Assembly (NCBI GenBank): GCA_018432315.1
Contig: JAHDLB010000010.1
Coordinates: 124,001 to 188,000 of the forward strand
Source of the DNA: Anaerolineae bacterium
Lineage (GTDB): Bacteria; Chloroflexota; Anaerolineae; Aggregatilineales; Aggregatilineaceae
Length of the DNA: 64,000 nucleotides
Reading direction: 5' to 3'
The position numbers were made by a program, and so were the translations under genes. The notes beneath the pieces were generated by a model that was given only the letters and a program-made list of their open reading frames with translations, did not search any database and had not been told where the DNA came from. Of this stretch, positions 1 through 64,000 are shown piece after piece (position 1 is the stretch's first letter; each line of letters begins with the position of its first letter).

Positions 1-74
1 TGGCCCAGGCTCGCCGGTACCTGCACTAAAGCCGGGGCGCATCCTGGCGAGCTGGCTCTCCAACCCAAAAATTG

Positions 75-106
75 ACACGCCCGGTGGCCTTTTCCGCCGG
101 GCGTGT
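75..106 (+). terminator. Intrinsic terminator-like hairpin near left edge
   Basis: A 10-bp perfect stem (75-84 with 97-106) is extended by a T-G wobble and two G-C pairs around a CCTTTT loop. It is preceded by AAAAATTG and followed by TTCTGTC, a weak U-tract. A + frame that is open from the left edge closes with TAA at 25-27, so this may terminate a gene lying left of the window. The A-run on the left would also serve as a U-tract for minus-strand transcription. Confidence 0.6.
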
Positions 107-236
107 TCTGTCACGATCGCGCTCCTTTCGCGCCGTATCCCGCGTGCTGGCCACGACGCTCTGCCAATGTCGAGGCGGGTGCCACCGTGCTCGCGTGACA
201 AGGTGCGGGGGGGCTCCGGCAGCAGCCGGCAGGCTC

Positions 237-265
237 TTGACAAAGTTATACACCGAGTGTATAGT
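237..265 (+). promoter_or_regulatory. Sigma-70-type promoter of the padR-ABC operon
   Basis: A perfect -35 box TTGACA lies at 237-242, followed by a 17-base spacer and a TATAGT -10 box at 260-265. The padR start codon is at 300, giving a leader of roughly 28 bases. The spacer and -10 box are overlapped by the palindrome at 247-263. Confidence 0.8.
247..263. promoter_or_regulatory. PadR operator-like palindrome
   Basis: TATACAC-CGA-GTGTATA is a perfect 7-3-7 inverted repeat covering the spacer and -10 region of the padR promoter. A further half-site GTGTATA lies at 288-294, just before the start codon. PadR-family repressors commonly autoregulate through such promoter palindromes; that this one is bound by the adjacent PadR is inferred from position. 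Confidence 0.7.
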
Positions 266-299
266 TTTTTCGCAAATTAGAATTGCGGTGTATAGGTTC

Positions 300-923
300 A
301 TGTCAGTCAAACACACGCTTCTCGCTTTGCTCTATCAGCAGCCCATGCACGGCTACGAGCTTGGGAAACAACTCAATCTCGTTGTCAGTGCCGAATGGGA
401 TGTCAAACCGGGGCAAATCGCCAGCACGCTGACCCGGCTGAGAGACGCGAATCTGGTCGACTACGAAATCGAAGAGACTGACGATGCTCCGGATCGGAAG
501 GTCTATCACATCACCGAGGAGGGGCGGCGGGAGCTGGAAGGCTGGTACTTGAGCCCCGAAGTTCGCCAGTACCGGTTGGGGGATGCCTTCTACATCAAAT
601 TCGTCCTCAGCCTGGTCGGAGGCCCGGTTAGTCCGGAACTCGTGCTGAGGACGCAGCGCCGCGAGCTTTTCCAGCAGTTGCACGAGGTGACCGAACTGAG
701 CCGCCAGGCGGACCCGCGCACCCAGCTTCCCTGGATTCTGCTGCTGGAGAGCGCGATCATGCACCTCGAGGCCGATCTGCGCTGGATCGAAATGTGCGAG
801 GCGCGTCTGCCCGATCTGAAGCACTACACGCCGCCCAAGCCCCAGCCGAAACGGCGAGGAAGACCCCGTCGCCAACGAACGAAACCGCGCCAGGCGCAAG
901 AACTCAAGCCAGTTGAAGAGTGA
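300..923 (+). CDS. PadR-family transcriptional repressor with basic C-terminal tail
   Basis: This 207-residue protein begins MSVKHTLLALLYQQPMHGYE, the typical N-terminal winged-helix opening of PadR regulators (residues 1-85), followed by the C-terminal helical dimerisation domain (about 95-180). PadR proteins are small dimeric repressors released by ligands such as drugs or phenolics. The ATG at 300 was chosen because the PadR domain begins there and the promoter is just upstream; the open frame extends further left but would read through that promoter. The last 35 residues are Lys/Arg/Pro-rich and contain RRGRPRR, an AT-hook-like core, unusual for the family. The ABC transporter starting 30 bases downstream is the probable regulatory target. 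Confidence 0.88.
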   Translation: MSVKHTLLALLYQQPMHGYELGKQLNLVVSAEWDVKPGQIASTLTRLRDANLVDYEIEETDDAPDRKVYHITEEGRRELEGWYLSPEVRQYRLGDAFYIKFVLSLVGGPVSPELVLRTQRRELFQQLHEVTELSRQADPRTQLPWILLLESAIMHLEADLRWIEMCEARLPDLKHYTPPKPQPKRRGRPRRQRTKPRQAQELKPVEE

Positions 924-953
924 TCACCAGTTACGTCCAGAAGGAAAAGAACA

Positions 954-1694
954 ATGTCAATCGTACGCACAGAAGCACTCACCAAAGTCTATGGGGTTGC
1001 CAGCCAGCCGATCTATGCGCTCAACGAGGTCAACCTGGCTGTGGACGAGGGCGAGTTCCTCGCCATCATGGGGCCCAGTGGGTCCGGCAAGAGCACCCTG
1101 TTGTACCTCCTGGGCGGTTTGGACCGACCGACGAGCGGCAGCGTGCGGCTGCGGGAATCCGACATCTCGGCGTTGGATGATGATGCGCTGTCGCGCCTGC
1201 GCCGCACGTCGCTGGGGTTCGTGTTCCAATTCTTCAACCTGGTCCCCGTGCTGTCGGCGCGGGAGAACGTCGCCATGCCGCTGATCCTCGATGGCGTGCG
1301 GCGGGTGGACGCGCTGAAGCGGGCCGACGACGCCCTGGCCCGCGTGGGGCTGGCCGATCGCGGCGCGCACCGGCCTTCGGAACTCTCGGGTGGAGAGCAG
1401 CAGCGCGTGGCCCTGGCGCGCGCCCTGGTCGCTCAGCCTGCCGTCGTGCTGGCCGACGAGCCGACCGGCAACCTCGATTCGCGGTCGAGTGACGAGATGG
1501 TCCAGGTTCTGCGCCAGACGGTCGATGCATGGGGTCAGACCCTGATCCTGGTCACGCACGATCCGCGCGTGGCCGCGTATGCCGACCGGATCGTGTTCCT
1601 CAAAGATGGCAAGATCGTGGATGACAACCGGCTCAAAGGGCAGGGCAGCGCCGAGCAGATCCGCGAGCAGTTGAACATTATGGCGCTTGGCTAG
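954..1694 (+). CDS. ABC transporter ATP-binding protein (MacB/LolD type)
   Basis: This 246-residue nucleotide-binding subunit has Walker A GPSGSGKST (about residues 41-49), the signature LSGGEQQR, Walker B VVLADEPTG with the GNLDS extension typical of the MacB/LolD/FtsE group, and the H-loop VTHD. The ATG follows an AAGGAAAAG ribosome-binding site. Its stop overlaps the leader of the FtsX-type permease, so the two should form one exporter. This class usually moves lipoproteins, peptides or hydrophobic compounds outward by mechanotransmission; the substrate cannot be told from sequence. Control by the upstream PadR protein is likely. Confidence 0.92.
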   Translation: MSIVRTEALTKVYGVASQPIYALNEVNLAVDEGEFLAIMGPSGSGKSTLLYLLGGLDRPTSGSVRLRESDISALDDDALSRLRRTSLGFVFQFFNLVPVLSARENVAMPLILDGVRRVDALKRADDALARVGLADRGAHRPSELSGGEQQRVALARALVAQPAVVLADEPTGNLDSRSSDEMVQVLRQTVDAWGQTLILVTHDPRVAAYADRIVFLKDGKIVDDNRLKGQGSAEQIREQLNIMALG

Positions 1695-1704
1695 GACGTA
1701 CACC

Positions 1705-4263
1705 ATGACCGCAAAAACGAACAGCTTCGGCACCAAGACCTGGCAGATGACCTTGATGGCGCTGCGTTACCTGAGCGGGCGCAAGCTGCGCACCGTACTG
1801 ACGACCCTGGCGATTGTCTTCGGCGTGGCGCTGATCTTCGCCATGAACCTCGTGCTGCCGGGCATCATAGATGCCTTCAACCAGTCGATGGCAAGCGTGA
1901 CCGGCGCCGATCTGACCGTCACGAACGTGGCCGGTGGATCGTTCGACCCCGGACCGGTGTTGGAGCGCATCCAGGCCACGGACGGTGTGCAGGCCGCGAC
2001 GGGCATCCTGTTCCGCCAGTTCACCTTGCCGGAACGGGATGAAGGTGACGTCCTGGGCGATCTGAAGGAGATCGAGCTGGTGGGCGTCGATCCCGCGACG
2101 GTGAATGACGTAAGTCGACTCGTCATGCACGAGGGCCGGTTCCTGGAGCCGGGCGAACGCGGCAGCGCCGTCATTTCGACCAGCGCCGCAGCTCTCGCGC
2201 CGCGGCTGCAGTTGGGTACTGACTTCTCGCTGGTGACGGCGAGCGGTCTGCAAACGTTCACTGTCGTGGGCCTCTTCACCTCGGACAGTGTGTTAGCGGT
2301 GCCTCAGTTCATCCTGACGCTGCCCGACGCGCAGGCCGCGCTCGACCAGCCGGGCCTCATCAACGCGGTGGAAGTGCTGCTGAAACCGGGCGCCGATCGC
2401 GACGACGTGGCCGCGGCCATCGAGCGCGGGCTGGGTGATAACTTCACACCGGCGGACAACGCGACGCTGACCGCACTGCCCGCGATGGACGTGGCGTTCG
2501 CCATGTTCAACCTGTTTGGCGCGCTGGCCCTGTTTTTGGGCGCGTTTCTCATCTTCAACACGTTCCGCACAGTGGTGATCGAGCGCCGCCGCGACCTGGG
2601 CATGCTGCGCGCCATCGGCGCGACCCGGCGCCAGATCACGCAGACGATTTTGATCGAAGGCGCGATCCAGGGCGTGGGCGGCACGCTGATTGGCCTGCTG
2701 CTGGGCTACGGGCTGGCGGTTGGCATGCTCGCGGCCATGGAGCCGATCATGCACGAGTTCATCGCGATCGATCTTGAAATGCACTACAGTCTGAGCGCAT
2801 TCGCTATCCCGATGATCCTGGGCCCGGCGGTGGTGCTGGCGGCGAGCTACTGGCCGGCCCGCAGCGCGGGCAAGATGTCGCCGCTGGAAGCCCTGCGCCC
2901 GGTGCCCCTGGCCGGGATGCGCCATGCCGCGCGCTGGAGCGTGATCGCCGGCGGCGTGTGCGTGGTGGTGGCAATCGCCCTGCTGGTGAGCGGCAGCAGT
3001 GGGGCAATCGCCGGCGCGCTGCTGTTCCTGGTTGGGATGGTGATCGCTGCGCCGGGGTTGGTGCTTCCGGCGGCGCGCTTGTTCGGGCCGCTGGTGACCC
3101 TGTGGTTCGCGCGCGAGGGCGACCTGTCGCGCGGCAACGTGGCTCGCCAGCCGGGACGTGCCGCGATCACGGCCAGCACGCTCATGATCGGCGTGGCGAC
3201 CGTCGTCATGATGGCGGCGCTGGTGAACTCCATGATGGGCCTGGCCAGTGATCTGACCCGAGAGACGTTCGCCAGTGATGTGCTGGTGGTGCCGCAGAGC
3301 GTCGCCGTCTACAACAACGTCCTGGGCGCCGGTGAGGGACTCGCCGAGCAGATCAGGGCTCTGCCGGAGGTGGAGACCGTCGCCACCTTGCGGCCTGCGT
3401 CGACCTCGACAGACGGATCGCCGCTGGCCGTATTGGGCATCGATCCGGCGGTGTATGCCCAGGTGTCGTCCATTCAGTTCATCGAGGGCGACGCAGACGA
3501 AGCCTATGCCGCGCTGAGGACCGGGCGCAACGCGATCGTCACAGCCCTGGCGCAGAAAATGCTGGGTCTTGACGTTGGCGACGACTTCGTGATGGAGACT
3601 GCCGAAGGGCCGCAGACGTACCACGTGGTAGCGGTGGCGCATGACGTCCTGACGTTCAAGACGTCAAGCGCGGTCATTTCGCAGGCGAACCTAGCGGCGG
3701 ACTTCCACACGTCGGAAGACGTGATGCTGATGATCAACCTGGTGCCGGGGGCGGACAAAACGGCGGCGCTGGCGGACGTTCAGGCTGCTCTGGCCGGCTA
3801 CCCGCAGTTCACGGCTCACCTGTCGAGCGAGTACGGCGACGACCTGATCGAGACCTCGATGGGCGCCACACGACTGTTCTACTTCGTGGCTGCCCTGATC
3901 TTGATCCCCGCCGGGCTGGGCCTGCTGAACACGCTGACGATCAACGTGCTGGAACGCACGCGCGAGATTGGCATGGTGCGCGCGGTGGGCGGCAGCCGGT
4001 CGCAGGTGCGCCGGATGGTGACGGGTGAGGCGCTGCTGCTGGGCATCTTCGGCGCGGCGATGGGCGTGTTGAGCGGTGTGGCGATCAGCTATGGCGTCAT
4101 CACTGCGTTCAGTATGATCGGCTGGGAACTGCCGTACACCTTCCCGGCGGCGGGCATCGTGGCGGCGCTGGTTATCGGCGTGCTGCTCGCGCTGTCCGCC
4201 GGGATACTGCCTGCCCGCAGCGCGGCCAAGCTGGACATCATCCGCGCGCTGCAGTACGAGTAG
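1705..4263 (+). CDS. FtsX-like ABC transporter permease, two FtsX domains
   Basis: This 852-residue membrane protein has two FtsX/MacB permease modules. It starts with a transmembrane segment after the RKLRTVLTTLAIVFG motif, has a periplasmic MacB-like core, a block of three membrane segments near residues 265-390, then a second half with an extracytoplasmic domain and a C-terminal three-helix FtsX domain ending in PARSAAKLDIIRALQYE. The duplicated layout resembles large permeases of peptide or lipoprotein exporters. An in-frame TTG at 1687 is possible, but ATG 1705 has AGGAC eight bases upstream and is preferred. It pairs with the ATPase ending at 1694. Confidence 0.88.
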   Translation: MTAKTNSFGTKTWQMTLMALRYLSGRKLRTVLTTLAIVFGVALIFAMNLVLPGIIDAFNQSMASVTGADLTVTNVAGGSFDPGPVLERIQATDGVQAATGILFRQFTLPERDEGDVLGDLKEIELVGVDPATVNDVSRLVMHEGRFLEPGERGSAVISTSAAALAPRLQLGTDFSLVTASGLQTFTVVGLFTSDSVLAVPQFILTLPDAQAALDQPGLINAVEVLLKPGADRDDVAAAIERGLGDNFTPADNATLTALPAMDVAFAMFNLFGALALFLGAFLIFNTFRTVVIERRRDLGMLRAIGATRRQITQTILIEGAIQGVGGTLIGLLLGYGLAVGMLAAMEPIMHEFIAIDLEMHYSLSAFAIPMILGPAVVLAASYWPARSAGKMSPLEALRPVPLAGMRHAARWSVIAGGVCVVVAIALLVSGSSGAIAGALLFLVGMVIAAPGLVLPAARLFGPLVTLWFAREGDLSRGNVARQPGRAAITASTLMIGVATVVMMAALVNSMMGLASDLTRETFASDVLVVPQSVAVYNNVLGAGEGLAEQIRALPEVETVATLRPASTSTDGSPLAVLGIDPAVYAQVSSIQFIEGDADEAYAALRTGRNAIVTALAQKMLGLDVGDDFVMETAEGPQTYHVVAVAHDVLTFKTSSAVISQANLAADFHTSEDVMLMINLVPGADKTAALADVQAALAGYPQFTAHLSSEYGDDLIETSMGATRLFYFVAALILIPAGLGLLNTLTINVLERTREIGMVRAVGGSRSQVRRMVTGEALLLGIFGAAMGVLSGVAISYGVITAFSMIGWELPYTFPAAGIVAALVIGVLLALSAGILPARSAAKLDIIRALQYE

Positions 4264-4338
4264 GGGGCGCAGCGCCCCGCCACGGTAAGGCTCAAGGTTC
4301 CAAAGGCTGAGCGAGCATGAAGCGCCTGGCGTGAATCG

Positions 4339-4368
4339 ACCGGGGTACGCCGTGCAGGGTACCCCGGT
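4339..4368. terminator. Hairpin between convergent genes
   Basis: A perfect 10-bp stem (4339-4348 with 4359-4368) has a 10-base loop and lies between the permease gene and the convergent nucleosidase-like gene. There is no T-run on either side, so an intrinsic terminator is possible but not certain. Confidence 0.4.
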
Positions 4369-4412
4369 GATGTGATCGTGCAGGATCGCAGCCGTTCAGT
4401 TGCAGATCAGCC

Positions 4413-5351
4413 CTACTGTGCTGCCCAGGCTTCCAGGAACAGCATCACGACGGAGGCCGAGTTGTCGGCGGCGAACTGGAAGAACGTGCCAATCTCATTT
4501 TCGCCCGGACCACCGCCTGCCAGGTCCGACAGGCTGCGGAACGCGATGAATGGCACGCCATTGGCGTAGGCGACGGCGGCTGAGGCGGCGCTTTCCATAT
4601 CGAGCACATTTGTCTCAAAGGTTTCGAACGCGTAGGCGCGGAACTCGGCGTTGTCGACGAACGCCTGACCGGACACGCCGTTACCACCCACCACGATTTT
4701 GGGTTCGTGTTCAAGGCACACGTTCTCGGGTGTGCACTGCGCCAGATCCAACTCGCTCGCGACGAGTTCGGCCACTTCCAGCATCGCGCTGTCGACCGGG
4801 AACCAGAACATCTCTTCGCCTTCCGGCGCATTCTCCGTGCGCACGTTCACCGTCTGCGGGAACATCATGCCATAGTTGGGATAGGGCTGGCTTTCGTATT
4901 CCGGCATCAAGAACGTGCCGTCCTCGGCCTGTCGAGCGAAGCGGCTTTCGAGATACTGGCCCCATTGGGCCGGGATCGCCACATCGCCGATGTTGAGCTC
5001 GGGGTTGACGCCGCCCGCGATGCCGCTGTACACCAGGTGTGTGACGTTGAAGTGATCGAACAGAAGCTGCGTGTTCATGGCCGCGTTGACCATGCTCACG
5101 CCACTAAGGAGCAGCACGACGTCGTTGCCGGCGAGCGTGCCCGTGGTGAACTCCACGCCGTTGATGCTGTAAGTCTCTTCGACATCGGTTTCGGATAACA
5201 GCAGCGTGAGTTCAGCGCCAAATGCGGACATGACACCGAGGCGGGGGGTGTCGTCCAGAACACCATCCTGAGCATTGCCGACCGCAAGGTTGGCCGTCAG
5301 CAGCACCAGGACCATCCCAATGACAAGCGCGAGTCTGACCACACGTGACAT
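4413..5351 (-). CDS. Exported nucleoside phosphorylase/nucleosidase superfamily protein
   Basis: The 312-residue product has an N-terminal signal sequence: basic start, hydrophobic run LALVIGMVLVLLTANLAVG, then a probable cleavage after NAQ. The rest matches the PNP/MTAN (UDP) superfamily: a GIAGG turn, a DMESAA segment containing the Met-Glu that contacts the ribose in this superfamily, and a later SLSDLAGG segment matching the Ser-Asp of MTAN-type enzymes. An exported enzyme of this family is uncommon; it could cleave nucleosides outside the membrane. The second ATG (5351) is preferred over 5360 because AGGAAAGG lies nine bases before it but directly abuts the first. The substrate is unknown. 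Confidence 0.78.
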   Translation of the reverse strand: MSRVVRLALVIGMVLVLLTANLAVGNAQDGVLDDTPRLGVMSAFGAELTLLLSETDVEETYSINGVEFTTGTLAGNDVVLLLSGVSMVNAAMNTQLLFDHFNVTHLVYSGIAGGVNPELNIGDVAIPAQWGQYLESRFARQAEDGTFLMPEYESQPYPNYGMMFPQTVNVRTENAPEGEEMFWFPVDSAMLEVAELVASELDLAQCTPENVCLEHEPKIVVGGNGVSGQAFVDNAEFRAYAFETFETNVLDMESAASAAVAYANGVPFIAFRSLSDLAGGGPGENEIGTFFQFAADNSASVVMLFLEAWAAQ

Positions 5352-5388
5352 GACGAGCATCCTTTCCTACTAGAGGAACATTACAGCC

Positions 5389-5397
5389 ATTGTATCA
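5389..5397 (-). promoter_or_regulatory. Extended -10 element for the exported nucleosidase-like gene
   Basis: On the minus strand the sequence reads TGATACAAT, an extended -10 box (TGn plus TACAAT), about 40 bases before the start codon. No convincing -35 box is visible. Confidence 0.4.
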
Positions 5398-5584
5398 GGA
5401 CTTCTCACATTGGGGGCCGATTTTGTGCAAATAGACGTAATACGCCGGCACAGCCTAGAACGAGGGATCGACGCCACATGGGGCCGTGCTGGAGTCTGGT
5501 CGTGCCGGTAGAGGGAGACTGTGATGCCGGTCCAGGGATCAGGGGCTGAATGAGGCATTTTCACTGTTAGTTCGTGTTATAGCG

Positions 5585-5788
5585 TTATCGACGAGGGATG
5601 AAGGCGCTGGCCAGCGGCGGCAGCCAGTCGGCGTAGCGCTGGTAGAACTTCGCGTGGCTAATGGCGATGACCTCGCACGCGGTATCCAGGAGCGCGTCAT
5701 CATGGGGTGTACTCGCGGTGGTCTCGCCACCCTGCTGGCTGTCTGCGGGCGGGGGCGGCGTGGCCCGCGGCGCAGTGAAGGGACCTTG
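5585..5788 (-). pseudogene. Orphan coding-like segment lacking a start codon
   Basis: A minus-strand frame is open for 67 codons between a TAG at 5789-5791 and a TAA at 5585-5587. Its first half is low-complexity (Thr/Pro-rich), but the last 35 or so residues read like a folded protein (DTACEVIAISHAKFYQRYAD, then WLPPLASAF). No ATG, GTG or TTG start is visible in the open stretch. It could be the 3' remnant of a decayed gene, or chance. I do not recognise the family. Confidence 0.25.
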
Positions 5789-5883
5789 CTAGCAGGCCTA
5801 CTTGTGAAGACTAAAGACTCCCTGGCTTGTTTGCGCTGATTGGGTAGGATGCAAACGCCCAACTCTAGGTTTGGGCTGTCTGC

Positions 5884-5914
5884 AAAGAAAAAGCCCAGAG
5901 AAGATTCTCTGGGC
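5884..5914 (-). terminator. Intrinsic terminator downstream of tRNA-Phe
   Basis: GCCCAGAGAA at 5893-5902 pairs perfectly with TTCTCTGGGC at 5905-5914. Read on the minus strand the hairpin is followed by TTTTTCTTT. It lies about 100 bases past the tRNA 3' end and has the orientation to end that transcript. Confidence 0.75.
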
Positions 5915-6016
5915 GGCACCTTACCAACTTAATACGAGCCTTACAGGAGAACGCAATTTTACGGTGTGTGAGGGCCCCAAGTGGGTCAAGTCGAGCGAAA
6001 ACGGGTCGAAAAAGAG

Positions 6017-6089
6017 TGCCGAGGCCCAGACTTGAACTGGGGACCCTTTGATTTTCAGTCAAATGCTCTACCAACTGAGCTACCTCGGC
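6017..6089 (-). tRNA. tRNA-Phe (anticodon GAA)
   Basis: The minus strand folds into a complete cloverleaf of 73 bases. The acceptor GCCGAGG pairs with CCTCGGC, with discriminator A. The D arm contains AGTTGGTA, the anticodon arm TTTGA-CTGAAAA-TCAAA places GAA at 34-36, and the T arm is CCCAG-TTCAAGT-CTGGG. The 3' CCA is not encoded. A terminator follows at 5884-5914. Confidence 0.95.
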
Positions 6090-6262
6090 ATCGTTCTGCG
6101 CTGGCAGAACGACGCTTATTGTAGCGTAATTTCCTCGCGTGTCAACGGCAAATCCGGCCTTTTCTCTCACGCGATTCTTAGCGCCTCGAATCAGCATGTT
6201 TGCTACGATCTGTCCAACCAACCACGCCTTTGCAAGGCAGACGAAAATCAGAAAGGCGCTCC

Positions 6263-6715
6263 GTGACGCAGCCCAAGACCTTCACATACCGTTCGATCAT
6301 TCCTGTGCCAGCCGAGCGGGTGATGGCGTTTCACGCCAGCCCGGACACGCTGAAACGGCTGTCCATGCCGCCGACGTTCATCCAGCAACTGCGCGACGCG
6401 CGGACCTCGCTGACCGAGGGGGAGATCGAGTTCAACCTGTGGGTAGGGCCGCTGCCCGTGCGCTGGCTGGCCCGCCACGAGCCTGGCCCGATCGCAACGT
6501 CCTTCGCGGACCGGATGATTCAGGGGCCGATGGCCGCCTGGTTTCACGAGCACATCTTCGAGCCGGTGCCCCAGGGCACGCGCCTGGTCGACCGGATTAC
6601 CTTCGAGCACCGTTCCGGCGCGATGGGAATCTTCACCCGGCTGCTGTTCGACGGGCTGCCGCTGCGCCTGTTGTTCGCCTACCGGCATTGGCGGACGAGG
6701 CGGGCGCTGGTATGA
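6263..6715 (+). CDS. SRPBCC-family ligand-binding protein
   Basis: This 150-residue protein fits the START/Bet v1-like SRPBCC fold. The N-terminal TFTYRSIIPVPAERVMAFH and the central LVDRITFEHR strand resemble the cell-division-inhibitor/SRPBCC proteins often found near photolyases. GTG at 6263 was chosen because AGAAAGG lies just upstream and the domain starts here; an in-frame start at 6200 would add a tail unlike the family. Its stop overlaps the ATG of the flavoprotein gene by four bases (ATGA), indicating translational coupling. It may bind a lipid or isoprenoid; the ligand is unknown. Confidence 0.75.
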   Translation: MTQPKTFTYRSIIPVPAERVMAFHASPDTLKRLSMPPTFIQQLRDARTSLTEGEIEFNLWVGPLPVRWLARHEPGPIATSFADRMIQGPMAAWFHEHIFEPVPQGTRLVDRITFEHRSGAMGIFTRLLFDGLPLRLLFAYRHWRTRRALV

Positions 6716-8247
6716 ACGGCGAGCCTCACATTGTGATCATTGGCGCGGGAATCGGCGGGCTGACCAGCGCCGCGCTGCTGGCCCAGGCGGGTGTGCGCGT
6801 CACCGTGCTGGAATCGAGCACGTATCCCGGCGGCTGCGCGGGAACGTACTATCACCAGGGATACCGTTTCGAAGCCGGGGCGACGCTGGCCGGTGGCTTC
6901 CAGCCGGGCGGGCCGCACGCCATCGTCGGGGAGCGGCTGGGCATCGACTGGCCGGTGCGGCCAGCCGATCCGGCGTGGGTCGTTCACCTGCCGGGCCGGG
7001 AAATCGTCCTGAGCCGCGATCGATCGGCCATGTTGGCCCAGTTCCCGGACTCCGCGCCGTTCTGGGAGGAACAGGCGCGTGCGGCTGACGTCGCGTGGAA
7101 AATGGCAGCACGCGCGCTGCCGTGGCCGCCTGGGAACGTGGCCGAGGCACTGCGCCTCGCGCGAACTGGTCTGGGGCAACTCCCCGGCGGCGTGTCGCTG
7201 GCACGGCTGGCATTTTCGACCGTACGCCAGTGGCTGGCGCGGCACGATTTGGCAGGCGATCCGGCTTTTGTGCGCTTCGTCGATAGTCTGCTGCTCATCT
7301 CCGCACAGACGACCTCCGAGGCGGCCAACGCGCTGTACAGCGCCACGGCTCTCGATCTCCCGCGCCAGGGTGTGATGGACGTGGCGGGGGGCATCGGAGG
7401 ACTCGCCCAGACACTGGCCGAGACGATTCGCGGGTTTGGCGGCGAAGTGCGCTATAAACACACCGTCACCGGGATCGAGGTTGAAGGCGGGAAAGCTACC
7501 CGGGTGCACACGCGGCATGGCCGGCGGGTGGGCGAGACTCTCGACGGCGACTTCGTGATTGCGAACCTCACGCCGTGGTCGCTCGATGGCCTGCTCGGCG
7601 ACGACAGCCCGGCCCGGCTCCGGCGCGAGGTCCGGCGGCGCGCGCCGGGGTGGGGCGCGTTCGTGCTCTACCTGGGCGTCGACGTGGCTCAGCTCCCGGC
7701 CAGTCTGCCCGATCATCACCAGATCATCACCGGGATGGATGGACCGCTGGGGGAAGGGCGGAGCGTGTTCGTGTCGTTCTCGCCGGCATGGGACGCCAGC
7801 CGCGCGCCGGAAGGGCGGCGCGCCGTGACGGTCACGACTCACACGGCAGTCCGGCCCTGGTGGGACCTAATCGAGGCCGATCCGGACGGGTACGCGGCGC
7901 GCAAGGAGCAGTACACAGAGCGGCTGCTCGACGCGATCGAGGGCGTTATTCCCGGTTTTCGGAGCGGGCTGACCCTGGTGATGCCGGGGACGCCGGTCAC
8001 TTACGCGAACTGGACTCACCGCCACCTGGGAATGGTCGGCGGATTCCCGCAGACGTCGCTGTTCCGGGTGCGTGGCCCGCGGACCGGCCTGCCGAACGTG
8101 CGCCTGGTGGGGGACTCGATCTTTCCCGGTCAGTCTACCGCGGGCGTGACCGTAGGGGCGATGCGCGTGGTCGATGACGTTCTGCGCGCGCTGCCCCGGC
8201 CCGCGGAACGCCGCCTGATCGTGCCGCGCCCCAGGGAGGTGCGCTGA
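6712..8247 (+). CDS. CrtI/CrtISO-like FAD-dependent oxidoreductase
   Basis: The 511-residue protein opens with the dinucleotide-binding motif [20 protein letters not shown], followed by the acidic residue of VTVLES and the phytoene-desaturase-type segment YPGGCAGTY. The C-terminal [20 protein letters not shown] is the second FAD-contact region of the carotenoid desaturase/isomerase group. Such enzymes act on membrane isoprenoids, but the group is broad and the substrate cannot be assigned. The ATG at 6712 overlaps the SRPBCC stop by four bases and the TGA overlaps the photolyase ATG (TGATG). A longer in-frame opening back to 6139 runs over the previous gene and is not used. Confidence 0.85.
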
Positions 8248-9680
8248 TGTCCTCGCCCGTCTTGATCCATTGGTTCCGGCGCGATCTGCGGCTGGCGGAC
8301 AACGCCGCGCTGCGGTTTGCGGCGGACCATGCGCGGCAGGTCGTCCCGCTGTTCGTCTTCGATCCGGCCATCCTCACCAGCCCGAACAGCGGCGCGCTCC
8401 GTGTCGCGTTTCTGCTCAAGGCGCTGGGAGCGCTCGACAGATCGCTGCGCGGGCGCGGGGGCCGGCTGTTGATCCGGCACGGGCGCCCGGAGGACGTGCT
8501 GCCCGGCGTGGTGCGCGCCTTCGGAGCGGAAGGCGTGACCTGCAACGCCGACTATTCGCCGTATGCCCGGCGGCGCGATGCAGCCGTGGCGGCGGCGCTC
8601 GACGTGCCGCTGCATCGCTTCGACGATGCCGTGCTGCGCGCACCGGGGACCGTCCTGAAAAACGACGGCGCGCCGTATACGGTCTTCACCCCGTTCAAAA
8701 ACTGCTGGCGCGCGCTGCCCCCGCCGCCGGCAGCGGACCCGCCCAGCGATCCGGGGCCGGCCTTCTACCGTGTCGATGCCGGGCAGGACGTGCCGCCGGT
8801 CCCCTCGCTCCGCGAGCTGGGCTTCGGGCCGACGATCGACGTGTCGGAGGCGAGCGAATCTGCTGCATGGGAGCGGCTCGCGCGGTTCGTGTCCGGGCCG
8901 ATTTACGCGTACAGCAGGGCTCGCAACGCCCTGATTGCCGAGCCGTTCTCCGGCGATCCCCCGGTGGGACCGTCGTGCCTTTCGCCGTATCTGCGCATGG
9001 GCCAGCTCTCGCCGCGCCAGGTCTATTGGGCGGCGCACGACGCACTCGACGACGCACCGGACGACTCCGCGCGCGTGTCGGTGTCCACCTGGATCGACGA
9101 GCTGATCTGGCGCGAGTTCTACATTCACATCCTGCACCACTTTCCGCACGTACTGCGGGGCAATTTCCGACCGGCGTATGACGCGCTGGCGTGGCGTGAC
9201 GCGCCCGAGGAACTCGCGGCGTGGCAGGAGGGACGCACCGGCTTCCCGATTGTCGACGCCGCCATGCGCCAACTGCGCGCCGTGGGCTGGATGCCGAACC
9301 GGGCGCGGATGATCGTCGCCAGCTTTCTGACGAAGGACCTGCTGATCCACTGGCAGGCGGGCGAGCGGCATTTCATGCGGTGGCTGATCGACGGCGACCC
9401 CGCGGCCAACAACGGCGGGTGGCAGTGGGCGGCGGGTACAGGGACAGACGCGCAGCCGTATTTCCGCGTCTTCAACCCGGTATCCCAGTCGCGGACGCAC
9501 GATCCACGCGGCGACTATATCCGGGCGTGGGTGCCGGAGCTGCGCGATGTGCCGGCGAAGGACATTCACGCGCCGTGGGAGTCGGGGAACCGGCCCGCCG
9601 GGTATCCCGTGCCGATCGTGGATCACGCACTCGCCCGCGAGCGCGCGATTCAGGCTCACCAGGCAGTCAAAGAGAGGTAG
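8247..9680 (+). CDS. phrB: Deoxyribodipyrimidine photolyase (class I CPD type)
   Basis: The 477-residue enzyme repairs UV-induced cyclobutane pyrimidine dimers using reduced FAD and light. The N-terminal antenna-binding Rossmann domain starts [14 protein letters not shown]. The C-terminal FAD domain carries [15 protein letters not shown], the [13 protein letters not shown] segment and [20 protein letters not shown], with the conserved Trp residues of class I photolyases. The length is usual. The start overlaps the preceding stop by one base, so it is the last gene of a coupled three-gene operon. Because F420 genes occur in this window, its antenna could be the deazaflavin FO (8-HDF) rather than MTHF; that is inference. 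Confidence 0.93.
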
Positions 9681-9785
9681 GCACCGCCTCCATTACGCGG
9701 TATGCTTATCCAGGTCAAGCAGCCCGTTGTGCAGTGAAGATGTGTGGCTGGCCGACTATGTTCCGCCCCAATTCATCCGAACCCC

Positions 9786-9814
9786 TTGACCCCTGCGCCA
9801 GAATGCAATAATCT
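9786..9814 (+). promoter_or_regulatory. Sigma-70-type promoter of the radical SAM gene
   Basis: TTGACC at 9786-9791, a 17-base spacer and TAATCT at 9809-9814 match the -35/-10 pattern. The start codon is about 35 bases downstream of the expected transcription start. Confidence 0.55.
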
Positions 9815-9855
9815 AGACGAACGTTACAAAAATTCGAGAGGTGGGCGTTGTAATT

Positions 9856-11766
9856 ATGACTGAGATACAGCAGGTATTGGATCGTGTGCTGCTGTCGGTT
9901 CAGAAACCGGGACGATACGTCGGCGGCGAGTATAACAGCGTTTCGAAGGAATGGGACTCGGTTTCGTTCCGGGCGGTCATGGCCTTTCCGGACATTTATG
10001 ATATTGGCATGTCCAACCTGGGCTGGATGATCCTGTACGGGTTGATCAACGACCAGCCGGACATGTTCGCGGATCGCGTCTTCAGCCCGTGGTCCGACAT
10101 GGAAGACGTGATGCGGCGCGAGGGGCTGCCGCTGTACGGCCTCGAGAGCAAGCGCCCCCTGCGCGATTTCGACCTGATCGGGATCAGCCTGCCTTACGAG
10201 CAGTTGTATACCAACGTGCTCAACATGCTCGATCTGGCCGGGATGCCGGTGCGCGCTGCCGACCGGGATGAGACCTACCCGGTCGTGATCGCGGGCGGTC
10301 ACGCCTGTTTCAACCCGGAACCGATGGCCGATTTCATCGACGCGTTTGCCATCGGCGAGGGTGAAGAGGTGATGATGGACATCTGCCGGACGCTGCGCGA
10401 CCTGCGCGGGCAGCCGCGCGATGTCCAACTGCGCGCCCTGGCCGAGATCGACGGCGTGTACGTCCCGCGTTTCTACGATGTGGCCTATTACGCCGATGGC
10501 ACCGTCGCGGGGGTGAGCCCCAACACGCCGGGCGTGCCCGGGACCGTTCGCAAGCGGATCGTGCCCGTCCTGCCCAAACCGTTCACGCAGTTCCTGGTGC
10601 CGCACGTAGACACGATCCACAACCGGGCGCCGATTGAAATCATGCGCGGCTGCACGCGCGGCTGCCGGTTCTGCCACGCGGGCATGGTGACGCGCCCGGT
10701 GCGGGAGCGCCCGGTCGAGGAAGTCGTCGCGGCGGCGGAAGAGATCGTGCGCAACACGGGCTTCGAGGAGTTGGGGCTGCTGAGCCTCTCGTCGTCGGAT
10801 TACACACCGGTCAAAGAGCTGGTGAACGCCATCAGCAAGACGTTCGACGGCCAGAACATCAGCGTTGGGCTGCCGAGCCTGCGCATCGAGTCGGTGAGCG
10901 TCGACCTGATGGACGCGCTCCAGAACACGCGGCGCAGCGGGTTCACCTTCGCGCCCGAAGCGGCCACCGAGAGCATGCGCAACCGGATCAACAAGACGGT
11001 GTCGGACGACCAGCTTCTCGCCACGGCGCGCGAGGTGTACTCGCGCGGGTGGGTGACGATCAAGCTGTATTTCATGATCGGGCACCCCAGCGAGACGCTG
11101 GACGACGTGCAGGCTATCGTCGACCTGGCGCGCGCAGTGCTGGCCGAGGGGCGCAAGATTCACGGCAAAAAAGCGACTGTCAACGTGGGCGTGAGCACGT
11201 TCGTCCCCAAGCCTCACACGCCGTTCCAGTGGGTGCCGCTGGACACGCTCGACCAGATCACCGCGAAACAACGCCTGCTCAAGCGCGGCCTGCGCGGGCA
11301 CGGCCTCAACCTGCGGTGGAACCGGCCCGAAGAGACGCTGCTCGAAGCGTTTTTGAGCCGGGGCGACCGCCGTCTGGGGGCCGTCATCGAGCGCGCGTGG
11401 CGGCTGGGCACGAAGTTCGACGCGTGGCAGGAGCACCACGATCACGACGCGTGGCGGCAGGCGTTCGAGGCCGAAGGGCTGGAGATGGATTTCTACACGC
11501 ACCGGCCCCGCTCGGTCGACGAAGTGTTCCCGTGGGATCACCTGGACATCGCGGTGAAGAAGTCCTTCCTGAAGGAAGATTACCTGATGTCGCTGGAGGG
11601 CGAAACGCGCGACGACTGCCGGAACCAGTGTTTCGCGTGCGGGATTCTGCCGAAGTTCCGGGAGACGCGGATGGAGACGCCGGCAGAGGCGTGGAAGTGC
11701 CCGCCGGTGGTGCCCAGGGCGCTGCGCAAACGCCCGGCGGAGGTGATCCCGCTGACCCCGCGCTAG
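9856..11766 (+). CDS. B12-binding-type radical SAM protein (TIGR03960-like)
   Basis: The 636-residue protein has an N-terminal cobalamin-binding-like region (about 30-150, beginning VMAFPDIYDIGMSNLG) and a radical SAM core with the cluster motif CTRGCRFC (C-x3-C-x2-C, near residue 265). A late SWVTIKLYFMIGHP-type block and a Cys-rich segment CRNQCFACG close to the C-terminus follow. This matches the YgiQ-related TIGR03960 family, whose reaction is unknown. In many genomes it is paired with a DUF2344 (TIGR03936) gene and an RNase G gene; here it stands alone with its own promoter and terminator. ATG 9856 follows GAGAGGTGG; GTG 9841 is the alternative. Confidence 0.82.
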   Translation: MTEIQQVLDRVLLSVQKPGRYVGGEYNSVSKEWDSVSFRAVMAFPDIYDIGMSNLGWMILYGLINDQPDMFADRVFSPWSDMEDVMRREGLPLYGLESKRPLRDFDLIGISLPYEQLYTNVLNMLDLAGMPVRAADRDETYPVVIAGGHACFNPEPMADFIDAFAIGEGEEVMMDICRTLRDLRGQPRDVQLRALAEIDGVYVPRFYDVAYYADGTVAGVSPNTPGVPGTVRKRIVPVLPKPFTQFLVPHVDTIHNRAPIEIMRGCTRGCRFCHAGMVTRPVRERPVEEVVAAAEEIVRNTGFEELGLLSLSSSDYTPVKELVNAISKTFDGQNISVGLPSLRIESVSVDLMDALQNTRRSGFTFAPEAATESMRNRINKTVSDDQLLATAREVYSRGWVTIKLYFMIGHPSETLDDVQAIVDLARAVLAEGRKIHGKKATVNVGVSTFVPKPHTPFQWVPLDTLDQITAKQRLLKRGLRGHGLNLRWNRPEETLLEAFLSRGDRRLGAVIERAWRLGTKFDAWQEHHDHDAWRQAFEAEGLEMDFYTHRPRSVDEVFPWDHLDIAVKKSFLKEDYLMSLEGETRDDCRNQCFACGILPKFRETRMETPAEAWKCPPVVPRALRKRPAEVIPLTPR

Positions 11767-11790
11767 GCTATGGCATGGCGAAGATAGAGT

Positions 11791-11817
11791 GCCCCATCGT
11801 TGAGCTGGGGCGTTTTT
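11791..11817 (+). terminator. Intrinsic terminator of the radical SAM gene
   Basis: GCCCCA at 11791-11796 pairs with TGGGGC at 11806-11811 and is followed by GTTTTT. It begins 24 bases after the radical SAM stop codon. Confidence 0.75.
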
Positions 11818-11820
11818 CGT

Positions 11821-12600
11821 TCAGGTGATGCTGACCGAGCCGAAAACCGTGCTGGCGGTGACCTCGAGGCCGATTTGATCGCCCGGATCGCCGTCGGGCA
11901 GGTTGGTATACACGCCCGGCTCCAGTTCGCGGAAGCGGTTGGGGTTGATGCGCAGGCGCCCGAACGGGCCGGTTTTCACCGTGATGATCGCCCGCGACCG
12001 GTCCGGGATCGAGATCCGGACGTCGCCCAGCGTGGAGCGGGCAACAATCGGCCCGTCGGTGCGGATCGGGCAGGCGACGCTGACGTGTCCCAGGCCCGAG
12101 GCGATATACGCGCGGGTGATGTCCAGGCCGCGCAGGTCCACGTCCAGGCGGCCCAGAAAGGCGCTCACCAGCAGTTCCCAGGGCAGGTCCTGCGCGATGC
12201 CGAGATCCCAATCGGCGAGAGACATCCACCAGGTGTGGCCGCGCTGCATTTTGAGCGTGGCGTGGTTGTTGCGGACGGTGAGCGCCGGACGCGAGCGCGC
12301 GGTGTACTGCCCGGCGATGAGGCGGCCCGGCTTGCGCAGCGCGCGCAACTGCACGTCGAGCTCGCCGCTCTCGACCTCGAGCGAGGCCGACTGCACGCTG
12401 CCGCGCGTGATGCCGAAGGTATGGTCCGACCAGCCCAGGCCGATGTCGCCGCGGGTGAGCAGTTGAATCCCCAGCAGGACCAACACAACGGGCCAGTACG
12501 AACTCACGTCGAGATCGATCAGCAGGAAGTTGCCCAGCAGCAGCAGCGCGCCGCCGATGATCAACACGAACGGCCAGAGCCAGAGGATGCGCTTCGCCAT
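11821..12600 (-). CDS. LiaI/LiaF-like membrane protein
   Basis: The 259-residue protein has two N-terminal membrane segments (WPFVLIIGGALLLLGNFLL, then YWPVVLVLLGIQLL) followed by a beta-rich soluble domain of repeated short strands ending VFGSVSIT. This layout matches the DUF5668/LiaF-like group, related to cell-envelope stress sensing in Firmicutes. The actual role here is unknown. It starts 9 bases downstream of the sigma factor stop and is probably cotranscribed with it. Confidence 0.65.
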   Translation of the reverse strand: MAKRILWLWPFVLIIGGALLLLGNFLLIDLDVSSYWPVVLVLLGIQLLTRGDIGLGWSDHTFGITRGSVQSASLEVESGELDVQLRALRKPGRLIAGQYTARSRPALTVRNNHATLKMQRGHTWWMSLADWDLGIAQDLPWELLVSAFLGRLDVDLRGLDITRAYIASGLGHVSVACPIRTDGPIVARSTLGDVRISIPDRSRAIITVKTGPFGRLRINPNRFRELEPGVYTNLPDGDPGDQIGLEVTASTVFGSVSIT

Positions 12601-12609
12601 CGGTTCCTC

Positions 12610-13863
12610 CTAGACTTCCAGCAGATAGTCCTGTAGCAGTTGGTGCGCGGACGAATGGCGCAGCCGGTTGAGCGCCTGGGCCTCGAGTTGGCGGACTCGC
12701 TCGCGCGTCACGCCGATCTGCTGACCGACCTCTTCCAGAGTGTGCGTTTCTCCGTCCAATAAACCATAGCGCAATTGCAGAATATGCGCCTCTCGCTGGG
12801 GCAGGCGGGCCAGGACCTGCGCCAGATGCTCGCGCAGCAGGTTGTTGGTCACGACCTCGGCTGGCTCCGGGCTGGATTTGTCCTCGATGAAGTCCCCGAA
12901 CTCGGAGTCGGCGTCTTCCTCGATTGGCGTTTCCAGGCTGATCGGCCTGCGCGAGATCTCGATCAGGTTGGTGATCTTGTCCGGCGTGGTTTCCATCGCG
13001 TCGGCCAGCTCGTCGGTGTTCGGCTCGCGGCCCAGTTCCTGGGTGAGCTGGGTGGACACGCGGCGCAGGCGGTTGATCTGGTCGCCCATGTGCACCGGCA
13101 CGCGAATCGTCCGCCCCTGGTCGGCCACGGCGCGGCTGACGGCCTGCCGGATCCACCACGTCGCGTAAGTGCTGAACTTGTGGCCGCGCTGGTACTCGAA
13201 CTTGCGCGCGGCGCGGATCAGGCCGATGTTGCCTTCCTGGATGAGATCGAGAAACTGCACGCCGCGCCCGATGTATTTCTTCGCCACGCTGATGACCAGG
13301 CGCGAGTTGGCGCGCACCAGGTATTCCTGGGCGGCTTCGCCATCCTCGACCAGCCATTCAAGCTCAGCGATGTCGTCGGCGGGCAGGCTGTCGCCATATT
13401 CGCGGATCTGCTCGGCGGCCAGTTTGCCGGCCTCCATGCGTTTCGCAAGCGCGACTTCTTCCTCGGCGGTCAGCAAGGGGACGCGCCCGGCTTCCTTCAG
13501 GTACAGCCCGACGACGTCGTCGGTATCGAGCGCCTGCTGGTAGCCTTCGTCTTTGATGAGGTCTTCATACAGCGCGCTCGGGTCGAGGGCCGCTTCGTGC
13601 TCCTCGTCCTCCTCCGCGAGCTGCGGCTCGCCCTCTTCCGCCTCGGACTCGATGGGCAGCGCCGGCACGACTTCGATGCCGGCGGACCCCAACGCGTCGA
13701 GCAACTCGTCCAGCAGCTCGACATTGTGCTCCAGGGCGGGCATGAGCGTCAGGATGTCATCGTAGGTGACGTATCCCTGCGTCTCGCCCTGAGACACGAG
13801 CTGTTGCCAGAGTTGGTTATCGGGTGTTATCGATTGCGTTTGTTGCGTTTCGACTACGGTCAT
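12610..13863 (-). CDS. sigA: Primary RNA polymerase sigma factor (SigA/RpoD)
   Basis: The 417-residue protein has region 1.1 (YVTYDDILTLMP, about 30-42), an acidic spacer rich in Glu, region 1.2 (DVVGLYLKEAGRVPLLTAEE), region 2 with the -10-recognition helix KFSTYATWWIRQAVSRA, region 3 (GREPNTDELADAM) and region 4 with the helix-turn-helix HTLEEVGQQIGVTRERVRQ. This is the usual arrangement of a housekeeping group 1 sigma factor. ATG 13863 begins a plausible region 1.1; no strong ribosome-binding site precedes it, and an in-frame start at 13899 would lie inside the terminator hairpin. A terminator ends only about 28 bases before the start. Confidence 0.93.
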   Translation of the reverse strand: MTVVETQQTQSITPDNQLWQQLVSQGETQGYVTYDDILTLMPALEHNVELLDELLDALGSAGIEVVPALPIESEAEEGEPQLAEEDEEHEAALDPSALYEDLIKDEGYQQALDTDDVVGLYLKEAGRVPLLTAEEEVALAKRMEAGKLAAEQIREYGDSLPADDIAELEWLVEDGEAAQEYLVRANSRLVISVAKKYIGRGVQFLDLIQEGNIGLIRAARKFEYQRGHKFSTYATWWIRQAVSRAVADQGRTIRVPVHMGDQINRLRRVSTQLTQELGREPNTDELADAMETTPDKITNLIEISRRPISLETPIEEDADSEFGDFIEDKSSPEPAEVVTNNLLREHLAQVLARLPQREAHILQLRYGLLDGETHTLEEVGQQIGVTRERVRQLEAQALNRLRHSSAHQLLQDYLLEV

Positions 13864-13891
13864 TTCACGTTTACTGTCAGGCCTTTGACAC

Positions 13892-13918
13892 AAAAACACC
13901 CTACCGCCAACGGTAGGG
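13892..13918 (-). terminator. Terminator immediately upstream of sigA
   Basis: CCCTACCG (13899-13906) and CGGTAGGG (13911-13918) form a perfect 8-bp stem with a four-base loop; on the minus strand it is followed by TGTTTTTG. It ends the DUF4340 gene and sits about 28 bases before the sigA start, close enough to lie in the sigA leader. Confidence 0.8.
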
Positions 13919-13953
13919 CGCCCTAGATTTCCCCGGACAACCGGAGACAGGCA

Positions 13954-14616
13954 CTAGGGCCCAGGAGACGTGGCTTCACCCGTGTCAGGCGTCACGTCGG
14001 GTGTTGGCGTGATCTGAAGCGATGCAGATAGCATGTTCAATAGCAAATCAACGATGGACTTGCGGATCAGGTAGATCCGTTGACGTTCGGGCGAGTCAAC
14101 GTACACATAGTATGCCACATGATCGGGATTCGCGTCACCCACCTCGATGAGCGACTCGAATGGGCGGCCCGTTGAGTCGGTGGCGCGAAAACGGCAGCGA
14201 TATGCCGGCTCGGGCCGAAGCCCGAACAGCTCCAGGTTGGCGGGCGTGGCGTCGAACCACTGCTCGGCGGCCATGAGCACCAGCGATGCAGCCGCTTCGT
14301 TGACCAGGGTCTGGTTGATGCCGGCTGCCGCGATCTCGTCCTGGATGCCGGATATGTTAGGAGCGTACCATAACCCGCTCTCGTCGCGCATCACCAATCT
14401 GCCTGTACCTGTAGTGACATCCAGCACATCTATCCCGATGATCTGTGCAGGACGGGACAATTCCGGGTACAGGACAGACTCGAGCTCGGCTTGCCGGGTT
14501 GCCTCATAGTTCAAAAGCTGCGCTTGCTGCGCTGCCGGGTCGTCGAGCATGAGGCCGGCGACCAACACCGCCGCGAAACCGGCCAGCACGATATACCCTG
14601 CCTGGCGCTTGACCAT
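13954..14616 (-). CDS. DUF4340-type protein of the Gld-like ABC operon
   Basis: The 220-residue protein has one N-terminal membrane segment (YIVLAGFAAVLVAGLML) and an extracytoplasmic domain with the DUF4340 pattern (LVMRDESGLWYAP, then LELFGLRPEPAYR). It ends in a Thr/Pro-rich tail. DUF4340 proteins are regularly encoded after GldG-like proteins of ABC-2 transporters; their function is unresolved. It follows the GldG-like gene by about 45 bases. Confidence 0.7.
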   Translation of the reverse strand: MVKRQAGYIVLAGFAAVLVAGLMLDDPAAQQAQLLNYEATRQAELESVLYPELSRPAQIIGIDVLDVTTGTGRLVMRDESGLWYAPNISGIQDEIAAAGINQTLVNEAAASLVLMAAEQWFDATPANLELFGLRPEPAYRCRFRATDSTGRPFESLIEVGDANPDHVAYYVYVDSPERQRIYLIRKSIVDLLLNMLSASLQITPTPDVTPDTGEATSPGP

Positions 14617-14662
14617 CTCAGTGTCCTGACGAAGCTCCGCAAGCCTGCCCCTAGAGTTTAAC

Positions 14663-16327
14663 CTAACGGCGGCGATACCACCAAACCGCTCCGCCGGCCA
14701 GCAGTACCAGGCCCGGCAGGATCACCATGGTGATGGTGGCGATCGTCGTGCGTTCCCGGTCGCTGACCACTACGGCGAGCCGGGTGGGATCGCTCACCGG
14801 GCTGAAGCTGACCGCGTCCACGAATCCGGTCAGCCAGTCGACGGTGTCCGTCCAGAGGAAGGTGTTGCCCGGATACTCCTCAACGAAATCGTTCTTGAAG
14901 ACGTCCGAATCGCCGATGACGATCACCCTGGGCTTCGTCTCTTCCTGGCTTTCGACCGAGTAACGCGCGGTGGCGGCCAGCAGCAGCGGGCCGGGCGTGT
15001 CCTCGCCCTGGTCGAAGGCGATCTGTGAGTCGGACAGGATGCCTTCCAGATTGCTCTCGGCAAACGACCCGTCGGACGAGTACAGCAGCGGCGCGCGCTG
15101 GTAGCGGCTCTGCCGGGCGGTTGGTGTCTCGGCCAGCTCGATTGCGCGCACGAACTGCATCACGATCTGGGCGTCGCGCACGTCGGCCAACATCTGGTGC
15201 GGCGCGATCTGGTCTACCAACAGGGTGAACTCGTTCCCGATTGCCAGCCGCGTCTCGATGACGACGCTATCCCGCACGCGAATGCCGAACTCGTCCCAGA
15301 GGTATTCGCTGAAGGCGCTGCCCTCTTCCAGGAAGGTGTTGGTGAGCGACGTGCCGATGTCCACCAGCGGCGGATCGGTGAAGATCGCCAGCCGGCCGCC
15401 GCGCTGCAAAAAGTCGTCGATGAGCTGCACCTCGGCTTCGACGAACGGCGTGCGCGCCCCGGCGATGATCAGCGCGTTGGCGTCGTCCGGAATGCCAGTG
15501 TTGAGCGCGTCCATCAGGCGCAGCGGCTCGACGGCGATGCCCGCGCCTTCCAGGCTGACGCGCAGGCGCGAGATCCCGATCTTGTCCACCCGGTCGAGGT
15601 CCAGCTCGCCATGGCCGGTGGTGAAATACACCTTGAACTGCCCGGCAGAGGCGATGGTCTTCAGCCCGGTCGTGATGGCGCGCTCGTCTACACCGCCCAG
15701 GTAGAGCGGGGGCGTGCGCGGGTCCGGGTTCCCATCGGCACCCAGCACGGACAGGAACAGGTCGCCGTCATAGCCGGGTTGGTAGCCGTACTGTTGGGCG
15801 AGATCGGGGCGCTCGTCGGGATCGACATAGGCGACTTCGACCGCGTCATCACCCTCGGCCTCGTACTGGCGCAGCAGCAGGTCGGCGGACTCCTGCTCGC
15901 GGAGCGCGTTTCGGCTGAAGAACCCGACGATGCGCACCCGGAAACCGCGATCCTGAAGCTGGTCGATGGTGGTGAGCGTGGTCGAACTCAGCGAATAGCG
16001 TTGGCGCGACGTGAGATCGACGGTGATGTTGGCCCGGTCGACCAGCAGGTAGACGAGGATGATGAAGCCAACGAACAGGACCGTGATCAATACGCTCGTC
16101 GTGGCATACGCCGTTTGGCGCCCCGTGATCCACGCCTGGAACTCGCCGGGGGCCGCCCGCATCCACACGGCGATCCCGGCCACGCCGGCGGCGACGCAGG
16201 CGAACACCGGAAGCGACACGTCGCGGGTGATGAGAAACACGATACCCCCCGCAACCAGCGCCACCGCGCCGCCCACGCCAACCCAACTGATGAGCGCCGC
16301 CTGTTTGGCGGTTGTCGGCTGGTCCAT
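14663..16327 (-). CDS. GldG-like ABC transporter accessory protein
   Basis: The 554-residue protein has membrane segments near the N-terminus (about 10-35, 38-55 and 75-98), a large extracytoplasmic domain typical of ABC_transp_aux (GldG) proteins (FRVRIVGFFSRN near 160, YFTTGHGELDLDRVDKIG near 270, DANALIIAGARTPF near 325), and a C-terminal membrane helix IATITMVILPGLVLLAGGAVWW. ATG 16327 overlaps the permease stop (TGATG), so the two are translationally coupled; longer openings run into the permease gene. GldG-type proteins form ABC systems with GldA and GldF, known from gliding bacteria but widespread elsewhere. The substrate is unknown. Confidence 0.8.
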   Translation of the reverse strand: MDQPTTAKQAALISWVGVGGAVALVAGGIVFLITRDVSLPVFACVAAGVAGIAVWMRAAPGEFQAWITGRQTAYATTSVLITVLFVGFIILVYLLVDRANITVDLTSRQRYSLSSTTLTTIDQLQDRGFRVRIVGFFSRNALREQESADLLLRQYEAEGDDAVEVAYVDPDERPDLAQQYGYQPGYDGDLFLSVLGADGNPDPRTPPLYLGGVDERAITTGLKTIASAGQFKVYFTTGHGELDLDRVDKIGISRLRVSLEGAGIAVEPLRLMDALNTGIPDDANALIIAGARTPFVEAEVQLIDDFLQRGGRLAIFTDPPLVDIGTSLTNTFLEEGSAFSEYLWDEFGIRVRDSVVIETRLAIGNEFTLLVDQIAPHQMLADVRDAQIVMQFVRAIELAETPTARQSRYQRAPLLYSSDGSFAESNLEGILSDSQIAFDQGEDTPGPLLLAATARYSVESQEETKPRVIVIGDSDVFKNDFVEEYPGNTFLWTDTVDWLTGFVDAVSFSPVSDPTRLAVVVSDRERTTIATITMVILPGLVLLAGGAVWWYRRR

Positions 16328-17088
16328 CAGCGCCACCTCCGCGATTCGATCAGGCGGGTGGTGATGAAGATCACGGCCACGATCAGCCCGATGAAGAACA
16401 CGACATCCTCGAACCGGATCACGCCGATCAGGAACGACGTGGAATAGTGCGATTGCAGGCTCAGCGACCGGATGACCTCGGCCACGGGACGGTTCTGGAT
16501 CACGCTGCCGGCGAAGTCGCCCAGCCACAGGATGAACAGAGCGGAGATGCTCAGGAACCCGGCAACGACCTGGTTCTCGGTCACTGCCGAGAACAGCAGC
16601 CCTACCGCCAGCGCCGCGCCGCCGAACAACCAGATGCCCATGTACCCGCTGATGACCGGGCCAATGTCGAGCTCCGGGGCGATCTCGTAGGCGCGGACGG
16701 TGGTGATCGACAGCCAGATCGCCTGGTAGGTCAGCGTCAGGCCGAGGATGAACGTGTAATAGGCCCAGGCGCCGAGGAACTTGCCGAGGACGATATCGCC
16801 GTCACGTGCCGGGGCGGTCAGCAGCAGCTCGAGCGTGCCCTCGCGCGATTCTTCCGCGAAGAGGCGCATGGTGAGCAGCGGCGCGAAGAAGATCGTGAGG
16901 AACCCGAACGCAGCGAGCACCGCAGTGCCGTCCGGCGGGCGCTGGCCCACGCGCGAGGCCAGATCGGTGTTGAACTGGAACCCGGTCAGCATCAGGATCG
17001 CGAAGGCGACCAGATAGGCGATGGGCGAGGTGAAGTACTGGCTCAACTCGCGCCGGGCGATGATGGCGACGTTACGCACGGCGGGCAC
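16327..17088 (-). CDS. ABC-2 type permease (GldF-like)
   Basis: The 253-residue integral membrane protein opens RNVAIIARRELSQYFTSPIAY, a hallmark of GldF-like ABC-2 permeases, and has six predicted membrane segments. The cytoplasmic stretch EESREGTLELLLTAP is the conserved coupling region. It overlaps the ATPase gene by 17 bases upstream and the GldG-like gene by one base downstream, so all three belong to one operon. Confidence 0.85.
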   Translation of the reverse strand: MPAVRNVAIIARRELSQYFTSPIAYLVAFAILMLTGFQFNTDLASRVGQRPPDGTAVLAAFGFLTIFFAPLLTMRLFAEESREGTLELLLTAPARDGDIVLGKFLGAWAYYTFILGLTLTYQAIWLSITTVRAYEIAPELDIGPVISGYMGIWLFGGAALAVGLLFSAVTENQVVAGFLSISALFILWLGDFAGSVIQNRPVAEVIRSLSLQSHYSTSFLIGVIRFEDVVFFIGLIVAVIFITTRLIESRRWR

Positions 17089-18028
17089 CTCCTGACCGGG
17101 GCGCGGGCTGGTCGAGGCGCGTCGTCAGTTCCAGGAAGATCTCCTCCAGCGTGACGGCCCACGGGCGCAGCTCCAGCAGTTCCAGGCCCTGGCTGACGAT
17201 TGCCGAGGCGAGCGCCGGGCGAATCTCGCTGTTGGGCTTCACCTGGATGATGAAGCCGTCCGCGTGGGGCTCGACCGACCTGACCCCCTGGACCGCGCCG
17301 ACCAGCCGCGCGATCTCGCGCCGGTCCGCCCGGCCACCGACGCGTAGAAAGACCTGCACGCCGCGCTGCAGGTGGTCGCGCAGGTGCTCCGGCGTGTCGA
17401 TCGCCACGATTCGCCCGCGGTCGATGATGATGATGCGGTCGCAGACCTGTTCGGCTTCAGGCAGGATGTGGGTGCTCAGCAGGACGGTGCGCGTCCTGCC
17501 GAGTTCGCGCACCAGCGCCCGCACGTCCTGCACCTGGTGCGGGTCCAGGCCGATCGTCGGCTCGTCCAGGATCAGGACTTCGGGATCGTGCACGATGGCC
17601 TGGGCCAGCCCGACGCGCTGGCGCATGCCTTTCGACAGGCTGCGAACCAGGCTGCGCGCCCGGTCGGCCATGCCCACCAGTTCGAGCACCTCAGCGACCC
17701 GCTGGCGGCGGTTCTTCACACCGTGAATCTCGGCCATGAAGTCCAGGTAGCCGCGCACCGTCATATCCCGGTAGAGCGGCACCGTCTCCGGGAGGTAGCC
17801 GACGTGCCGCCGCATTTCGAGCGACTGCTCGACCACATCGAAACCGGCGACGGTGGCGTGACCGTTGGTCGGCGGCATGAAGCCCGTCAGGATGCGCATG
17901 GTCGTCGTCTTCCCGGCGCCGTTCGGGCCGAGAAACCCCAGAATTTCGCCGGGTTGGGCGCTGAAGCTGATCGAATCGAGCGCGACGAAACGCCCGTACC
18001 GCTTGGTCAACTGCGACACGTCAATCAT
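17072..18028 (-). CDS. ABC transporter ATP-binding protein (GldA-like)
   Basis: The 318-residue ATPase has Walker A GPNGAGKTT, signature LSKGMRQR, Walker B VLILDEPTIGLDP and H-loop STHI, with a C-terminal DUF4162-type extension. It energises the adjacent GldF/GldG-like pair. ATG 18028 (MIDVSQLTKRYG) is the standard family start; in-frame GTG codons at 18034 and 18040 are alternatives. A terminator hairpin ends about 20 bases upstream. Confidence 0.87.
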   Translation of the reverse strand: MIDVSQLTKRYGRFVALDSISFSAQPGEILGFLGPNGAGKTTTMRILTGFMPPTNGHATVAGFDVVEQSLEMRRHVGYLPETVPLYRDMTVRGYLDFMAEIHGVKNRRQRVAEVLELVGMADRARSLVRSLSKGMRQRVGLAQAIVHDPEVLILDEPTIGLDPHQVQDVRALVRELGRTRTVLLSTHILPEAEQVCDRIIIIDRGRIVAIDTPEHLRDHLQRGVQVFLRVGGRADRREIARLVGAVQGVRSVEPHADGFIIQVKPNSEIRPALASAIVSQGLELLELRPWAVTLEEIFLELTTRLDQPAPRSGGARRA

Positions 18029-18046
18029 TGCCACTGCCACCAGAAA

Positions 18047-18077
18047 TAAAAAGCACGATGTGTGACCATGTGCTTTA
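18047..18077 (-). terminator. Terminator upstream of the GldA-like gene
   Basis: AAAGCAC at 18050-18056 pairs with GTGCTTT at 18070-18076. On the minus strand the hairpin is followed by TTATTT. It lies past the guanylate kinase gene and directly before the next start codon. Confidence 0.65.
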
Positions 18078-18225
18078 GTCTCTCGATCCTGTCACCCATT
18101 TTAGCGCATTGTGCGGCTTGGCTCGCGCAACGTTGGGCTAATTCTACGTCCTTGACAACTTTCGGACAAAACCGCCCTGCCGCCAATGCCCCGCCAATCG
18201 TACCGGCAGGGCCGGGACGGCGGGC

Positions 18226-19215
18226 TTAGCGGGCCGACATCGTCGCGCTGAACCAGGGCGGCAGCGCGACCTGCGCCATGGACCGCCAGTCCCACCCGTC
18301 AGGCGCCGGGACGGACGCCGGCACGCTGCATTTGAAGTAGTAATCGATGCCGACTTCGGGCGGTGGCGAGGTGATGGTGACGTCGTTGGGCGCGACGAAA
18401 TCGAACCGGCGGTCGGGCTCGGCCTGGATGACGACCGGCGCTCCGAGCATGTCTTCCAGCCGCCGCCGCAACGTCTGGTGGAGCGGCGCGGTATCGCGAT
18501 CGATGGCGAAGCGGGGGAAGGCGAATTCCGGATCGCCGGCGCGGCCCAGAATGGCCTCGCCTTGCTGGACGATGGCGACCAGGGCACAGTGGAAAACGTG
18601 CCGGTCGATGATGTCGTGCGCGTCCTGGCCCGGCGTGTCCTGGCGGCGGGCGCGCTCGCTCGCGATGATGCGCTGGAGCTGTTCGGTCGCGTCGTCGACC
18701 GAATCGTTCAGGATCAGATAGTGGCACTGCGGGGCGAACGTCATTTCGAAGCGCGCGCGCTCCAGGCGTTCTTTCACCTCTTCGGGTGTGACGTTGCCGC
18801 GATGCTCGATGCGCTCGGCCAGGATATCGAGATTGGACGGCGTCACGAAGATCAGGACGACGTGTTCGGCGTAGGCGTCGAGAATCTCGCTGGCCCCCAG
18901 GAATTCGATGTCCGCGATCAGGTCGCGGCCTTTGGCAATCGCCTCCTCGACGGTTTGCCGCGGCGTGCCATAGAAGTCATCGAGATGGACGTTCTGATAC
19001 TCGACCAACGCGTCGGTGTCGATCAGGCGTTGGAATTCCTGGTGGGTGACGAACCAGTGCTCGCGCCCCTGTTGTTCACCCACGCGCATGTCACGCGTGG
19101 TCATCGTCGCCAACTGGTCGAGATCGCCAAAATGAGCCTGGGCCGGTTTCATCAACGTGTTTTTTCCGGCGGCGGATGGGCCGACGAGAATGAACAGAAT
19201 TCCCTGGCGCGGCAT
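18226..19215 (-). CDS. gmk: Guanylate kinase-like protein with extra C-terminal domain
   Basis: Residues 1-190 match guanylate kinase, which phosphorylates GMP to GDP: the P-loop GPSAAGKNT, the TTRDMRVGEQQGREHWFVT GMP-binding segment, and DIEFLGAS. The P-loop reads SAAGKNT rather than the common SGVGKGT. The protein is 329 residues against about 200 for a normal Gmk. The remaining 140 residues start HVFHCALVAIVQQGEAILGR and look like an independent alpha/beta domain faintly recalling Nudix proteins, but no Nudix box is visible. The start follows AAAGGA. The extension is unidentified, so a kinase with a changed role is possible. Confidence 0.72.
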   Translation of the reverse strand: MPRQGILFILVGPSAAGKNTLMKPAQAHFGDLDQLATMTTRDMRVGEQQGREHWFVTHQEFQRLIDTDALVEYQNVHLDDFYGTPRQTVEEAIAKGRDLIADIEFLGASEILDAYAEHVVLIFVTPSNLDILAERIEHRGNVTPEEVKERLERARFEMTFAPQCHYLILNDSVDDATEQLQRIIASERARRQDTPGQDAHDIIDRHVFHCALVAIVQQGEAILGRAGDPEFAFPRFAIDRDTAPLHQTLRRRLEDMLGAPVVIQAEPDRRFDFVAPNDVTITSPPPEVGIDYYFKCSVPASVPAPDGWDWRSMAQVALPPWFSATMSAR

Positions 19216-19310
19216 GGGCGTCCTTTCTGGTGGAACGGTCGAACAAGTCGCTACGCTGATAGCAGAAAGTGTAGCACGCTCCGGGCCTTTGGGCTATGCC
19301 AATTCGCAAA

Positions 19311-19340
19311 GAAACGGGCCGCGTGTGTGCGGCCCGTTTC
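19311..19340 (-). terminator. Terminator of the large surface protein gene
   Basis: GAAACGGGCCGC (19311-19322) and GCGGCCCGTTTC (19329-19340) form a perfect 12-bp stem with a six-base loop. On the minus strand the stem ends in GTTTC and runs into TTTGC. It lies 26 bases past the stop of the adhesin-like gene. Confidence 0.7.
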
Positions 19341-19365
19341 GGGAACTCATCCGGTTCTGCGAGCG

Positions 19366-22300
19366 TTATTCGGCGACGCGGATGTCGTCGATGTACCAGC
19401 CATCTCCGGTGCTGCTGCTGCTACCGCCACGCCCATCCAGCCGGAAGCGGATGTTGATCTTCTGCCCGGCGAAGGCGCTCAGATCGATGTGCCGTTCGCG
19501 CCAGGTGTTGTCGGTGCCAGTTGCCGACCGGACGGGTGGGCGCCATGTGAAGCCCTCGTCCGTCGATATTTCGGTGTAGACCGTGTCGCTCCAGCCCAGG
19601 GACCGTCGATCCCAGTAGGTCAGGGCCGGGTTGGCCGTGCCGGTCAGGTCGATCAATCCTTCCAGGGTAAGTGACATGTCGTTCATGTGGAAGTAGTTGC
19701 CGGACGGGCTGTCGGTGAACACGCGCCCGGTGATCCCGAAGTTCACCAGGACGCGCGCGTTCCCGCCGCGCTCGTAGTATTCCACCACGATGGTATGAGG
19801 CCCTTCGTCCAGGGTGACGTCGGCAACATCCGGGCTGGACGGGAAGCCGCGATCGACCCACCTGTTGATCACCGTCGCGCCATCGACTCTCACACGGATG
19901 CCGTCGTCGGACTGCGTTTGAATCTGGTACTGCGTGCCGTCGTTCGCCACCTGGATGGTGCGCGTCCACCGGACCAGGAAGTAGTCGTACACGCCCGGCA
20001 GCTCGGCTGGCCCGCCGCTGCCCCAATCGAAGTCGATCTGGGCGTCCTGGCGCGTGGTGACCAGCTCGCCGGCATCGAATGTCCGGTTGTGGTTGAGATC
20101 GTTGAAGTATTCGGCAGTCCAGCCGCCCGGCCCCAGGGCGCTGCCACTGCCCACCGTGCGGAACATGGACATGCGGGCCCAGGTGCCATCCATCACCCAG
20201 TAGTCGTTATCGGATTCGACGTCTTCGTTGAACGGCAGCGGGAAGGTGGGCTCGATACCGTGGCGATCCACGATCGACACGTCGTCGATCCACCAGCCAT
20301 CGGCTACGCGCCCGTCGCGGACTGCGTACAGCCGGAACCGGATGCGGATCCACTTGCCGATGTAGTCGCTCATGTCGGCCTGGCCGACCTGGCGCCGATC
20401 CCAGGAGGAGGTGGTTTCGTAACGGTGTCTGAATACCTCGTCCCAACCCCGCCAGGTCATGCCGTTATCGTCGGATACATTGATCTCGACCAGGGCATAA
20501 TCCTCGTAGGCGAGGTCGAACGCCTCCCAGAAGTAGAGCGTCGGCTTGACCGTTCCCGTCAGGTCGACTGCGCCGCGCAGTTCGAGGATCGCGTTGGAGC
20601 CGTGCTTGTACTGGACGCCGTACGAGTCGGTGTAGGCCACAGCGCCATCGTGCTTGTTCTCCGGCGCGATTGTCCAGGTGCCGCCGGCATACCAGTTGTT
20701 ATCGCCGCGCTCGAACCCGTCGGAGAACGGCAAGGTGCGGACCGGTTCGTTGAATTCCTGGAAGCACACATCGTCAACCCACCAGCCGTCTTCGGTCGCC
20801 GAGTTGTAGAGCGCATCCAGCCGGAAGCGCACGCGGATGACCTGGCCGACGTAGTTTCGCAGGCTGACGCTTTCGCGCGTCCACGATAGGTTGGTGTTAT
20901 AACGATGATCGACGACCAGCCGGTACCCTGCCGGCAGGTTGTTGTACTGGTAAGTCCAGATGGTGGTCCAGCTTGTCCCGTCATCGGTCGAAACCTCGAC
21001 ATAGAGATCGTCGGCATAGCCCACGTCCCACTGGTGCCAGAACGCCATTTCCGGGTTGCTCGACCCGGTCAAGTCGAGCCTCGCGCTGAGCTGGAGCGAG
21101 CTGTTGGTTTCGTGGGCATAGTTCGTCCCTGGGCTGTCGGACCAGAACTGCGATCCGCTGTGCGCGGTGATGGTCTGGTTATAGGGTTGGCTGGGGTTAT
21201 AGTCCGGCCCATTGACGATGGACCACGTCCCGCCTGCAATCCAGTCGGAGCCGCCCGTCTCCATGTTGTCGCACCAGTTCGGCGTGATGACCGCGTCGGG
21301 CTTGTTGCGCAGCGAGAAATCGTCGATCCACCACCCATTGTCTACCTGAGTGTGGCTGCGGGCATCCAACCGGAAGCGCAGATGGATCACGCTCCCGGCA
21401 TAATCAGCGAGCGACAGAACCACCTGGGTCCAGCCTGTGTTTGTGGTGTTCGCTGTCAGGTAGTTACCCGTCAGCGGTTCCCAGGTATAGCGATTGTTCG
21501 TCGATACCTCGATGTAAATCGCGTCGTTGTAACCGAGCTCATAGCGGTGCCAGAACACCACCTCCGGATCGATCACGGGGTTGCCGTCCAACTGGTCGTT
21601 GTCGAGCACGATCACGCCATCCAACTCCAGCGTATTGTTCGAGCCGTGTTGGTAGCTGGCGCCGGGACTGTCCGACCAGGCCAGGCTGCCGCTGTGGACC
21701 TCTTCGTTGCTGCGGGCCCAGGACCCGCCGGGATACCAGTGCGAGGCGCCTTCCATGTCATCGGCAAACCCGACGGTATAGCGTTTGATAACTTCTTCCT
21801 TGACCGAGATGTCGTCGATCCACCAGCCATCCGCCGTGCTCCAGCTAGTGGCATTCAGGATGAACCTGATCTCGATGATCTCGTTGCTGAAATCGCGTCC
21901 GAGGTTGGGGCCAGGGCCGTCGGGATCGGCGAAGTTCGACAGATCGAATGTCTGACGCGTCCAACCGAGGTCGGTTTCGTTATAGTGCAGGTCGTAATCG
22001 GTCCAGTTGTCGGTCCCGGCTACGGCCAGACCCACGCGCGCGTAGGTGCCGCTGTTCAGGTTGAAGCGATCCCAGAATTCCAGCTTGGGGTTGGTCGAGC
22101 CGCGCAGGTCGATATACCCGCGCAGGGCCAGGATGCAGTAGGAATTGGGAGCGTAGCTAGCTCCTGGGCTGTCGGACCAGGCCGTTGGCGCGCTGCGGTA
22201 GGCTTCGTCGGAGATGGCCCAATTACAATCGCCTTCGTCCAACATGGAGACTTCGTCGAGCAGGATGACGCTCGCGCGCGCGCCCCAACCGTTGTCGAAC

Positions 22301-23175
22301 ATCTCGACGATGATGTCATTTTGGCCTGCAGTGGGCGTGAAGGTACGCGTGATCCAGTTGTCCCGGTCAGGGTTCCAACTCCACGAGTCGTAGATCGCGA
22401 CGCCGCCGATCCAGATGCGCATGCCGTCGTCCTTGCGAAACCGGAGCGTGTACTGCTTGGCTTCGAGATTGGCGGAATTCGTGAAGCGGGCGTAGAAGTT
22501 GCGGTCAACGCCGCCGCCAGGGCTGTCGGACCAGTAATGATCCAGCGTTTCGAAGGTCGTCTGCCAGTCGCCGTTTCCCGGGTTGTACTTGCCAGTCGAC
22601 ATGCTCGAATCGTAGGACGAGCAACTGTCCGTATTGCACATGTCCCAGAACTCAGCGTTCCAGGGGCCGAGCAGCCCGTCGAAATCGTGCTCCCACCAGT
22701 CGGGATGTTCCCCTTTGTCTTCGAACGGGTATCCGAAGTTCTGGTCGGGCGGAGTCGGGCTGGGGCCGGGCGTGTTGGTGTTCGTCGGTGTGGGCGACGG
22801 TGTCACGTCGGTGGGGGTGGGGGACGGCCCAATTGTCGGGGTGGCCGTCTCCGGCGCGGGCGTATTGGTCGTCAGGCGCGGGTTTTCCGGCGTGTATGAT
22901 GCTACCGCTGCCACCTGCTCCCAGAATTGGTCCGCGGACAGGGTATCACGTGGCTCGATCGTGCCGCCCAGCAGGTTGTAGACCGCGTTACTGAAGACAT
23001 TGCCCACGGCTGGCCCGGTGATCGTCAGGACGGCGATCAGGGCGATGGTCACCAGTGCCAGGATCAGCACGTATTCGATGATCGCCTGGCCGCGCGTCTG
23101 CGACCGTTTCACCAGCCGGAACCAGAGATGTGCGCGCCTGGCGGAGCGCGATTGTCCAGTTCTGTGGTTGGTCAT
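19366..23175 (-). CDS. Pilin-signal adhesin-like surface protein with PA14 and repeated modules
   Basis: The 1269-residue protein starts with a basic leader, then RGQAIIEYVLILALVTIALI: a prepilin peptidase site (G29/Q30) with Glu at +5 and a hydrophobic helix, as in Flp/TadE-type pilins. A Thr/Pro-rich linker (about 100-145) leads to a PA14-like region (about 150-310). Five modules follow, each closing with a variant of DGWWIDDISV near residues 451, 615, 798, 961 and 1260. A second PA14-like domain (about 1015-1150) is inserted in the last module. The recurring WSDSPG motif marks each module. Such modules resemble MAM/jelly-roll adhesion domains. ATG 23175 follows GGAGGGG. It is probably surface-anchored or pilus-tip exposed; partners are not in the window. 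Confidence 0.8.
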   Translation of the reverse strand: MTNHRTGQSRSARRAHLWFRLVKRSQTRGQAIIEYVLILALVTIALIAVLTITGPAVGNVFSNAVYNLLGGTIEPRDTLSADQFWEQVAAVASYTPENPRLTTNTPAPETATPTIGPSPTPTDVTPSPTPTNTNTPGPSPTPPDQNFGYPFEDKGEHPDWWEHDFDGLLGPWNAEFWDMCNTDSCSSYDSSMSTGKYNPGNGDWQTTFETLDHYWSDSPGGGVDRNFYARFTNSANLEAKQYTLRFRKDDGMRIWIGGVAIYDSWSWNPDRDNWITRTFTPTAGQNDIIVEMFDNGWGARASVILLDEVSMLDEGDCNWAISDEAYRSAPTAWSDSPGASYAPNSYCILALRGYIDLRGSTNPKLEFWDRFNLNSGTYARVGLAVAGTDNWTDYDLHYNETDLGWTRQTFDLSNFADPDGPGPNLGRDFSNEIIEIRFILNATSWSTADGWWIDDISVKEEVIKRYTVGFADDMEGASHWYPGGSWARSNEEVHSGSLAWSDSPGASYQHGSNNTLELDGVIVLDNDQLDGNPVIDPEVVFWHRYELGYNDAIYIEVSTNNRYTWEPLTGNYLTANTTNTGWTQVVLSLADYAGSVIHLRFRLDARSHTQVDNGWWIDDFSLRNKPDAVITPNWCDNMETGGSDWIAGGTWSIVNGPDYNPSQPYNQTITAHSGSQFWSDSPGTNYAHETNSSLQLSARLDLTGSSNPEMAFWHQWDVGYADDLYVEVSTDDGTSWTTIWTYQYNNLPAGYRLVVDHRYNTNLSWTRESVSLRNYVGQVIRVRFRLDALYNSATEDGWWVDDVCFQEFNEPVRTLPFSDGFERGDNNWYAGGTWTIAPENKHDGAVAYTDSYGVQYKHGSNAILELRGAVDLTGTVKPTLYFWEAFDLAYEDYALVEINVSDDNGMTWRGWDEVFRHRYETTSSWDRRQVGQADMSDYIGKWIRIRFRLYAVRDGRVADGWWIDDVSIVDRHGIEPTFPLPFNEDVESDNDYWVMDGTWARMSMFRTVGSGSALGPGGWTAEYFNDLNHNRTFDAGELVTTRQDAQIDFDWGSGGPAELPGVYDYFLVRWTRTIQVANDGTQYQIQTQSDDGIRVRVDGATVINRWVDRGFPSSPDVADVTLDEGPHTIVVEYYERGGNARVLVNFGITGRVFTDSPSGNYFHMNDMSLTLEGLIDLTGTANPALTYWDRRSLGWSDTVYTEISTDEGFTWRPPVRSATGTDNTWRERHIDLSAFAGQKINIRFRLDGRGGSSSSTGDGWYIDDIRVAE

Positions 23176-23488
23176 CTATGTATCCCCTCCTGCTCTGACG
23201 GGGCGTTCGTTTCCGTATACCCTTGTTATAGAACGTAGCGAGCGGCGTATGTCAGTCTCAGTGTAACACATCAGCTACTCGACAGGACGCAAAGAATGGC
23301 CTGCTGTTCCTACATCTAATAGTACCTGACTCTGCGAGGAACGGGGTTCATGATTTGTAGAAGAGTTGTCGGAAATCATTGACAAATGGACAATCGCAAA
23401 CGAGCCAGCCGTCACTGGTCTTTCCGGTTGGCTCGTGTTAGGCTCAGCGTACCACAATATTCTGTTACATGGAAAGGGAACTAAACCT
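23176..23488. other. Intergenic region between divergent surface protein and folD genes
   Basis: The 313 bases separate divergent genes and should hold both promoters. A 10-bp stem (23401-23410 with 23426-23435, one G-T pair) with a 15-base loop lies about 55 bases before folD; it could be a leader hairpin. A TTGACA at 23379-23384 has no matching -10 box at the usual distance. I do not recognise a known riboswitch. Confidence 0.4.
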
Positions 23489-24376
23489 ATGAGCGCTACG
23501 TTGATCGACGGCAAAGCGGTCGCTGCCCGCATACGAGAGCAGATCGCCACGGATGTCGCCAGGATGGAAGCCGAGCACGGTGTCCGCCCCGGTTTGGCGG
23601 CGGTCCTGGTGGGTGACAACCCGGCCTCGCAAAGTTACGTGCGGATGAAACGCAAGGCATGCGATCAGGTTGGGATCGCGTCCTTCGGGCACAACCTGCC
23701 CGCCGACGCGACTCAGGAGGAAGTCGAGCGCCTGGTCGGAGAGTTGAACGCCGATCCGCAGGTGCACGGGATTCTGGTCCAGCTCCCGCTCCCCAAACAC
23801 CTGGACGAGGAACGAATCCTGAGCATGATCAGCCTCCACAAGGACGTGGATGGGTTCCACCCGGTCAACATCGGGCGGCTGGCGATGAAAGGCCGCGACC
23901 CGCTGTTCATCCCCTGCACACCGCACGGCGCGATGGTCCTGCTCGAGGAGGCGGGCGCCACGTTCGAAGGCGCGAACGCCGTTGTCCTGGGGCGCAGCAA
24001 CATCGTCGGCCTGCCCGCGGCGCTGCTGTTGATTCACCGCAACGCCACCGTGACCGTCTGCCACAGCCGGACGAAGGACCTGCCCGCGGTGTGCCGCGAG
24101 GCCGATATTCTGATCGCCGCGGTGGGGCGCCCAGAGATGGTGAAAGCCGACTGGGTCAAGCCCGGCGCGTACGTGATCGACGTCGGCTCGAACCAAGTCG
24201 ATGATCCGGCCAGCGAAAAAGGGTATCGCTGGGTGGGCGATGTCGCGTTCGACGAGGTGAAGGAAGTGGCGGGCGCGCTGACGCCGTCGCCGGGCGGCGT
24301 TGGCCCGATGACGATCGCGATGCTGCTGAAAAACACGTTGCGTGGGGCCGAGTTGGTGCTTTCGGGCCAGGTCTAG
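23489..24376 (+). CDS. folD: Methylenetetrahydrofolate dehydrogenase/cyclohydrolase
   Basis: The 295-residue bifunctional enzyme interconverts 5,10-methylene-, methenyl- and 10-formyl-THF. Seen motifs are the SYVRMKRKACDQVGI segment with the catalytic Lys, GILVQLPLP, the PCTPHGAM active-site loop, GRSNIVGLPAALLL (NADP-binding) and the C-terminal PSPGGVGPMTIAMLL signature. ATG 23489 follows GGAAAGGGA; the frame opens further upstream without family similarity. It is the first gene of the long catabolic island, where it could process one-carbon units from purine breakdown, although it is also a housekeeping gene. Confidence 0.95.
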   Translation: MSATLIDGKAVAARIREQIATDVARMEAEHGVRPGLAAVLVGDNPASQSYVRMKRKACDQVGIASFGHNLPADATQEEVERLVGELNADPQVHGILVQLPLPKHLDEERILSMISLHKDVDGFHPVNIGRLAMKGRDPLFIPCTPHGAMVLLEEAGATFEGANAVVLGRSNIVGLPAALLLIHRNATVTVCHSRTKDLPAVCREADILIAAVGRPEMVKADWVKPGAYVIDVGSNQVDDPASEKGYRWVGDVAFDEVKEVAGALTPSPGGVGPMTIAMLLKNTLRGAELVLSGQV

Positions 24377-24392
24377 CCGGGGCCGTGGGGGT

Positions 24393-24422
24393 TTGTCGCC
24401 CATGCTGGACGCGTGCTACACT
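24393..24422 (+). promoter_or_regulatory. Promoter of the catabolic island (8-oxoguanine deaminase gene)
   Basis: TTGTCG at 24393-24398, an 18-base spacer and TACACT at 24417-24422 with an upstream TG (extended -10). The start codon lies about 50 bases downstream. Confidence 0.45.
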
Positions 24423-24475
24423 GGCGTGCTGCCGGATAGGGTGGCGCGCGTCCTCAGTTCAGGGGAAACGGAATA

Positions 24476-25843
24476 ATGTCTACTTTGCTGATCAAACATG
24501 CCGCGGTGCTCGTCACGATGGACGACGAGCGGCGCGAGATTCGCGACGGCGGGCTGTTCGTCCGTGACAACGTGATCGAGGCGGTCGGCCCCACGGCTGA
24601 GCTGCCGGATGCCGCGGACGAGGTGCTCGACCTGAGCGGCCACATCGTGCTGCCCGGCCTGGTGAACACGCACCACCACATGTACCAGTCGCTCACGCGC
24701 GTGATCCCCGCCGGGCAGAACAAAGAGCTGTTCGGGTGGCTGCGCGCGCTGTACCCGATCTGGGCGGGCCTGCGGGCCGAGGCAGTCTACGTGAGCGCCA
24801 AACTGGCTGCGGCTGAGCTGGCGCTGTCCGGCTGCACCACGTCCAGCGATCACCTCTACATCTTTCCCAACGACGTGACGCTCGAAGACGAGATTCGCGG
24901 GGTGGGGGAGGCCGGCCTGCGCTTCCACGCCACGCGCGGCAGCATGAGCCTGGGCGAGAGCAAAGGCGGCCTGCCGCCGGATAGCGTGGTCGAAGACGAG
25001 GACGCCATCCTCGCCGACAGCCAGCGGGTGATCGAGGCGTTCCACGACAACAGCCGCTACGCCATGCTGCGCATTGGGCTGGCGCCGTGCTCGCCGTTCA
25101 GCGTCACGCGCGACCTGATGCGCGCCTCGGCGGAACTGGCGCGCAGCTATCCCGGCGTGCGACTGCACACGCACCTGGCCGAGACGCAGCCGGACGTCGA
25201 ATATAGCCTCGAGCAGTTCGGCCTGCTTCCGGGCGACTACGCCGAGGACGTCGGCTGGATCGGCGAGGATGTGTGGCACGCGCATTGTGTGCATCTGACG
25301 CCCGAAGCGCTGGACAAGTTCGGGCGGACGGGGACCGGTGTGGCACACTGCCCGGCGAGCAACGCGCGGCTCGCCAGCGGGATCGCCCAGGTGCGCGGGA
25401 TGCTCGACCGCGGCGTGCCGGTTGGCATGGGCGTGGACGGCTCGGCCAGCAACGACAGCGGCCATTTGCTGAACGAGGCGCGGCTGGCGCTGTTGATGCA
25501 GCGCGCGCTGACGTGCGATCCCGGGGTGCTGACGGCGCGCGACGCGCTCGAGCTTGCCACGCTGGGCGGCGCGCGCGTCCTGGGCCGAGACGACATCGGC
25601 GCGCTCAAGCCGGGCATGGCGGCGGATTTCGTTGCCTACGACCTGGGCGACGTGGCGTATGCCGGCGCGCTGCACGACCCGGTGGCGGCGCTCATCTTCT
25701 GCACGTCGATCAACGTGGCCTACAATGTGGTCAACGGCAAATTCGTCGTGCGCGAGGGGCGGCTCGCCAACCTGGAGCTTGAGCCGCTGATCGAACGGCA
25801 CAACGCGATCGCCAGGGCGCTGGTGGATGGAGAAGCGATCTGA
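24476..25843 (+). CDS. 8-oxoguanine deaminase family amidohydrolase
   Basis: This 455-residue metal-dependent aminohydrolase closely follows the 8-oxoguanine deaminase family, which converts 8-oxoguanine to urate and ammonia. Seen are the metal motif THHHMYQSLTR (H66, H68), LFGWLRALYPIWAGL, ATRGSMSLGESKGGLPPDS, HTHLAET, VGWIGEDVWHAHCVHL and the metal Asp in GVDGSASND. The TRGSMSLGE and GVDGSASND segments agree with the Pseudomonas enzyme family as I recall it. Many databases call such proteins hydroxydechloroatrazine ethylaminohydrolase. Its stop overlaps the hydantoinase start. Guanine or a related base is a possible alternative substrate. Confidence 0.82.
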   Translation: MSTLLIKHAAVLVTMDDERREIRDGGLFVRDNVIEAVGPTAELPDAADEVLDLSGHIVLPGLVNTHHHMYQSLTRVIPAGQNKELFGWLRALYPIWAGLRAEAVYVSAKLAAAELALSGCTTSSDHLYIFPNDVTLEDEIRGVGEAGLRFHATRGSMSLGESKGGLPPDSVVEDEDAILADSQRVIEAFHDNSRYAMLRIGLAPCSPFSVTRDLMRASAELARSYPGVRLHTHLAETQPDVEYSLEQFGLLPGDYAEDVGWIGEDVWHAHCVHLTPEALDKFGRTGTGVAHCPASNARLASGIAQVRGMLDRGVPVGMGVDGSASNDSGHLLNEARLALLMQRALTCDPGVLTARDALELATLGGARVLGRDDIGALKPGMAADFVAYDLGDVAYAGALHDPVAALIFCTSINVAYNVVNGKFVVREGRLANLELEPLIERHNAIARALVDGEAI

Positions 25844-27291
25844 TGGCAGAGCGCCTGATCATCCAAAACGGGCAGGTGGTGACCCCGGCGGCGGTGCTGG
25901 CTGCCGACGTGCTGGTCGAGGATGGGCGGATCGCCGGGGTGGTGGCGCCGGGCGCGGTGGCGTGGGCAGGCGCCCGCGCGATCGATGCCGGTGGGTGCCT
26001 GGTTTTCCCCGGCGTGGTCGATCCGCACACGCACATCCAGCTCGACACCGGCATTTACCAGACGGTCGATAACTGGGAGATCGGGACGCGAACGGCGGCC
26101 TTCGGCGGCGTGACGACCGTGGTCGACTTCGCGACGCAGTTTCCCGGCATGACGTTTCCCCAGGCGCTGGAGGCGCGCCTCGTAGAATGCCAGCCGGCGC
26201 TGATCGATTATGGCTTGCACATGATGGTCACCGATCTGCCGCGCGATCCGGACGAGGCGCGGCGCTGGCTGGAAGAACTGCGCGACCTGGGCGTGCCCAG
26301 CATCAAGCTGTATACGACCTACCGGCCCAACTACTACGCCGACGACGCGACGCTGCTGCACACGTTCCGCGCCATGCCGGGCGACATGCTGGCGATGCTC
26401 CACTGCGAGAATGACGCGATGGTGACCGACGCGACCGGGCGGCTGGTCGCAGCCGGCCAGACGAGCTGGGCCTATCACGGGCAGGGGCGCCCGCCGGAAG
26501 CCGAAGTCGAGTCGATCCGGCGCGTGATGCACCTGGCGAAAGTGGCCGGGGCGGCGGTCTACATCGTGCACAACTCGACCGCCCAATCGGTCCGGCAGGT
26601 TGCCAAGGCACAGCAGGCGAACGATGGCCCGCCGGTGTTCTGCGAGACGTGCCCGCAGTACTTCTGGCTGGACGACAGCCGCTACACGGCGCCCAACGCC
26701 GAGCATTTCATCCTCCAGCCGCCGCTGCGCCCGCCTGCGTGGCAGGTCGATCTGCTCGACGTGTGGACGACGATCAGCGCGGTGTCGACCGATCACTGTG
26801 ATTACTCGCTGGCGCAGAAGCAGGAACACCGCGATTTCACCAAGACGCCCGGCGGCCTGCCGGGGCTGGAGACGCTGTTCCAGTTGACCTACACGGCGGG
26901 CGTGCACCGGGCCGTCGAGCGGCAGGCCGCGGGCGAGCCGGTGGCGCCGATCCCGTTGACGGAGCTGGCGCGGCTGCTCGCCACCGATCCGGCGCGAATC
27001 TTCGGACTGTTCCCGCAAAAGGGCGCGATCCTGCCGGGCGGTGACGCCGACCTGCTGATTTACGACCCCGCGCCCGAGGTCACCATCCGGGCGGCGGACC
27101 AGCATACTATCGGCGGCTACTGCCCGTATGACGGTATGACGGTCCAGGGCCGGGTGCGGACGGTGATCAGCCGGGGCGACGTGCTGGTCGAGGACGGCAC
27201 GCTGCACGGCGCGCCGGGGCGGGGGCAGTTTGTGCGCGGCAAACCGGTCGATTGGGCGCGCGTGACGCGAAAAAAGACAGTGACAGTTTGA
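25843..27291 (+). CDS. hyuA: Hydantoinase/dihydropyrimidinase-type amidohydrolase (HyuA/YgeZ-like)
   Basis: The 482-residue cyclic amidohydrolase opens hydantoin- or dihydropyrimidine-like rings. The metal ligands are visible: DPHTH (H62, H64), the carboxylated Lys of SIKLYTTY (K155), LHCEND (H187), YIVHNST and the Asp of STDHCDYS. The length and the C-terminal GRVRTVISRGDVLVEDG are normal for the family. Its ATG overlaps the deaminase stop by one base. In the E. coli purine locus the homologous gene sits beside ygeW and yqeA, as here, so a ring-opened purine or allantoin-like intermediate is a likely substrate; the exact one is unknown. Confidence 0.87.
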   Translation: MAERLIIQNGQVVTPAAVLAADVLVEDGRIAGVVAPGAVAWAGARAIDAGGCLVFPGVVDPHTHIQLDTGIYQTVDNWEIGTRTAAFGGVTTVVDFATQFPGMTFPQALEARLVECQPALIDYGLHMMVTDLPRDPDEARRWLEELRDLGVPSIKLYTTYRPNYYADDATLLHTFRAMPGDMLAMLHCENDAMVTDATGRLVAAGQTSWAYHGQGRPPEAEVESIRRVMHLAKVAGAAVYIVHNSTAQSVRQVAKAQQANDGPPVFCETCPQYFWLDDSRYTAPNAEHFILQPPLRPPAWQVDLLDVWTTISAVSTDHCDYSLAQKQEHRDFTKTPGGLPGLETLFQLTYTAGVHRAVERQAAGEPVAPIPLTELARLLATDPARIFGLFPQKGAILPGGDADLLIYDPAPEVTIRAADQHTIGGYCPYDGMTVQGRVRTVISRGDVLVEDGTLHGAPGRGQFVRGKPVDWARVTRKKTVTV

Positions 27292-27308
27292 AAAACCCGT
27301 GGTATGCT
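27280..27308 (+). promoter_or_regulatory. Possible promoter of the carbamoyltransferase genes
   Basis: GTGACA at 27280-27285, a 17-base spacer and TATGCT at 27303-27308. The -35 box overlaps the end of the hydantoinase gene; the next start codon is at 27401. Confidence 0.35.
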
Positions 27309-27400
27309 GTCTTGATCATTGCCAATGTGGCATAATTGAGCGGATGAGGGCTTCCGAACCGGGAGCCCAGGACTATTGAACCAAACAGGAGTTTCGAAAG

Positions 27401-28354
27401 ATGCGTAGTTTTCTCGGTCGTGACATTCTATCGCTAAAGGATTTTGACCGTCACGAGTACTTCCGGGTATTCGAGGTGGCCGACATGCTTGAGCCGTATG
27501 CGCGGGACCGGCGCAATGGCGATTTGCTCAAGCACAAAACGCTGGTGACGGCCTTCTACCAGCCCAGCACGCGCACGCGTTTGGCGACGGAAGCCGCCAT
27601 GCACCGCCTGGGCGGGCACGTGACGGGCTTTTCGGATGCCAAGATGACCCGCGCGGGCGACTTCTACCAGGAAGGCATCCAGGACACGGTCAAGATGCTG
27701 GAGTACTACGGCGACGTGATCGCCATGCGCCACTTCCAGCAGGGCGCGCCGGCGGAAGCCGCGCAGCACGCCAGCGTCCCGGTGATCAACTGCGGCGATG
27801 GCTGGGGCGAGCACCCGACCCAGGTGCTGACCGATCTGCTGACCATCAACCGGATGCGCGGCACGCTCGACGGCCTGAAGTGGATCCTGATTGGCGACAT
27901 GCGCATGCGCACCATGCACAGCATCAGCTACGCGCTGAGCAAGTTCGACTCCAAGGCGTACGTGATCTCGCCCGACGAGATGTACTTCCTGCCGGAATTC
28001 GAGACCGAGGTCCGCGATATGGGCTTCCAGTTCGAGCGCAAGGAACACATCGAACAGGTGATCGCCGAAGCGGACGTGATCTACATGGAGCCGGTCGTGC
28101 AGCCCGATTACACCAAGGCCCGCGAAGAAGCCACCGCCGACAAAGGCCGCACCCCCGCCAACTACCAGGTCACCAAGAAACTGCTGTTCGAGAAAGCCAA
28201 GCCTAATGCGATCGTCCTGCACTCACTGCCCCGCCAGGACGAGCTGACCACCGACGTCGACAATACCCGCTTCCAGCGGTACTGGGTCGAAGCCTACAAC
28301 GGCGTGCTCACGCGCATGGCGCTGCTGGCCCTGATTCTCGGCGCGGTGGAGTAA
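27401..28354 (+). CDS. Aspartate carbamoyltransferase-like enzyme, atypical 80s loop
   Basis: The 317-residue protein has the carbamoyl-phosphate motif PSTRTR (S56-R60), MRHFQQGAP in place of MRHPQEGA, GDGWGEHPTQVLTDLL in place of the HPTQ motif, and HSLPRQDEL matching HPLPR of aspartate carbamoyltransferases. The region equivalent to the ATCase 80s loop reads DAKMTRAGDFYQEG and lacks the conserved Lys of the KGET motif, so the acceptor may not be aspartate (alignment by eye). It lies between hydantoinase and a second carbamoyltransferase; no other pyrimidine synthesis gene is nearby. A role in carbamoyl transfer during purine breakdown is inferred; a true PyrB is the alternative. Confidence 0.75.
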   Translation: MRSFLGRDILSLKDFDRHEYFRVFEVADMLEPYARDRRNGDLLKHKTLVTAFYQPSTRTRLATEAAMHRLGGHVTGFSDAKMTRAGDFYQEGIQDTVKMLEYYGDVIAMRHFQQGAPAEAAQHASVPVINCGDGWGEHPTQVLTDLLTINRMRGTLDGLKWILIGDMRMRTMHSISYALSKFDSKAYVISPDEMYFLPEFETEVRDMGFQFERKEHIEQVIAEADVIYMEPVVQPDYTKAREEATADKGRTPANYQVTKKLLFEKAKPNAIVLHSLPRQDELTTDVDNTRFQRYWVEAYNGVLTRMALLALILGAVE

Positions 28355-28384
28355 GCCTCGATCGCATAGCGACTCGTCGATCAA

Positions 28385-28422
28385 CAGGGCCAGCCATGGG
28401 CACATCGCCGTAGCTGGCCCTG
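28385..28422. other. Strong hairpin between the two carbamoyltransferase genes
   Basis: CAGGGCCAGC (28385-28394) and GCTGGCCCTG (28413-28422) form a perfect 10-bp stem with an 18-base loop. No T-run follows directly; a T-rich patch lies 13 bases further. It may be a terminator, an RNA-stability element or a leader structure. Confidence 0.45.
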
Positions 28423-28466
28423 AATGCCAACAGGTTTATTTTTTGCAGCAGCAAAGGAATTGACAC

Positions 28467-29447
28467 ATGCAGACACATCTAGTAGGCCGTGACATGATCA
28501 CGCCCGACGAGTGGACCGACGACGAACTGAACACCGTGTTCGACGTCGCCTTCGACCTCAAGCGCAAGCGCGCGCTGGGCGAGCCGCACGCGCTGCTGCG
28601 CGACAAGGTGCTGGCGATGCTGTTCTTCTTCTCCAGCACGCGCACGCGGGTCAGCTTCGAGGCCGGGATGGCCCAGCTTGGCGGGCACGCCCAGTTCATC
28701 GAGAGCAAGACAACCCAGATCGCGCATGGCGACACGGCCAAAGAGATCGGCGAGATCATTGGCCGGTACTGCGACGGCATCGCGATTCGCCAGGTGGATT
28801 GGGGCGTGGGCAACCAGTACATCCGCGACGTGGCAGCCGCCAGCCGGGTGCCGGTCCTCAACATGCAGTGCGACTGGTACCACCCGTTCCAGGCGCTGGC
28901 CGACATGCTGACCATCTTCGAGCGGTTTGGGCGCGATCCGCGCGGCAAGACGCTGAATATGTCGTGGGCGTACGCGTCGAGCTACCAGAAGCCGCTGTCC
29001 GTGCCGCAGAGCCTGATCACGCTGGCGACGCGCTTCGGGATGAACGTGCGCCTGACTCGCCCGCCGGAATTCAAGCTGATGCCGGAGATCGAAGATCTGG
29101 CCCGCGAGAACGCACGCAAGGCGGGCGGCAGCTTCGAGGTGCTGGACGACTTCGACGCGGGCTTCACCGGCGCGGACGTCGTGTATCCCAAGAGCTGGGG
29201 CGCCACCCTGACGACGACCGACATGGAAGAGTCGAAGCAGATCGCCGGCAAATACTCGGACTGGATCGCGGATTCCAGGCGCATGGCCCTGGCGAACGAG
29301 AATGCCATCTACATGCACTGCCTGCCGGCGGATCGCAACATCGAGGTGACCGACGAGGTGATCGACGGGCCGCAGAGCGCCGTGTACGACGAGGCCGAGA
29401 ACCGTTTGCACGTTCAGAAAGCGGTGATGGCCCTGACGATGCGCTAG
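28467..29447 (+). CDS. ygeW: YgeW-family (knotted) carbamoyltransferase
   Basis: The 326-residue protein carries SSTRTR (S57-R61), TTQIAHGDTAKE, NMQCDWYHPFQALADM, MSWAYASSYQKPLSVPQ, DVVYPKSWGATL and the carbamoyltransferase motif MHCLPADR. The SWAYASSYQKPLSVPQ and DVVYPKSW blocks are characteristic of YgeW, a catabolic carbamoyltransferase of the purine locus, and differ from ornithine carbamoyltransferase, although the C-terminus (TDEVIDGPQSAVYDEAENRL) resembles OTC. It is shorter than E. coli YgeW (about 396). The expected direction is carbamoyl-phosphate release for ATP synthesis by the carbamate kinase encoded next. Confidence 0.85.
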   Translation: MQTHLVGRDMITPDEWTDDELNTVFDVAFDLKRKRALGEPHALLRDKVLAMLFFFSSTRTRVSFEAGMAQLGGHAQFIESKTTQIAHGDTAKEIGEIIGRYCDGIAIRQVDWGVGNQYIRDVAAASRVPVLNMQCDWYHPFQALADMLTIFERFGRDPRGKTLNMSWAYASSYQKPLSVPQSLITLATRFGMNVRLTRPPEFKLMPEIEDLARENARKAGGSFEVLDDFDAGFTGADVVYPKSWGATLTTTDMEESKQIAGKYSDWIADSRRMALANENAIYMHCLPADRNIEVTDEVIDGPQSAVYDEAENRLHVQKAVMALTMR

Positions 29448-29488
29448 GCTCGACGCGCCTTTGTGCGCGAGAGTCTGCCGAGGTTTAC

Positions 29489-29525
29489 AAGCCGATCAAC
29501 CACGTGGTGTGGGGTGGTCGGCTTT
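29489..29525 (+). terminator. Terminator-like hairpin before the carbamate kinase gene
   Basis: AAGCCGATCAACC at 29489-29501 pairs imperfectly with GGTGGTCGGCTT (ending 29524), followed by TCGTAT. The stem is about 9-10 bp with a short U-tract, lying between the YgeW-like and carbamate kinase genes. Confidence 0.45.
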
Positions 29526-29579
29526 CGTATCGAAAAGTGTTCTATCCAACAAAAAAATGCATGATAAGGGGAATATACC

Positions 29580-30554
29580 ATGCCACCAGCCAGAACAGCC
29601 GTGATTGCGATCGGGGGAAATTCGCTCATCCTGGACAAGAACAAGCCCCAGGTCGAGCATCAATGGGAAGCCGTGTACGAGACGGCAAAGCATATCGTCG
29701 ACATGATCCGTGAAGGATGGCGCGTCGTCGTCACGCACGGGAACGGCCCGCAGGTCGGGTTCATCCTGCGTCGTAACGAGCTGGCGTACCCGTACGTCCA
29801 CACGACGCCGATGGACATCATTGGCGCGGACACGCAAGGCAGCATCGGGTACATGCTCCAGCAGGCTATGACCAACGAGCTGCGGCGCGTTGGCATCCGG
29901 CGGAACGTGGCGACTGTGGTCACGCAGACGCTGGTCGATCGCAACGATGAGGCCTTCAAGAACCCTAACAAACCGATCGGCGGGTTCATGTCGAAAGAAG
30001 AAGCAGAGCCGTTTGAAAAAGACGGGTGGACCGTCGTCGAGGATGCCGGGCGCGGATATCGCCGCGTGGTGGCGTCGCCCATCCCGGTCGAGATCGTCGA
30101 GCTGGACGCGATCAACACTCTGGTCCAGAACGACGTGATCGTGATCTGCGTGGGCGGCGGCGGAATCCCGGTCACGCGTGATGAGAACGGCAACCTGCAC
30201 GGCGTGAATGCCGTGATCGACAAAGACCGGGGCACCAGCCTGCTGGCGAACGGGCTTCAGGCCGACCTGTTCGTGATCTCGACCGCGGTCGAGAAAGTCG
30301 CGATCAACTTTGGCAAGCCGGACGAGAAATGGCTGGACCGCATGACGCTGGCCGAAGCCAAGCAGTACATGGCCGAAGGGCACTTCGCGCCCGGCAGCAT
30401 GTACCCGAAGATCGAAGCCGTAGTGAGCTATCTTGAGAAGGGCGGCCCGAAAGCGCTCATCACCAACCCCGAGAACCTCGCGCGGGCGCTGCGCGGCGAG
30501 ACGGGAACCGTGATCTGCCCGGCTGACGAGTCAGGGAACTCGCCATGCTGGTAA
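29580..30554 (+). CDS. arcC: Carbamate kinase (ArcC/YqeA)
   Basis: The 324-residue enzyme makes ATP from carbamoyl phosphate and ADP. Seen motifs are IAIGGNSLI, VVVTHGNGPQVGFILRRNEL, GYMLQQAM, VIVICVGGGGIPV, the DKDRGTSLLA segment and AEGHFAPGSMYPKIEA, all standard for carbamate kinases, and the length is usual. ATG follows AAGGGGAATATACC. It is placed directly after two carbamoyltransferases, as yqeA is in E. coli. Its end overlaps the next gene by 10 bases. Confidence 0.93.
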   Translation: MPPARTAVIAIGGNSLILDKNKPQVEHQWEAVYETAKHIVDMIREGWRVVVTHGNGPQVGFILRRNELAYPYVHTTPMDIIGADTQGSIGYMLQQAMTNELRRVGIRRNVATVVTQTLVDRNDEAFKNPNKPIGGFMSKEEAEPFEKDGWTVVEDAGRGYRRVVASPIPVEIVELDAINTLVQNDVIVICVGGGGIPVTRDENGNLHGVNAVIDKDRGTSLLANGLQADLFVISTAVEKVAINFGKPDEKWLDRMTLAEAKQYMAEGHFAPGSMYPKIEAVVSYLEKGGPKALITNPENLARALRGETGTVICPADESGNSPCW

Positions 30555-31804
30555 GCGAACTGCGCTGCGTAATCTGCGGTCGCTCGTACAGCCCGGACGA
30601 CGTCGAATACACCTGCCCGCACTGCGGGCAGGCCGGCACGCTGGACGTCCTGTACGACTATGACGCGCTGCGGCAGCACGTCACGCCGGACGACGTCGCG
30701 CGCAGCGGCGACCTGTCGATGTGGCGCTATCGCCCGTTGATGCCGCTGGCCGAGGGGGCCGCCGTGCCGCCGCTGCTGGTGGGCAACACGCCGATCTACG
30801 AGGCGCCGCGCCTGGCGGCGGACCTGGGGCTGTCGCAGGTGTGGGTCAAGGACGATGGCCGGAACCCGACCGGCTCGCTCAAAGACCGGGCCAGCGCCCT
30901 GATCGTGGCGCGCGCGATGGCCGAAGGGATCGAAGTGGTCACGACGGCGAGCACCGGCAACGCTGCCGCTGCCCTGGCAGGATTGGCCGCGAGTGTGGGG
31001 CTGCCATCGGTGATCTTCGTGCCGGCGGCAGCGCCCGAAGCCAAGATCGCCCAATTGCTGATCTATGGCGCGACGGTGATGCTCGTGCAGGGCAACTACG
31101 ATAACGCGTTCGATCTGGCGGTGGCCGCGTCCGAGCGCTATGGCTGGTACAACCGCAACACCGGCATGAATCCCTACACGCTGGAAGGCAAGAAGACGGT
31201 CGCGTTCGAGGTGGCCGAGCAGTTCGGCTGGGACGTGCCGGACGTGCTGGTGGTGAGCGTGGGTGATGGGAACATCATCAGCGGCGTGTATAAGGGATTC
31301 ACGGACCTACTCGAGCTGGGGTGGATCGACCGCATCCCGCGGCTGATCGGCGTCCAGTCCACGGGCAGCGCCGCGTGTTACCAGGCCTGGAAGGCGGGCG
31401 CCGATCCGGCCACGATGGCGCCGATCAACGCGCAGACGGTCGCTGACAGCATCGCGGCAGACCTGCCGCGCGACCGCGTGAAAGCGGTGCGCGCCGTCAA
31501 GGAGAGCGGCGGGGCATTCGTCGCCGTTCCGGACGAGGCGATCCTGGACGGGATTCCCGCGCTGGCGCGATTGTCCGGCGTGTTTGCCGAGCCGGCGGGC
31601 GCCGCGGTGTATGCCGGGGCGCGCGCAGCTATCGACGAAGGCGCCATCCAGGCGGACGATCGGGTCGTGCTACTGGTGACCGGCAACGGGCTGAAAGACA
31701 TCAAGAGCGCGATGCGTGTGGCGGGCGCCGGGCATCCGGTGGCGCCGGACATCGACGAGGTGGAACGGCTGCGCAGCACGCTGCAGCTTCCGACCTTCAA
31801 GTAG
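30545..31804 (+). CDS. Threonine synthase-like PLP enzyme with zinc ribbon
   Basis: The 419-residue fold-type-II PLP enzyme has an N-terminal four-Cys ribbon (C8, C11, C24, C27), PTGSLKDRAS with the PLP Lys (K113), the STGNAAAALAG phosphate-contact region and GVFAEPAGAAVYAG. This is the architecture of threonine synthase (ThrC). It overlaps the carbamate kinase gene by 10 bases, so it belongs to that operon rather than to a threonine operon. YgeX of the E. coli purine locus is also a fold-type-II lyase, so this protein may be a catabolic beta/gamma-elimination enzyme in the same slot. Genuine ThrC remains possible. Confidence 0.78.
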   Translation: MLVSELRCVICGRSYSPDDVEYTCPHCGQAGTLDVLYDYDALRQHVTPDDVARSGDLSMWRYRPLMPLAEGAAVPPLLVGNTPIYEAPRLAADLGLSQVWVKDDGRNPTGSLKDRASALIVARAMAEGIEVVTTASTGNAAAALAGLAASVGLPSVIFVPAAAPEAKIAQLLIYGATVMLVQGNYDNAFDLAVAASERYGWYNRNTGMNPYTLEGKKTVAFEVAEQFGWDVPDVLVVSVGDGNIISGVYKGFTDLLELGWIDRIPRLIGVQSTGSAACYQAWKAGADPATMAPINAQTVADSIAADLPRDRVKAVRAVKESGGAFVAVPDEAILDGIPALARLSGVFAEPAGAAVYAGARAAIDEGAIQADDRVVLLVTGNGLKDIKSAMRVAGAGHPVAPDIDEVERLRSTLQLPTFK

Positions 31805-31874
31805 GGTCGCGCCGGTCGCGTCCCGGCCTTCAATTGGATACAATTGGTGCAGCATAGCGCTGCCAGGGAGTTTC

Positions 31875-32885
31875 ATGTCTGCCAAGCCAACCCTATCCGT
31901 CATCGCGCCAGTCTACAACGAAGCGGGGAACATCAACGAGCTTCACCGCCGCGTGTCCGAAGTGCTGGACACCACCGGCGAGCCGTGGGAGTTCATCCTC
32001 GTCAATGATGGCAGCTACGATGGATCGGCGGAGGAAATGCGTGCCTTGCAGGCGGGCGATCCCCGCGTGCGCGTGATCAACTTCGCGCGCAACTTCGGCC
32101 ACCAGAACGCGGTCACAGCGGGGACGGACTACGCGCACGGTGACGCTGTCGTGATCATCGACGCCGATCTGCAGGACCCGCCGGAAGTGATTCTCCAACT
32201 GCTCGACAAGTGGCGCGAGGGGTATCACGTGGTGTACGCGGTGCGGTCGGAGCGCAAGGGTGAGTCGTGGTTCAAGAAATTCACGGCCAAGCTCTTTTAC
32301 CGCCTGATTTATCGAATCGCCGAGATCGACATCCCGGTTGATACCGGCGATTTTCGGCTCATGGACCGGCGCGTCGTGGATGCGCTCAAGTCCATGCCCG
32401 AGCACAACCGGTTTATCCGGGGCATGACGAGCTGGGTGGGCTTCAGGCAGACGGGCGTGTACTACGTGCGCCAGGAACGGCACGTCGGCGAGACGAAATA
32501 CCCGCTGCGCAAGATGCTGCGCTTTGCGCTGGACGCGATCACCGGCTTTTCGTACTTCCCGCTGCAAATCACCATCTATGTCAGCCTAGTGCTGGCGCTG
32601 CTGGCTGTGCTGGCGGTCCCGGTCGTGGCCTTCTTGCGGTTGTCCGGCAGCACCCTGCAGTTCGAGGGCCAGGCGACGACGTTGGTGGTGGTGCTGTTGA
32701 TGAGCTCGTTCCAGTTGTTTTTCTTCTTCATCATGGGGCAGTACGTCGCGCGCATCTATGATGAAGTGCGCCAACGACCTTTGTATATCGTGTCCGAGGT
32801 ATGGGAAGACTCACCGGAGCAAAGCCCGGCGGTCGCCGCTGAAACCGGCGCGACCGAGTCCGATCATGCCTCGGCGGCATCCTAG
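31875..32885 (+). CDS. GT2 family glycosyltransferase (polyprenyl-phosphate type)
   Basis: The 336-residue protein has a GT2 catalytic domain (LSVIAPVYNEAGNI, LVNDGSYDGS, the DADLQDPPEV metal and acceptor motif, VGETKYPLRKM) and two C-terminal membrane helices (about 235-265 and 275-300). This matches DPM1/GtrB/ArnC-type transferases that place a sugar on a polyprenyl phosphate. ATG 31875 follows CAGGGAG. It has no clear link to purine breakdown and interrupts that gene set. Confidence 0.9.
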   Translation: MSAKPTLSVIAPVYNEAGNINELHRRVSEVLDTTGEPWEFILVNDGSYDGSAEEMRALQAGDPRVRVINFARNFGHQNAVTAGTDYAHGDAVVIIDADLQDPPEVILQLLDKWREGYHVVYAVRSERKGESWFKKFTAKLFYRLIYRIAEIDIPVDTGDFRLMDRRVVDALKSMPEHNRFIRGMTSWVGFRQTGVYYVRQERHVGETKYPLRKMLRFALDAITGFSYFPLQITIYVSLVLALLAVLAVPVVAFLRLSGSTLQFEGQATTLVVVLLMSSFQLFFFFIMGQYVARIYDEVRQRPLYIVSEVWEDSPEQSPAVAAETGATESDHASAAS

Positions 32886-32917
32886 AGGTTGAGCGAACAC
32901 GTAGGAGGACGAGAGCC

Positions 32918-33166
32918 GTGGCGGATAACCCTCAACCGGACGGATCAACGGACATCGAGCGGGTCCAGGCGTATCAAAAACTGGTGCTCGAGTACGAGGC
33001 GCTGGACGAAGAAATCGATGGGCTGCTGGCGCGCCACCATGGCGCGACCGAAACCATGTCGGATGACGATTACGAACGGTACCGCGATCTCGCCTATCGA
33101 CGGGACCAGGTTTACAACCGGCTCAAGGTCCTCGAACGGCAGATTTTTCAGGATGATGAGAGTTAG
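32918..33166 (+). CDS. Small helical protein of unknown function
   Basis: The 82-residue product starts at GTG with AGGAGG upstream. It is acidic, and most of its length (about 12-78) looks like a coiled-coil or helical hairpin (YQKLVLEYEALDEEIDGLLA, then YRDLAYRRDQVYNRLKVLER). I do not recognise a family. Confidence 0.6.
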   Translation: MADNPQPDGSTDIERVQAYQKLVLEYEALDEEIDGLLARHHGATETMSDDDYERYRDLAYRRDQVYNRLKVLERQIFQDDES

Positions 33167-33218
33167 TCACTCGTAACACTAAATATCTACATCTACCATA
33201 CACAGAGGAGTTTTCACG

Positions 33219-34622
33219 TTGTCAGAACGAAAGCTGATCACCGGCCCGACGTTTGAAGAAATGCTGCACCCGCACCTGATCGATCCCGAAACGCGGGCGC
33301 GGGCGCACGAGGCACGCACGAAAGACCCGCTCGCGTCGATCAACCTGTTCAACATTTCGTGGCGCGATATCGATAACAAAATCCAGTACGCCGTACTGCC
33401 GCCGGAGTTGACCGGCGTCGAGACGCCGATCGCGGTGCTGACCAGCATCCACTTCCCGACGCGCAGCCACAAAGTCGGCGCGACCTATTCCGTGCTGCTC
33501 GAAAAAGAGCTGTTCGGCGACGTGGATCCCTGGAAGCACACGCTGCTGTGGCCCTCGACGGGCAATTACGGCATCGGCGGCGCGTACGTGGCCGGGCGCA
33601 TGGGCTGCAAGAGCATCGTCATCCTGCCCGAAGAAATGAGCCAGGAACGCTTCGATATCATCGAAGAATACGGCGCGCAGGCCATCAAGACGCCCGGCTG
33701 CGAGAGCAATGTCAAGGAGATCTACGACAAGGCCAAAGAGCTGATGGCCGCCGATCCGGACGTGCGGAACCTGAACCAGTTCGAGGTGATGGGGAACTAC
33801 CGGTTCCACTACTACGTGACCGGCAACACGATCATCGACCTGGCGAAAGAGCTGGCCGAGCAGGGTATCGGCGCTGGCAAGGCGTCGGCGTACGTGTCGG
33901 CGATGGGCAGCGCGGGCACGATTGCCGCCGGCGACCGCCTGAAGCAGGAATGGCACGATCACAAGATCGTCGGCCTGGAACCGATCCAGTGCCCCACGCT
34001 GGCGCTCAACGGCTACGGAGGGCACGACATCCAGGGTATCGGCGACAAGCACGTGACCTGGATCCACAACGTCTACAATATGGACGCGATCATGCTGATC
34101 GATGACATCGAGTCCAAGCTGGGCCTCCAGCTCTTCGCCGACGAGGGCGGCAAGAAGGCGCTCGTCGACAAGATCGGCATGGATCCCGGGCTGGTGGACT
34201 ACCTCTCGACGCGCGTGGGCATCAGCAGCATCTGCAACATCTTCGGCGCGATCAAGACGGCCAAGTACTACAACATGGGCAAGGATGACCTGGTCGTGAC
34301 GGTCGCCACCGATGGTCTGGACCGCTACGGCAGCGTCATGAACGACATGCGCCGCGATTACGGCGTGGTGGACGAGGTCGAGGCCGTGGCCCGCGTGCGC
34401 AGCCTGTTCCACGCTCGCACGACCGACCACATCTGGGAAGGCAACGCCGACAACCGGGCGCGCTGGCACAACCTCAAGTATTACACCTGGGTCGAGCAGC
34501 AGGGCAAAACCGTCCAGGAACTGGATGCTCAGAAGGATCCCAAGTGGTGGGAAAGCGAGCAGCAGCGCGTCTTCGAGATCGACGAGAAGCTCAAGGAGTA
34601 CCGGGCTACGCAGAAGGCGTAA
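33219..34622 (+). CDS. Fold-type-II PLP-dependent lyase/synthase family protein
   Basis: The 467-residue protein has TRSHKVGATY with the probable PLP Lys (K85), WPSTGNYGIGGAYVAGRMGC as the substrate/phosphate loop, YVSAMGSAGTIAAGD as the PLP-phosphate glycine loop, and LVVTVATDGLDRYGSV near the C-terminus. It belongs to the cysteine-synthase-like group, but the specific reaction is unassigned. TTG at 33219 is preceded by AGAGGAG and the product starts MSERKLITG. With the ThrC-like gene it gives two PLP lyases within the catabolic island, where E. coli has YgeX. A deaminating or eliminating reaction on a purine-derived amino acid is a hypothesis. Confidence 0.72.
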   Translation: MSERKLITGPTFEEMLHPHLIDPETRARAHEARTKDPLASINLFNISWRDIDNKIQYAVLPPELTGVETPIAVLTSIHFPTRSHKVGATYSVLLEKELFGDVDPWKHTLLWPSTGNYGIGGAYVAGRMGCKSIVILPEEMSQERFDIIEEYGAQAIKTPGCESNVKEIYDKAKELMAADPDVRNLNQFEVMGNYRFHYYVTGNTIIDLAKELAEQGIGAGKASAYVSAMGSAGTIAAGDRLKQEWHDHKIVGLEPIQCPTLALNGYGGHDIQGIGDKHVTWIHNVYNMDAIMLIDDIESKLGLQLFADEGGKKALVDKIGMDPGLVDYLSTRVGISSICNIFGAIKTAKYYNMGKDDLVVTVATDGLDRYGSVMNDMRRDYGVVDEVEAVARVRSLFHARTTDHIWEGNADNRARWHNLKYYTWVEQQGKTVQELDAQKDPKWWESEQQRVFEIDEKLKEYRATQKA

Positions 34623-34639
34623 GGCGATAGGAATCGGGC

Positions 34640-35323
34640 GTGTATCCTGAAGACCGGGTCTTGGTGGGCGTGATCAACCGCCAGCGCGACTTCGAGCGCG
34701 CGCAGATCGAGCACTGGTATCGCGTTCCCTTCGGACAGGCTCCGAAAGGCATACACGCCGAATACATCGCCTTTTTCTTCAGCCGCGCGTTCAAAGACCT
34801 GAACGGCGGAATCCATTACTACGCGCGGCGCACGGGGGTGGAGCTGGTTCGCCGCCGGGATTTGCTGCCCGACGAAGCCAGCCATCCCCGCGCCAATGCG
34901 CTCTATCACAAAATCCAGTTCGGCGAGCTGCGCCGCAAAGATCCGCCGGTGCTCAATTCGGACCGGCGCGGCGTCGCCTTCATCTACACGACCTGGGACC
35001 GGTTCGAGGACGCGCGCGTTCTGGCCGACCTGTACAGCGAGGCCGACCGGTACGTGGACCGCGTGTTTCACGCGCTCGAGCGGTCCGGCGTGCGCTCGCA
35101 GCGCGTTTGGGAAGCCGAGCGCGCGGGGTCCGGCGGCGCTGCCCAGCTTCACATCCCGTGTCACGATGGCATCGTGATTGCGTCGACGGTCGGCGCCCGT
35201 GACGATGCCATTCCCCTGACGGTCGGCCCCTCTGTGGATGCAGTCCAGGCGGGCGTCGAGACGATTTTGAAGGCAGTTGAGGCCCACGGTGGCCCCTTAA
35301 CGAGTCAGGCCAGAAACGAATGA
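34640..35323 (+). CDS. Conserved protein of unknown function next to SsnA
   Basis: The 227-residue protein starts at GTG (MYPEDRVLVGVIN) 17 bases after the PLP gene and overlaps the ssnA start by four bases (ATGA), so it is coupled to SsnA. It has no signal peptide or membrane segment. Charged, aromatic-rich motifs stand out: EHWYRVPFG, HAEYIAFFFSRAF, GGIHYYARRTG, VAFIYTTWDRF. I recall similar proteins in Chloroflexota, but no function. Confidence 0.6.
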   Translation: MYPEDRVLVGVINRQRDFERAQIEHWYRVPFGQAPKGIHAEYIAFFFSRAFKDLNGGIHYYARRTGVELVRRRDLLPDEASHPRANALYHKIQFGELRRKDPPVLNSDRRGVAFIYTTWDRFEDARVLADLYSEADRYVDRVFHALERSGVRSQRVWEAERAGSGGAAQLHIPCHDGIVIASTVGARDDAIPLTVGPSVDAVQAGVETILKAVEAHGGPLTSQARNE

Positions 35324-36687
35324 AACCAAAAATGTTGATCACCAACGCGACTTTGATCACCTGGGAAAACCCCAATCGCGTCATCGAGAACGGCGCCGTG
35401 TTGATCGAGGGCGACGTCATTCGCGACGTCGGTGCGTCGTCCGAGCTCGAAGCGCGCTATCCTGACGCCGAGCGGCTCGACGCGGGCGGACAGCTCGCCA
35501 TGCCTGGCGGGATCTGCGCGCACACCCATTTTTACGGCGCGTACGCGCGCGGTATGGCAATTCCGGGGCCGGCGCCGAAGAACTTCCCCGAGATTTTGCA
35601 ACGCCTGTGGTGGCCGCTGGACAAGGCGCTGGACGAGGAGTCCGTGCGATTCAGCGCGCTGGTCTGCCTGGTGGACGCGATCAAGCATGGCACGACCACG
35701 CTGATCGATCACCACGCCAGCCCGAACTTCATCGATGGCAGCCTGGACGTGATCGCGGACGCGGTCGACGAGGCGGGCCTGCGGGCGGTGCTGTGCTACG
35801 AAGTGACCGACCGCGACGGGCCAGCGAAAGCCCAGGCCGGGATCGCGGAAAACGTCCGGTTCCTGCGGGCGGCGGCGGATCGCCCGCTGGTCGGCGCGAC
35901 GTTCGGGCTGCACGCCAGCATGACGCTCTCCGACGAGACGCTCAAGGCGTGCGCTGCCGCGGCGGAAGGTCTGGACACGGGTTTTCACATCCACGTGGCG
36001 GAACACGAGGCTGACGAGGAAGACAGCCTGAGCAAATACGGCGAGCGGATCGTCCATCGCCTCGCGCGGCTGGGAATCCTGGGGCCGAAGACGATCGTGG
36101 CGCATGCCGTGCACGTGGACGCTGCCGAGCGCGCAGTGTTGAAGGAGTCCGGCACGTGGGTGTCGCACCAGCCGCGCTCGAACATGAATAACGCGGTGGG
36201 CGCGGCGGCGATCGATACCATGCTGGCCGAGGGGATCCCGCTCGCCCTGGGTAACGACGGGTTCACCAACAATATGTGGGCCGAGTGGAAGGCCGCCTAC
36301 CTGCTGCACAAGGTGGCGAACCGCGACCCGCGCATGGCGCAGGGGGACGCGATCGCGCGGATGGCGACCGATCACAACGCCCGGCTGGCTGAGGTCTTCT
36401 TCCCCGGCCAGACGATCGGGCAGTTGGCACCCGGCGCGGTGGCCGACGTTATCCTGGTGGACTACCGGCCATTCACACCGCTGACGGCGGGGAATGCGCC
36501 GTGGCACATTCTGTTTGGCTTCGAATCGTCGATGGTCACAACGACGATCGTGGCCGGGCGCGTGCTGATGCGCGACCGGCGGTTGTTGACGCTGGACGAG
36601 GTGGCGATTGCGGGGGCGGCGCAGGTATACGCGCCGAAGGTCTGGGAACGATACAATCACTTCGTCCAACAAGTGCTTGCGCAATAA
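35320..36687 (+). CDS. ssnA: SsnA-family aminohydrolase
   Basis: The 455-residue metal-dependent hydrolase has the metal motif CAHTHFYGAYARG (H68, H70), LQRLWWPLDKALDEESVRFS, TTLIDHHASPNFIDGSLDV, HIHVAEHEADEED, WVSHQPRSNMNNAVG and the metal Asp in LGNDGFTNNM. The LWWPLDKALDEES and IDHHASP blocks correspond to E. coli SsnA, encoded in the purine-catabolism locus. The reaction is not firmly known; a purine-derived amine or amide is the likely substrate. It overlaps the preceding gene by four bases and is followed 12 bases later by the F420 module. Confidence 0.88.
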   Translation: MKPKMLITNATLITWENPNRVIENGAVLIEGDVIRDVGASSELEARYPDAERLDAGGQLAMPGGICAHTHFYGAYARGMAIPGPAPKNFPEILQRLWWPLDKALDEESVRFSALVCLVDAIKHGTTTLIDHHASPNFIDGSLDVIADAVDEAGLRAVLCYEVTDRDGPAKAQAGIAENVRFLRAAADRPLVGATFGLHASMTLSDETLKACAAAAEGLDTGFHIHVAEHEADEEDSLSKYGERIVHRLARLGILGPKTIVAHAVHVDAAERAVLKESGTWVSHQPRSNMNNAVGAAAIDTMLAEGIPLALGNDGFTNNMWAEWKAAYLLHKVANRDPRMAQGDAIARMATDHNARLAEVFFPGQTIGQLAPGAVADVILVDYRPFTPLTAGNAPWHILFGFESSMVTTTIVAGRVLMRDRRLLTLDEVAIAGAAQVYAPKVWERYNHFVQQVLAQ

Positions 36688-36699
36688 GGAGATAGCGAG

Positions 36700-37380
36700 T
36701 TGTCTGGTGAGTCGACTGTAAACGTGATGACCGTGGCAGTGCTGGGGGGGACAGGCAAAGAGGGCTCCGGGCTGGCGCTGCGCTGGGCGCGCAGCGGGTA
36801 CCGGGTCGTGATTGGCTCGCGCGAGGCCGAACGCGCGGCGGCGAAGGCGGATGAGCTCAACGAGCAGTTGGGCGACAGCGTGATCGTGGGGACGAGCAAC
36901 GTCGACGCGGCGGCTCAGGCCGATCTGGTGGTGTTGAGCGTGCCCTACGCGGCGCATCAGGCCATCCTCGAGTCGGTGAAGGACGCGGTGCAGGGCAAGA
37001 TCCTGGTGGACGTGACGGTGCCGCTGCTCCCGCCGAACATTCGCACCGTCAACGTTCCCGAAGGTAAGGCGGCGGTGCTCGAAGCGCAGGCGCTGCTGGG
37101 CGAGGGTGTGCGCGTGGTGGCGGCATTCCAGAACATCAGCTTCAACCATCTCAAGAACCTGGAGCACGCCATCGACAGCGATGTGCTGGTGTGCGGCGAT
37201 GATGCCGATGCCAAGCAGGAAGTCGCGCGGCTGGTCGAGGCCATCGACGGCATGCGCGCGATCGACGCGGGACCGCTGGCAAACGCCGTCGCGGCTGAGG
37301 CATTGACGCCGGTGCTGATGTACATCAACAAGCGCTACAAATCACCGGGCGCAGGCATCCGCATCACGGGCCTGGGCTGA
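36700..37380 (+). CDS. npdG: NADPH-dependent F420 reductase (NADP:F420 oxidoreductase)
   Basis: The 226-residue enzyme shuttles hydride between NADP(H) and coenzyme F420. The Rossmann motif AVLGGTGKEGSGLALRWARS and the NADP-binding GSREAERAAAKADEL are typical of the family, as is AFQNISFNHL with the downstream VCGDDADAKQEV. TTG 36700 has a strong AAGGAGAT upstream and is preferred to ATG 36727. It immediately precedes cofE, giving cofactor maturation and cofactor use in one operon. Confidence 0.88.
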   Translation: MSGESTVNVMTVAVLGGTGKEGSGLALRWARSGYRVVIGSREAERAAAKADELNEQLGDSVIVGTSNVDAAAQADLVVLSVPYAAHQAILESVKDAVQGKILVDVTVPLLPPNIRTVNVPEGKAAVLEAQALLGEGVRVVAAFQNISFNHLKNLEHAIDSDVLVCGDDADAKQEVARLVEAIDGMRAIDAGPLANAVAAEALTPVLMYINKRYKSPGAGIRITGLG

Positions 37381-37381
37381 C

Positions 37382-38161
37382 GTGCAAACCGGTTCCGCGC
37401 CCGTACAACTGTCTCTGATCGGTCTGCCAGGCATCCCCTCCGTTCAGCCGGGGGATGACCTGGCGCGGTTGATCGCTGCCAGCCTCGAAGCGGTCCGCCT
37501 GTCGCTCGAAACTGGGGACATCCTGGTGATCACGTCCAAGCTGGTGTCGAAGGCCGAAGGCCGCTTCGTGGACCTGCGCACCGTGGAGCCATCTGACCGC
37601 GCGCGGGAAGTCGCGGCAGAAACCCACAAAGATCCCCGGCTGGTCGAGTTGATTCTGCGCGAGTCGAGCGGAATCTCGCGGATGCGCGGCGAGGTGTTGA
37701 TCGTCCGGCACCGGCTGGGCTTCACGCTGGCGAATGCCGGGATCGACCATTCCAACGTGGGCCGCGACGGCGAGGAGTGGGTGCTGCTGCTGCCGGAAGA
37801 CCCGGATCGCTCGGCGCGCGAGCTGCGCGAGGCGGTGGGCGTGCTGACCGGCGTCCGGCCCGGCATCGTGATCAGCGATTCGCACGGGCGCCCGTTCCGG
37901 ATGGGCACGGTTGGCGTGGCGATTGGGCTGGCGGGTCTGCCGGGTGTGTGGGACATGCGCGGCCAGCCGGACCTGTACGGGCGCGTGCTGCGGGTGACCG
38001 TCACCGGGCTGGGCGACGAGCTGGCTGCCGCCGCCGGGCTCATCGCGGGGCAGGGGGCCGAGGGGCTGCCCGTGGTGTTGGTGCGCGGCATGAAACTCCC
38101 GCCGGGCGAGGGGCGCGCCGCCGACCTGATCCGCCCGCCGGAGCTCGACCTTTTTCGCTAA
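37382..38161 (+). CDS. cofE: Coenzyme F420-0:L-glutamate ligase
   Basis: The 259-residue protein adds L-glutamate(s) to F420-0 using GTP. Seen are GDILVITSKLVSKAEGR, the LILRESSGISR segment, GFTLANAGIDHSNVG and VVISDSHGRPFRMGTVGVAIG, the metal/GTP-site motifs of CofE. It is the stand-alone form without the C-terminal nitroreductase domain of mycobacterial FbiB; that domain is encoded by the next gene. GTG 37382 lies one base past the npdG stop. Confidence 0.92.
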   Translation: MQTGSAPVQLSLIGLPGIPSVQPGDDLARLIAASLEAVRLSLETGDILVITSKLVSKAEGRFVDLRTVEPSDRAREVAAETHKDPRLVELILRESSGISRMRGEVLIVRHRLGFTLANAGIDHSNVGRDGEEWVLLLPEDPDRSARELREAVGVLTGVRPGIVISDSHGRPFRMGTVGVAIGLAGLPGVWDMRGQPDLYGRVLRVTVTGLGDELAAAAGLIAGQGAEGLPVVLVRGMKLPPGEGRAADLIRPPELDLFR

Positions 38162-38188
38162 TTATTCAGAATCCACCATTGCAGCGTC

Positions 38189-38794
38189 ATGGATGCGATC
38201 GGGCTATTTGATATAATCAGAACAAGACGTTCGATCAGGCGCTACCGCGACCAGCCGGTGCCGGTCGAGGTGTTGCGCAGGCTGCTCGATGCAGCCCGGT
38301 GGGCACCGTCGGCGCACAATCGCCAGCCCTGGCGGTTTGCCGTCATCACCGATCCGGCGCGGCGCGACTCATTGGCCCGCGCGATGGGCGAGCGCTTTCG
38401 ATCGGACCTGGCAGCGGATGGGGTCCCCGGCGAGCAAATCGACCGCCAGGTCGCGCGGTCGCGCCACCGGATCGGCACGGCGCCGGCGCTCGTGGTTGTG
38501 TGCCTGAGTATGGCCGACATGGACTGGTACCCCAACGCGCGGCGCCAAGAAGCCGAGCGGACGATGGCGGTGCAGAGCGTGGCGTTGGCGGCGCAGAACC
38601 TGCTGCTGGCGGCCCATGGCGAGGGCCTGGGCGCGTGCTGGATGTGCGCCCCGTTGTTTTGTGCGGATGTGGTGCGGGATGAGCTGTCGCTGCCCGACGA
38701 CTGGGAAGCTCAGGCGCTGATCACGATCGGATACCCGGCGGAGCAGCGCGAGTCGCAGCGGCAACCCGTGGAAACCGTGACGTTATGGTATTAG
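38189..38794 (+). CDS. Nitroreductase-family protein, probable dehydro-F420-0 reductase
   Basis: The 201-residue flavoprotein has the FMN-binding opening IIRTRRSIRRYRDQPVP, AARWAPSAHNRQPWRF and GEGLGACWMCAPLFC, characteristic of nitroreductases. In mycobacteria the same domain is fused to CofE (FbiB) and reduces dehydro-F420-0, the product of the phosphoenolpyruvate route. The gene lies between cofE and cofD and overlaps cofD by 10 bases, which supports this role. A general nitroreductase is the alternative. Confidence 0.75.
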   Translation: MDAIGLFDIIRTRRSIRRYRDQPVPVEVLRRLLDAARWAPSAHNRQPWRFAVITDPARRDSLARAMGERFRSDLAADGVPGEQIDRQVARSRHRIGTAPALVVVCLSMADMDWYPNARRQEAERTMAVQSVALAAQNLLLAAHGEGLGACWMCAPLFCADVVRDELSLPDDWEAQALITIGYPAEQRESQRQPVETVTLWY

Positions 38795-39729
38795 ATTCGA
38801 AGACTCGTGTTGTTGCGTTAGTTGGTGGGGTGGGCGGCGCCAAACTGGTCTACGGCCTGTCCAAAATCCTCGCGCCCGGCCAGTTCAGCATGATCGGCAA
38901 TGTGGCCGACGACTTCGAGCTGTACGGGCTGCACATTTCTCCTGACCTCGATACGGTCATGTATACCTTGGCCGGCATCGCCAACCCCGCGACGGGGTGG
39001 GGCTTGCAGGGCGAGACGTGGCGCATGCTGGACATGCTGCGCGGCTATGGTGAGGATATCTGGTTCGGCCTGGGCGATGGCGACATGGCGACGCACGTCT
39101 TGCGCACGTTCTGGCTGGCACGCGGCATGACGCTCACCGCCATCACCGGCAGGCTGGCGGCGGCGCTGGGCGTGCAGCACCGCCTGCTGCCGGTCACCGA
39201 CGACCCGCTGGCGACGATGGTGGACACGGTCGAGCATGGCACGCTGGCCTTTCAGGAGTATTTCGTCCGCTACCAGTGGAAGCCGGTCGTCAGGCGCGTG
39301 TGGTTCGAGGGCGCGGACGATGCGCGGCTGACCGGTGCCGCTGCGGCGGCGCTCGCCGAGGCCGATATCATTGTGATTTCCCCGTCAAATCCGGTATTAT
39401 CCATTGCCCCCTTGCTGGCCGTGCCGGGGATGCGCGCGGCGCTCGAAGCGCGGCGCGGGGTGTGCGTGGCGGTCAGCCCGTTTGTGGGGGGCAAGGCCGT
39501 CAAAGGGCCGGCAGAGAAATTGATGAAGGAACTCGGTATGGATATCTCGCCACAGGGCCTGATCCAGTACTACGCCGGGTTATTGGATGGATTGGTGATC
39601 GATGAGTTGGATGCAGACGACGCGCCGGACGGTCCGCCGCCGGTGCTCGTCACGCGGACGTTGATGCAGTCAGAGGACGATAGGATCCGTTTGGCGACTG
39701 AAGTAGTCAACTGGAGTGAATCGGTATGA
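38785..39729 (+). CDS. cofD: 2-phospho-L-lactate (or enolpyruvyl) transferase, F420-0 synthesis
   Basis: The 314-residue enzyme transfers the phospholactyl or enolpyruvyl-phosphate moiety from the GDP-activated donor to FO. Seen are the N-terminal VALVGGVGGAKLVYGLSKI, NVADDFELYGLHISPDLDTV, LGDGDMATHVLRT and ISPSNPVLSIAPLLAVPG, all conserved in CofD/FbiA. It overlaps the gene before by 10 bases and cofC after by four (ATGA). Confidence 0.94.
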   Translation: MVLDSKTRVVALVGGVGGAKLVYGLSKILAPGQFSMIGNVADDFELYGLHISPDLDTVMYTLAGIANPATGWGLQGETWRMLDMLRGYGEDIWFGLGDGDMATHVLRTFWLARGMTLTAITGRLAAALGVQHRLLPVTDDPLATMVDTVEHGTLAFQEYFVRYQWKPVVRRVWFEGADDARLTGAAAAALAEADIIVISPSNPVLSIAPLLAVPGMRAALEARRGVCVAVSPFVGGKAVKGPAEKLMKELGMDISPQGLIQYYAGLLDGLVIDELDADDAPDGPPPVLVTRTLMQSEDDRIRLATEVVNWSESV

Positions 39730-40397
39730 ATGTGTGGGCAGTTGTGCCTGTCAAACCCTTTAACCGGGCGAAAAGCCGGTTGGCCGGCGAACTGGTTCCC
39801 GAACAACGCGAGATGCTGGCCGCCAGCCTGTTGGAACGAACCGTGCGGCTGTTGATGCCGCTGCCCCAGGTGCAGGGCGTGCTGGTGATCAGCCGCGACA
39901 CGAAAGCGCTGAGCCTGGCGCGCGACCTGGGTGCCCAGACCGTGCAGGAAAGCGGCACACCCGAACTCAACAAGGCGCTGTACCGGGCAGCGCAGGCGCT
40001 GCGCGTGTGGGGCGCGCAGGCGGTGCTGGTCGTCCCGGCGGATCTGCCGCTGCTGGCGGCGGAAGACGTGCAGAGCGTGATCCACATGGGGCGCTCTCAC
40101 AACAGCGTGGTCGTCGCGCCGGACCGGCACGAGCATGGCACGAATCTGCTGTTCGTGCGGCCTTCGGGCCTCATCCCGTATTCGTTCGGCGTGGACAGCT
40201 TTGCCACACACCAGCGACTGGCGCACGAGGCCGGTGCCTCGACGCTGATCTACCGCTCCGAGCGCGTATCGCTGGACCTGGACACGCCCGATGATTTGCA
40301 GCGGTACTTTGAGTTGGCAAAGGGGCTGGGCGAGCCTATCATAGAGCATGTGGGATCAAACGGCTATTTGATGTACGAGAAGTCTTATCCGGATTAA
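39726..40397 (+). CDS. cofC: 2-phospho-L-lactate/phosphoenolpyruvate guanylyltransferase
   Basis: The 223-residue nucleotidyltransferase (CofC/FbiD) activates 2-phospholactate or phosphoenolpyruvate with GTP for CofD. Seen are VVPVKPFNRAKSRLAGEL at the N-terminus, VLVVPADLPLLAAEDV, HEHGTNLLFVRP and SLDLDTPDDL. The adjacent FbiB-type nitroreductase favours the phosphoenolpyruvate substrate; that is inference. Confidence 0.92.
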   Translation: MNVWAVVPVKPFNRAKSRLAGELVPEQREMLAASLLERTVRLLMPLPQVQGVLVISRDTKALSLARDLGAQTVQESGTPELNKALYRAAQALRVWGAQAVLVVPADLPLLAAEDVQSVIHMGRSHNSVVVAPDRHEHGTNLLFVRPSGLIPYSFGVDSFATHQRLAHEAGASTLIYRSERVSLDLDTPDDLQRYFELAKGLGEPIIEHVGSNGYLMYEKSYPD

Positions 40398-40421
40398 TGT
40401 TTCCCTTTGGAGGACGCGATT

Positions 40422-41429
40422 ATGGCTGACCGAGTGGCCCTTTATTTACAGGACGCACACCCGCTGTCGGATGCGATCGAGTACGTGCAGTATGCTGAGA
40501 GCCGCGGGTTCGAGGCGGTGTGGCAGGCGGAGAGCCGCCTCGTGCGTGACGCGATCGTACCGATGGCGGCTTTTGCGGCCACGACCAAGCGGATCAAGAT
40601 CGGCTCCGGCGTGATCAACAACTGGACGCGCAACGCCGCCTTGACGGCGGCTACCTTCCTGACGCTCGACGATCTGGCGCAGGACCGCATCATGCTGGGC
40701 ATCGGCGCGTGGTGGGACCCGCTGGCGAAGAATGTCGGCATCAACCGGACCAAGCCGCTGCTGGCGATGCGCGAGCATGTGACCGTGGTGCGGGACCTGC
40801 TGGCGATGAAGAACGTCACTTTTCACGGCGAGTTCGTGAACGTGACCGGCATCGAACTGGATATCGTCCACGGGCGCCGCGAGCCGCGGAATGTTCCGAT
40901 CTACATCGGCGCGACCGGCCCCAAGATGATGGCGATGACCGGCGAGATCGCCGACGGCGCGCTGCTCAACTATCTCGTGTCGCCCGCCTACAACGCCGAC
41001 GCGCTCAGCCAGCTCGAAAAGGGCGCCAAGCTGGCCGGAAAGACGCTGGACGAGATCGACCGCCCGCAGCTCGTCGTGTGCTCGGTGGACCAGGACCGCA
41101 AGAAAGCTCTCGATGGCGCGCGGAAGCTGGTCACCCAGTACCTGGGGCAGCAGCCGCACATCATGAAGGCCAGCGGCGTGAGCAGCGACTTGCTCGACGA
41201 GATTCACCAGGTGCTGACGTGGCCCGCCACCGAGGAACAGATCGAGCGGGCGATGGAACTCGTCCCGGACGACGTCGTGCAGTTGATCACGGCATCCGGT
41301 ACGCCGGAAGAAGTGCGCGCCAAAGTGCGCGAATACGTGGCCGCGGGCTGCACCTGCCCGGTGCTGTACCCGCTGGGACACGACGTCCGGCTGATGATCG
41401 ATACGTTTGCCGGTGGGTATTCCGCCTAG
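40422..41429 (+). CDS. LLM-class F420-dependent oxidoreductase (Mer-like)
   Basis: The 335-residue TIM-barrel protein belongs to the luciferase-like group that uses F420H2 (methylenetetrahydromethanopterin reductase-like). Seen are [63 protein letters not shown] and the C-terminal [21 protein letters not shown] 40422 follows TTTGGAGGA. Directly after cofC it is probably the first consumer of the cofactor; the substrate is unknown. Confidence 0.85.
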
Positions 41430-41453
41430 CGCGATGCACCTGGGGAGCGGCTC

Positions 41454-41921
41454 ATGTGCGATTCTCAGCAGCCCAGCGCGAAATGGTGTTTTGTGTGCGG
41501 CGTCGAGAATCCCTGCGGGCTGAAAATCCGGTTCTTCGATGACGGCCATCACCGCGTTCTGGCGCGGGTGACGCTCGGCGACGAATACCAGAGTTATCCG
41601 GGCGTGGCGCACGGCGGAATCCTGGCGACCATCCTGGACGAAACGATGGGCCGGGCCGTGCTGGCGGACGATGGCCCGGAGCGGTTCATGTTCACGGCCC
41701 GGCTGGAGACTCGTTTTCGCCGCCCCGTACCGCTTCACCGGGAATTCATCGCGCGCGGGCAGGTCGAGTCGATCCGGGGCCGCACGGCGCAGGTCAGCGG
41801 CCAGATCGAGCTGGCCGATGGCGCGGTAGCGGTCGAGGCATCGGCCACGCTGGTCGATATTCCATCCGAACAAGTCGAGATGATGCTGGCGCAGGATGTA
41901 GGCTGGCAGGTCTATCCCTGA
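41454..41921 (+). CDS. PaaI-type hotdog-fold thioesterase
   Basis: The 155-residue protein has the hotdog-helix motif VAHGGILATILDETMGRA of PaaI/YiiD-like acyl-CoA thioesterases and an N-terminal pair of cysteines CFVCG. It follows the LLM gene by 24 bases. The acyl substrate is unknown. Confidence 0.8.
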   Translation: MCDSQQPSAKWCFVCGVENPCGLKIRFFDDGHHRVLARVTLGDEYQSYPGVAHGGILATILDETMGRAVLADDGPERFMFTARLETRFRRPVPLHREFIARGQVESIRGRTAQVSGQIELADGAVAVEASATLVDIPSEQVEMMLAQDVGWQVYP

Positions 41922-41944
41922 CGCCGGCAGCAGGCAGCACCATC

Positions 41945-44545
41945 ATGCGCACCGATCAGGCAACCCCCATTCCGGTCGCGCAGCAGCAAAAGTCCATAGG
42001 GGCCGGTCGAGAGCGAAAACTCGCGTGGCTGGCCCTTTTGTTCACCGTTGGACTGGTTGTCGCGCTCTACCTGGCGCTGAGCCTCGCGGTCAGCGCCGAT
42101 CCGCTGTTGATGCCGCTCGACGATACGTATATCCATTTTCAATACGCGCGCGAGCTGGCGCAGGGCAGGCCGCTGGTCTACAACCCCGGCGACCCGGCTA
42201 CATCGGGCGGGACGAGCCTGTTGTATCCCCCGCTGCTGGCGCTCGGCTATCTGGTCGGCTTCACGGGCTGGTCGCTGGCCTATTGGGCGCTCGCCATCGG
42301 CGTCTTGAGTTTCTTCGGCGCGGCGTGGCTGGTCTACCTGATCGCGCGTGACAACCCGCTGCCGCTGGGGCGCGCTTCCGAGCCGGGCTACGCGCTGGCG
42401 ATGGCCTGTGCGTTTGCGCTGTCCGGGCCGTTCGTCTGGGCGGCGCTCAGCGGCATGGAAACCATGCTGTTCGTGTTCGCTGTGTTGCTGTTGCTGGCCT
42501 TGCTGCGGCGAAACCGCGTGCTCCCGGCGGTGGGCGCGGCGGTGCTCGTGGTGCTGGTCCGGCCAGAAGGCGCGATGCTGGCCGCGATCGCCGTGCTGGC
42601 GCTGGCGCTGCGGACGCCGTGGCCGGAGTCGCGGGGCGACCGGCTGCGCCGCGCGGCGTGGCTCGCTCTGCCGCTGGCGGCGAGCCTGCTCCAGCCGGCG
42701 ATCAACGTGCTGGCAACCGGCAGCGCCACATCGAGCGGCATGGCGGCCAAATCGCACCTCGCCAACTCCGCCGCCTCGTGGAGCGCACGCCTGGAAGCGG
42801 TTTTGTCCGTGTTCGAGACCTTGTGGCGCGAGCTGCTCAGCGGGGATAGCCCGGTGATGGGGACGTACGTCTCGCCCGTGCTGGCCGACGCGGCGCTGGC
42901 CGTGCTGCTGATCGGCGTCTGGCTGGCGTGGCGGGCGCGGCGGGTCAACGTCCTGGTCGTGATGCTGGCCTGGATTCTGGCGCTGACGGCGGCTGTGTCC
43001 ACGCTGGACACGGCTTTCTGGCAGTTCAAGCGCTACCAACTGCCGGTGATGGCGCTGTTCTTCCCGGCGGCGGCCTGGGCTTCGACGGCGCTGGGGACGC
43101 TCCTGGAGCACCGCACGTCGTTCGGCTGGCTGCGCTGGGGGCTGCCGGCCCTGATCCTGGTGCCGTCGGCGCTGACGACGATCACCTTTGCGCGGAACTA
43201 CGCCGAGAACGTGACCGTGGTGCGCGATCAGCAGGTCGTGATGGCGCGCTGGGTGCGGGACCATCTGCCGGAGGATGCTCGCGTGGGCGCGCATGACGTT
43301 GGGCTGGTGCGCTACTTCGGCGATCGGGCGCTGTACGACGTGGTCGGCCTGACCACACCGGGCGCGGCGGACGCGTGGCGGCAGGGGCCGGGTGCTGTCT
43401 ACGAAACAATGGCATCCAGCGACTATCGCCCGGAGTACTTCGCCATTTACCCGGACGTGCAGGGCCTGCGCTACCTGCTCGATGCGGGCGTGTTCGGCGA
43501 GGTGCTGGCGGAGTTCCCGGTCGATCTGCCCCAGCACAACGTCGCTGCGGCGACAGGCTACCAGGCGGTGTACCGGGCCGACTGGTCCGGGACGCGCGCC
43601 GAGGAACAGGTCGCCCAGCCGGCGACGCTGGACTACATCGCCGGGCTGGAGCTGGTCGATCAGGTGGACGTGGCGCACCTGTCCAGTGAGGAGGACCACA
43701 GCTATCGCTGGTGGCAGGACGGCGCGCCGCCCGGTTTCGTGACCGACGTCTACCGGCACCCGTACCACCAATGCGGGTTGGAGGGCGAGGCGTGCCGCGC
43801 CACGGATGGCGGGCGCGTCCTGACCGGCGGCGAGGAATTCACGCTGCGCACGCGGCCCGGCGACGACCTGCTGCTGGTCACGCGCGTGCACGGGCGCGAC
43901 AGCGTGCGGTTCTGGGTGTTCGTGAATGACCAGCGGCTGGCGCAAAGGGTACAACCATCAGTGCCGGGGCGCTGGCTGGAAGTGGTAACATATATCCCAG
44001 GATCGCTGGTGAGCGGGGATACGACGCGCATCCGGATCGAGGCCGAGATCGACGACCCGGCGGCGGAAGCGTACCGGCCCTATTATCACTGGGCGTACCA
44101 GGGCGCTTTCTCGCCGCAGAACGAGGCGCCGGGCGATCCGGTCGCGACTTTCGGCCCGGACGGGGCGATCCGGCTGCTGGAGTACAGCGTGCAGCCGGGA
44201 ACGGAGTCGTTTGAGGTATCATTGACCTGGCTGGGCGATGCACCCGGGGCCGGAGACGGCATTGTGTTCGTGCATTTGTATAATAGTATCAATGCGGAGC
44301 CGGTGGCCCAGACCGTAAGGCGCCCGGTGGGCGGGGTGCTGCCGCCGGGCAATTGGCTGCCCGGCGTGATCCAGGATGTGATCACCGTCAGCCTGCCGGA
44401 AGACCTGCCGCCGGGGACCTACCCGGTCGCGATCGGCTTGTTCGACGCGGACACCGGCACGCGCTATCCGGCAGCCGGCGAAGGGGCCGACCGGGACGGG
44501 CGGCTGTTTATTGGCGAAATTGAAGTTGAGGAGTCGACTCGGTGA
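41945..44545 (+). CDS. Polytopic GT-C-like membrane protein
   Basis: The 866-residue protein has one N-terminal membrane segment, then an acidic loop LDDTYIHFQYARELAQGRPL typical of GT-C polyprenyl-sugar transferases. About ten further membrane segments run to residue 420, followed by a long soluble C-terminal region (about 430-866) with beta-rich stretches. It probably transfers sugars outside the membrane, but no family is certain. Its TGA overlaps the GTG of the next Mo-hydroxylase gene by four bases, although no functional link is apparent. Confidence 0.68.
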   Translation: MRTDQATPIPVAQQQKSIGAGRERKLAWLALLFTVGLVVALYLALSLAVSADPLLMPLDDTYIHFQYARELAQGRPLVYNPGDPATSGGTSLLYPPLLALGYLVGFTGWSLAYWALAIGVLSFFGAAWLVYLIARDNPLPLGRASEPGYALAMACAFALSGPFVWAALSGMETMLFVFAVLLLLALLRRNRVLPAVGAAVLVVLVRPEGAMLAAIAVLALALRTPWPESRGDRLRRAAWLALPLAASLLQPAINVLATGSATSSGMAAKSHLANSAASWSARLEAVLSVFETLWRELLSGDSPVMGTYVSPVLADAALAVLLIGVWLAWRARRVNVLVVMLAWILALTAAVSTLDTAFWQFKRYQLPVMALFFPAAAWASTALGTLLEHRTSFGWLRWGLPALILVPSALTTITFARNYAENVTVVRDQQVVMARWVRDHLPEDARVGAHDVGLVRYFGDRALYDVVGLTTPGAADAWRQGPGAVYETMASSDYRPEYFAIYPDVQGLRYLLDAGVFGEVLAEFPVDLPQHNVAAATGYQAVYRADWSGTRAEEQVAQPATLDYIAGLELVDQVDVAHLSSEEDHSYRWWQDGAPPGFVTDVYRHPYHQCGLEGEACRATDGGRVLTGGEEFTLRTRPGDDLLLVTRVHGRDSVRFWVFVNDQRLAQRVQPSVPGRWLEVVTYIPGSLVSGDTTRIRIEAEIDDPAAEAYRPYYHWAYQGAFSPQNEAPGDPVATFGPDGAIRLLEYSVQPGTESFEVSLTWLGDAPGAGDGIVFVHLYNSINAEPVAQTVRRPVGGVLPPGNWLPGVIQDVITVSLPEDLPPGTYPVAIGLFDADTGTRYPAAGEGADRDGRLFIGEIEVEESTR

Positions 44546-47500
44546 ACGTTCGATTCACATTAAACGGAGAAGCGGTTGAGTTCGACGCTGCCCCCAACGA
44601 AACGCTGCTGGCGGCGCTGCGCCGCCAGGGCCTGTTTGGCGTCAAGCACGGCTGCGAGACGGGCGAGTGCGGCGCGTGCGTGGTCCTGCTGGACGGCGAG
44701 CCGGTGACATCGTGCGTGCTGCTCGCGTCGCAGGCCGACGGGCGCAGTGTGGTGACCATCGAGGGGATCGGCGGCCAGCAGGAGCGCGGTTGGCGCGGGT
44801 CCGAGCCGCTGCATGCGCTGCAAACGGCGTTCGTGGAAACCGGCGCGATCCAGTGCGGCTATTGCACGCCGGGCATGATCGTCGCGGCGGCAGCACTGCT
44901 CGAACGGAACCCGGCTCCCGGCGAGGCCGACGTGCGCGACGCGCTGGCGGGCGTGCTGTGCCGGTGCACGGGGTACGTCAAGCCGGTCGAGGCGGTGCTG
45001 CGGGCGGCGGCGGTGCTGCGCGGCGAAGTCGTGCCGCCGATCGACGGCGGGCGCGGGATTCCGGCGCCGCCGGGCCTGTTCAGCCGCTCGCCGCAGGAAG
45101 GCGACGACCTGATCGAGCCGCCGGAGCTGGCCGGGGAATCATACACGCCGGGCACACCGGGCGTGAGGACGCGCGTCTCGCCCGTGATGGTGGTCGCGCC
45201 CGAAGTCGACACGCTCCAACAGGTGGGCAAGCCAGCGCAGAAAGTCGACGCCCGCAAACTCGTGCAGGGCAAGCCGGCCTTCACCGACGACGTGGATTTC
45301 CGCGGGATGCTGGTGGGCAAGCTGCTGCTCAGCCCGCACGCCCACGCGCTGATCAAGCGCATCGACGCCAGCAAGGCGCGCGCGCTGCCGGGCGTGCATG
45401 CGGTGCTGACTCATGAGGACCTGCCGCGCGTGCCGTATACCACCGCGGGGCAGAGCGACCCGGAGCCCGGCCCGCACGACAATTACAGCCTGGACTACAA
45501 AGTGCGCTTCGTCGGCGACCGCGTGGCCGCGGTGGCCGCCGAGACCGAGGCAATCGCGCTCAAGGCGCTGGAACTGATCGAAGTCGAGTACGAGCCGCTG
45601 CCGGCGATCTTCGATCCGCGCGAGAGCATGGAACCCGGCGCGCCGGTGCTGCACGACGAGCCGGAAAGCTGGCTGATCGAAGATCGCTCGCGCAACCTGG
45701 CGGCGGTCGTCGATTGGGAAGTTGGCAGCGTGGAAGATGGCTTCAAGCAGGCCGACCGCGTCTTCGAGGCGACGTATTACAGCCCGAAGGTCCAGCAGAC
45801 GCCGATCGAGCCGCACGTCGTCGTGACGTGGTGGGACGAGGACGACCGGCTGGTGATTCGCACCAGCACGCAGGTCCCGTTCCACGCGCGGCGCATCCTG
45901 GCGCCGGTGCTCGGGCTGCCCGAAAAACGCATTCGCGTGATCAAGCCGCGCATCGGCGGCGGGTTCGGCGTCAAGCAGGAAGTGCTGATCGAGGACATCT
46001 GCGCGCACCTGACGATCGTGACCGGGCGCCCGGTGCGGCTGGAGTATTCGCGGGCCGAGGAGTTCTACGCGAGCCGGTCGCGGCACCCGATGTACATCAC
46101 CGTCAAGACGGGCGTCACAAAAGACGGGAAAATCGTCGCCAACGAGATGTACGCGCTGAGCGACACCGGCGCGTGCGGCAGCCACGCGATGACCGTGGCC
46201 GGGAACACCGGGCACAAGGCGCTGGCGCTTTACAACGCGCCGAACATCAAGTTCCACGCGGACATCGTGTATACCAACACGCCGCCCAGCGGCGCGTACC
46301 GGGGCTATGGCGTGCCACAGGGCTATTGGGCCCTGGAGCCGCACATGGAATGGGTCGCGCGCGAGATGGGTTTCGACCCGCTGGCGTTCCGGCTGAAGAA
46401 CGCGCTGAAGTCCGGCGACGAGCACCCGGTCAGCAAGGCGTGGAGCGAGGGCCGCGAAGGCGCCGCCGAGTTCATCGTGTCGTGCGGGCTGGATCAGTGC
46501 GTCGAGCAGGGCGCGGCGGCCATTGGCTGGGCGGAGAAATATAACAATCCGGACTGGCACACCGTGCCGGGCCAGCCGCACATCCAGCGCGGGATCGGCG
46601 TGGCGACGGTGATGCAGGGCACCGCGATCCCGCGGCTGGACATGGGCGCGGCCAGCATCAAGATCAACGACGATGGCTCGTTCAACCTGCTGGTGGGCGC
46701 GACCGACCTGGGGACCGGCTCGGACACCGTGCTGACGCAGATGGCCGCCGAAGTGCTGGGCTGCGAGCCGGAGGACTTCATCACTTATTCGTCCGACACG
46801 GACTTCACGCCGTTCGACAAGGGCGCGTACGCGTCGAGCACGACGTACATCTCCGGGCGGGCTGCCGTGCTGGCCGCGGAGAAGGTCGCGGCGCAAATGC
46901 GCGAGGTGGCGGCGCGGATGCTGAACCAGGAGGATGGGGCGCCGTCGGTGCGTCCAGACGATCTCGTGCTGCGCGACCGGGCCGTTCACACGCCGGACGG
47001 GCGCAGCGTGACGCACCGCGAGATCGCGCTCAATAGCCTCCACCACGAGGACCAGCACCAGATCATGGCGACCGCGAGCTACGTCAGCCCGGAATCGCCG
47101 CCGCCGTTTGCCGCCCAGTTCGTGACGGTCCGCGTGGATACGGAAACCGGGCAGGTGACGGTCGACGAGATGGTGATGGCCGTCGATGGCGGCGTGATCA
47201 TCAACCCGGTGACCGCCAGCGGGCAGGTCGAGGGCGGCATGGTGCAGGCGTTGGGATACGGTCACTGCGAGGAAATGGTGATCGACGAGAACGGGCGCAT
47301 GGTCAATCCGCGCTTCGGCCCCTACAAGATTTACCGGGCGGACGAAATGCCCGATATGGGCGTCATCTTCGTCGAGACGTACGAGCCGAGCGGCCCATTT
47401 GGCGCCAAGGCGGTGGCCGAGATTCCGCTGGACGGCGTGGGGCCTGCGCTGGCGAACGCGGTCTATGACGCGGTGGGCGTGCGCATTCTGGACGCGCCGC

Positions 47501-47559
47501 TGCTGCCCGAAAAGGTGTGGCGCGCGCTGCGAGAGCAAACGAAAGAGGCGACGGCTTGA
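44542..47559 (+). CDS. Xanthine dehydrogenase-family protein, [2Fe-2S]-Moco fusion (XdhD-like)
   Basis: The 1005-residue Mo-hydroxylase has a plant-type [2Fe-2S] domain (C38, C43, C46, C58), a second [2Fe-2S] domain (C105, C108, C140, C142), then the molybdopterin domains (about 235-1000) with IGGGFGVKQEVLIED, SGAYRGYGVPQGYW and GPFGAKAVAEIPLDG carrying the catalytic-position Glu. The RGYG motif replaces the RGFGGPQ of classical xanthine dehydrogenases. The fused layout resembles E. coli XdhD and the Se-dependent dehydrogenases. GTG 44542 follows GAGGAG. XdhC follows, and YqeB, YqeC-MocA and a second Mo-hydroxylase lie downstream. A purine or urate-related substrate is inferred. Confidence 0.87.
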   Translation: MNVRFTLNGEAVEFDAAPNETLLAALRRQGLFGVKHGCETGECGACVVLLDGEPVTSCVLLASQADGRSVVTIEGIGGQQERGWRGSEPLHALQTAFVETGAIQCGYCTPGMIVAAAALLERNPAPGEADVRDALAGVLCRCTGYVKPVEAVLRAAAVLRGEVVPPIDGGRGIPAPPGLFSRSPQEGDDLIEPPELAGESYTPGTPGVRTRVSPVMVVAPEVDTLQQVGKPAQKVDARKLVQGKPAFTDDVDFRGMLVGKLLLSPHAHALIKRIDASKARALPGVHAVLTHEDLPRVPYTTAGQSDPEPGPHDNYSLDYKVRFVGDRVAAVAAETEAIALKALELIEVEYEPLPAIFDPRESMEPGAPVLHDEPESWLIEDRSRNLAAVVDWEVGSVEDGFKQADRVFEATYYSPKVQQTPIEPHVVVTWWDEDDRLVIRTSTQVPFHARRILAPVLGLPEKRIRVIKPRIGGGFGVKQEVLIEDICAHLTIVTGRPVRLEYSRAEEFYASRSRHPMYITVKTGVTKDGKIVANEMYALSDTGACGSHAMTVAGNTGHKALALYNAPNIKFHADIVYTNTPPSGAYRGYGVPQGYWALEPHMEWVAREMGFDPLAFRLKNALKSGDEHPVSKAWSEGREGAAEFIVSCGLDQCVEQGAAAIGWAEKYNNPDWHTVPGQPHIQRGIGVATVMQGTAIPRLDMGAASIKINDDGSFNLLVGATDLGTGSDTVLTQMAAEVLGCEPEDFITYSSDTDFTPFDKGAYASSTTYISGRAAVLAAEKVAAQMREVAARMLNQEDGAPSVRPDDLVLRDRAVHTPDGRSVTHREIALNSLHHEDQHQIMATASYVSPESPPPFAAQFVTVRVDTETGQVTVDEMVMAVDGGVIINPVTASGQVEGGMVQALGYGHCEEMVIDENGRMVNPRFGPYKIYRADEMPDMGVIFVETYEPSGPFGAKAVAEIPLDGVGPALANAVYDAVGVRILDAPLLPEKVWRALREQTKEATA

Positions 47560-48392
47560 AAGAAGATCGCGCAGTTTTCGAAGCGGCGCTGGCCGCCCAA
47601 CGCGACGGACGGCCCGCTGCACTGGCGGTGATCACCCGGACGCAGGGCTCGGTGCCGCGCCAGGCGGGCAGCAAAATGCTCGTCTGGCCCGACGGGACGA
47701 TCGTGGGCACGGTGGGCGGCGGCGAGATGGAATCGCTCGTCATCGCTGAGGCGCAAGACGCCATCCGCAGCGGGCAGTCGCGCGTCGTCAGCTACAATCT
47801 CAACGATCTGACATCGGGCGATCCGGGCATCTGTGGCGGGACGGTCGAGGTGTTCGTCGAGTCGCTGGCGCCGCCGCCGACCGTCCTGGTCGTGGGCTGC
47901 GGGCACGTCGGTAAGGCGGTGGCCGAACTGGCGAAATGGCTGGAGTTCCGCGTCGTGGTGACCGACGACCGTCCGGGATACGCCACTGAAGAACAGATTC
48001 CCGGCATGGACGCGTACATCCAGGCGCCGCCGAACGAGTTGATCGAGCAGGTCGACATCAACCGGCACACGTGCGTGGTGGCGGTGACGCGCGGGCTGGC
48101 CGTCGACGAGCGCCTGATCCCGGCCTTGCTGGCGACCGACGCCCCGTACATCGGGCTGATCGGCAGCCGCCGCCGCTGGGCACTGACCGTCGAATCGCTG
48201 GCTGAGCGCGGCGTATCCAGGGATGACCTGGCCCGGGTTCACGCGCCGATCGGGCTCGAACTGGGCGCCGAAACGCCGAAAGAAATCGCGATCAGCATCA
48301 TGGCCGAGGTGATCATGGTGCTGCGTCACGGCACCGGCGAGTCCATGCAGTGGATCGGGCCGCCGGGAGAAATCGCGGGCCAGCCTAAATGA
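47556..48392 (+). CDS. xdhC: XdhC-family molybdenum cofactor insertion/sulfuration factor
   Basis: The 278-residue protein has the XdhC N-terminal motif AVITRTQGSVPRQAGSKMLV, GTVGGGEMES, the ICGGTVEVFVE block and the Rossmann part VLVVGCGHVGKAVAELAKW, with HAPIGLELGAETPKEIAISI near the end. XdhC binds Moco and delivers it in sulfurated form to xanthine dehydrogenases. TTG 47556 overlaps the preceding TGA (TTGA) and gives the standard family N-terminus; longer openings extend into the dehydrogenase gene. Confidence 0.9.
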   Translation: MKEDRAVFEAALAAQRDGRPAALAVITRTQGSVPRQAGSKMLVWPDGTIVGTVGGGEMESLVIAEAQDAIRSGQSRVVSYNLNDLTSGDPGICGGTVEVFVESLAPPPTVLVVGCGHVGKAVAELAKWLEFRVVVTDDRPGYATEEQIPGMDAYIQAPPNELIEQVDINRHTCVVAVTRGLAVDERLIPALLATDAPYIGLIGSRRRWALTVESLAERGVSRDDLARVHAPIGLELGAETPKEIAISIMAEVIMVLRHGTGESMQWIGPPGEIAGQPK

Positions 48393-48402
48393 AAGTAACG
48401 CT

Positions 48403-49008
48403 GTGAAGATTCTGGCTGTTAGCGATGTCGAATTACCCCAGATGCTGAACGCGGATCACCTGCGCCAGACCTACAGCGACGTGGACCTGCTGGTAAGCTG
48501 CGGCGACATGCGCGTCAGCTATCTCGACTTCATCGGGACGGTCTTGAACCTGCCGCTGTTCTTCGTGCGCGGCAACCACGACACTCGCTACGAAGGGCCC
48601 AATCCGGGCGGCGACGATCTTCACCTGCGGTTCAAACGTTTCGGTGGGGTTTCATTCGCCGGTCTGGAAGGCTCGATCCGGTATAACCGGGGGGCGGTGC
48701 AGTATACTGAAGGCGACATGCTGCTCAACGTGCTGCGCCTGCTGCCCCGAATGCTGGTCGTGCGGTCGCTGCAAGGGCATGGCGTCGACGTGATGGTGGC
48801 CCACTCGCCGCCGCGTGACATCCACGACATACCCGACGACTACGCGCACCGGGGCTTCCGGGTGTTCCGGTATCTGATTTACTGGGGCCGGCCCCGTTAT
48901 TTCATTCACGGCCACGTCGATACCTGGGACAACCGCAAGACGAGAAAGACCGTGTTCCACCAGACGACGGTACTCAACATCAATCCGTACATGGTGCTCG
49001 ACCTGTGA
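48403..49008 (+). CDS. Calcineurin-like metallophosphoesterase
   Basis: The 201-residue protein has the two-metal phosphoesterase motifs: an N-terminal ILAVSDVE, LLVSCGDMR, VRGNHD, VAHSPP and FIHGHVD. The start is GTG, 10 bases after xdhC. Its substrate is unknown. It may be an unrelated passenger among the Mo-hydroxylase genes. Confidence 0.85.
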   Translation: MKILAVSDVELPQMLNADHLRQTYSDVDLLVSCGDMRVSYLDFIGTVLNLPLFFVRGNHDTRYEGPNPGGDDLHLRFKRFGGVSFAGLEGSIRYNRGAVQYTEGDMLLNVLRLLPRMLVVRSLQGHGVDVMVAHSPPRDIHDIPDDYAHRGFRVFRYLIYWGRPRYFIHGHVDTWDNRKTRKTVFHQTTVLNINPYMVLDL

Positions 49009-49040
49009 CCGTGCGCCGGGTGGGTGTTCGCGGTTTTTGG

Positions 49041-49062
49041 GGCGCAATGCTACTATTGCGCC
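49041..49062 (+). terminator. Hairpin before the FAD/[2Fe-2S] gene
   Basis: GGCGCAAT (49041-49048) pairs with ATTGCGCC (49055-49062) around a six-base loop, followed by AGATTTGTG. It could terminate the upstream transcript; the U-tract is weak. Confidence 0.4.
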
Positions 49063-49105
49063 AGATTTGTGTGGACGGACTTGTAGACGATTCGTAGATA
49101 GGACT

Positions 49106-50542
<1,437 letters not shown>

Positions 50543-50581
50543 TCGCGCAGGTGGTATCTTTTTGGACGGGAGGAACAGGCT

Positions 50582-50983
50582 ATGACGACATCGGGGGGAC
50601 GCAAGAAACGGCGCAGCCGGGCGCTGCTGCCTGTGCTGGGACTCATGCTGGCGGTTTGCTTCGGCGTAGTCGCCTACTTTGTCGCGCCGATCCTGATTGA
50701 GTTTGGCGAAGAGCAAAGCCCCGGGTTGAAGGATTCGTTCGACGACATTCGCGCCAACCCGGACTATCCCGAGAACTCGGTGGACTACATCGCCGCCGGC
50801 CTGATATGGCTGGTGCTGATGGCGCTCACGATGTTCATCGCCGCCGCCGCGGTCGGCGAAGATCCGGACAAAGAGACGTGGCGCCTGATGGGCCCGCCGC
50901 CCGCTGACAAGGATGCCGTGATCAAGCAGCTCCGAAAAGACCTCAAAGCGGCGAAGAAACGCGAACGACAACGCAACAAATAG
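50582..50983 (+). CDS. Two-helix membrane protein of unknown function
   Basis: The 133-residue protein has two membrane segments (LPVLGLMLAVCFGVVAYFVA and YIAAGLIWLVLMALTMFIAA), a basic N-terminus and a Lys/Arg-rich C-terminal tail. It lies between the FAD-[2Fe-2S] and Moco subunit genes of one enzyme. It could be a membrane anchor, but no family is recognised. Confidence 0.6.
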   Translation: MTTSGGRKKRRSRALLPVLGLMLAVCFGVVAYFVAPILIEFGEEQSPGLKDSFDDIRANPDYPENSVDYIAAGLIWLVLMALTMFIAAAAVGEDPDKETWRLMGPPPADKDAVIKQLRKDLKAAKKRERQRNK

Positions 50984-51035
50984 CCCCTGATAAGGGTTGG
51001 GATCGTGGTGTTTGGCGCAAGGAGTACAGACTAGC

Positions 51036-53261
51036 GTGAACGAAAAGAATTATGGAATCGGCCAGAGCGTGCGGCGCGTGGATGCCGTTGGGAAGGTGAC
51101 CGGCGAGACGGCGTACCCTGGCGATATCAACATGGACGGCCAGTTGTGGATGAAAATCCGGTTTTCGGACCGCGTCCACGCGCGGATCACGAAGATCGAC
51201 ACCAGCCGCGCCGAAGCCTATCCCGGCGTGGTAGCGGTTTACACGGCGAAGGACGTCCCGGTCAACGAGTACGGGTTGATCATGCCGGACCAGCCGGTGC
51301 TGTGCGGGCCAGACAGCGCCAAAGAGGGCGCGGACATCGTGCGCTGCCTGGCGGACCAGGTGGCGGTCGTGGTCGCGGATTCGGAAGAGGCCGCCGCCGC
51401 AGCCGTGAAGCTGATCGAGATCGATTACGAAGATCTGCCGGGCGTGTTCGACGTGTTCGACGCGATGGCGGACGGCGCGCCCCAACTGCATCGCCACGCG
51501 GAGAATAACGTGCTGGTGCACTACCGCATCCGGTATGGCGAGATTGACTCCGCCTGGGAGCGGGCGGACGTGATCGTCGAGGGCGAATACCGCACCGGAT
51601 GGCAGGAACACGCCTATCTCCAGCCGGAAGCCGGATTGGGCTACATCGACGACAGTGGCCGGGTGACCATCCTGGTGGCCGGGCAGTGGGTGCACGAGGA
51701 CCGCGAGCAGGTTGCTCACGCCCTGGGCCTGCCCGAAGAACAGGTGCGGATCATCTACCCGGCGATTGGCGGGGCGTTCGGCGGGCGCGAAGATATGTCG
51801 GTCCAGATTGTGCTGGCGCTGGCGGCGATGAAATTGCAGCGCCCGGTGAAGATCATCTGGAGCCGCGAGGAGTCGATCCTGGGCCACCACAAGCGCCATC
51901 CCACCGTGATCCGGGCGAAGTGGGGCGCCACGCGCGACGGCAAGGTGATCGCTGCCGAGGCGCAGGTTTACGGCGACGCCGGAGCGTACGCTTACACGAC
52001 GACGAAAGTGCTGGGCAACGCGAACCTGATGGTATCCGGCCCGTACGAGATCCCGAACGTGAAAGTGGATACGTATGGGATCTACACCAACAACATTCCG
52101 TGCGGGGCGTTCCGCGGGTTCGGCGGGCCACAGGGTGCGTTCGCGGCGGAAGGCCAGATGAACAAGCTGGCCGAGGCGCTGGGCATGGACCCGGTCGAGC
52201 TGCGTGCGCGGAACGTGCTGCGCGAGGGGACCATTACGCCGGTGGGGACGCCTCTGCCGCCGGGCGTGACGCTCGACAGGGTGCTGGCCGACGGCGCGCG
52301 GCAGAGCGATTACTGGCAGGAGACCCCCCAGGGATGGCAGCGGCTGCCCGCCCAACAGCCGGCGAACCCGGCCAGGCGGCGCGGGATTGGCATGGCGATG
52401 GGCTTCAAGAACGTCGGCTTCTCGTTCGGCGCGCCGGAAAAGAACTGGGCGACGGTCGAGATTCATGGCGCGGCGGAGATAGAGCGCGTGGTCGTGCGGC
52501 AGGCCGGGGCGGACGTGGGGCAGGGCGCGCACACGGTGTTCCTGCAGATGGCCGCCGAGGCGGTCGGTGTGCCGATCGGGAAGGTCCAGGTCATCGGCCA
52601 TGACACGGCGGAGGCGGGCAACTCCGGCAGCACGTCGGCGTCGCGCATGACGTTCATGGCCGGCAACGCGATTAAGGTCGCGGGCGAGATGGCGCTTCAG
52701 AAATGGCTGGACGAGGAACGCCCGGCGACCGCGACATACGAATATCACCCGCCGAGCACGACCCCCTACGACCCCGAAACGGGCTATGCCAACCCGAACT
52801 TCGCGTATGGCTATATGGCGCAGTTCGTCGAGGTCGAGGTCGATCTCGAAACCGGCCACGTGGACGTGGTGCGCGTCGTGTCGGCGCACGACGTCGGCAA
52901 GGCGCTGAATCCGCAGCAGGTCGAGGGACAGGTCGAAGGGGGCGTCGTGCAGGCGCTGGGCTATGCCGTACTCGAAAACCTGGTGTCGCAGAACGGGCGC
53001 ATTCTGAACCCGTACCTGTCCACCTACCTGATCCCGACGATCTGGGATATCCCGCGCGAAGTGAAGTCGGTGATCCTGGAATACGCCGACCCGCGCGGGC
53101 CGTGGGGCGCGCGCGGCATGGCCGAGATGCCGTTCATCCCGCTGGCCCCGGCGATTTGCGCGGCGGTGCACGACGCGACGGGCGTCTGGCTGGACCGGAT
53201 CCCGCTCACGCCGGACTCCGTCGTGCCCAGGCTGCGCGAACATGGCCTCGGCGTCATTTGA
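51036..53261 (+). CDS. Xanthine dehydrogenase-family molybdopterin subunit
   Basis: The 741-residue Moco-binding subunit has [18 protein letters not shown] at the N-terminus, [34 protein letters not shown] (the classical purine-dehydrogenase FRGFGGPQ) and [10 protein letters not shown] with the catalytic-position Glu. It lacks the AYRCSFR Cys loop of carbon monoxide dehydrogenase. GTG 51036 lies 12 bases after AAGGAG; an in-frame opening at 50997 has no family similarity. Its end overlaps the YqeB-like gene by 20 bases. It pairs with the FAD-[2Fe-2S] subunit at 49106. Confidence 0.88.
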
Positions 53262-54096
53262 GCCGGTCCCGGTCCTCGTCCGGGGCGGCGGCGACCTGGC
53301 CTCTGGCGTGGTCTACCGGCTGGTGAAGGCCGGGTTCCCGGTGATGGTGACCGAGCTGGCCCGGCCCCTCGCCATCCGGCGGGCGGTGGCCTTCGCCTCG
53401 GCTGTGTTCGAGGGCGAGATCGCCATCGAGGGCGTGCTGGCGCGCCGGGTGGCTGATCCCGCGCAGGCGCGGGCGATGGCCGCGCAGGGCATCGTGCCGG
53501 TGCTGGTCGACGAGGACGGCGCCGCGCTGGCGGCGCTCCAGCCGGCGGTCGTGGTCGATGCGCGGATGGCGAAAGTCAACCTCGGCACGGCGCGCGACGA
53601 TGCTCCGCTGGTGATCGCGCTGGGGCCGGGGTTCGAGGCCGGTGAAGACTGCCATGCCGTGATCGAAACCAACCGCGGGCACTACCTGGGGCGGGTCATC
53701 TGGCGCGGGGCAGCCGAGCCGGACACCCGGCAGCCGGGCAGCGTCAAAGGGCACGTTGGCGACCGGGTACTGCGCGCGCCCGCGGATGGGGCGGTCGTGC
53801 CCCAGGCCGAGATCGGCGACGCGCTCCGCGAAGGGGACCGGGTCGCCACGGTGGGCGGCCAGCCGGTCGTCGCGCCGTTCGACGGGGTTCTGCGCGGGTT
53901 GATCCATCCGTCGGTGCCGGTCCGGCGCGGGATGAAGATCGGCGACGTGGACCCGCGCGGCAACCGGGATCACTGTTTCACCATATCCGAGAAATCGCTG
54001 GCAATCGGCGGCGGCGTGCTCGAAGCGATACTCAGCGCGCCCCAGCTTGCCGGGATATTCAGAAAGGCCGGACACATGCCGGACGAGGCAAGGTAG
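53242..54096 (+). CDS. yqeB: YqeB/EF2563-family Se-dependent Mo-hydroxylase accessory protein
   Basis: The 284-residue protein opens [23 protein letters not shown], the signature of the EF2563 (YqeB) family associated with selenium-dependent molybdenum hydroxylases. The middle has [31 protein letters not shown] and GRVIW. Its role is taken to be maturation of labile-selenium Mo enzymes, with YqeC. Its presence next to two XDH-type enzymes suggests at least one is of this type; selenium use is not proved. It overlaps the Moco subunit by 20 bases. Confidence 0.85.
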
Positions 54097-54099
54097 CCT

Positions 54100-55476
54100 A
54101 TGCGCCTGCGAGATGCGTTGGGCATCCAGCGTGGAGACGTGGTGGCGTTTGTGGGAGCCGGCGGAAAGACGTCGGCTCTGTTTCGGTTGGCGCACGAACT
54201 GCGCGAGGACGGGTGGCGCGTGTTGGGCACGACCACCACGCGCGTCGCCATGTACGAGGTCGAACAGGCGCCGTTCTGGACTCCGCTCAGGGCCGATATG
54301 TCGCCATCACAGATTCGTGAATGGCTCAACGAGCACGGCTTCGTGTTCCTGTACGGGACGCGCGAAGCGTCGCGTCACAAGATCACCGGCCTGCACCCGG
54401 AGGTGCTGGCGGGGATCGTCGATTCGGTGAATTCCGACGCGCTGCTGATCGAGGCCGACGGCGCGCGCCGGCTGCCGCTGAAGGCCCCGCGCAACCACGA
54501 GCCGGTCATTCCGCCGGATACGTCGCTGGTGGTGCCAGTGGGCGGCATCGACGCGCTCGGCCAGCCGCTGGACGAGGACCACGTCTACAATGCGGCGCGG
54601 ATCAGCGAGCGGTACGGTTTTCCCGAAGGGGCCGAGATCCTGCCGCCATGGATGGCCGTGATCCTGCGCGATGCCGAGTTGGGGCTGCGCGGCGTGCCGG
54701 AGCAGGCGCGGGTGGTCGCGCTGCTGAACAAGGTTTCGCTCCAGCCGCACGACCGGGAGCGCGCTCGCCGCGTGGCGCAGCTCATTCTGCGGTCCGACCG
54801 CGTCGACGCGGTGGCCCTGGGCGCGATGCAGGTGCCCGATCACCCGGTCCACGAGCTGCAGCGGCGCGTGGGCGTGATCGTGCTGGCGGGGGGCATGTCG
54901 GCGCGGATGGGACGCTCCAAGCCGCTGCTGCCCTGGGACGGGCGCACGGTCATCGAAACGATCGTGACCCGGCTGCTCGCCGCGCGCCCGGCGGAGATCG
55001 TCGTCGTGACCGGATACCAGGCGGACGGGGTGCGGCGCGCCCTGGGTGACCTGCCGGCCGGGATCGTCCACAACCCGGACTTCGAGCGCGGCGAGATGCT
55101 GTCGTCGTTGCAGGCTGGCCTGCGCGCGCTGCCGGACTCGGTGGCGGCGTGCCTGGTGGTGATGGGCGATCAGCCGTTCATCGATGGGCGGGTGGTCGGA
55201 CAGGTGCTCACGGCCTACGCCGAGGGGCAGGGGAACATCGTGGCGCCGGTCTATCGCGGCCAGCGCGGGCACCCGGTCCTGTTCGACCGGCGATTCTGGC
55301 CCGATCTGCTGGCGCTGGAGAGCGGCGCGCCGCGCGACGTGATTCGCCGCTACCCGGATCAACTGGCAACCGTCGAGGTCGATACGGACAGCATCGTGCG
55401 CGACATCGATACGCCCGAACAGTATCGCTTCGAGTTGTTCAGAGCGGGGCTTCCCCAGCCGGTGCCCCGCGATTAG
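54100..55476 (+). CDS. YqeC-MocA fusion protein
   Basis: The 458-residue protein joins two maturation factors. Residues 1-250 are YqeC-like, with the P-loop FVGAGGKTSALFRLAHEL, TTTTRV and LLIEADGARRLPLKAP. Residues from about 258 on are a MocA/MobA-like nucleotidyltransferase: VIVLAGGMSARMGRSKPLLP, EIVVVTGYQADGV, VVMGDQPFIDG and the metal-binding RGHPVLFDRR. MocA transfers CMP to molybdopterin for XDH-family enzymes. In E. coli the two are separate genes (yqeC, mocA). It follows YqeB by three bases and is the last plus-strand gene of the island. Confidence 0.87.
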   Translation: MRLRDALGIQRGDVVAFVGAGGKTSALFRLAHELREDGWRVLGTTTTRVAMYEVEQAPFWTPLRADMSPSQIREWLNEHGFVFLYGTREASRHKITGLHPEVLAGIVDSVNSDALLIEADGARRLPLKAPRNHEPVIPPDTSLVVPVGGIDALGQPLDEDHVYNAARISERYGFPEGAEILPPWMAVILRDAELGLRGVPEQARVVALLNKVSLQPHDRERARRVAQLILRSDRVDAVALGAMQVPDHPVHELQRRVGVIVLAGGMSARMGRSKPLLPWDGRTVIETIVTRLLAARPAEIVVVTGYQADGVRRALGDLPAGIVHNPDFERGEMLSSLQAGLRALPDSVAACLVVMGDQPFIDGRVVGQVLTAYAEGQGNIVAPVYRGQRGHPVLFDRRFWPDLLALESGAPRDVIRRYPDQLATVEVDTDSIVRDIDTPEQYRFELFRAGLPQPVPRD

Positions 55477-56273
55477 GGCGTGGGCGTGACGGCTTCGCTG
55501 CCGCCGATCGGCGTGGGCGTCGGCGGCGGATCGCTGAAGTGGATGGTGATCTCGCACAGCGCCCGCATCATGTTCGTGTTGTCGAAAACCACCAGCCGGA
55601 AGCGATAGCGGCCCGGCGCGAACCCAAACGGCAGGATCTCGCCCAGGGGACCCTCGACGACAGGCTCGGTATAGTTCCCCCCGATGACGCCGAACTCGGT
55701 CCCGCTGACATCTTCCTTGATCTCGAAGCGGTAGAACGCGAAGTTGCTAACGCTGGCGGTGCCGATGACCGTCGTCGCTTCGAAGATGAGCTGCCCGTTG
55801 CCGGGGATCAGCATCCAGGCGCTGTCCTGCGAGCAGCCGACCGGCTCGGAAGCGTCGGGCAGGATGGTGCCCACCGGCGTCATCGTGGGGATGGGCGTGG
55901 CGAAAACGTTCGGCCCTTCGATCTGTCCGCCCGTGTTGCCCAGCGAAATGGGCGGGCCGGCGACCGGCGTGCTGGTCACGAACTGCTGAAGTTGGACGAC
56001 GGGGCCCGTGTCGCCCAGGCGAATGTCGCGCAGGGTAGGGGCCATCATGTTGGCAATGGCCCACACCGCGATGGCGAACTCCAGCAGCAGGCCGCCGAAG
56101 GTGATGGCGTTCGCCTGCCGGACCAGGGCCTGCTCGCGCTCCAGCTTGAACTGCGCGACGGACAGCTCGCGCCGCGCCCGGCGCAGCCGGTACGCCATGA
56201 ATAGGATGCCGCCGGCGCACAGAATATACAGCCCCTCGGCGATTCTCTCGATAAAAAAGACCAGGCTACTCAT
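55473..56273 (-). CDS. Membrane-anchored protein of unknown function
   Basis: The 266-residue protein has two N-terminal membrane segments (GLYILCAGGILFMAYRL and FGGLLLEFAIAVWAIANMM), a Thr/Pro/Gly-rich stretch, a beta-rich soluble domain (about 140-250) and a Thr/Pro C-terminus. It overlaps the pnp gene by eight bases upstream and the convergent YqeC-MocA gene by four. Function unknown. Confidence 0.6.
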   Translation of the reverse strand: MSSLVFFIERIAEGLYILCAGGILFMAYRLRRARRELSVAQFKLEREQALVRQANAITFGGLLLEFAIAVWAIANMMAPTLRDIRLGDTGPVVQLQQFVTSTPVAGPPISLGNTGGQIEGPNVFATPIPTMTPVGTILPDASEPVGCSQDSAWMLIPGNGQLIFEATTVIGTASVSNFAFYRFEIKEDVSGTEFGVIGGNYTEPVVEGPLGEILPFGFAPGRYRFRLVVFDNTNMMRALCEITIHFSDPPPTPTPIGGSEAVTPTP

Positions 56274-57159
56274 GCTCTGGATGGTTTTCCACCTCAGCCG
56301 GATCGTAGGGCGGCATCTGGCGCAGCACGCCGCGAATCAAAACGGCGAGCCGGGGCACGATCTGGCGGCCCAGGCGCAGCACGTCTTCGTGGCTGACTTC
56401 CTCGCTGGCTTCGGGATCGTCGATCGACAGGTTGGTGATGCTCGAAAAGCCCAGGACGCGCATCCCGGTATGATACGCTACGATCGTCTCGTGCGCGGTG
56501 GACATGCCGACCGAGTCGCCGCCCAGCGCGCGCAGCATGCGGACTTCGGCGGGCGTCTCGAACGACGGGCCGGCCAGCCCGACGTAAACTCCCTCGCGCA
56601 CGGGAATGTCGTTTTCGGCGGCGACGCGATGCGCCAGCTTGCGCAGGCCGGGATCGTAGATGTGCGTGCAGACCGGGAAGCGGGGGCCGAAGCTGTCCAG
56701 GTTCGGGCCGCGCAGCGGGTTGAAACCCGCCAGCCCGGTGAAGGCGATGTGATCTTCGATGATCATGATGTCGCCCGCGCTGAAGCTCGCGTTGAGGCCG
56801 CCCGCGGCGTTGGTAACCACCAGCGTATTCACGCCCAGCAGGCGCATGACGCGCACCGGCAGCGTGACCTGGCCCATGCTGTAACCCTCGTAGAAATGGG
56901 TGCGGCCCTGCATGACCACGACCGGCTGGCCTTCGAGCTCGCCAAAGACCAGGCGGCCCGCGTGGCCTTTCACGGTCGAATGGGGCCAGTGGGGAATGTC
57001 CTGGTAGGGGATGACCTGGGGGGACTCGATCTCGTCCACCAGCGGGCCCAGGCCCGACCCCAGGATCAGCCCGATAGCGGGCGACCCTGCGATTCGCGCG
57101 CGGACGGCATCGGCGGCAGCGCGGTAGTGCTCTTCAGGAACGAACTCGGTTGCGGCCAT
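56266..57159 (-). CDS. punA: Purine nucleoside phosphorylase
   Basis: The 297-residue protein is a class I trimeric-type PNP that splits inosine, guanosine and their deoxy forms with phosphate. Seen are LILGSGLGPLVDEI, VKGHAGRLVFGELEG, MQGRTHFYEGYSM, NAAGGLNASFSAGDIM, GPSFETPAEVRML, GMSTAHETIVA and SITNLSID with the conserved Asn. ATG 57159 follows GGGAGT. It would supply free purine bases to the convergent catabolic island. Confidence 0.95.
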   Translation of the reverse strand: MAATEFVPEEHYRAAADAVRARIAGSPAIGLILGSGLGPLVDEIESPQVIPYQDIPHWPHSTVKGHAGRLVFGELEGQPVVVMQGRTHFYEGYSMGQVTLPVRVMRLLGVNTLVVTNAAGGLNASFSAGDIMIIEDHIAFTGLAGFNPLRGPNLDSFGPRFPVCTHIYDPGLRKLAHRVAAENDIPVREGVYVGLAGPSFETPAEVRMLRALGGDSVGMSTAHETIVAYHTGMRVLGFSSITNLSIDDPEASEEVSHEDVLRLGRQIVPRLAVLIRGVLRQMPPYDPAEVENHPEHE

Positions 57160-57199
57160 TCAATACTCCCAGCAGTGCGACAAGGTAACTAACGCCCCT

Positions 57200-57208
57200 A
57201 TTTTAACA
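57200..57208 (-). promoter_or_regulatory. Extended -10 element of the pnp gene
   Basis: The minus strand reads TGTTAAAAT, an extended -10 box (TGn plus TAAAAT), about 40 bases before the pnp start codon. No good -35 box is visible. Confidence 0.35.
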
Positions 57209-57251
57209 CTTGAAACGCAGACTCCACACCCATACGATGTGTATGACAGGG

Positions 57252-57257
57252 TATAAT
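57252..57257 (+). promoter_or_regulatory. Possible -10 box of the small gene at 57389
   Basis: A perfect TATAAT lies at 57252-57257, 132 bases before the next plus-strand start codon. No clear -35 box is visible, so this is weak evidence. Confidence 0.35.
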
Positions 57258-57388
57258 GGGCGCGTACAGACCCGGTCGCTGAGGAATTTCAGACGACTTT
57301 CACGTCTGCATGCCCGTTTTCGTCCAATCGACGATATACTCGGGATAAGGTTGTAGAATTGCTCGAATTTCCCCGCCGGAGGTTGCCC

Positions 57389-57622
57389 ATGAGGGTCGAG
57401 AAGGCCACGGCCCGCTATCTCGACATGTATCAGAAACTGTACCATCGCTCCCCGCGCGAGCTGCGCGACCTGGGGAACGACTGGGTTCTGGTCAATGGTG
57501 CACGGATGAGTGTCGACCAGTTGGAGAACCTGACCGGCGAGCTTGCCCTCGAATACGAACGCTACGTGAAGACGCGTCGCAGCGCCGTCCAACGGCTGCT
57601 CAACTGGTTTCTGCGCGCGTAA
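57389..57622 (+). CDS. Small helical protein of unknown function
   Basis: The 77-residue protein begins at ATG with CCGGAGG upstream. It is charged and mostly helical (TARYLDMYQKLYHRSPRELR, VDQLENLTGELALEYERYVK). A further upstream TTG at 57359 is less likely. No family is recognised. Confidence 0.6.
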   Translation: MRVEKATARYLDMYQKLYHRSPRELRDLGNDWVLVNGARMSVDQLENLTGELALEYERYVKTRRSAVQRLLNWFLRA

Positions 57623-57724
57623 AATCCCCGGCAGCCTGCCACCCCATTCGATTTACAGTGGGCTGTGTGGTCCCGAAACCGCTATATTTGTCCTGGGTAA
57701 GGTACGGACAAACAGGGGGTTGTC

Positions 57725-58087
57725 ATGGGATCGCATCCGATCAATCTGCTGCTCCGCTTCGTGTTGGAACTGGCTGCTTTGGCGGCGGCAGGCTATTGGG
57801 GCTGGACCGAGAAATCGGGCGGCTGGCGATGGGCGTGGGCTATCGGGCTGCCGCTGGTGATGGCGGTGCTGTGGGGCACGTTCCGCGTGGACGGCGATCC
57901 TAAGGATGCGCCGGTGCCGGTGCCCGGTATCGTGCGCCTGCTGCTGGAGGCGGCGTTCTTCGCGACCGCCGTGGTGCTGCTGGCGGCGGCAGGACAGTCC
58001 CAGCTTGCGATTATCTTCGGCGTGGTGATTCTCGTCCACTATGCCGTGTCCTACGACCGCATCGCGTGGCTGTTGGAGCAGAAGTGA
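57725..58087 (+). CDS. YrdB-family (DUF2568) membrane protein
   Basis: The 120-residue protein has four membrane segments and the family pattern LLLRFVLELAALAAAGYWGW, WAIGLPLVMAVLWGTFRV and HYAVSYDRIAWLL. The function of the family is unknown. The start has GGGGGTTGTC upstream. Confidence 0.8.
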   Translation: MGSHPINLLLRFVLELAALAAAGYWGWTEKSGGWRWAWAIGLPLVMAVLWGTFRVDGDPKDAPVPVPGIVRLLLEAAFFATAVVLLAAAGQSQLAIIFGVVILVHYAVSYDRIAWLLEQK

Positions 58088-58103
58088 GCGAGCGGGCGTT
58101 GGC

Positions 58104-59210
58104 TCACACCAGCAGCGTGCAGTCGCCCAGGCTGTAAAAGCGGTACTCCCGCGCGATGGCCTCTTCGTACGCCTGCAAGATGCGCTCGCGGCCCGTGAAG
58201 GCGCTCACCAGCATGAGCAGCGTCGAGCGCGGCAGGTGGAAATTGGTGAGCATGACGTCCACGGCGCGGAAGCGATAACCCGGCGTGATGTAGAGGTCCG
58301 TGTCTTCGTCGATGGCGACGACCGGGCGCCAGGGGCACAGGTTGTCTTCGAGATGGGTCAGAGTGCGCTGGACGCTGTCCGGATCGTTGCGCAGCGTGCC
58401 GTAGGCTGCCGACCGGATCGCCGCCGTCTCCAGCGTGCGAACGGCGGTTGTCCCGATGGCGACGATGCGGCCCCCGGCCAGCTTCGCGTTGTTGATCACC
58501 TGGGCGTCCTCGGGCGTGAGCACTGCGCGCTCGGTGTGAATCTTGTGATCCTCGATGTGCTCCTCGCGGACGGGCGCGAACGTGTCCAGCCCGATGTGCA
58601 GCGTACAGTAAGCGATCTCGATTCCGCGCCGCTTGAGGTCGATCAGCATCTCGCCCGTGAAGTGCAGCCCGGCGGTCGGCGCGGCGGCTGATCCGTCGTA
58701 GCGGGCGAAGACCGTTTGGTAGCGGCTGGCGTCGGCGAGTGGGGTGGTGATGTACGGCGGCAGCGGAGTCTGGCCGATGTCGTCCAGGTAGGGGCGAATC
58801 GGCTCGGCAAACTCGACCAGCCGCTGGTTCTCGCCGCGCTCCTCGATCACAGTTGCCCGGATGGCCTTGTGGTTCCCCTGGCCGACTTCGAGCCGGGCGC
58901 CTACCCCGATGCGCTTGCCACCCACGACCACCAGCCAGCGCGTGTCGGAGAGCTGGCGCAGCAGGAGGATCTCCGCCGCGCCGCCGGTTGGGACCTTGCG
59001 AGCGGGCAGCCGCGCGGGGATGACCCGCGTCTGGTTGAGCACGATGACGTCCCCGGCGTTCAGGTAGTCCGGCAGATCGCGAAACCGGCGGTGTTTGATC
59101 GCGCCGGTGGCGCGATGCAGCACCAACATGCGCGACGCGTCGCGGGGGTTGGCGGGCGTCTGGGCGATGCGATCGAGCGGCAGATCGTAGTCGAAGTCAG
59201 AGAGTTTCAT
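58104..59210 (-). CDS. queA: S-adenosylmethionine:tRNA ribosyltransferase-isomerase
   Basis: The 368-residue enzyme adds the epoxycyclopentane ring during queuosine synthesis. Seen are LSDFDYDLPLDRIAQTPA, RDASRMLVLHRATG, GDVIVLNQTRVIPARL, the SAAAPTAGLHFT segment and LTNFHLPRSTLLMLVSAFTG. The length is usual. It follows DUF2905 and ruvB on the same strand, a common order. Confidence 0.95.
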   Translation of the reverse strand: MKLSDFDYDLPLDRIAQTPANPRDASRMLVLHRATGAIKHRRFRDLPDYLNAGDVIVLNQTRVIPARLPARKVPTGGAAEILLLRQLSDTRWLVVVGGKRIGVGARLEVGQGNHKAIRATVIEERGENQRLVEFAEPIRPYLDDIGQTPLPPYITTPLADASRYQTVFARYDGSAAAPTAGLHFTGEMLIDLKRRGIEIAYCTLHIGLDTFAPVREEHIEDHKIHTERAVLTPEDAQVINNAKLAGGRIVAIGTTAVRTLETAAIRSAAYGTLRNDPDSVQRTLTHLEDNLCPWRPVVAIDEDTDLYITPGYRFRAVDVMLTNFHLPRSTLLMLVSAFTGRERILQAYEEAIAREYRFYSLGDCTLLV

Positions 59211-59216
59211 GGCGGC

Positions 59217-59456
59217 TCAGCGGTTGATGAGGCGGATGACGATATTCAGGGCCAGCGAGAGGAGCAGGCTGATGATGATCATGCTCACCAGCGGGAAGAA
59301 GCACGAGTAGTTCTTGCCCTCGATGCGGATGTCGCCGGGCAGGTGGCCGAGATGTTTGAGAAGCGGCACGCGTCCGATCACCAGGAATAGTCCCCCCACG
59401 AGGATCAGGGCGATGCCCGCCAGGATGATCAACCGGCCCAGGTCGTTGAACGTCAT
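59217..59456 (-). CDS. DUF2905 membrane protein
   Basis: The 79-residue protein has two membrane segments (LIILAGIALILVGGLFLVIG and FPLVSMIIISLLLSLALNIV) flanking LPGDIRIEGKNYSCFFPL, the DUF2905 signature. It lies between ruvB and queA, its usual place. Function unknown. Confidence 0.85.
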   Translation of the reverse strand: MTFNDLGRLIILAGIALILVGGLFLVIGRVPLLKHLGHLPGDIRIEGKNYSCFFPLVSMIIISLLLSLALNIVIRLINR

Positions 59457-59477
59457 CGGTCGTCTCCTGTGCCGCCA

Positions 59478-60503
59478 TCAAAACAGCGAGGTCTGGCGCG
59501 GCGGGCGGCTGTCGTCGAGGCCGAGATGATCGTAGGCCAGGCGCGTGGCGACGCGCCCGCGCGGCGTGCGCTCGATGAATCCCAGTTGCAGCAGGTATGG
59601 CTCGTAGACGTCCATGATCGTGTCGGATTCCTCGCTGATCGAGGCGGCGATGGTGTCTAGCCCTACCGGGCCACCCTCGAATTTCTCGATGATGGTCAGC
59701 AGCACGCGCCGGTCGATGTCGTCCAGGCCCAGCGGATCGATTTCGAGCAGGTCGAGCGCCTCGGCGGCAACGTCACCCGTGATGTCGCCGTCGGCCCGCA
59801 CCTCGGCGTAGTCGCGCACGCGCTTGAGCAGGCGCAGGGCGACGCGCGGCGTGCCCCGGCCCCGGCGCGCAATCTCGAGGATGCCGTCCTCGTGGATCGG
59901 GACATTGATCAGCGTTGCGGCGCGCTCCACGATCTCGGACATGGCCTCCAGGCTGTAGAAGTCCAGCCGGTAGACCGCGCCAAAACGGGCGCGCAGCGGC
60001 GCGGTGAGCAGGGCCAGCCGGGTGGTCGCGCCTATCACGGTGAAGCGGGGCAGGTTCAGCCGCACGTTCTTGGCCGATGGCCCCTTGCCGATCACGATGT
60101 CCAGCGCGAAGTCCTCCATCGCCGGGTAGAGCACCTCCTCGACGGCGCGGCCCAGGCGGTGGATCTCGTCGATGAACAGCACATCTCCCTCGCGCAGATG
60201 GGTCAGGATGGCGGCGAGGTCGCCGGCGCGCTCGATCGATGGCCCGGCGGTGATGCGGATGTTGACCTCCATCTCGTTGGCGATGACGTGGGCGAAGGTG
60301 GTTTTCCCCAGGCCGGGCGGCCCGTACAGCAGGACGTGATCGACCGGCTCGTGGCGACCGCGGGCGGCCTCGATCAGGATGCGCAGATTTTCGACGACGC
60401 GCTCCTGGCCGGTCATCTCGTCGAGGCGGCGCGGGCGCAGGGCGTTGTCGAGGCGATCTTCGGTTCGTTTCTTGCCGCTGACCATGCGGCTGGCGTCGGA
60501 CAT
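59478..60503 (-). CDS. ruvB: Holliday junction branch migration ATPase RuvB
   Basis: The 341-residue AAA+ motor drives branch migration with RuvA. Seen are [14 protein letters not shown], Walker [11 protein letters not shown], Walker [28 protein letters not shown] with the arginine finger and a C-terminal winged helix [20 protein letters not shown] follows GGAAGGA. RuvA and RuvC are not in the window. Confidence 0.97.
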
Positions 60504-60537
60504 GCGTTCTGTTCCTTCCGTCGAGTGTGCTGGATGG

Positions 60538-60566
60538 AGTATACCGGGAGGGCGCGAGAAGGTAAA
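60538..60566 (-). promoter_or_regulatory. Promoter of ruvB
   Basis: On the minus strand TTTACC (60566-60561), a 17-base spacer and TATACT (60543-60538) match the -35/-10 pattern, 35 bases upstream of the ruvB start. Confidence 0.5.
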
Positions 60567-60569
60567 GGT

Positions 60570-60597
60570 TTGCGTTGGCAGGGGAGGACGTTACAAT
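60570..60597 (+). promoter_or_regulatory. Promoter of upp
   Basis: TTGCGT at 60570-60575, a 16-base spacer and TACAAT at 60592-60597, with the start codon at 60631. It is divergent from, and next to, the ruvB promoter. Confidence 0.5.
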
Positions 60598-60630
60598 TTG
60601 CGGCGCATGGACTGCTCGAAGGAGAAGTGT

Positions 60631-61263
60631 ATGTCCGACTCCAAGATCCACATATCCGATCATCCCCTCGTGAAACACAAGCTGACCCTGCTGCGGCGGG
60701 TGCAGACGGAGCACAAGAAGTTCCGCGAGTTGATCCGCGAGCTGGCGATGCTGCTGGGATACGAAGCGATGGCCGATCTGCGGCTGGTAGACTGCACGGT
60801 CCAGACGCCCATGGCCGAAACCAGGGGGTACCATCTCGAAGAGGACGTCGGCCTGGTGCCCATTCTGCGGGCCGGGTTGGGTATGGTCGATGGCATCCAC
60901 GAGATGATTCCCGGCGCGCAGGTGTGGCACCTGGGCATCTACCGCGACGAGAAGACGCTGCGCCCGGTGTCGTATTACAACAAGCTGCCGATCGAGCCGA
61001 CGGTCCAGGTCTGCCTGATCCTGGACCCCATGCTGGCGACGGGCGGATCGGCAGCGGCGGCGATCGAGGTGTTGAAACATTGGGGCGTGCGGCGGATCAA
61101 GTTCGTGGGGTTGATCGCGGCGCCAGAGGGAATCGCGACCGTGACAGCGGCGCACCCCGACGTGCCGATCCACCTGGCCGCGGTGGACGATCACCTGAAC
61201 GAGCACGGTTTCATCGTGCCCGGCCTGGGCGACGCGGGGGACCGCCAGTTCGGGACGGCGTAG
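60631..61263 (+). CDS. upp: Uracil phosphoribosyltransferase
   Basis: The 210-residue salvage enzyme makes UMP from uracil and PRPP. Seen are [34 protein letters not shown], the PRPP loop [18 protein letters not shown] and the uracil-binding C-terminus [20 protein letters not shown] 60631 follows GAAGGAGAAG; the longer open frame is not used. It is divergent from ruvB. Confidence 0.96.
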
Positions 61264-61312
61264 GCGTGGGGTAGGTGCCGGCTCGCAGTCGAGCCAGATC
61301 GTATGGGGAACT

Positions 61313-62383
61313 ATGTCACAGGACCACGCGCTGTCCTTTATCGTGGTGTTTGCCCTGTCGTTTGGGATGTCCGCGCTGTTCACCCCGGTCGCGCGGCGGC
61401 TGGGGGTACGTTGGGGGATCGTGGACCGGCCCCGCAGCCGCCACCAGCACGACCGCCCGACGTCCAAATTCGGCGGATTGGCGCTGTACGTCGCCTTCAC
61501 CACGGCGGCGGTCGTTGCCCAGTTCCTGCCGGTAGTGCGCACCGACGACAAGGAAATCATCCGCCTGATCGGCCTGCTGTTGGGCGGCGCTTTTTTGTTC
61601 GTGTTCGGGCTGCTGGACGACAAATACGAGTTCGGCGCGCTGCCGCAGTACATCGCCCAGCTTCTCGCCGCCGCTGTCGCGGTCGTGTTCCTGATCTTCA
61701 TCGAGCAGTTCAACAACCCACTGACCGGCCAGCTCACGCCCGAATGGCCGTACGTCGTCACGGTGACGATCACCCTGTTCTGGCTGGGGCTGATGATGAA
61801 CACCGTCAACTGGCTGGATGGGTTGGACGGACTCGCCGCCGGGGTGTGCGCGGTGGCGGCGCTGATGATCTTCATTCACGCCGCGTTCCGCCTGGACCAG
61901 GTGAGCGTGAGCCTGCTGCCGCTGGCGTTGTTGGGCGCCGCGCTCGGCTTTCTGCCGTATAACTTCCACCCGGCGCGCGTGTTCATGGGCAGCAACGGCG
62001 CGCTCTTTCTCGGCTATACGCTCGGCGTGCTGGGCATCATCGGCGGGGCGAAGATGGCGACGATCTTGCTGGTGATGGGCCTGCCGCTGCTGGACGTGGT
62101 CTGGCAGATCGTGCGGCGCGTGAGCGCCGGGGCGAACCCGACCCAGGGCGACCGGGGGCACGTTCACTACCGGCTGCTCGCGTTGGGGCTGTCCCAGCGG
62201 CAGATCGTGCTGGGCTATTACCTGTTCTGCACGCTGTTCGGGGCGATTGCGCTGGTGACGGCCAGCCGGTTGTTCAAGTTGATCGCGCTGCTGGTGATGG
62301 GCGCGGTCATCGGCGCGGGATTCCTGGTGCTCAGCCGCCGCACCCCGCTCGATCCGGCGCCGGGCGAAGGACCCGAAGCCTAG
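61313..62383 (+). CDS. WecA/TagO-type undecaprenyl-phosphate sugar-1-phosphate transferase
   Basis: The 356-residue integral membrane enzyme moves a sugar-1-phosphate from a UDP-sugar to undecaprenyl phosphate. Seen are FGGLALYV, the FGLLDDKYE Asp pair, MMNTVNWLDGLDGLAAG, and the cytoplasmic loop GDRGHVHYRLLALGLSQRQ. About ten membrane segments are present. It overlaps the convergent gene by four bases. WecA, TagO and RgpG have similar motifs and cannot be told apart here. Confidence 0.88.
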   Translation: MSQDHALSFIVVFALSFGMSALFTPVARRLGVRWGIVDRPRSRHQHDRPTSKFGGLALYVAFTTAAVVAQFLPVVRTDDKEIIRLIGLLLGGAFLFVFGLLDDKYEFGALPQYIAQLLAAAVAVVFLIFIEQFNNPLTGQLTPEWPYVVTVTITLFWLGLMMNTVNWLDGLDGLAAGVCAVAALMIFIHAAFRLDQVSVSLLPLALLGAALGFLPYNFHPARVFMGSNGALFLGYTLGVLGIIGGAKMATILLVMGLPLLDVVWQIVRRVSAGANPTQGDRGHVHYRLLALGLSQRQIVLGYYLFCTLFGAIALVTASRLFKLIALLVMGAVIGAGFLVLSRRTPLDPAPGEGPEA

Positions 62384-64000
62384 AGGTCGTCGAAGTCGAT
62401 GTATTCCAACTCTTCGACGTCGTCTTCGTCCTCATCATCGTCGTCATCGAAATCGTCAAAATCATCGATATCCTCGTCGTCATCGGCGAAGGGCGACGGG
62501 CTGGGCAGCGAGCGCCCGAAGGGACGCGCCGCACCGGAAACGGGACTCCGTGCGCCCGGCGGTCGCGTGGCCCCTGCATCTTCGAGAGAGTCTTCATCGT
62601 CACGCGCCGCCCCCAACGATGAGCGGAACGGCGCGGGCCCCGGCAGCGTTCGCCGGGGAGGGGGTGCGGCCTCATCGTCACGGTCCTCTACGGGCGGCCT
62701 GCGGAATGGCGTCTGCCCGGTGGGCGCGGCGGGTTGGGGTGTCGGGCGGGAGAACGGCCCCGGACGGTCACCGGGCGGCGGCGACTGCTCGCCATCCTCG
62801 GCGGGGCGGCGGGCAGCGGGCACCGGTCGCTCACGGAGCGCATCCTCACGACCCGCCGGTCGCGGGCCGGCTTCATCGGGCCGCCGGGCAGGCGTGCGGG
62901 CCGGCTCTCGCCCGGCGGGGGCGGGCAGCGGGCGCGCGCCCGGAACGGGACGCCGTTCGAGTGTTTCGCGCCCGGCTGGCGCCCGGTCGGTTGCGGGCGC
63001 GGCTTTCTCCGGCTCTGGGCTGGTGACCGGCGTTTCCTTGGCGGGGGAGGGGCCCATCGAGGGCCGCGACGTGCTGGCGGCGGCGGAGAACCGGCGGCTC
63101 TGGGCGCGCAAGGCGTTGACCTCCGACGGGTCCGGCACGGGCAGGAACAGGTTATAGACCGAGGGCAGCGGCGTGCCGGGACGCAGCGGCAGGTTCGATC
63201 CCGGCTCGCGTGTGCGCCGCCTGCGGGTGGGGCGGCTGTAGTCGAATTTGCGCCGGGTCAGCCGCTCGAGGATCTCTTCCAGAAAGCCGATGGCGACGAT
63301 GCCGGGAATCTCGACGAGCACCACGGTCACGAAGGCGGTGGACAGTCGCCGGACGCCGGTCGCCACGGGGCCGGTGAAGGTTTCGAGCAAGACCTCGCCC
63401 GATCCGATCACGACCAGGAAGAACAGCACCACGCCGAATATGCCGATGACCAGCGGCCAGCCCTGGCGGTCGGCGGGGGTGGGCAGCATGGCGTTGCCGA
63501 TGGTGAACATCAGGTAGAGCCAGATGAAGAAGTCGGTTTTCCCCGCCAATTCGCGCAGCGCGGGACCTATGATCTGCAGGTCGCCCGTGCCGAGCGCGGT
63601 GACGAAATCTCCGAAATCGAGGATCTGGTTGCTGATCAGCCAGACGAGCGACATACCGGCCACGAGCGGCGATGCGCCGATGATCGCGGCCTTGAGCCAG
63701 CCGGCAGACTGAATCTGCACGAAGTCCAGGCGCAGCGTGCCGTCGTCCTGGGCTTCGGGCCAGGAAGTGACGCGGCGTGTCTTGACGTTGAGCGCACCGG
63801 CCACCAGCCACTGGGTGAACTCGTGGACGAACACGCCGGGGAACAGGATGACGTAGTAGAGGGCGGTCGCGCTTTTCTTGTCATTCGTCAACAACCAGCC
63901 CACACCGTACAGATGGCTGTGGATCCATCGCTCCATATAGACCAGAGGGATGAGAACCGCCGCCAGCAGCAGCCACGGTGTGAGCAGGTCGTTGAGATGC
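62380..64000 (-). CDS. Membrane protein with M50-like start and disordered acidic tail (partial)
   Basis: The frame is open to the right edge, so the start lies outside the window; at least 539 codons are seen. The N-terminal part has several membrane segments, including ALYYVILFPGVFVHEFTQWL, where HEFTQ resembles but does not complete the HExxH zinc motif of site-2 proteases. From about residue 245 of the visible portion the sequence is Pro/Arg/Ala-rich and disordered, ending in a run of Asp/Glu (FDDFDDDDDEDEDDVEELE). Function unknown. Confidence 0.65.
   Translation of the reverse strand, partial: HLNDLLTPWLLLAAVLIPLVYMERWIHSHLYGVGWLLTNDKKSATALYYVILFPGVFVHEFTQWLVAGALNVKTRRVTSWPEAQDDGTLRLDFVQIQSAGWLKAAIIGASPLVAGMSLVWLISNQILDFGDFVTALGTGDLQIIGPALRELAGKTDFFIWLYLMFTIGNAMLPTPADRQGWPLVIGIFGVVLFFLVVIGSGEVLLETFTGPVATGVRRLSTAFVTVVLVEIPGIVAIGFLEEILERLTRRKFDYSRPTRRRRTREPGSNLPLRPGTPLPSVYNLFLPVPDPSEVNALRAQSRRFSAAASTSRPSMGPSPAKETPVTSPEPEKAAPATDRAPAGRETLERRPVPGARPLPAPAGREPARTPARRPDEAGPRPAGREDALRERPVPAARRPAEDGEQSPPPGDRPGPFSRPTPQPAAPTGQTPFRRPPVEDRDDEAAPPPRRTLPGPAPFRSSLGAARDDEDSLEDAGATRPPGARSPVSGAARPFGRSLPSPSPFADDDEDIDDFDDFDDDDDEDEDDVEELEYIDFDDL

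Follow-up and report, generated by a model that had tools for sequence, protein, structure and literature searches.

The window analysed here is a stretch of 64,000 nucleotides from the genome of an Anaerolineae bacterium. On its minus strand, at 19366..23175, lies a modular Flp-type pilin/adhesin gene, which forms a single open reading frame for a protein of 1,269 aa. The start codon is the ATG at 23175, and a strong ribosome-binding site, GGAGGGG, is located upstream at 23184-23190. The protein (hereafter the giant pilin) starts with a complete Flp-type prepilin, which is followed by a conserved helix of short length and a linker rich in Thr and Pro. The remainder consists of five modules of the MAM-like (choice-of-anchor J) type, with one PA14 domain nested in each of modules 1 and 5. 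The chain terminates with module 5, and a C-terminal anchor is absent. An earlier note, made from the sequence alone, had described a pilin-type N-terminus joined to a 1200-residue modular adhesin, and this layout was confirmed. The mature protein was modelled with AlphaFold in two parts, residues 30-632 (mean pLDDT of 78) and residues 626-1269 (mean pLDDT of 89). The gene is flanked by the divergent folD (23486..24376, plus strand) and, downstream, by a guanylate-kinase-like (gmk-like) gene (18226..19215, minus strand), both of which are kept as neighbours across the order.

The prepilin leader comprises residues 1-29 (23089..23175, minus strand). It varies in length and sequence among the orthologues, whereas its last residue, Gly29, is invariant in all those aligned. 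The predicted cleavage site reads QTRG29/Q30AIIEYVLILALV and includes the Glu5-Tyr6 pair. The mature Flp-type pilin module spans residues 30-69 (22969..23088, minus strand) and shows the features of Flp/Fap (type IVc) pilins, namely Gly at -1, Glu at +5, and Tyr at +6, followed by a hydrophobic helix; the model places a long helix over residues 31-69 (residues 2-40 of the model). Residues 29-68, GQAIIEYVLILALVTIALIAVLTITGPAVGNVFSNAVYNL, are identical to the small Flp pilins of the same genome at 21/40 positions (48-aa pilin) and 19/40 positions (57-aa pilin), which corresponds to 48-53% identity. A conserved second helix with the F84-W85 motif (FW..V.AVAS) follows at residues 81-93 (22897..22935, minus strand; residues 52-64 of the model). 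In an alignment of 39 diverse orthologues, G-1, Q+1, A+2, E+5, Y+6, and a downstream F..FW were invariant, so the N-terminal match is not a matter of chance. FW is missing in two further members, beyond the 39 rows, that do have the pilin part. The giant pilin scored 13.5 bits against Pfam Flp_Fap (PF04964), below the cut-off of 32.2 bits, and the genuine small Flp pilins of the same genome were also below it (20.1 and 28.5 bits). TadE membership was ruled out: the TadE-type profile PF07811 gave no match in the 1,269-aa protein, and its two matches in the genome, both on contig C39, are separate genes. Of the Flp/TadE-type label given in the earlier note, the Flp part is upheld by the kinship to the small Flp pilins and the TadE part is dropped; the prepilin site and the pilin helix named there were both recovered.

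An alternative is that the N-terminus is merely a signal anchor, in which case the protein would be a surface adhesin held in the membrane and would never become part of a pilus. The helix could also serve as a membrane anchor, but an anchor needs neither the G-1, E5, and Y6 that are invariant in 39 orthologues nor an identity of about 50% to small Flp pilins. Since the conserved positions are those needed by a pilin and unneeded by a plain signal anchor, the sequence of the N-terminus is best explained as that of a working prepilin. The protein is not an ordinary Flp pilin, which is a small subunit; with 1,269 aa, of which only the first ~69 residues match the small pilins, it has a pilin module within a larger protein. 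It thus combines a pilin moiety, a linker, and functional domains without pilus specificity, the combination that defines a modular pilin.

The Thr/Pro-rich flexible linker, residues 94-141 (22753..22896, minus strand), was predicted with pLDDT <50 over model residues 65-112. Its composition, 15 Thr and 16 Pro per 50 over residues 94-143, agrees with what had been claimed for it. The MAM-like modules follow, all on the minus strand: module 1 at residues ~146-459 (21799..22740), module 2 at ~466-622 (21310..21780), module 3 at ~629-808 (20752..21291) with invariant Cys635 and Cys804, module 4 at ~815-971 (20263..20733), and module 5 at ~984-1269 (19369..20226). Module 1 was delimited by MAM chains aligning around its PA14 domain, module 2 by an NCBIfam/Pfam match together with the model fold, and modules 3-5 by the model fold. 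DGWWIDD-type motifs start at residues 449, 612, 796, 959, and 1258, with spacings of 163, 184, 163, and 299; the last becomes 163 after subtraction of a PA14 insert of ~136 residues. The five motif-ending modules of the earlier note therefore hold, with spacings of 163-184 once the insert is subtracted. Pfam/NCBIfam searches with the 1,269-aa protein gave matches to PA14 (1e-18) and InhA-like_MAM (2e-19), and choice_anch_J (NF038128) scored 67.9 bits against a cut-off of 30, in agreement with the fold. In a PDB fold search with the models, meprin MAM structures matched the modules at Z of about 15-16, and reelin repeats and gingipain cleaved-adhesin domains were also found, which indicates that the modules are predicted jelly rolls. 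Insecticidal-toxin chains among the fold matches were set aside, as they reflect the common jelly-roll fold. The structure prediction proposed in the earlier note thus returned jelly rolls of the MAM/reelin/gingipain-adhesin kind and PA14 lectin folds.

PA14-1 covers residues ~168-312 (22240..22674, minus strand) and PA14-2 residues ~1015-1151 (19723..20133, minus strand). The PA14 family scored 67.9 bits in Pfam against a cut-off of 24 bits, and the PA14 beta-sandwich is present in the models. The insertion in the last module had been described before; the first PA14 domain, which had not been recognised as an insertion, likewise lies within a MAM-like module, since the MAM chains align over model residues 117-434 and skip it. 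The PDB matches of the PA14 parts are RsgI-type and sugar-bound Marinomonas PA14 structures, and those of PA14-2 include 6qe7 (Z 16.9), 6m8m (Z 14.1), and sugar-bound MpPA14 (Z about 13.5-13.9). In PA14 lectins, two consecutive Asp residues (DcisD) hold the Ca2+ that contacts the sugar (PMC8092209). By its sequence, PA14-2 carries such a pair, Asp1090-Asp1091, which is kept in 17/18 rows with an aligned copy. In PA14-1, the pair is kept in 8 rows only, and Asn-Asn, Asn-Glu, or other residues are found elsewhere. Because of this difference, PA14-2 appears more likely to be the glycan binder than PA14-1.

A scan of genome contigs yielded 75 loci, mostly in Anaerolineae MAGs. In the neighbourhood clustering, 63 members grouped with the 1,269-aa protein, the N-terminal region was kept in 60, the prepilin site was found in 60/60, and folD and the gmk-like gene were present at 50 and 40 loci, respectively, all counts including the window's own locus. 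The orthologues are about 1,270-2,000 aa long and mostly adjoin folD and the gmk-like gene; tad genes were seen beside none of them. Other proteins that join a pilin signal to PA14/MAM-like domains, which the earlier note had suggested looking for, thus occur across one order of Anaerolineae (Chloroflexota). Going by MAG names such as Aggregatilineales, UBA2029, OLB13, and OLB15, we take this order to be SBR1031/Aggregatilineales of the GTDB taxonomy. Spread through the class was ruled out, as every full-length match listed among 249 class genomes came from the order to which the window belongs. MAGs named as other orders, Bacteroidetes, or Bacillota were not counted as spread; some are likely mislabelled or share single modules only.

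The genome also encodes the machinery for a Tad pilus. A tad cluster on contig C43 contains cpaB, a response-regulator/ParA fusion (cpaE/tadZ-like), cpaF, tadB, and tadC, and contig C3 encodes a prepilin peptidase (Peptidase_A24 protein with a GFGD motif). Absence of tad or prepilin peptidase genes, which the earlier note had named as grounds for rejecting its reading, was therefore not found. At least three small Flp pilins are encoded in the same genome; an identical 48-aa Flp pilin is encoded alone at two distant sites, on C51 (L054:7268-7414) and C19 (L055, around 7913-8120). A separate TadE/vWA/TadE locus lies on contig C39 (L133:5321-10505), far from the tad cluster. Here, a 670-aa protein whose sequence includes a vWA-like DTSESMS motif lies between TadE-type proteins of 324 and 725 aa, and the longer TadE-type protein has Thr/Pro-rich stretches. 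This trio is a candidate for a conventional Tad tip complex.

Because the giant pilin gene lies outside the tad cluster, its tie to the Tad pilus rests on sequence kinship and co-occurrence. In 154 genomes of the order, its presence was scored by an N-terminal profile (E ≤ 1e-19), and T2SSF was used as the marker for the Tad platform, its membership in the tad cluster being established in the window's genome only. The giant-pilin signature was found in 89/154 genomes, and T2SSF was present in 89/89 of these; T2SSF occurred without a giant-pilin match in 27/154, and neither was found in 38/154. Phylogeny ignored, the gene was thus confined to genomes with the Tad platform (89/89), with a Fisher value of 8e-19 over the 154 genomes. 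The co-occurrence is one-sided: throughout the order, genomes with the giant pilin form a subset of those with the Tad platform. Support is thinner at the genus level than at the genome level, as T2SSF was found in 58/61 genera, and those seen to lack it (g33, g40, and g203) have no giant pilin either. Most of the double-negative genomes belong to one genus, g35, in which only G372 has either marker; it has both, with the pilin gene adjoining folD. In the six T2SSF-less genomes examined at this site (G046, G058, G065, G073, G085, and G096), folD and the gmk-like gene are immediate neighbours, separated by roughly 55-180 bases. Two genomes, G018 and G020, have kept T2SSF, and the giant pilin is absent from their folD/gmk-like site. 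In G020, where this site is empty, a protein of about 1,850 aa (C1:457472-460390, L042) matches query residues 313-1034 with the pilin part unmatched. Prepilin peptidase was ruled out as a co-varying marker, since Peptidase_A24 was present in 15/15 genomes tested, tad-less ones included.

These data also bear on the signal-anchor alternative. A solitary gene next to folD, apart from the tad genes, is what a membrane-held adhesin would allow, but the gene is missing from 38/38 genomes of the order without T2SSF, and we regard this explanation as improbable. The 1,269-aa protein is probably, in our judgement, a modular Flp-type (type IVc) pilin shown by the Tad pilus as an adhesin. The earlier reading as a pilus or surface adhesin is supported by the tad genes, the co-occurrence, and the MAM/PA14 folds. 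The pilin helix would insert the protein in the membrane, Peptidase_A24 would cut after Gly29, as the conserved site suggests, and the CpaF/TadB/TadC machine would take the protein into the Tad pilus, as suggested by sequence kinship and by presence only with the platform. The Thr/Pro linker may then hold the arm, with its five MAM-like jelly rolls and the two PA14 domains nested in them, outside the filament, and the distal PA14-2 probably binds glycans via Ca2+ on its Asp-Asp pair. Cell-cell or cell-matrix adhesion would be the likeliest job. As the pilin and the adhesive arm are fused in one protein, encoded at a fixed locus and only in genomes with the pilus machine, the giant pilin is a good candidate for the component that makes the order's pili adhesive.

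The position in the pilus was considered separately. We lean slightly towards a low copy number and a place at the pilus tip over one in the shaft. If the subunit sat along the Tad pilus shaft like an ordinary Flp, long adhesive arms would project along the fibre. The base is of the Flp type, the class of shaft subunits, with the TadE-type minor pilins encoded elsewhere; with its flexible linker, the arm could stand clear of the filament surface, and the authors who described modular pilins permit a shaft position given such a linker (PMC8179133). On the other hand, a 139-kDa subunit is bulky, and the characterised modular pilins are thought to be located at the tip (PMC8179133), so that we consider the shaft arrangement rather unlikely, if a serious contender. 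The C39 trio could be the usual tip complex, which counts against the giant pilin as tip adhesin. As the trio resembles tip-complex genes of other Tad systems (PMC12075869, PMC13170226), the giant pilin may be additional to the usual tip. A role as an adapter that primes or regulates pilus assembly (cf. KilK/KilO), with outer modules that are structural and not adhesive, has a precedent in the Flp-type minor pilins of Myxococcus, which are tip adapters (PMC12075869), and the conserved second helix could be a contact surface. However, 1,200 residues of lectin and MAM-like modules would be superfluous in an adapter, and PA14-2 keeps its Asp-Asp pair in nearly all aligned rows (17/18); we find this role very improbable.

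Modular type IV pilins are exemplified by PilB with vWA and PilC with a lectin in Streptococcus sanguinis (PMC8179133, PMC9934059), and the giant pilin resembles them in its N-terminal pilin moiety with a prepilin site, linker, and C-terminal adhesive/carbohydrate-binding modules. The principle is not new, since modular pilins are a described class (PMC8179133). That survey, based on the IPR012902 motif, includes a PA14-bearing architecture and an extreme multi-domain case of 860 residues, and does not mention Flp/Tad in its text (PMC8179133). In contrast, the proteins described here have an Flp-type base, 1,270-2,000 aa, and PA14 domains nested in MAM-like modules. As in the Kil Tad tips of Myxococcus (KilL/M/N with KilK/KilO adapters; PMC12075869), a minor pilin of a Tad pilus would carry a large C-terminal part, judged here from sequence; unlike those tips, in which small Flp-type adapters connect a heterotrimer to the shaft, one Flp-type protein bears the whole arm. 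Caulobacter CpaL, which belongs to a Tad system, is likewise minor pilin-like and has a domain of the adhesion type at its C-terminus (PMC13170226), but this is a vWA domain and not PA14/MAM-like, and the C39 locus looks closer to CpaJ-K-L. The PA14 fold and consecutive Asp pair are shared with the MpPA14 and MhPA14 lectin domains of RTX adhesins, which belong to a giant RTX protein and not to a pilin-based one. Among open-access papers, our search found none on an Flp pilin with a PA14 domain and none on Anaerolineae with Tad pili and an adhesin. The giant pilin departs from the described modular pilins in being built on an Flp-type base, in its size, in having lectin-type domains nested within other modules, and in its fixed order-wide locus, which is empty in tad-less relatives. 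Modular pilins are thereby extended to the Flp/Tad class, with a protein larger than the survey's extreme multi-domain case (PMC8179133).

In Anaerolineae, a link between Tad pili and cell aggregation has been described (PMC4877987), and the mechanism by which sludge Chloroflexota adhere to each other and to flocs has been called unclear (PMC10746286). For one order, the giant pilin names a specific, testable adhesin where Tad pili are suspected in the adhesion of filamentous Chloroflexota. A wider proposal, which we advance tentatively and with less than even confidence, is that an Flp shaft-type subunit with a very large glycan-binding arm is the order's dedicated pilus adhesin, passed on at a single locus and disappearing together with the Tad platform, and that this adhesin accounts for Tad-linked aggregation. 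The empty folD/gmk-like sites provide an evolutionary test.

Some further observations were made in the window. The gmk-like neighbour encodes 329 aa, compared with about 208 aa in some relatives (L142 and L145), so an extra C-terminal part seems likely. Beyond folD, at 24476-31804, amidohydrolase, dihydropyrimidinase-like, two carbamoyltransferase-like, and carbamate-kinase-like genes were recognised by eye, as were molybdenum-hydroxylase-like genes at 44542-55476; by eye, the two regions resemble a purine-degradation cluster. Judged by eye, the region 14663-18040 contains ABC transporter genes of the gliding-type ABC-2 kind, together with a gene for a GldG-like protein.
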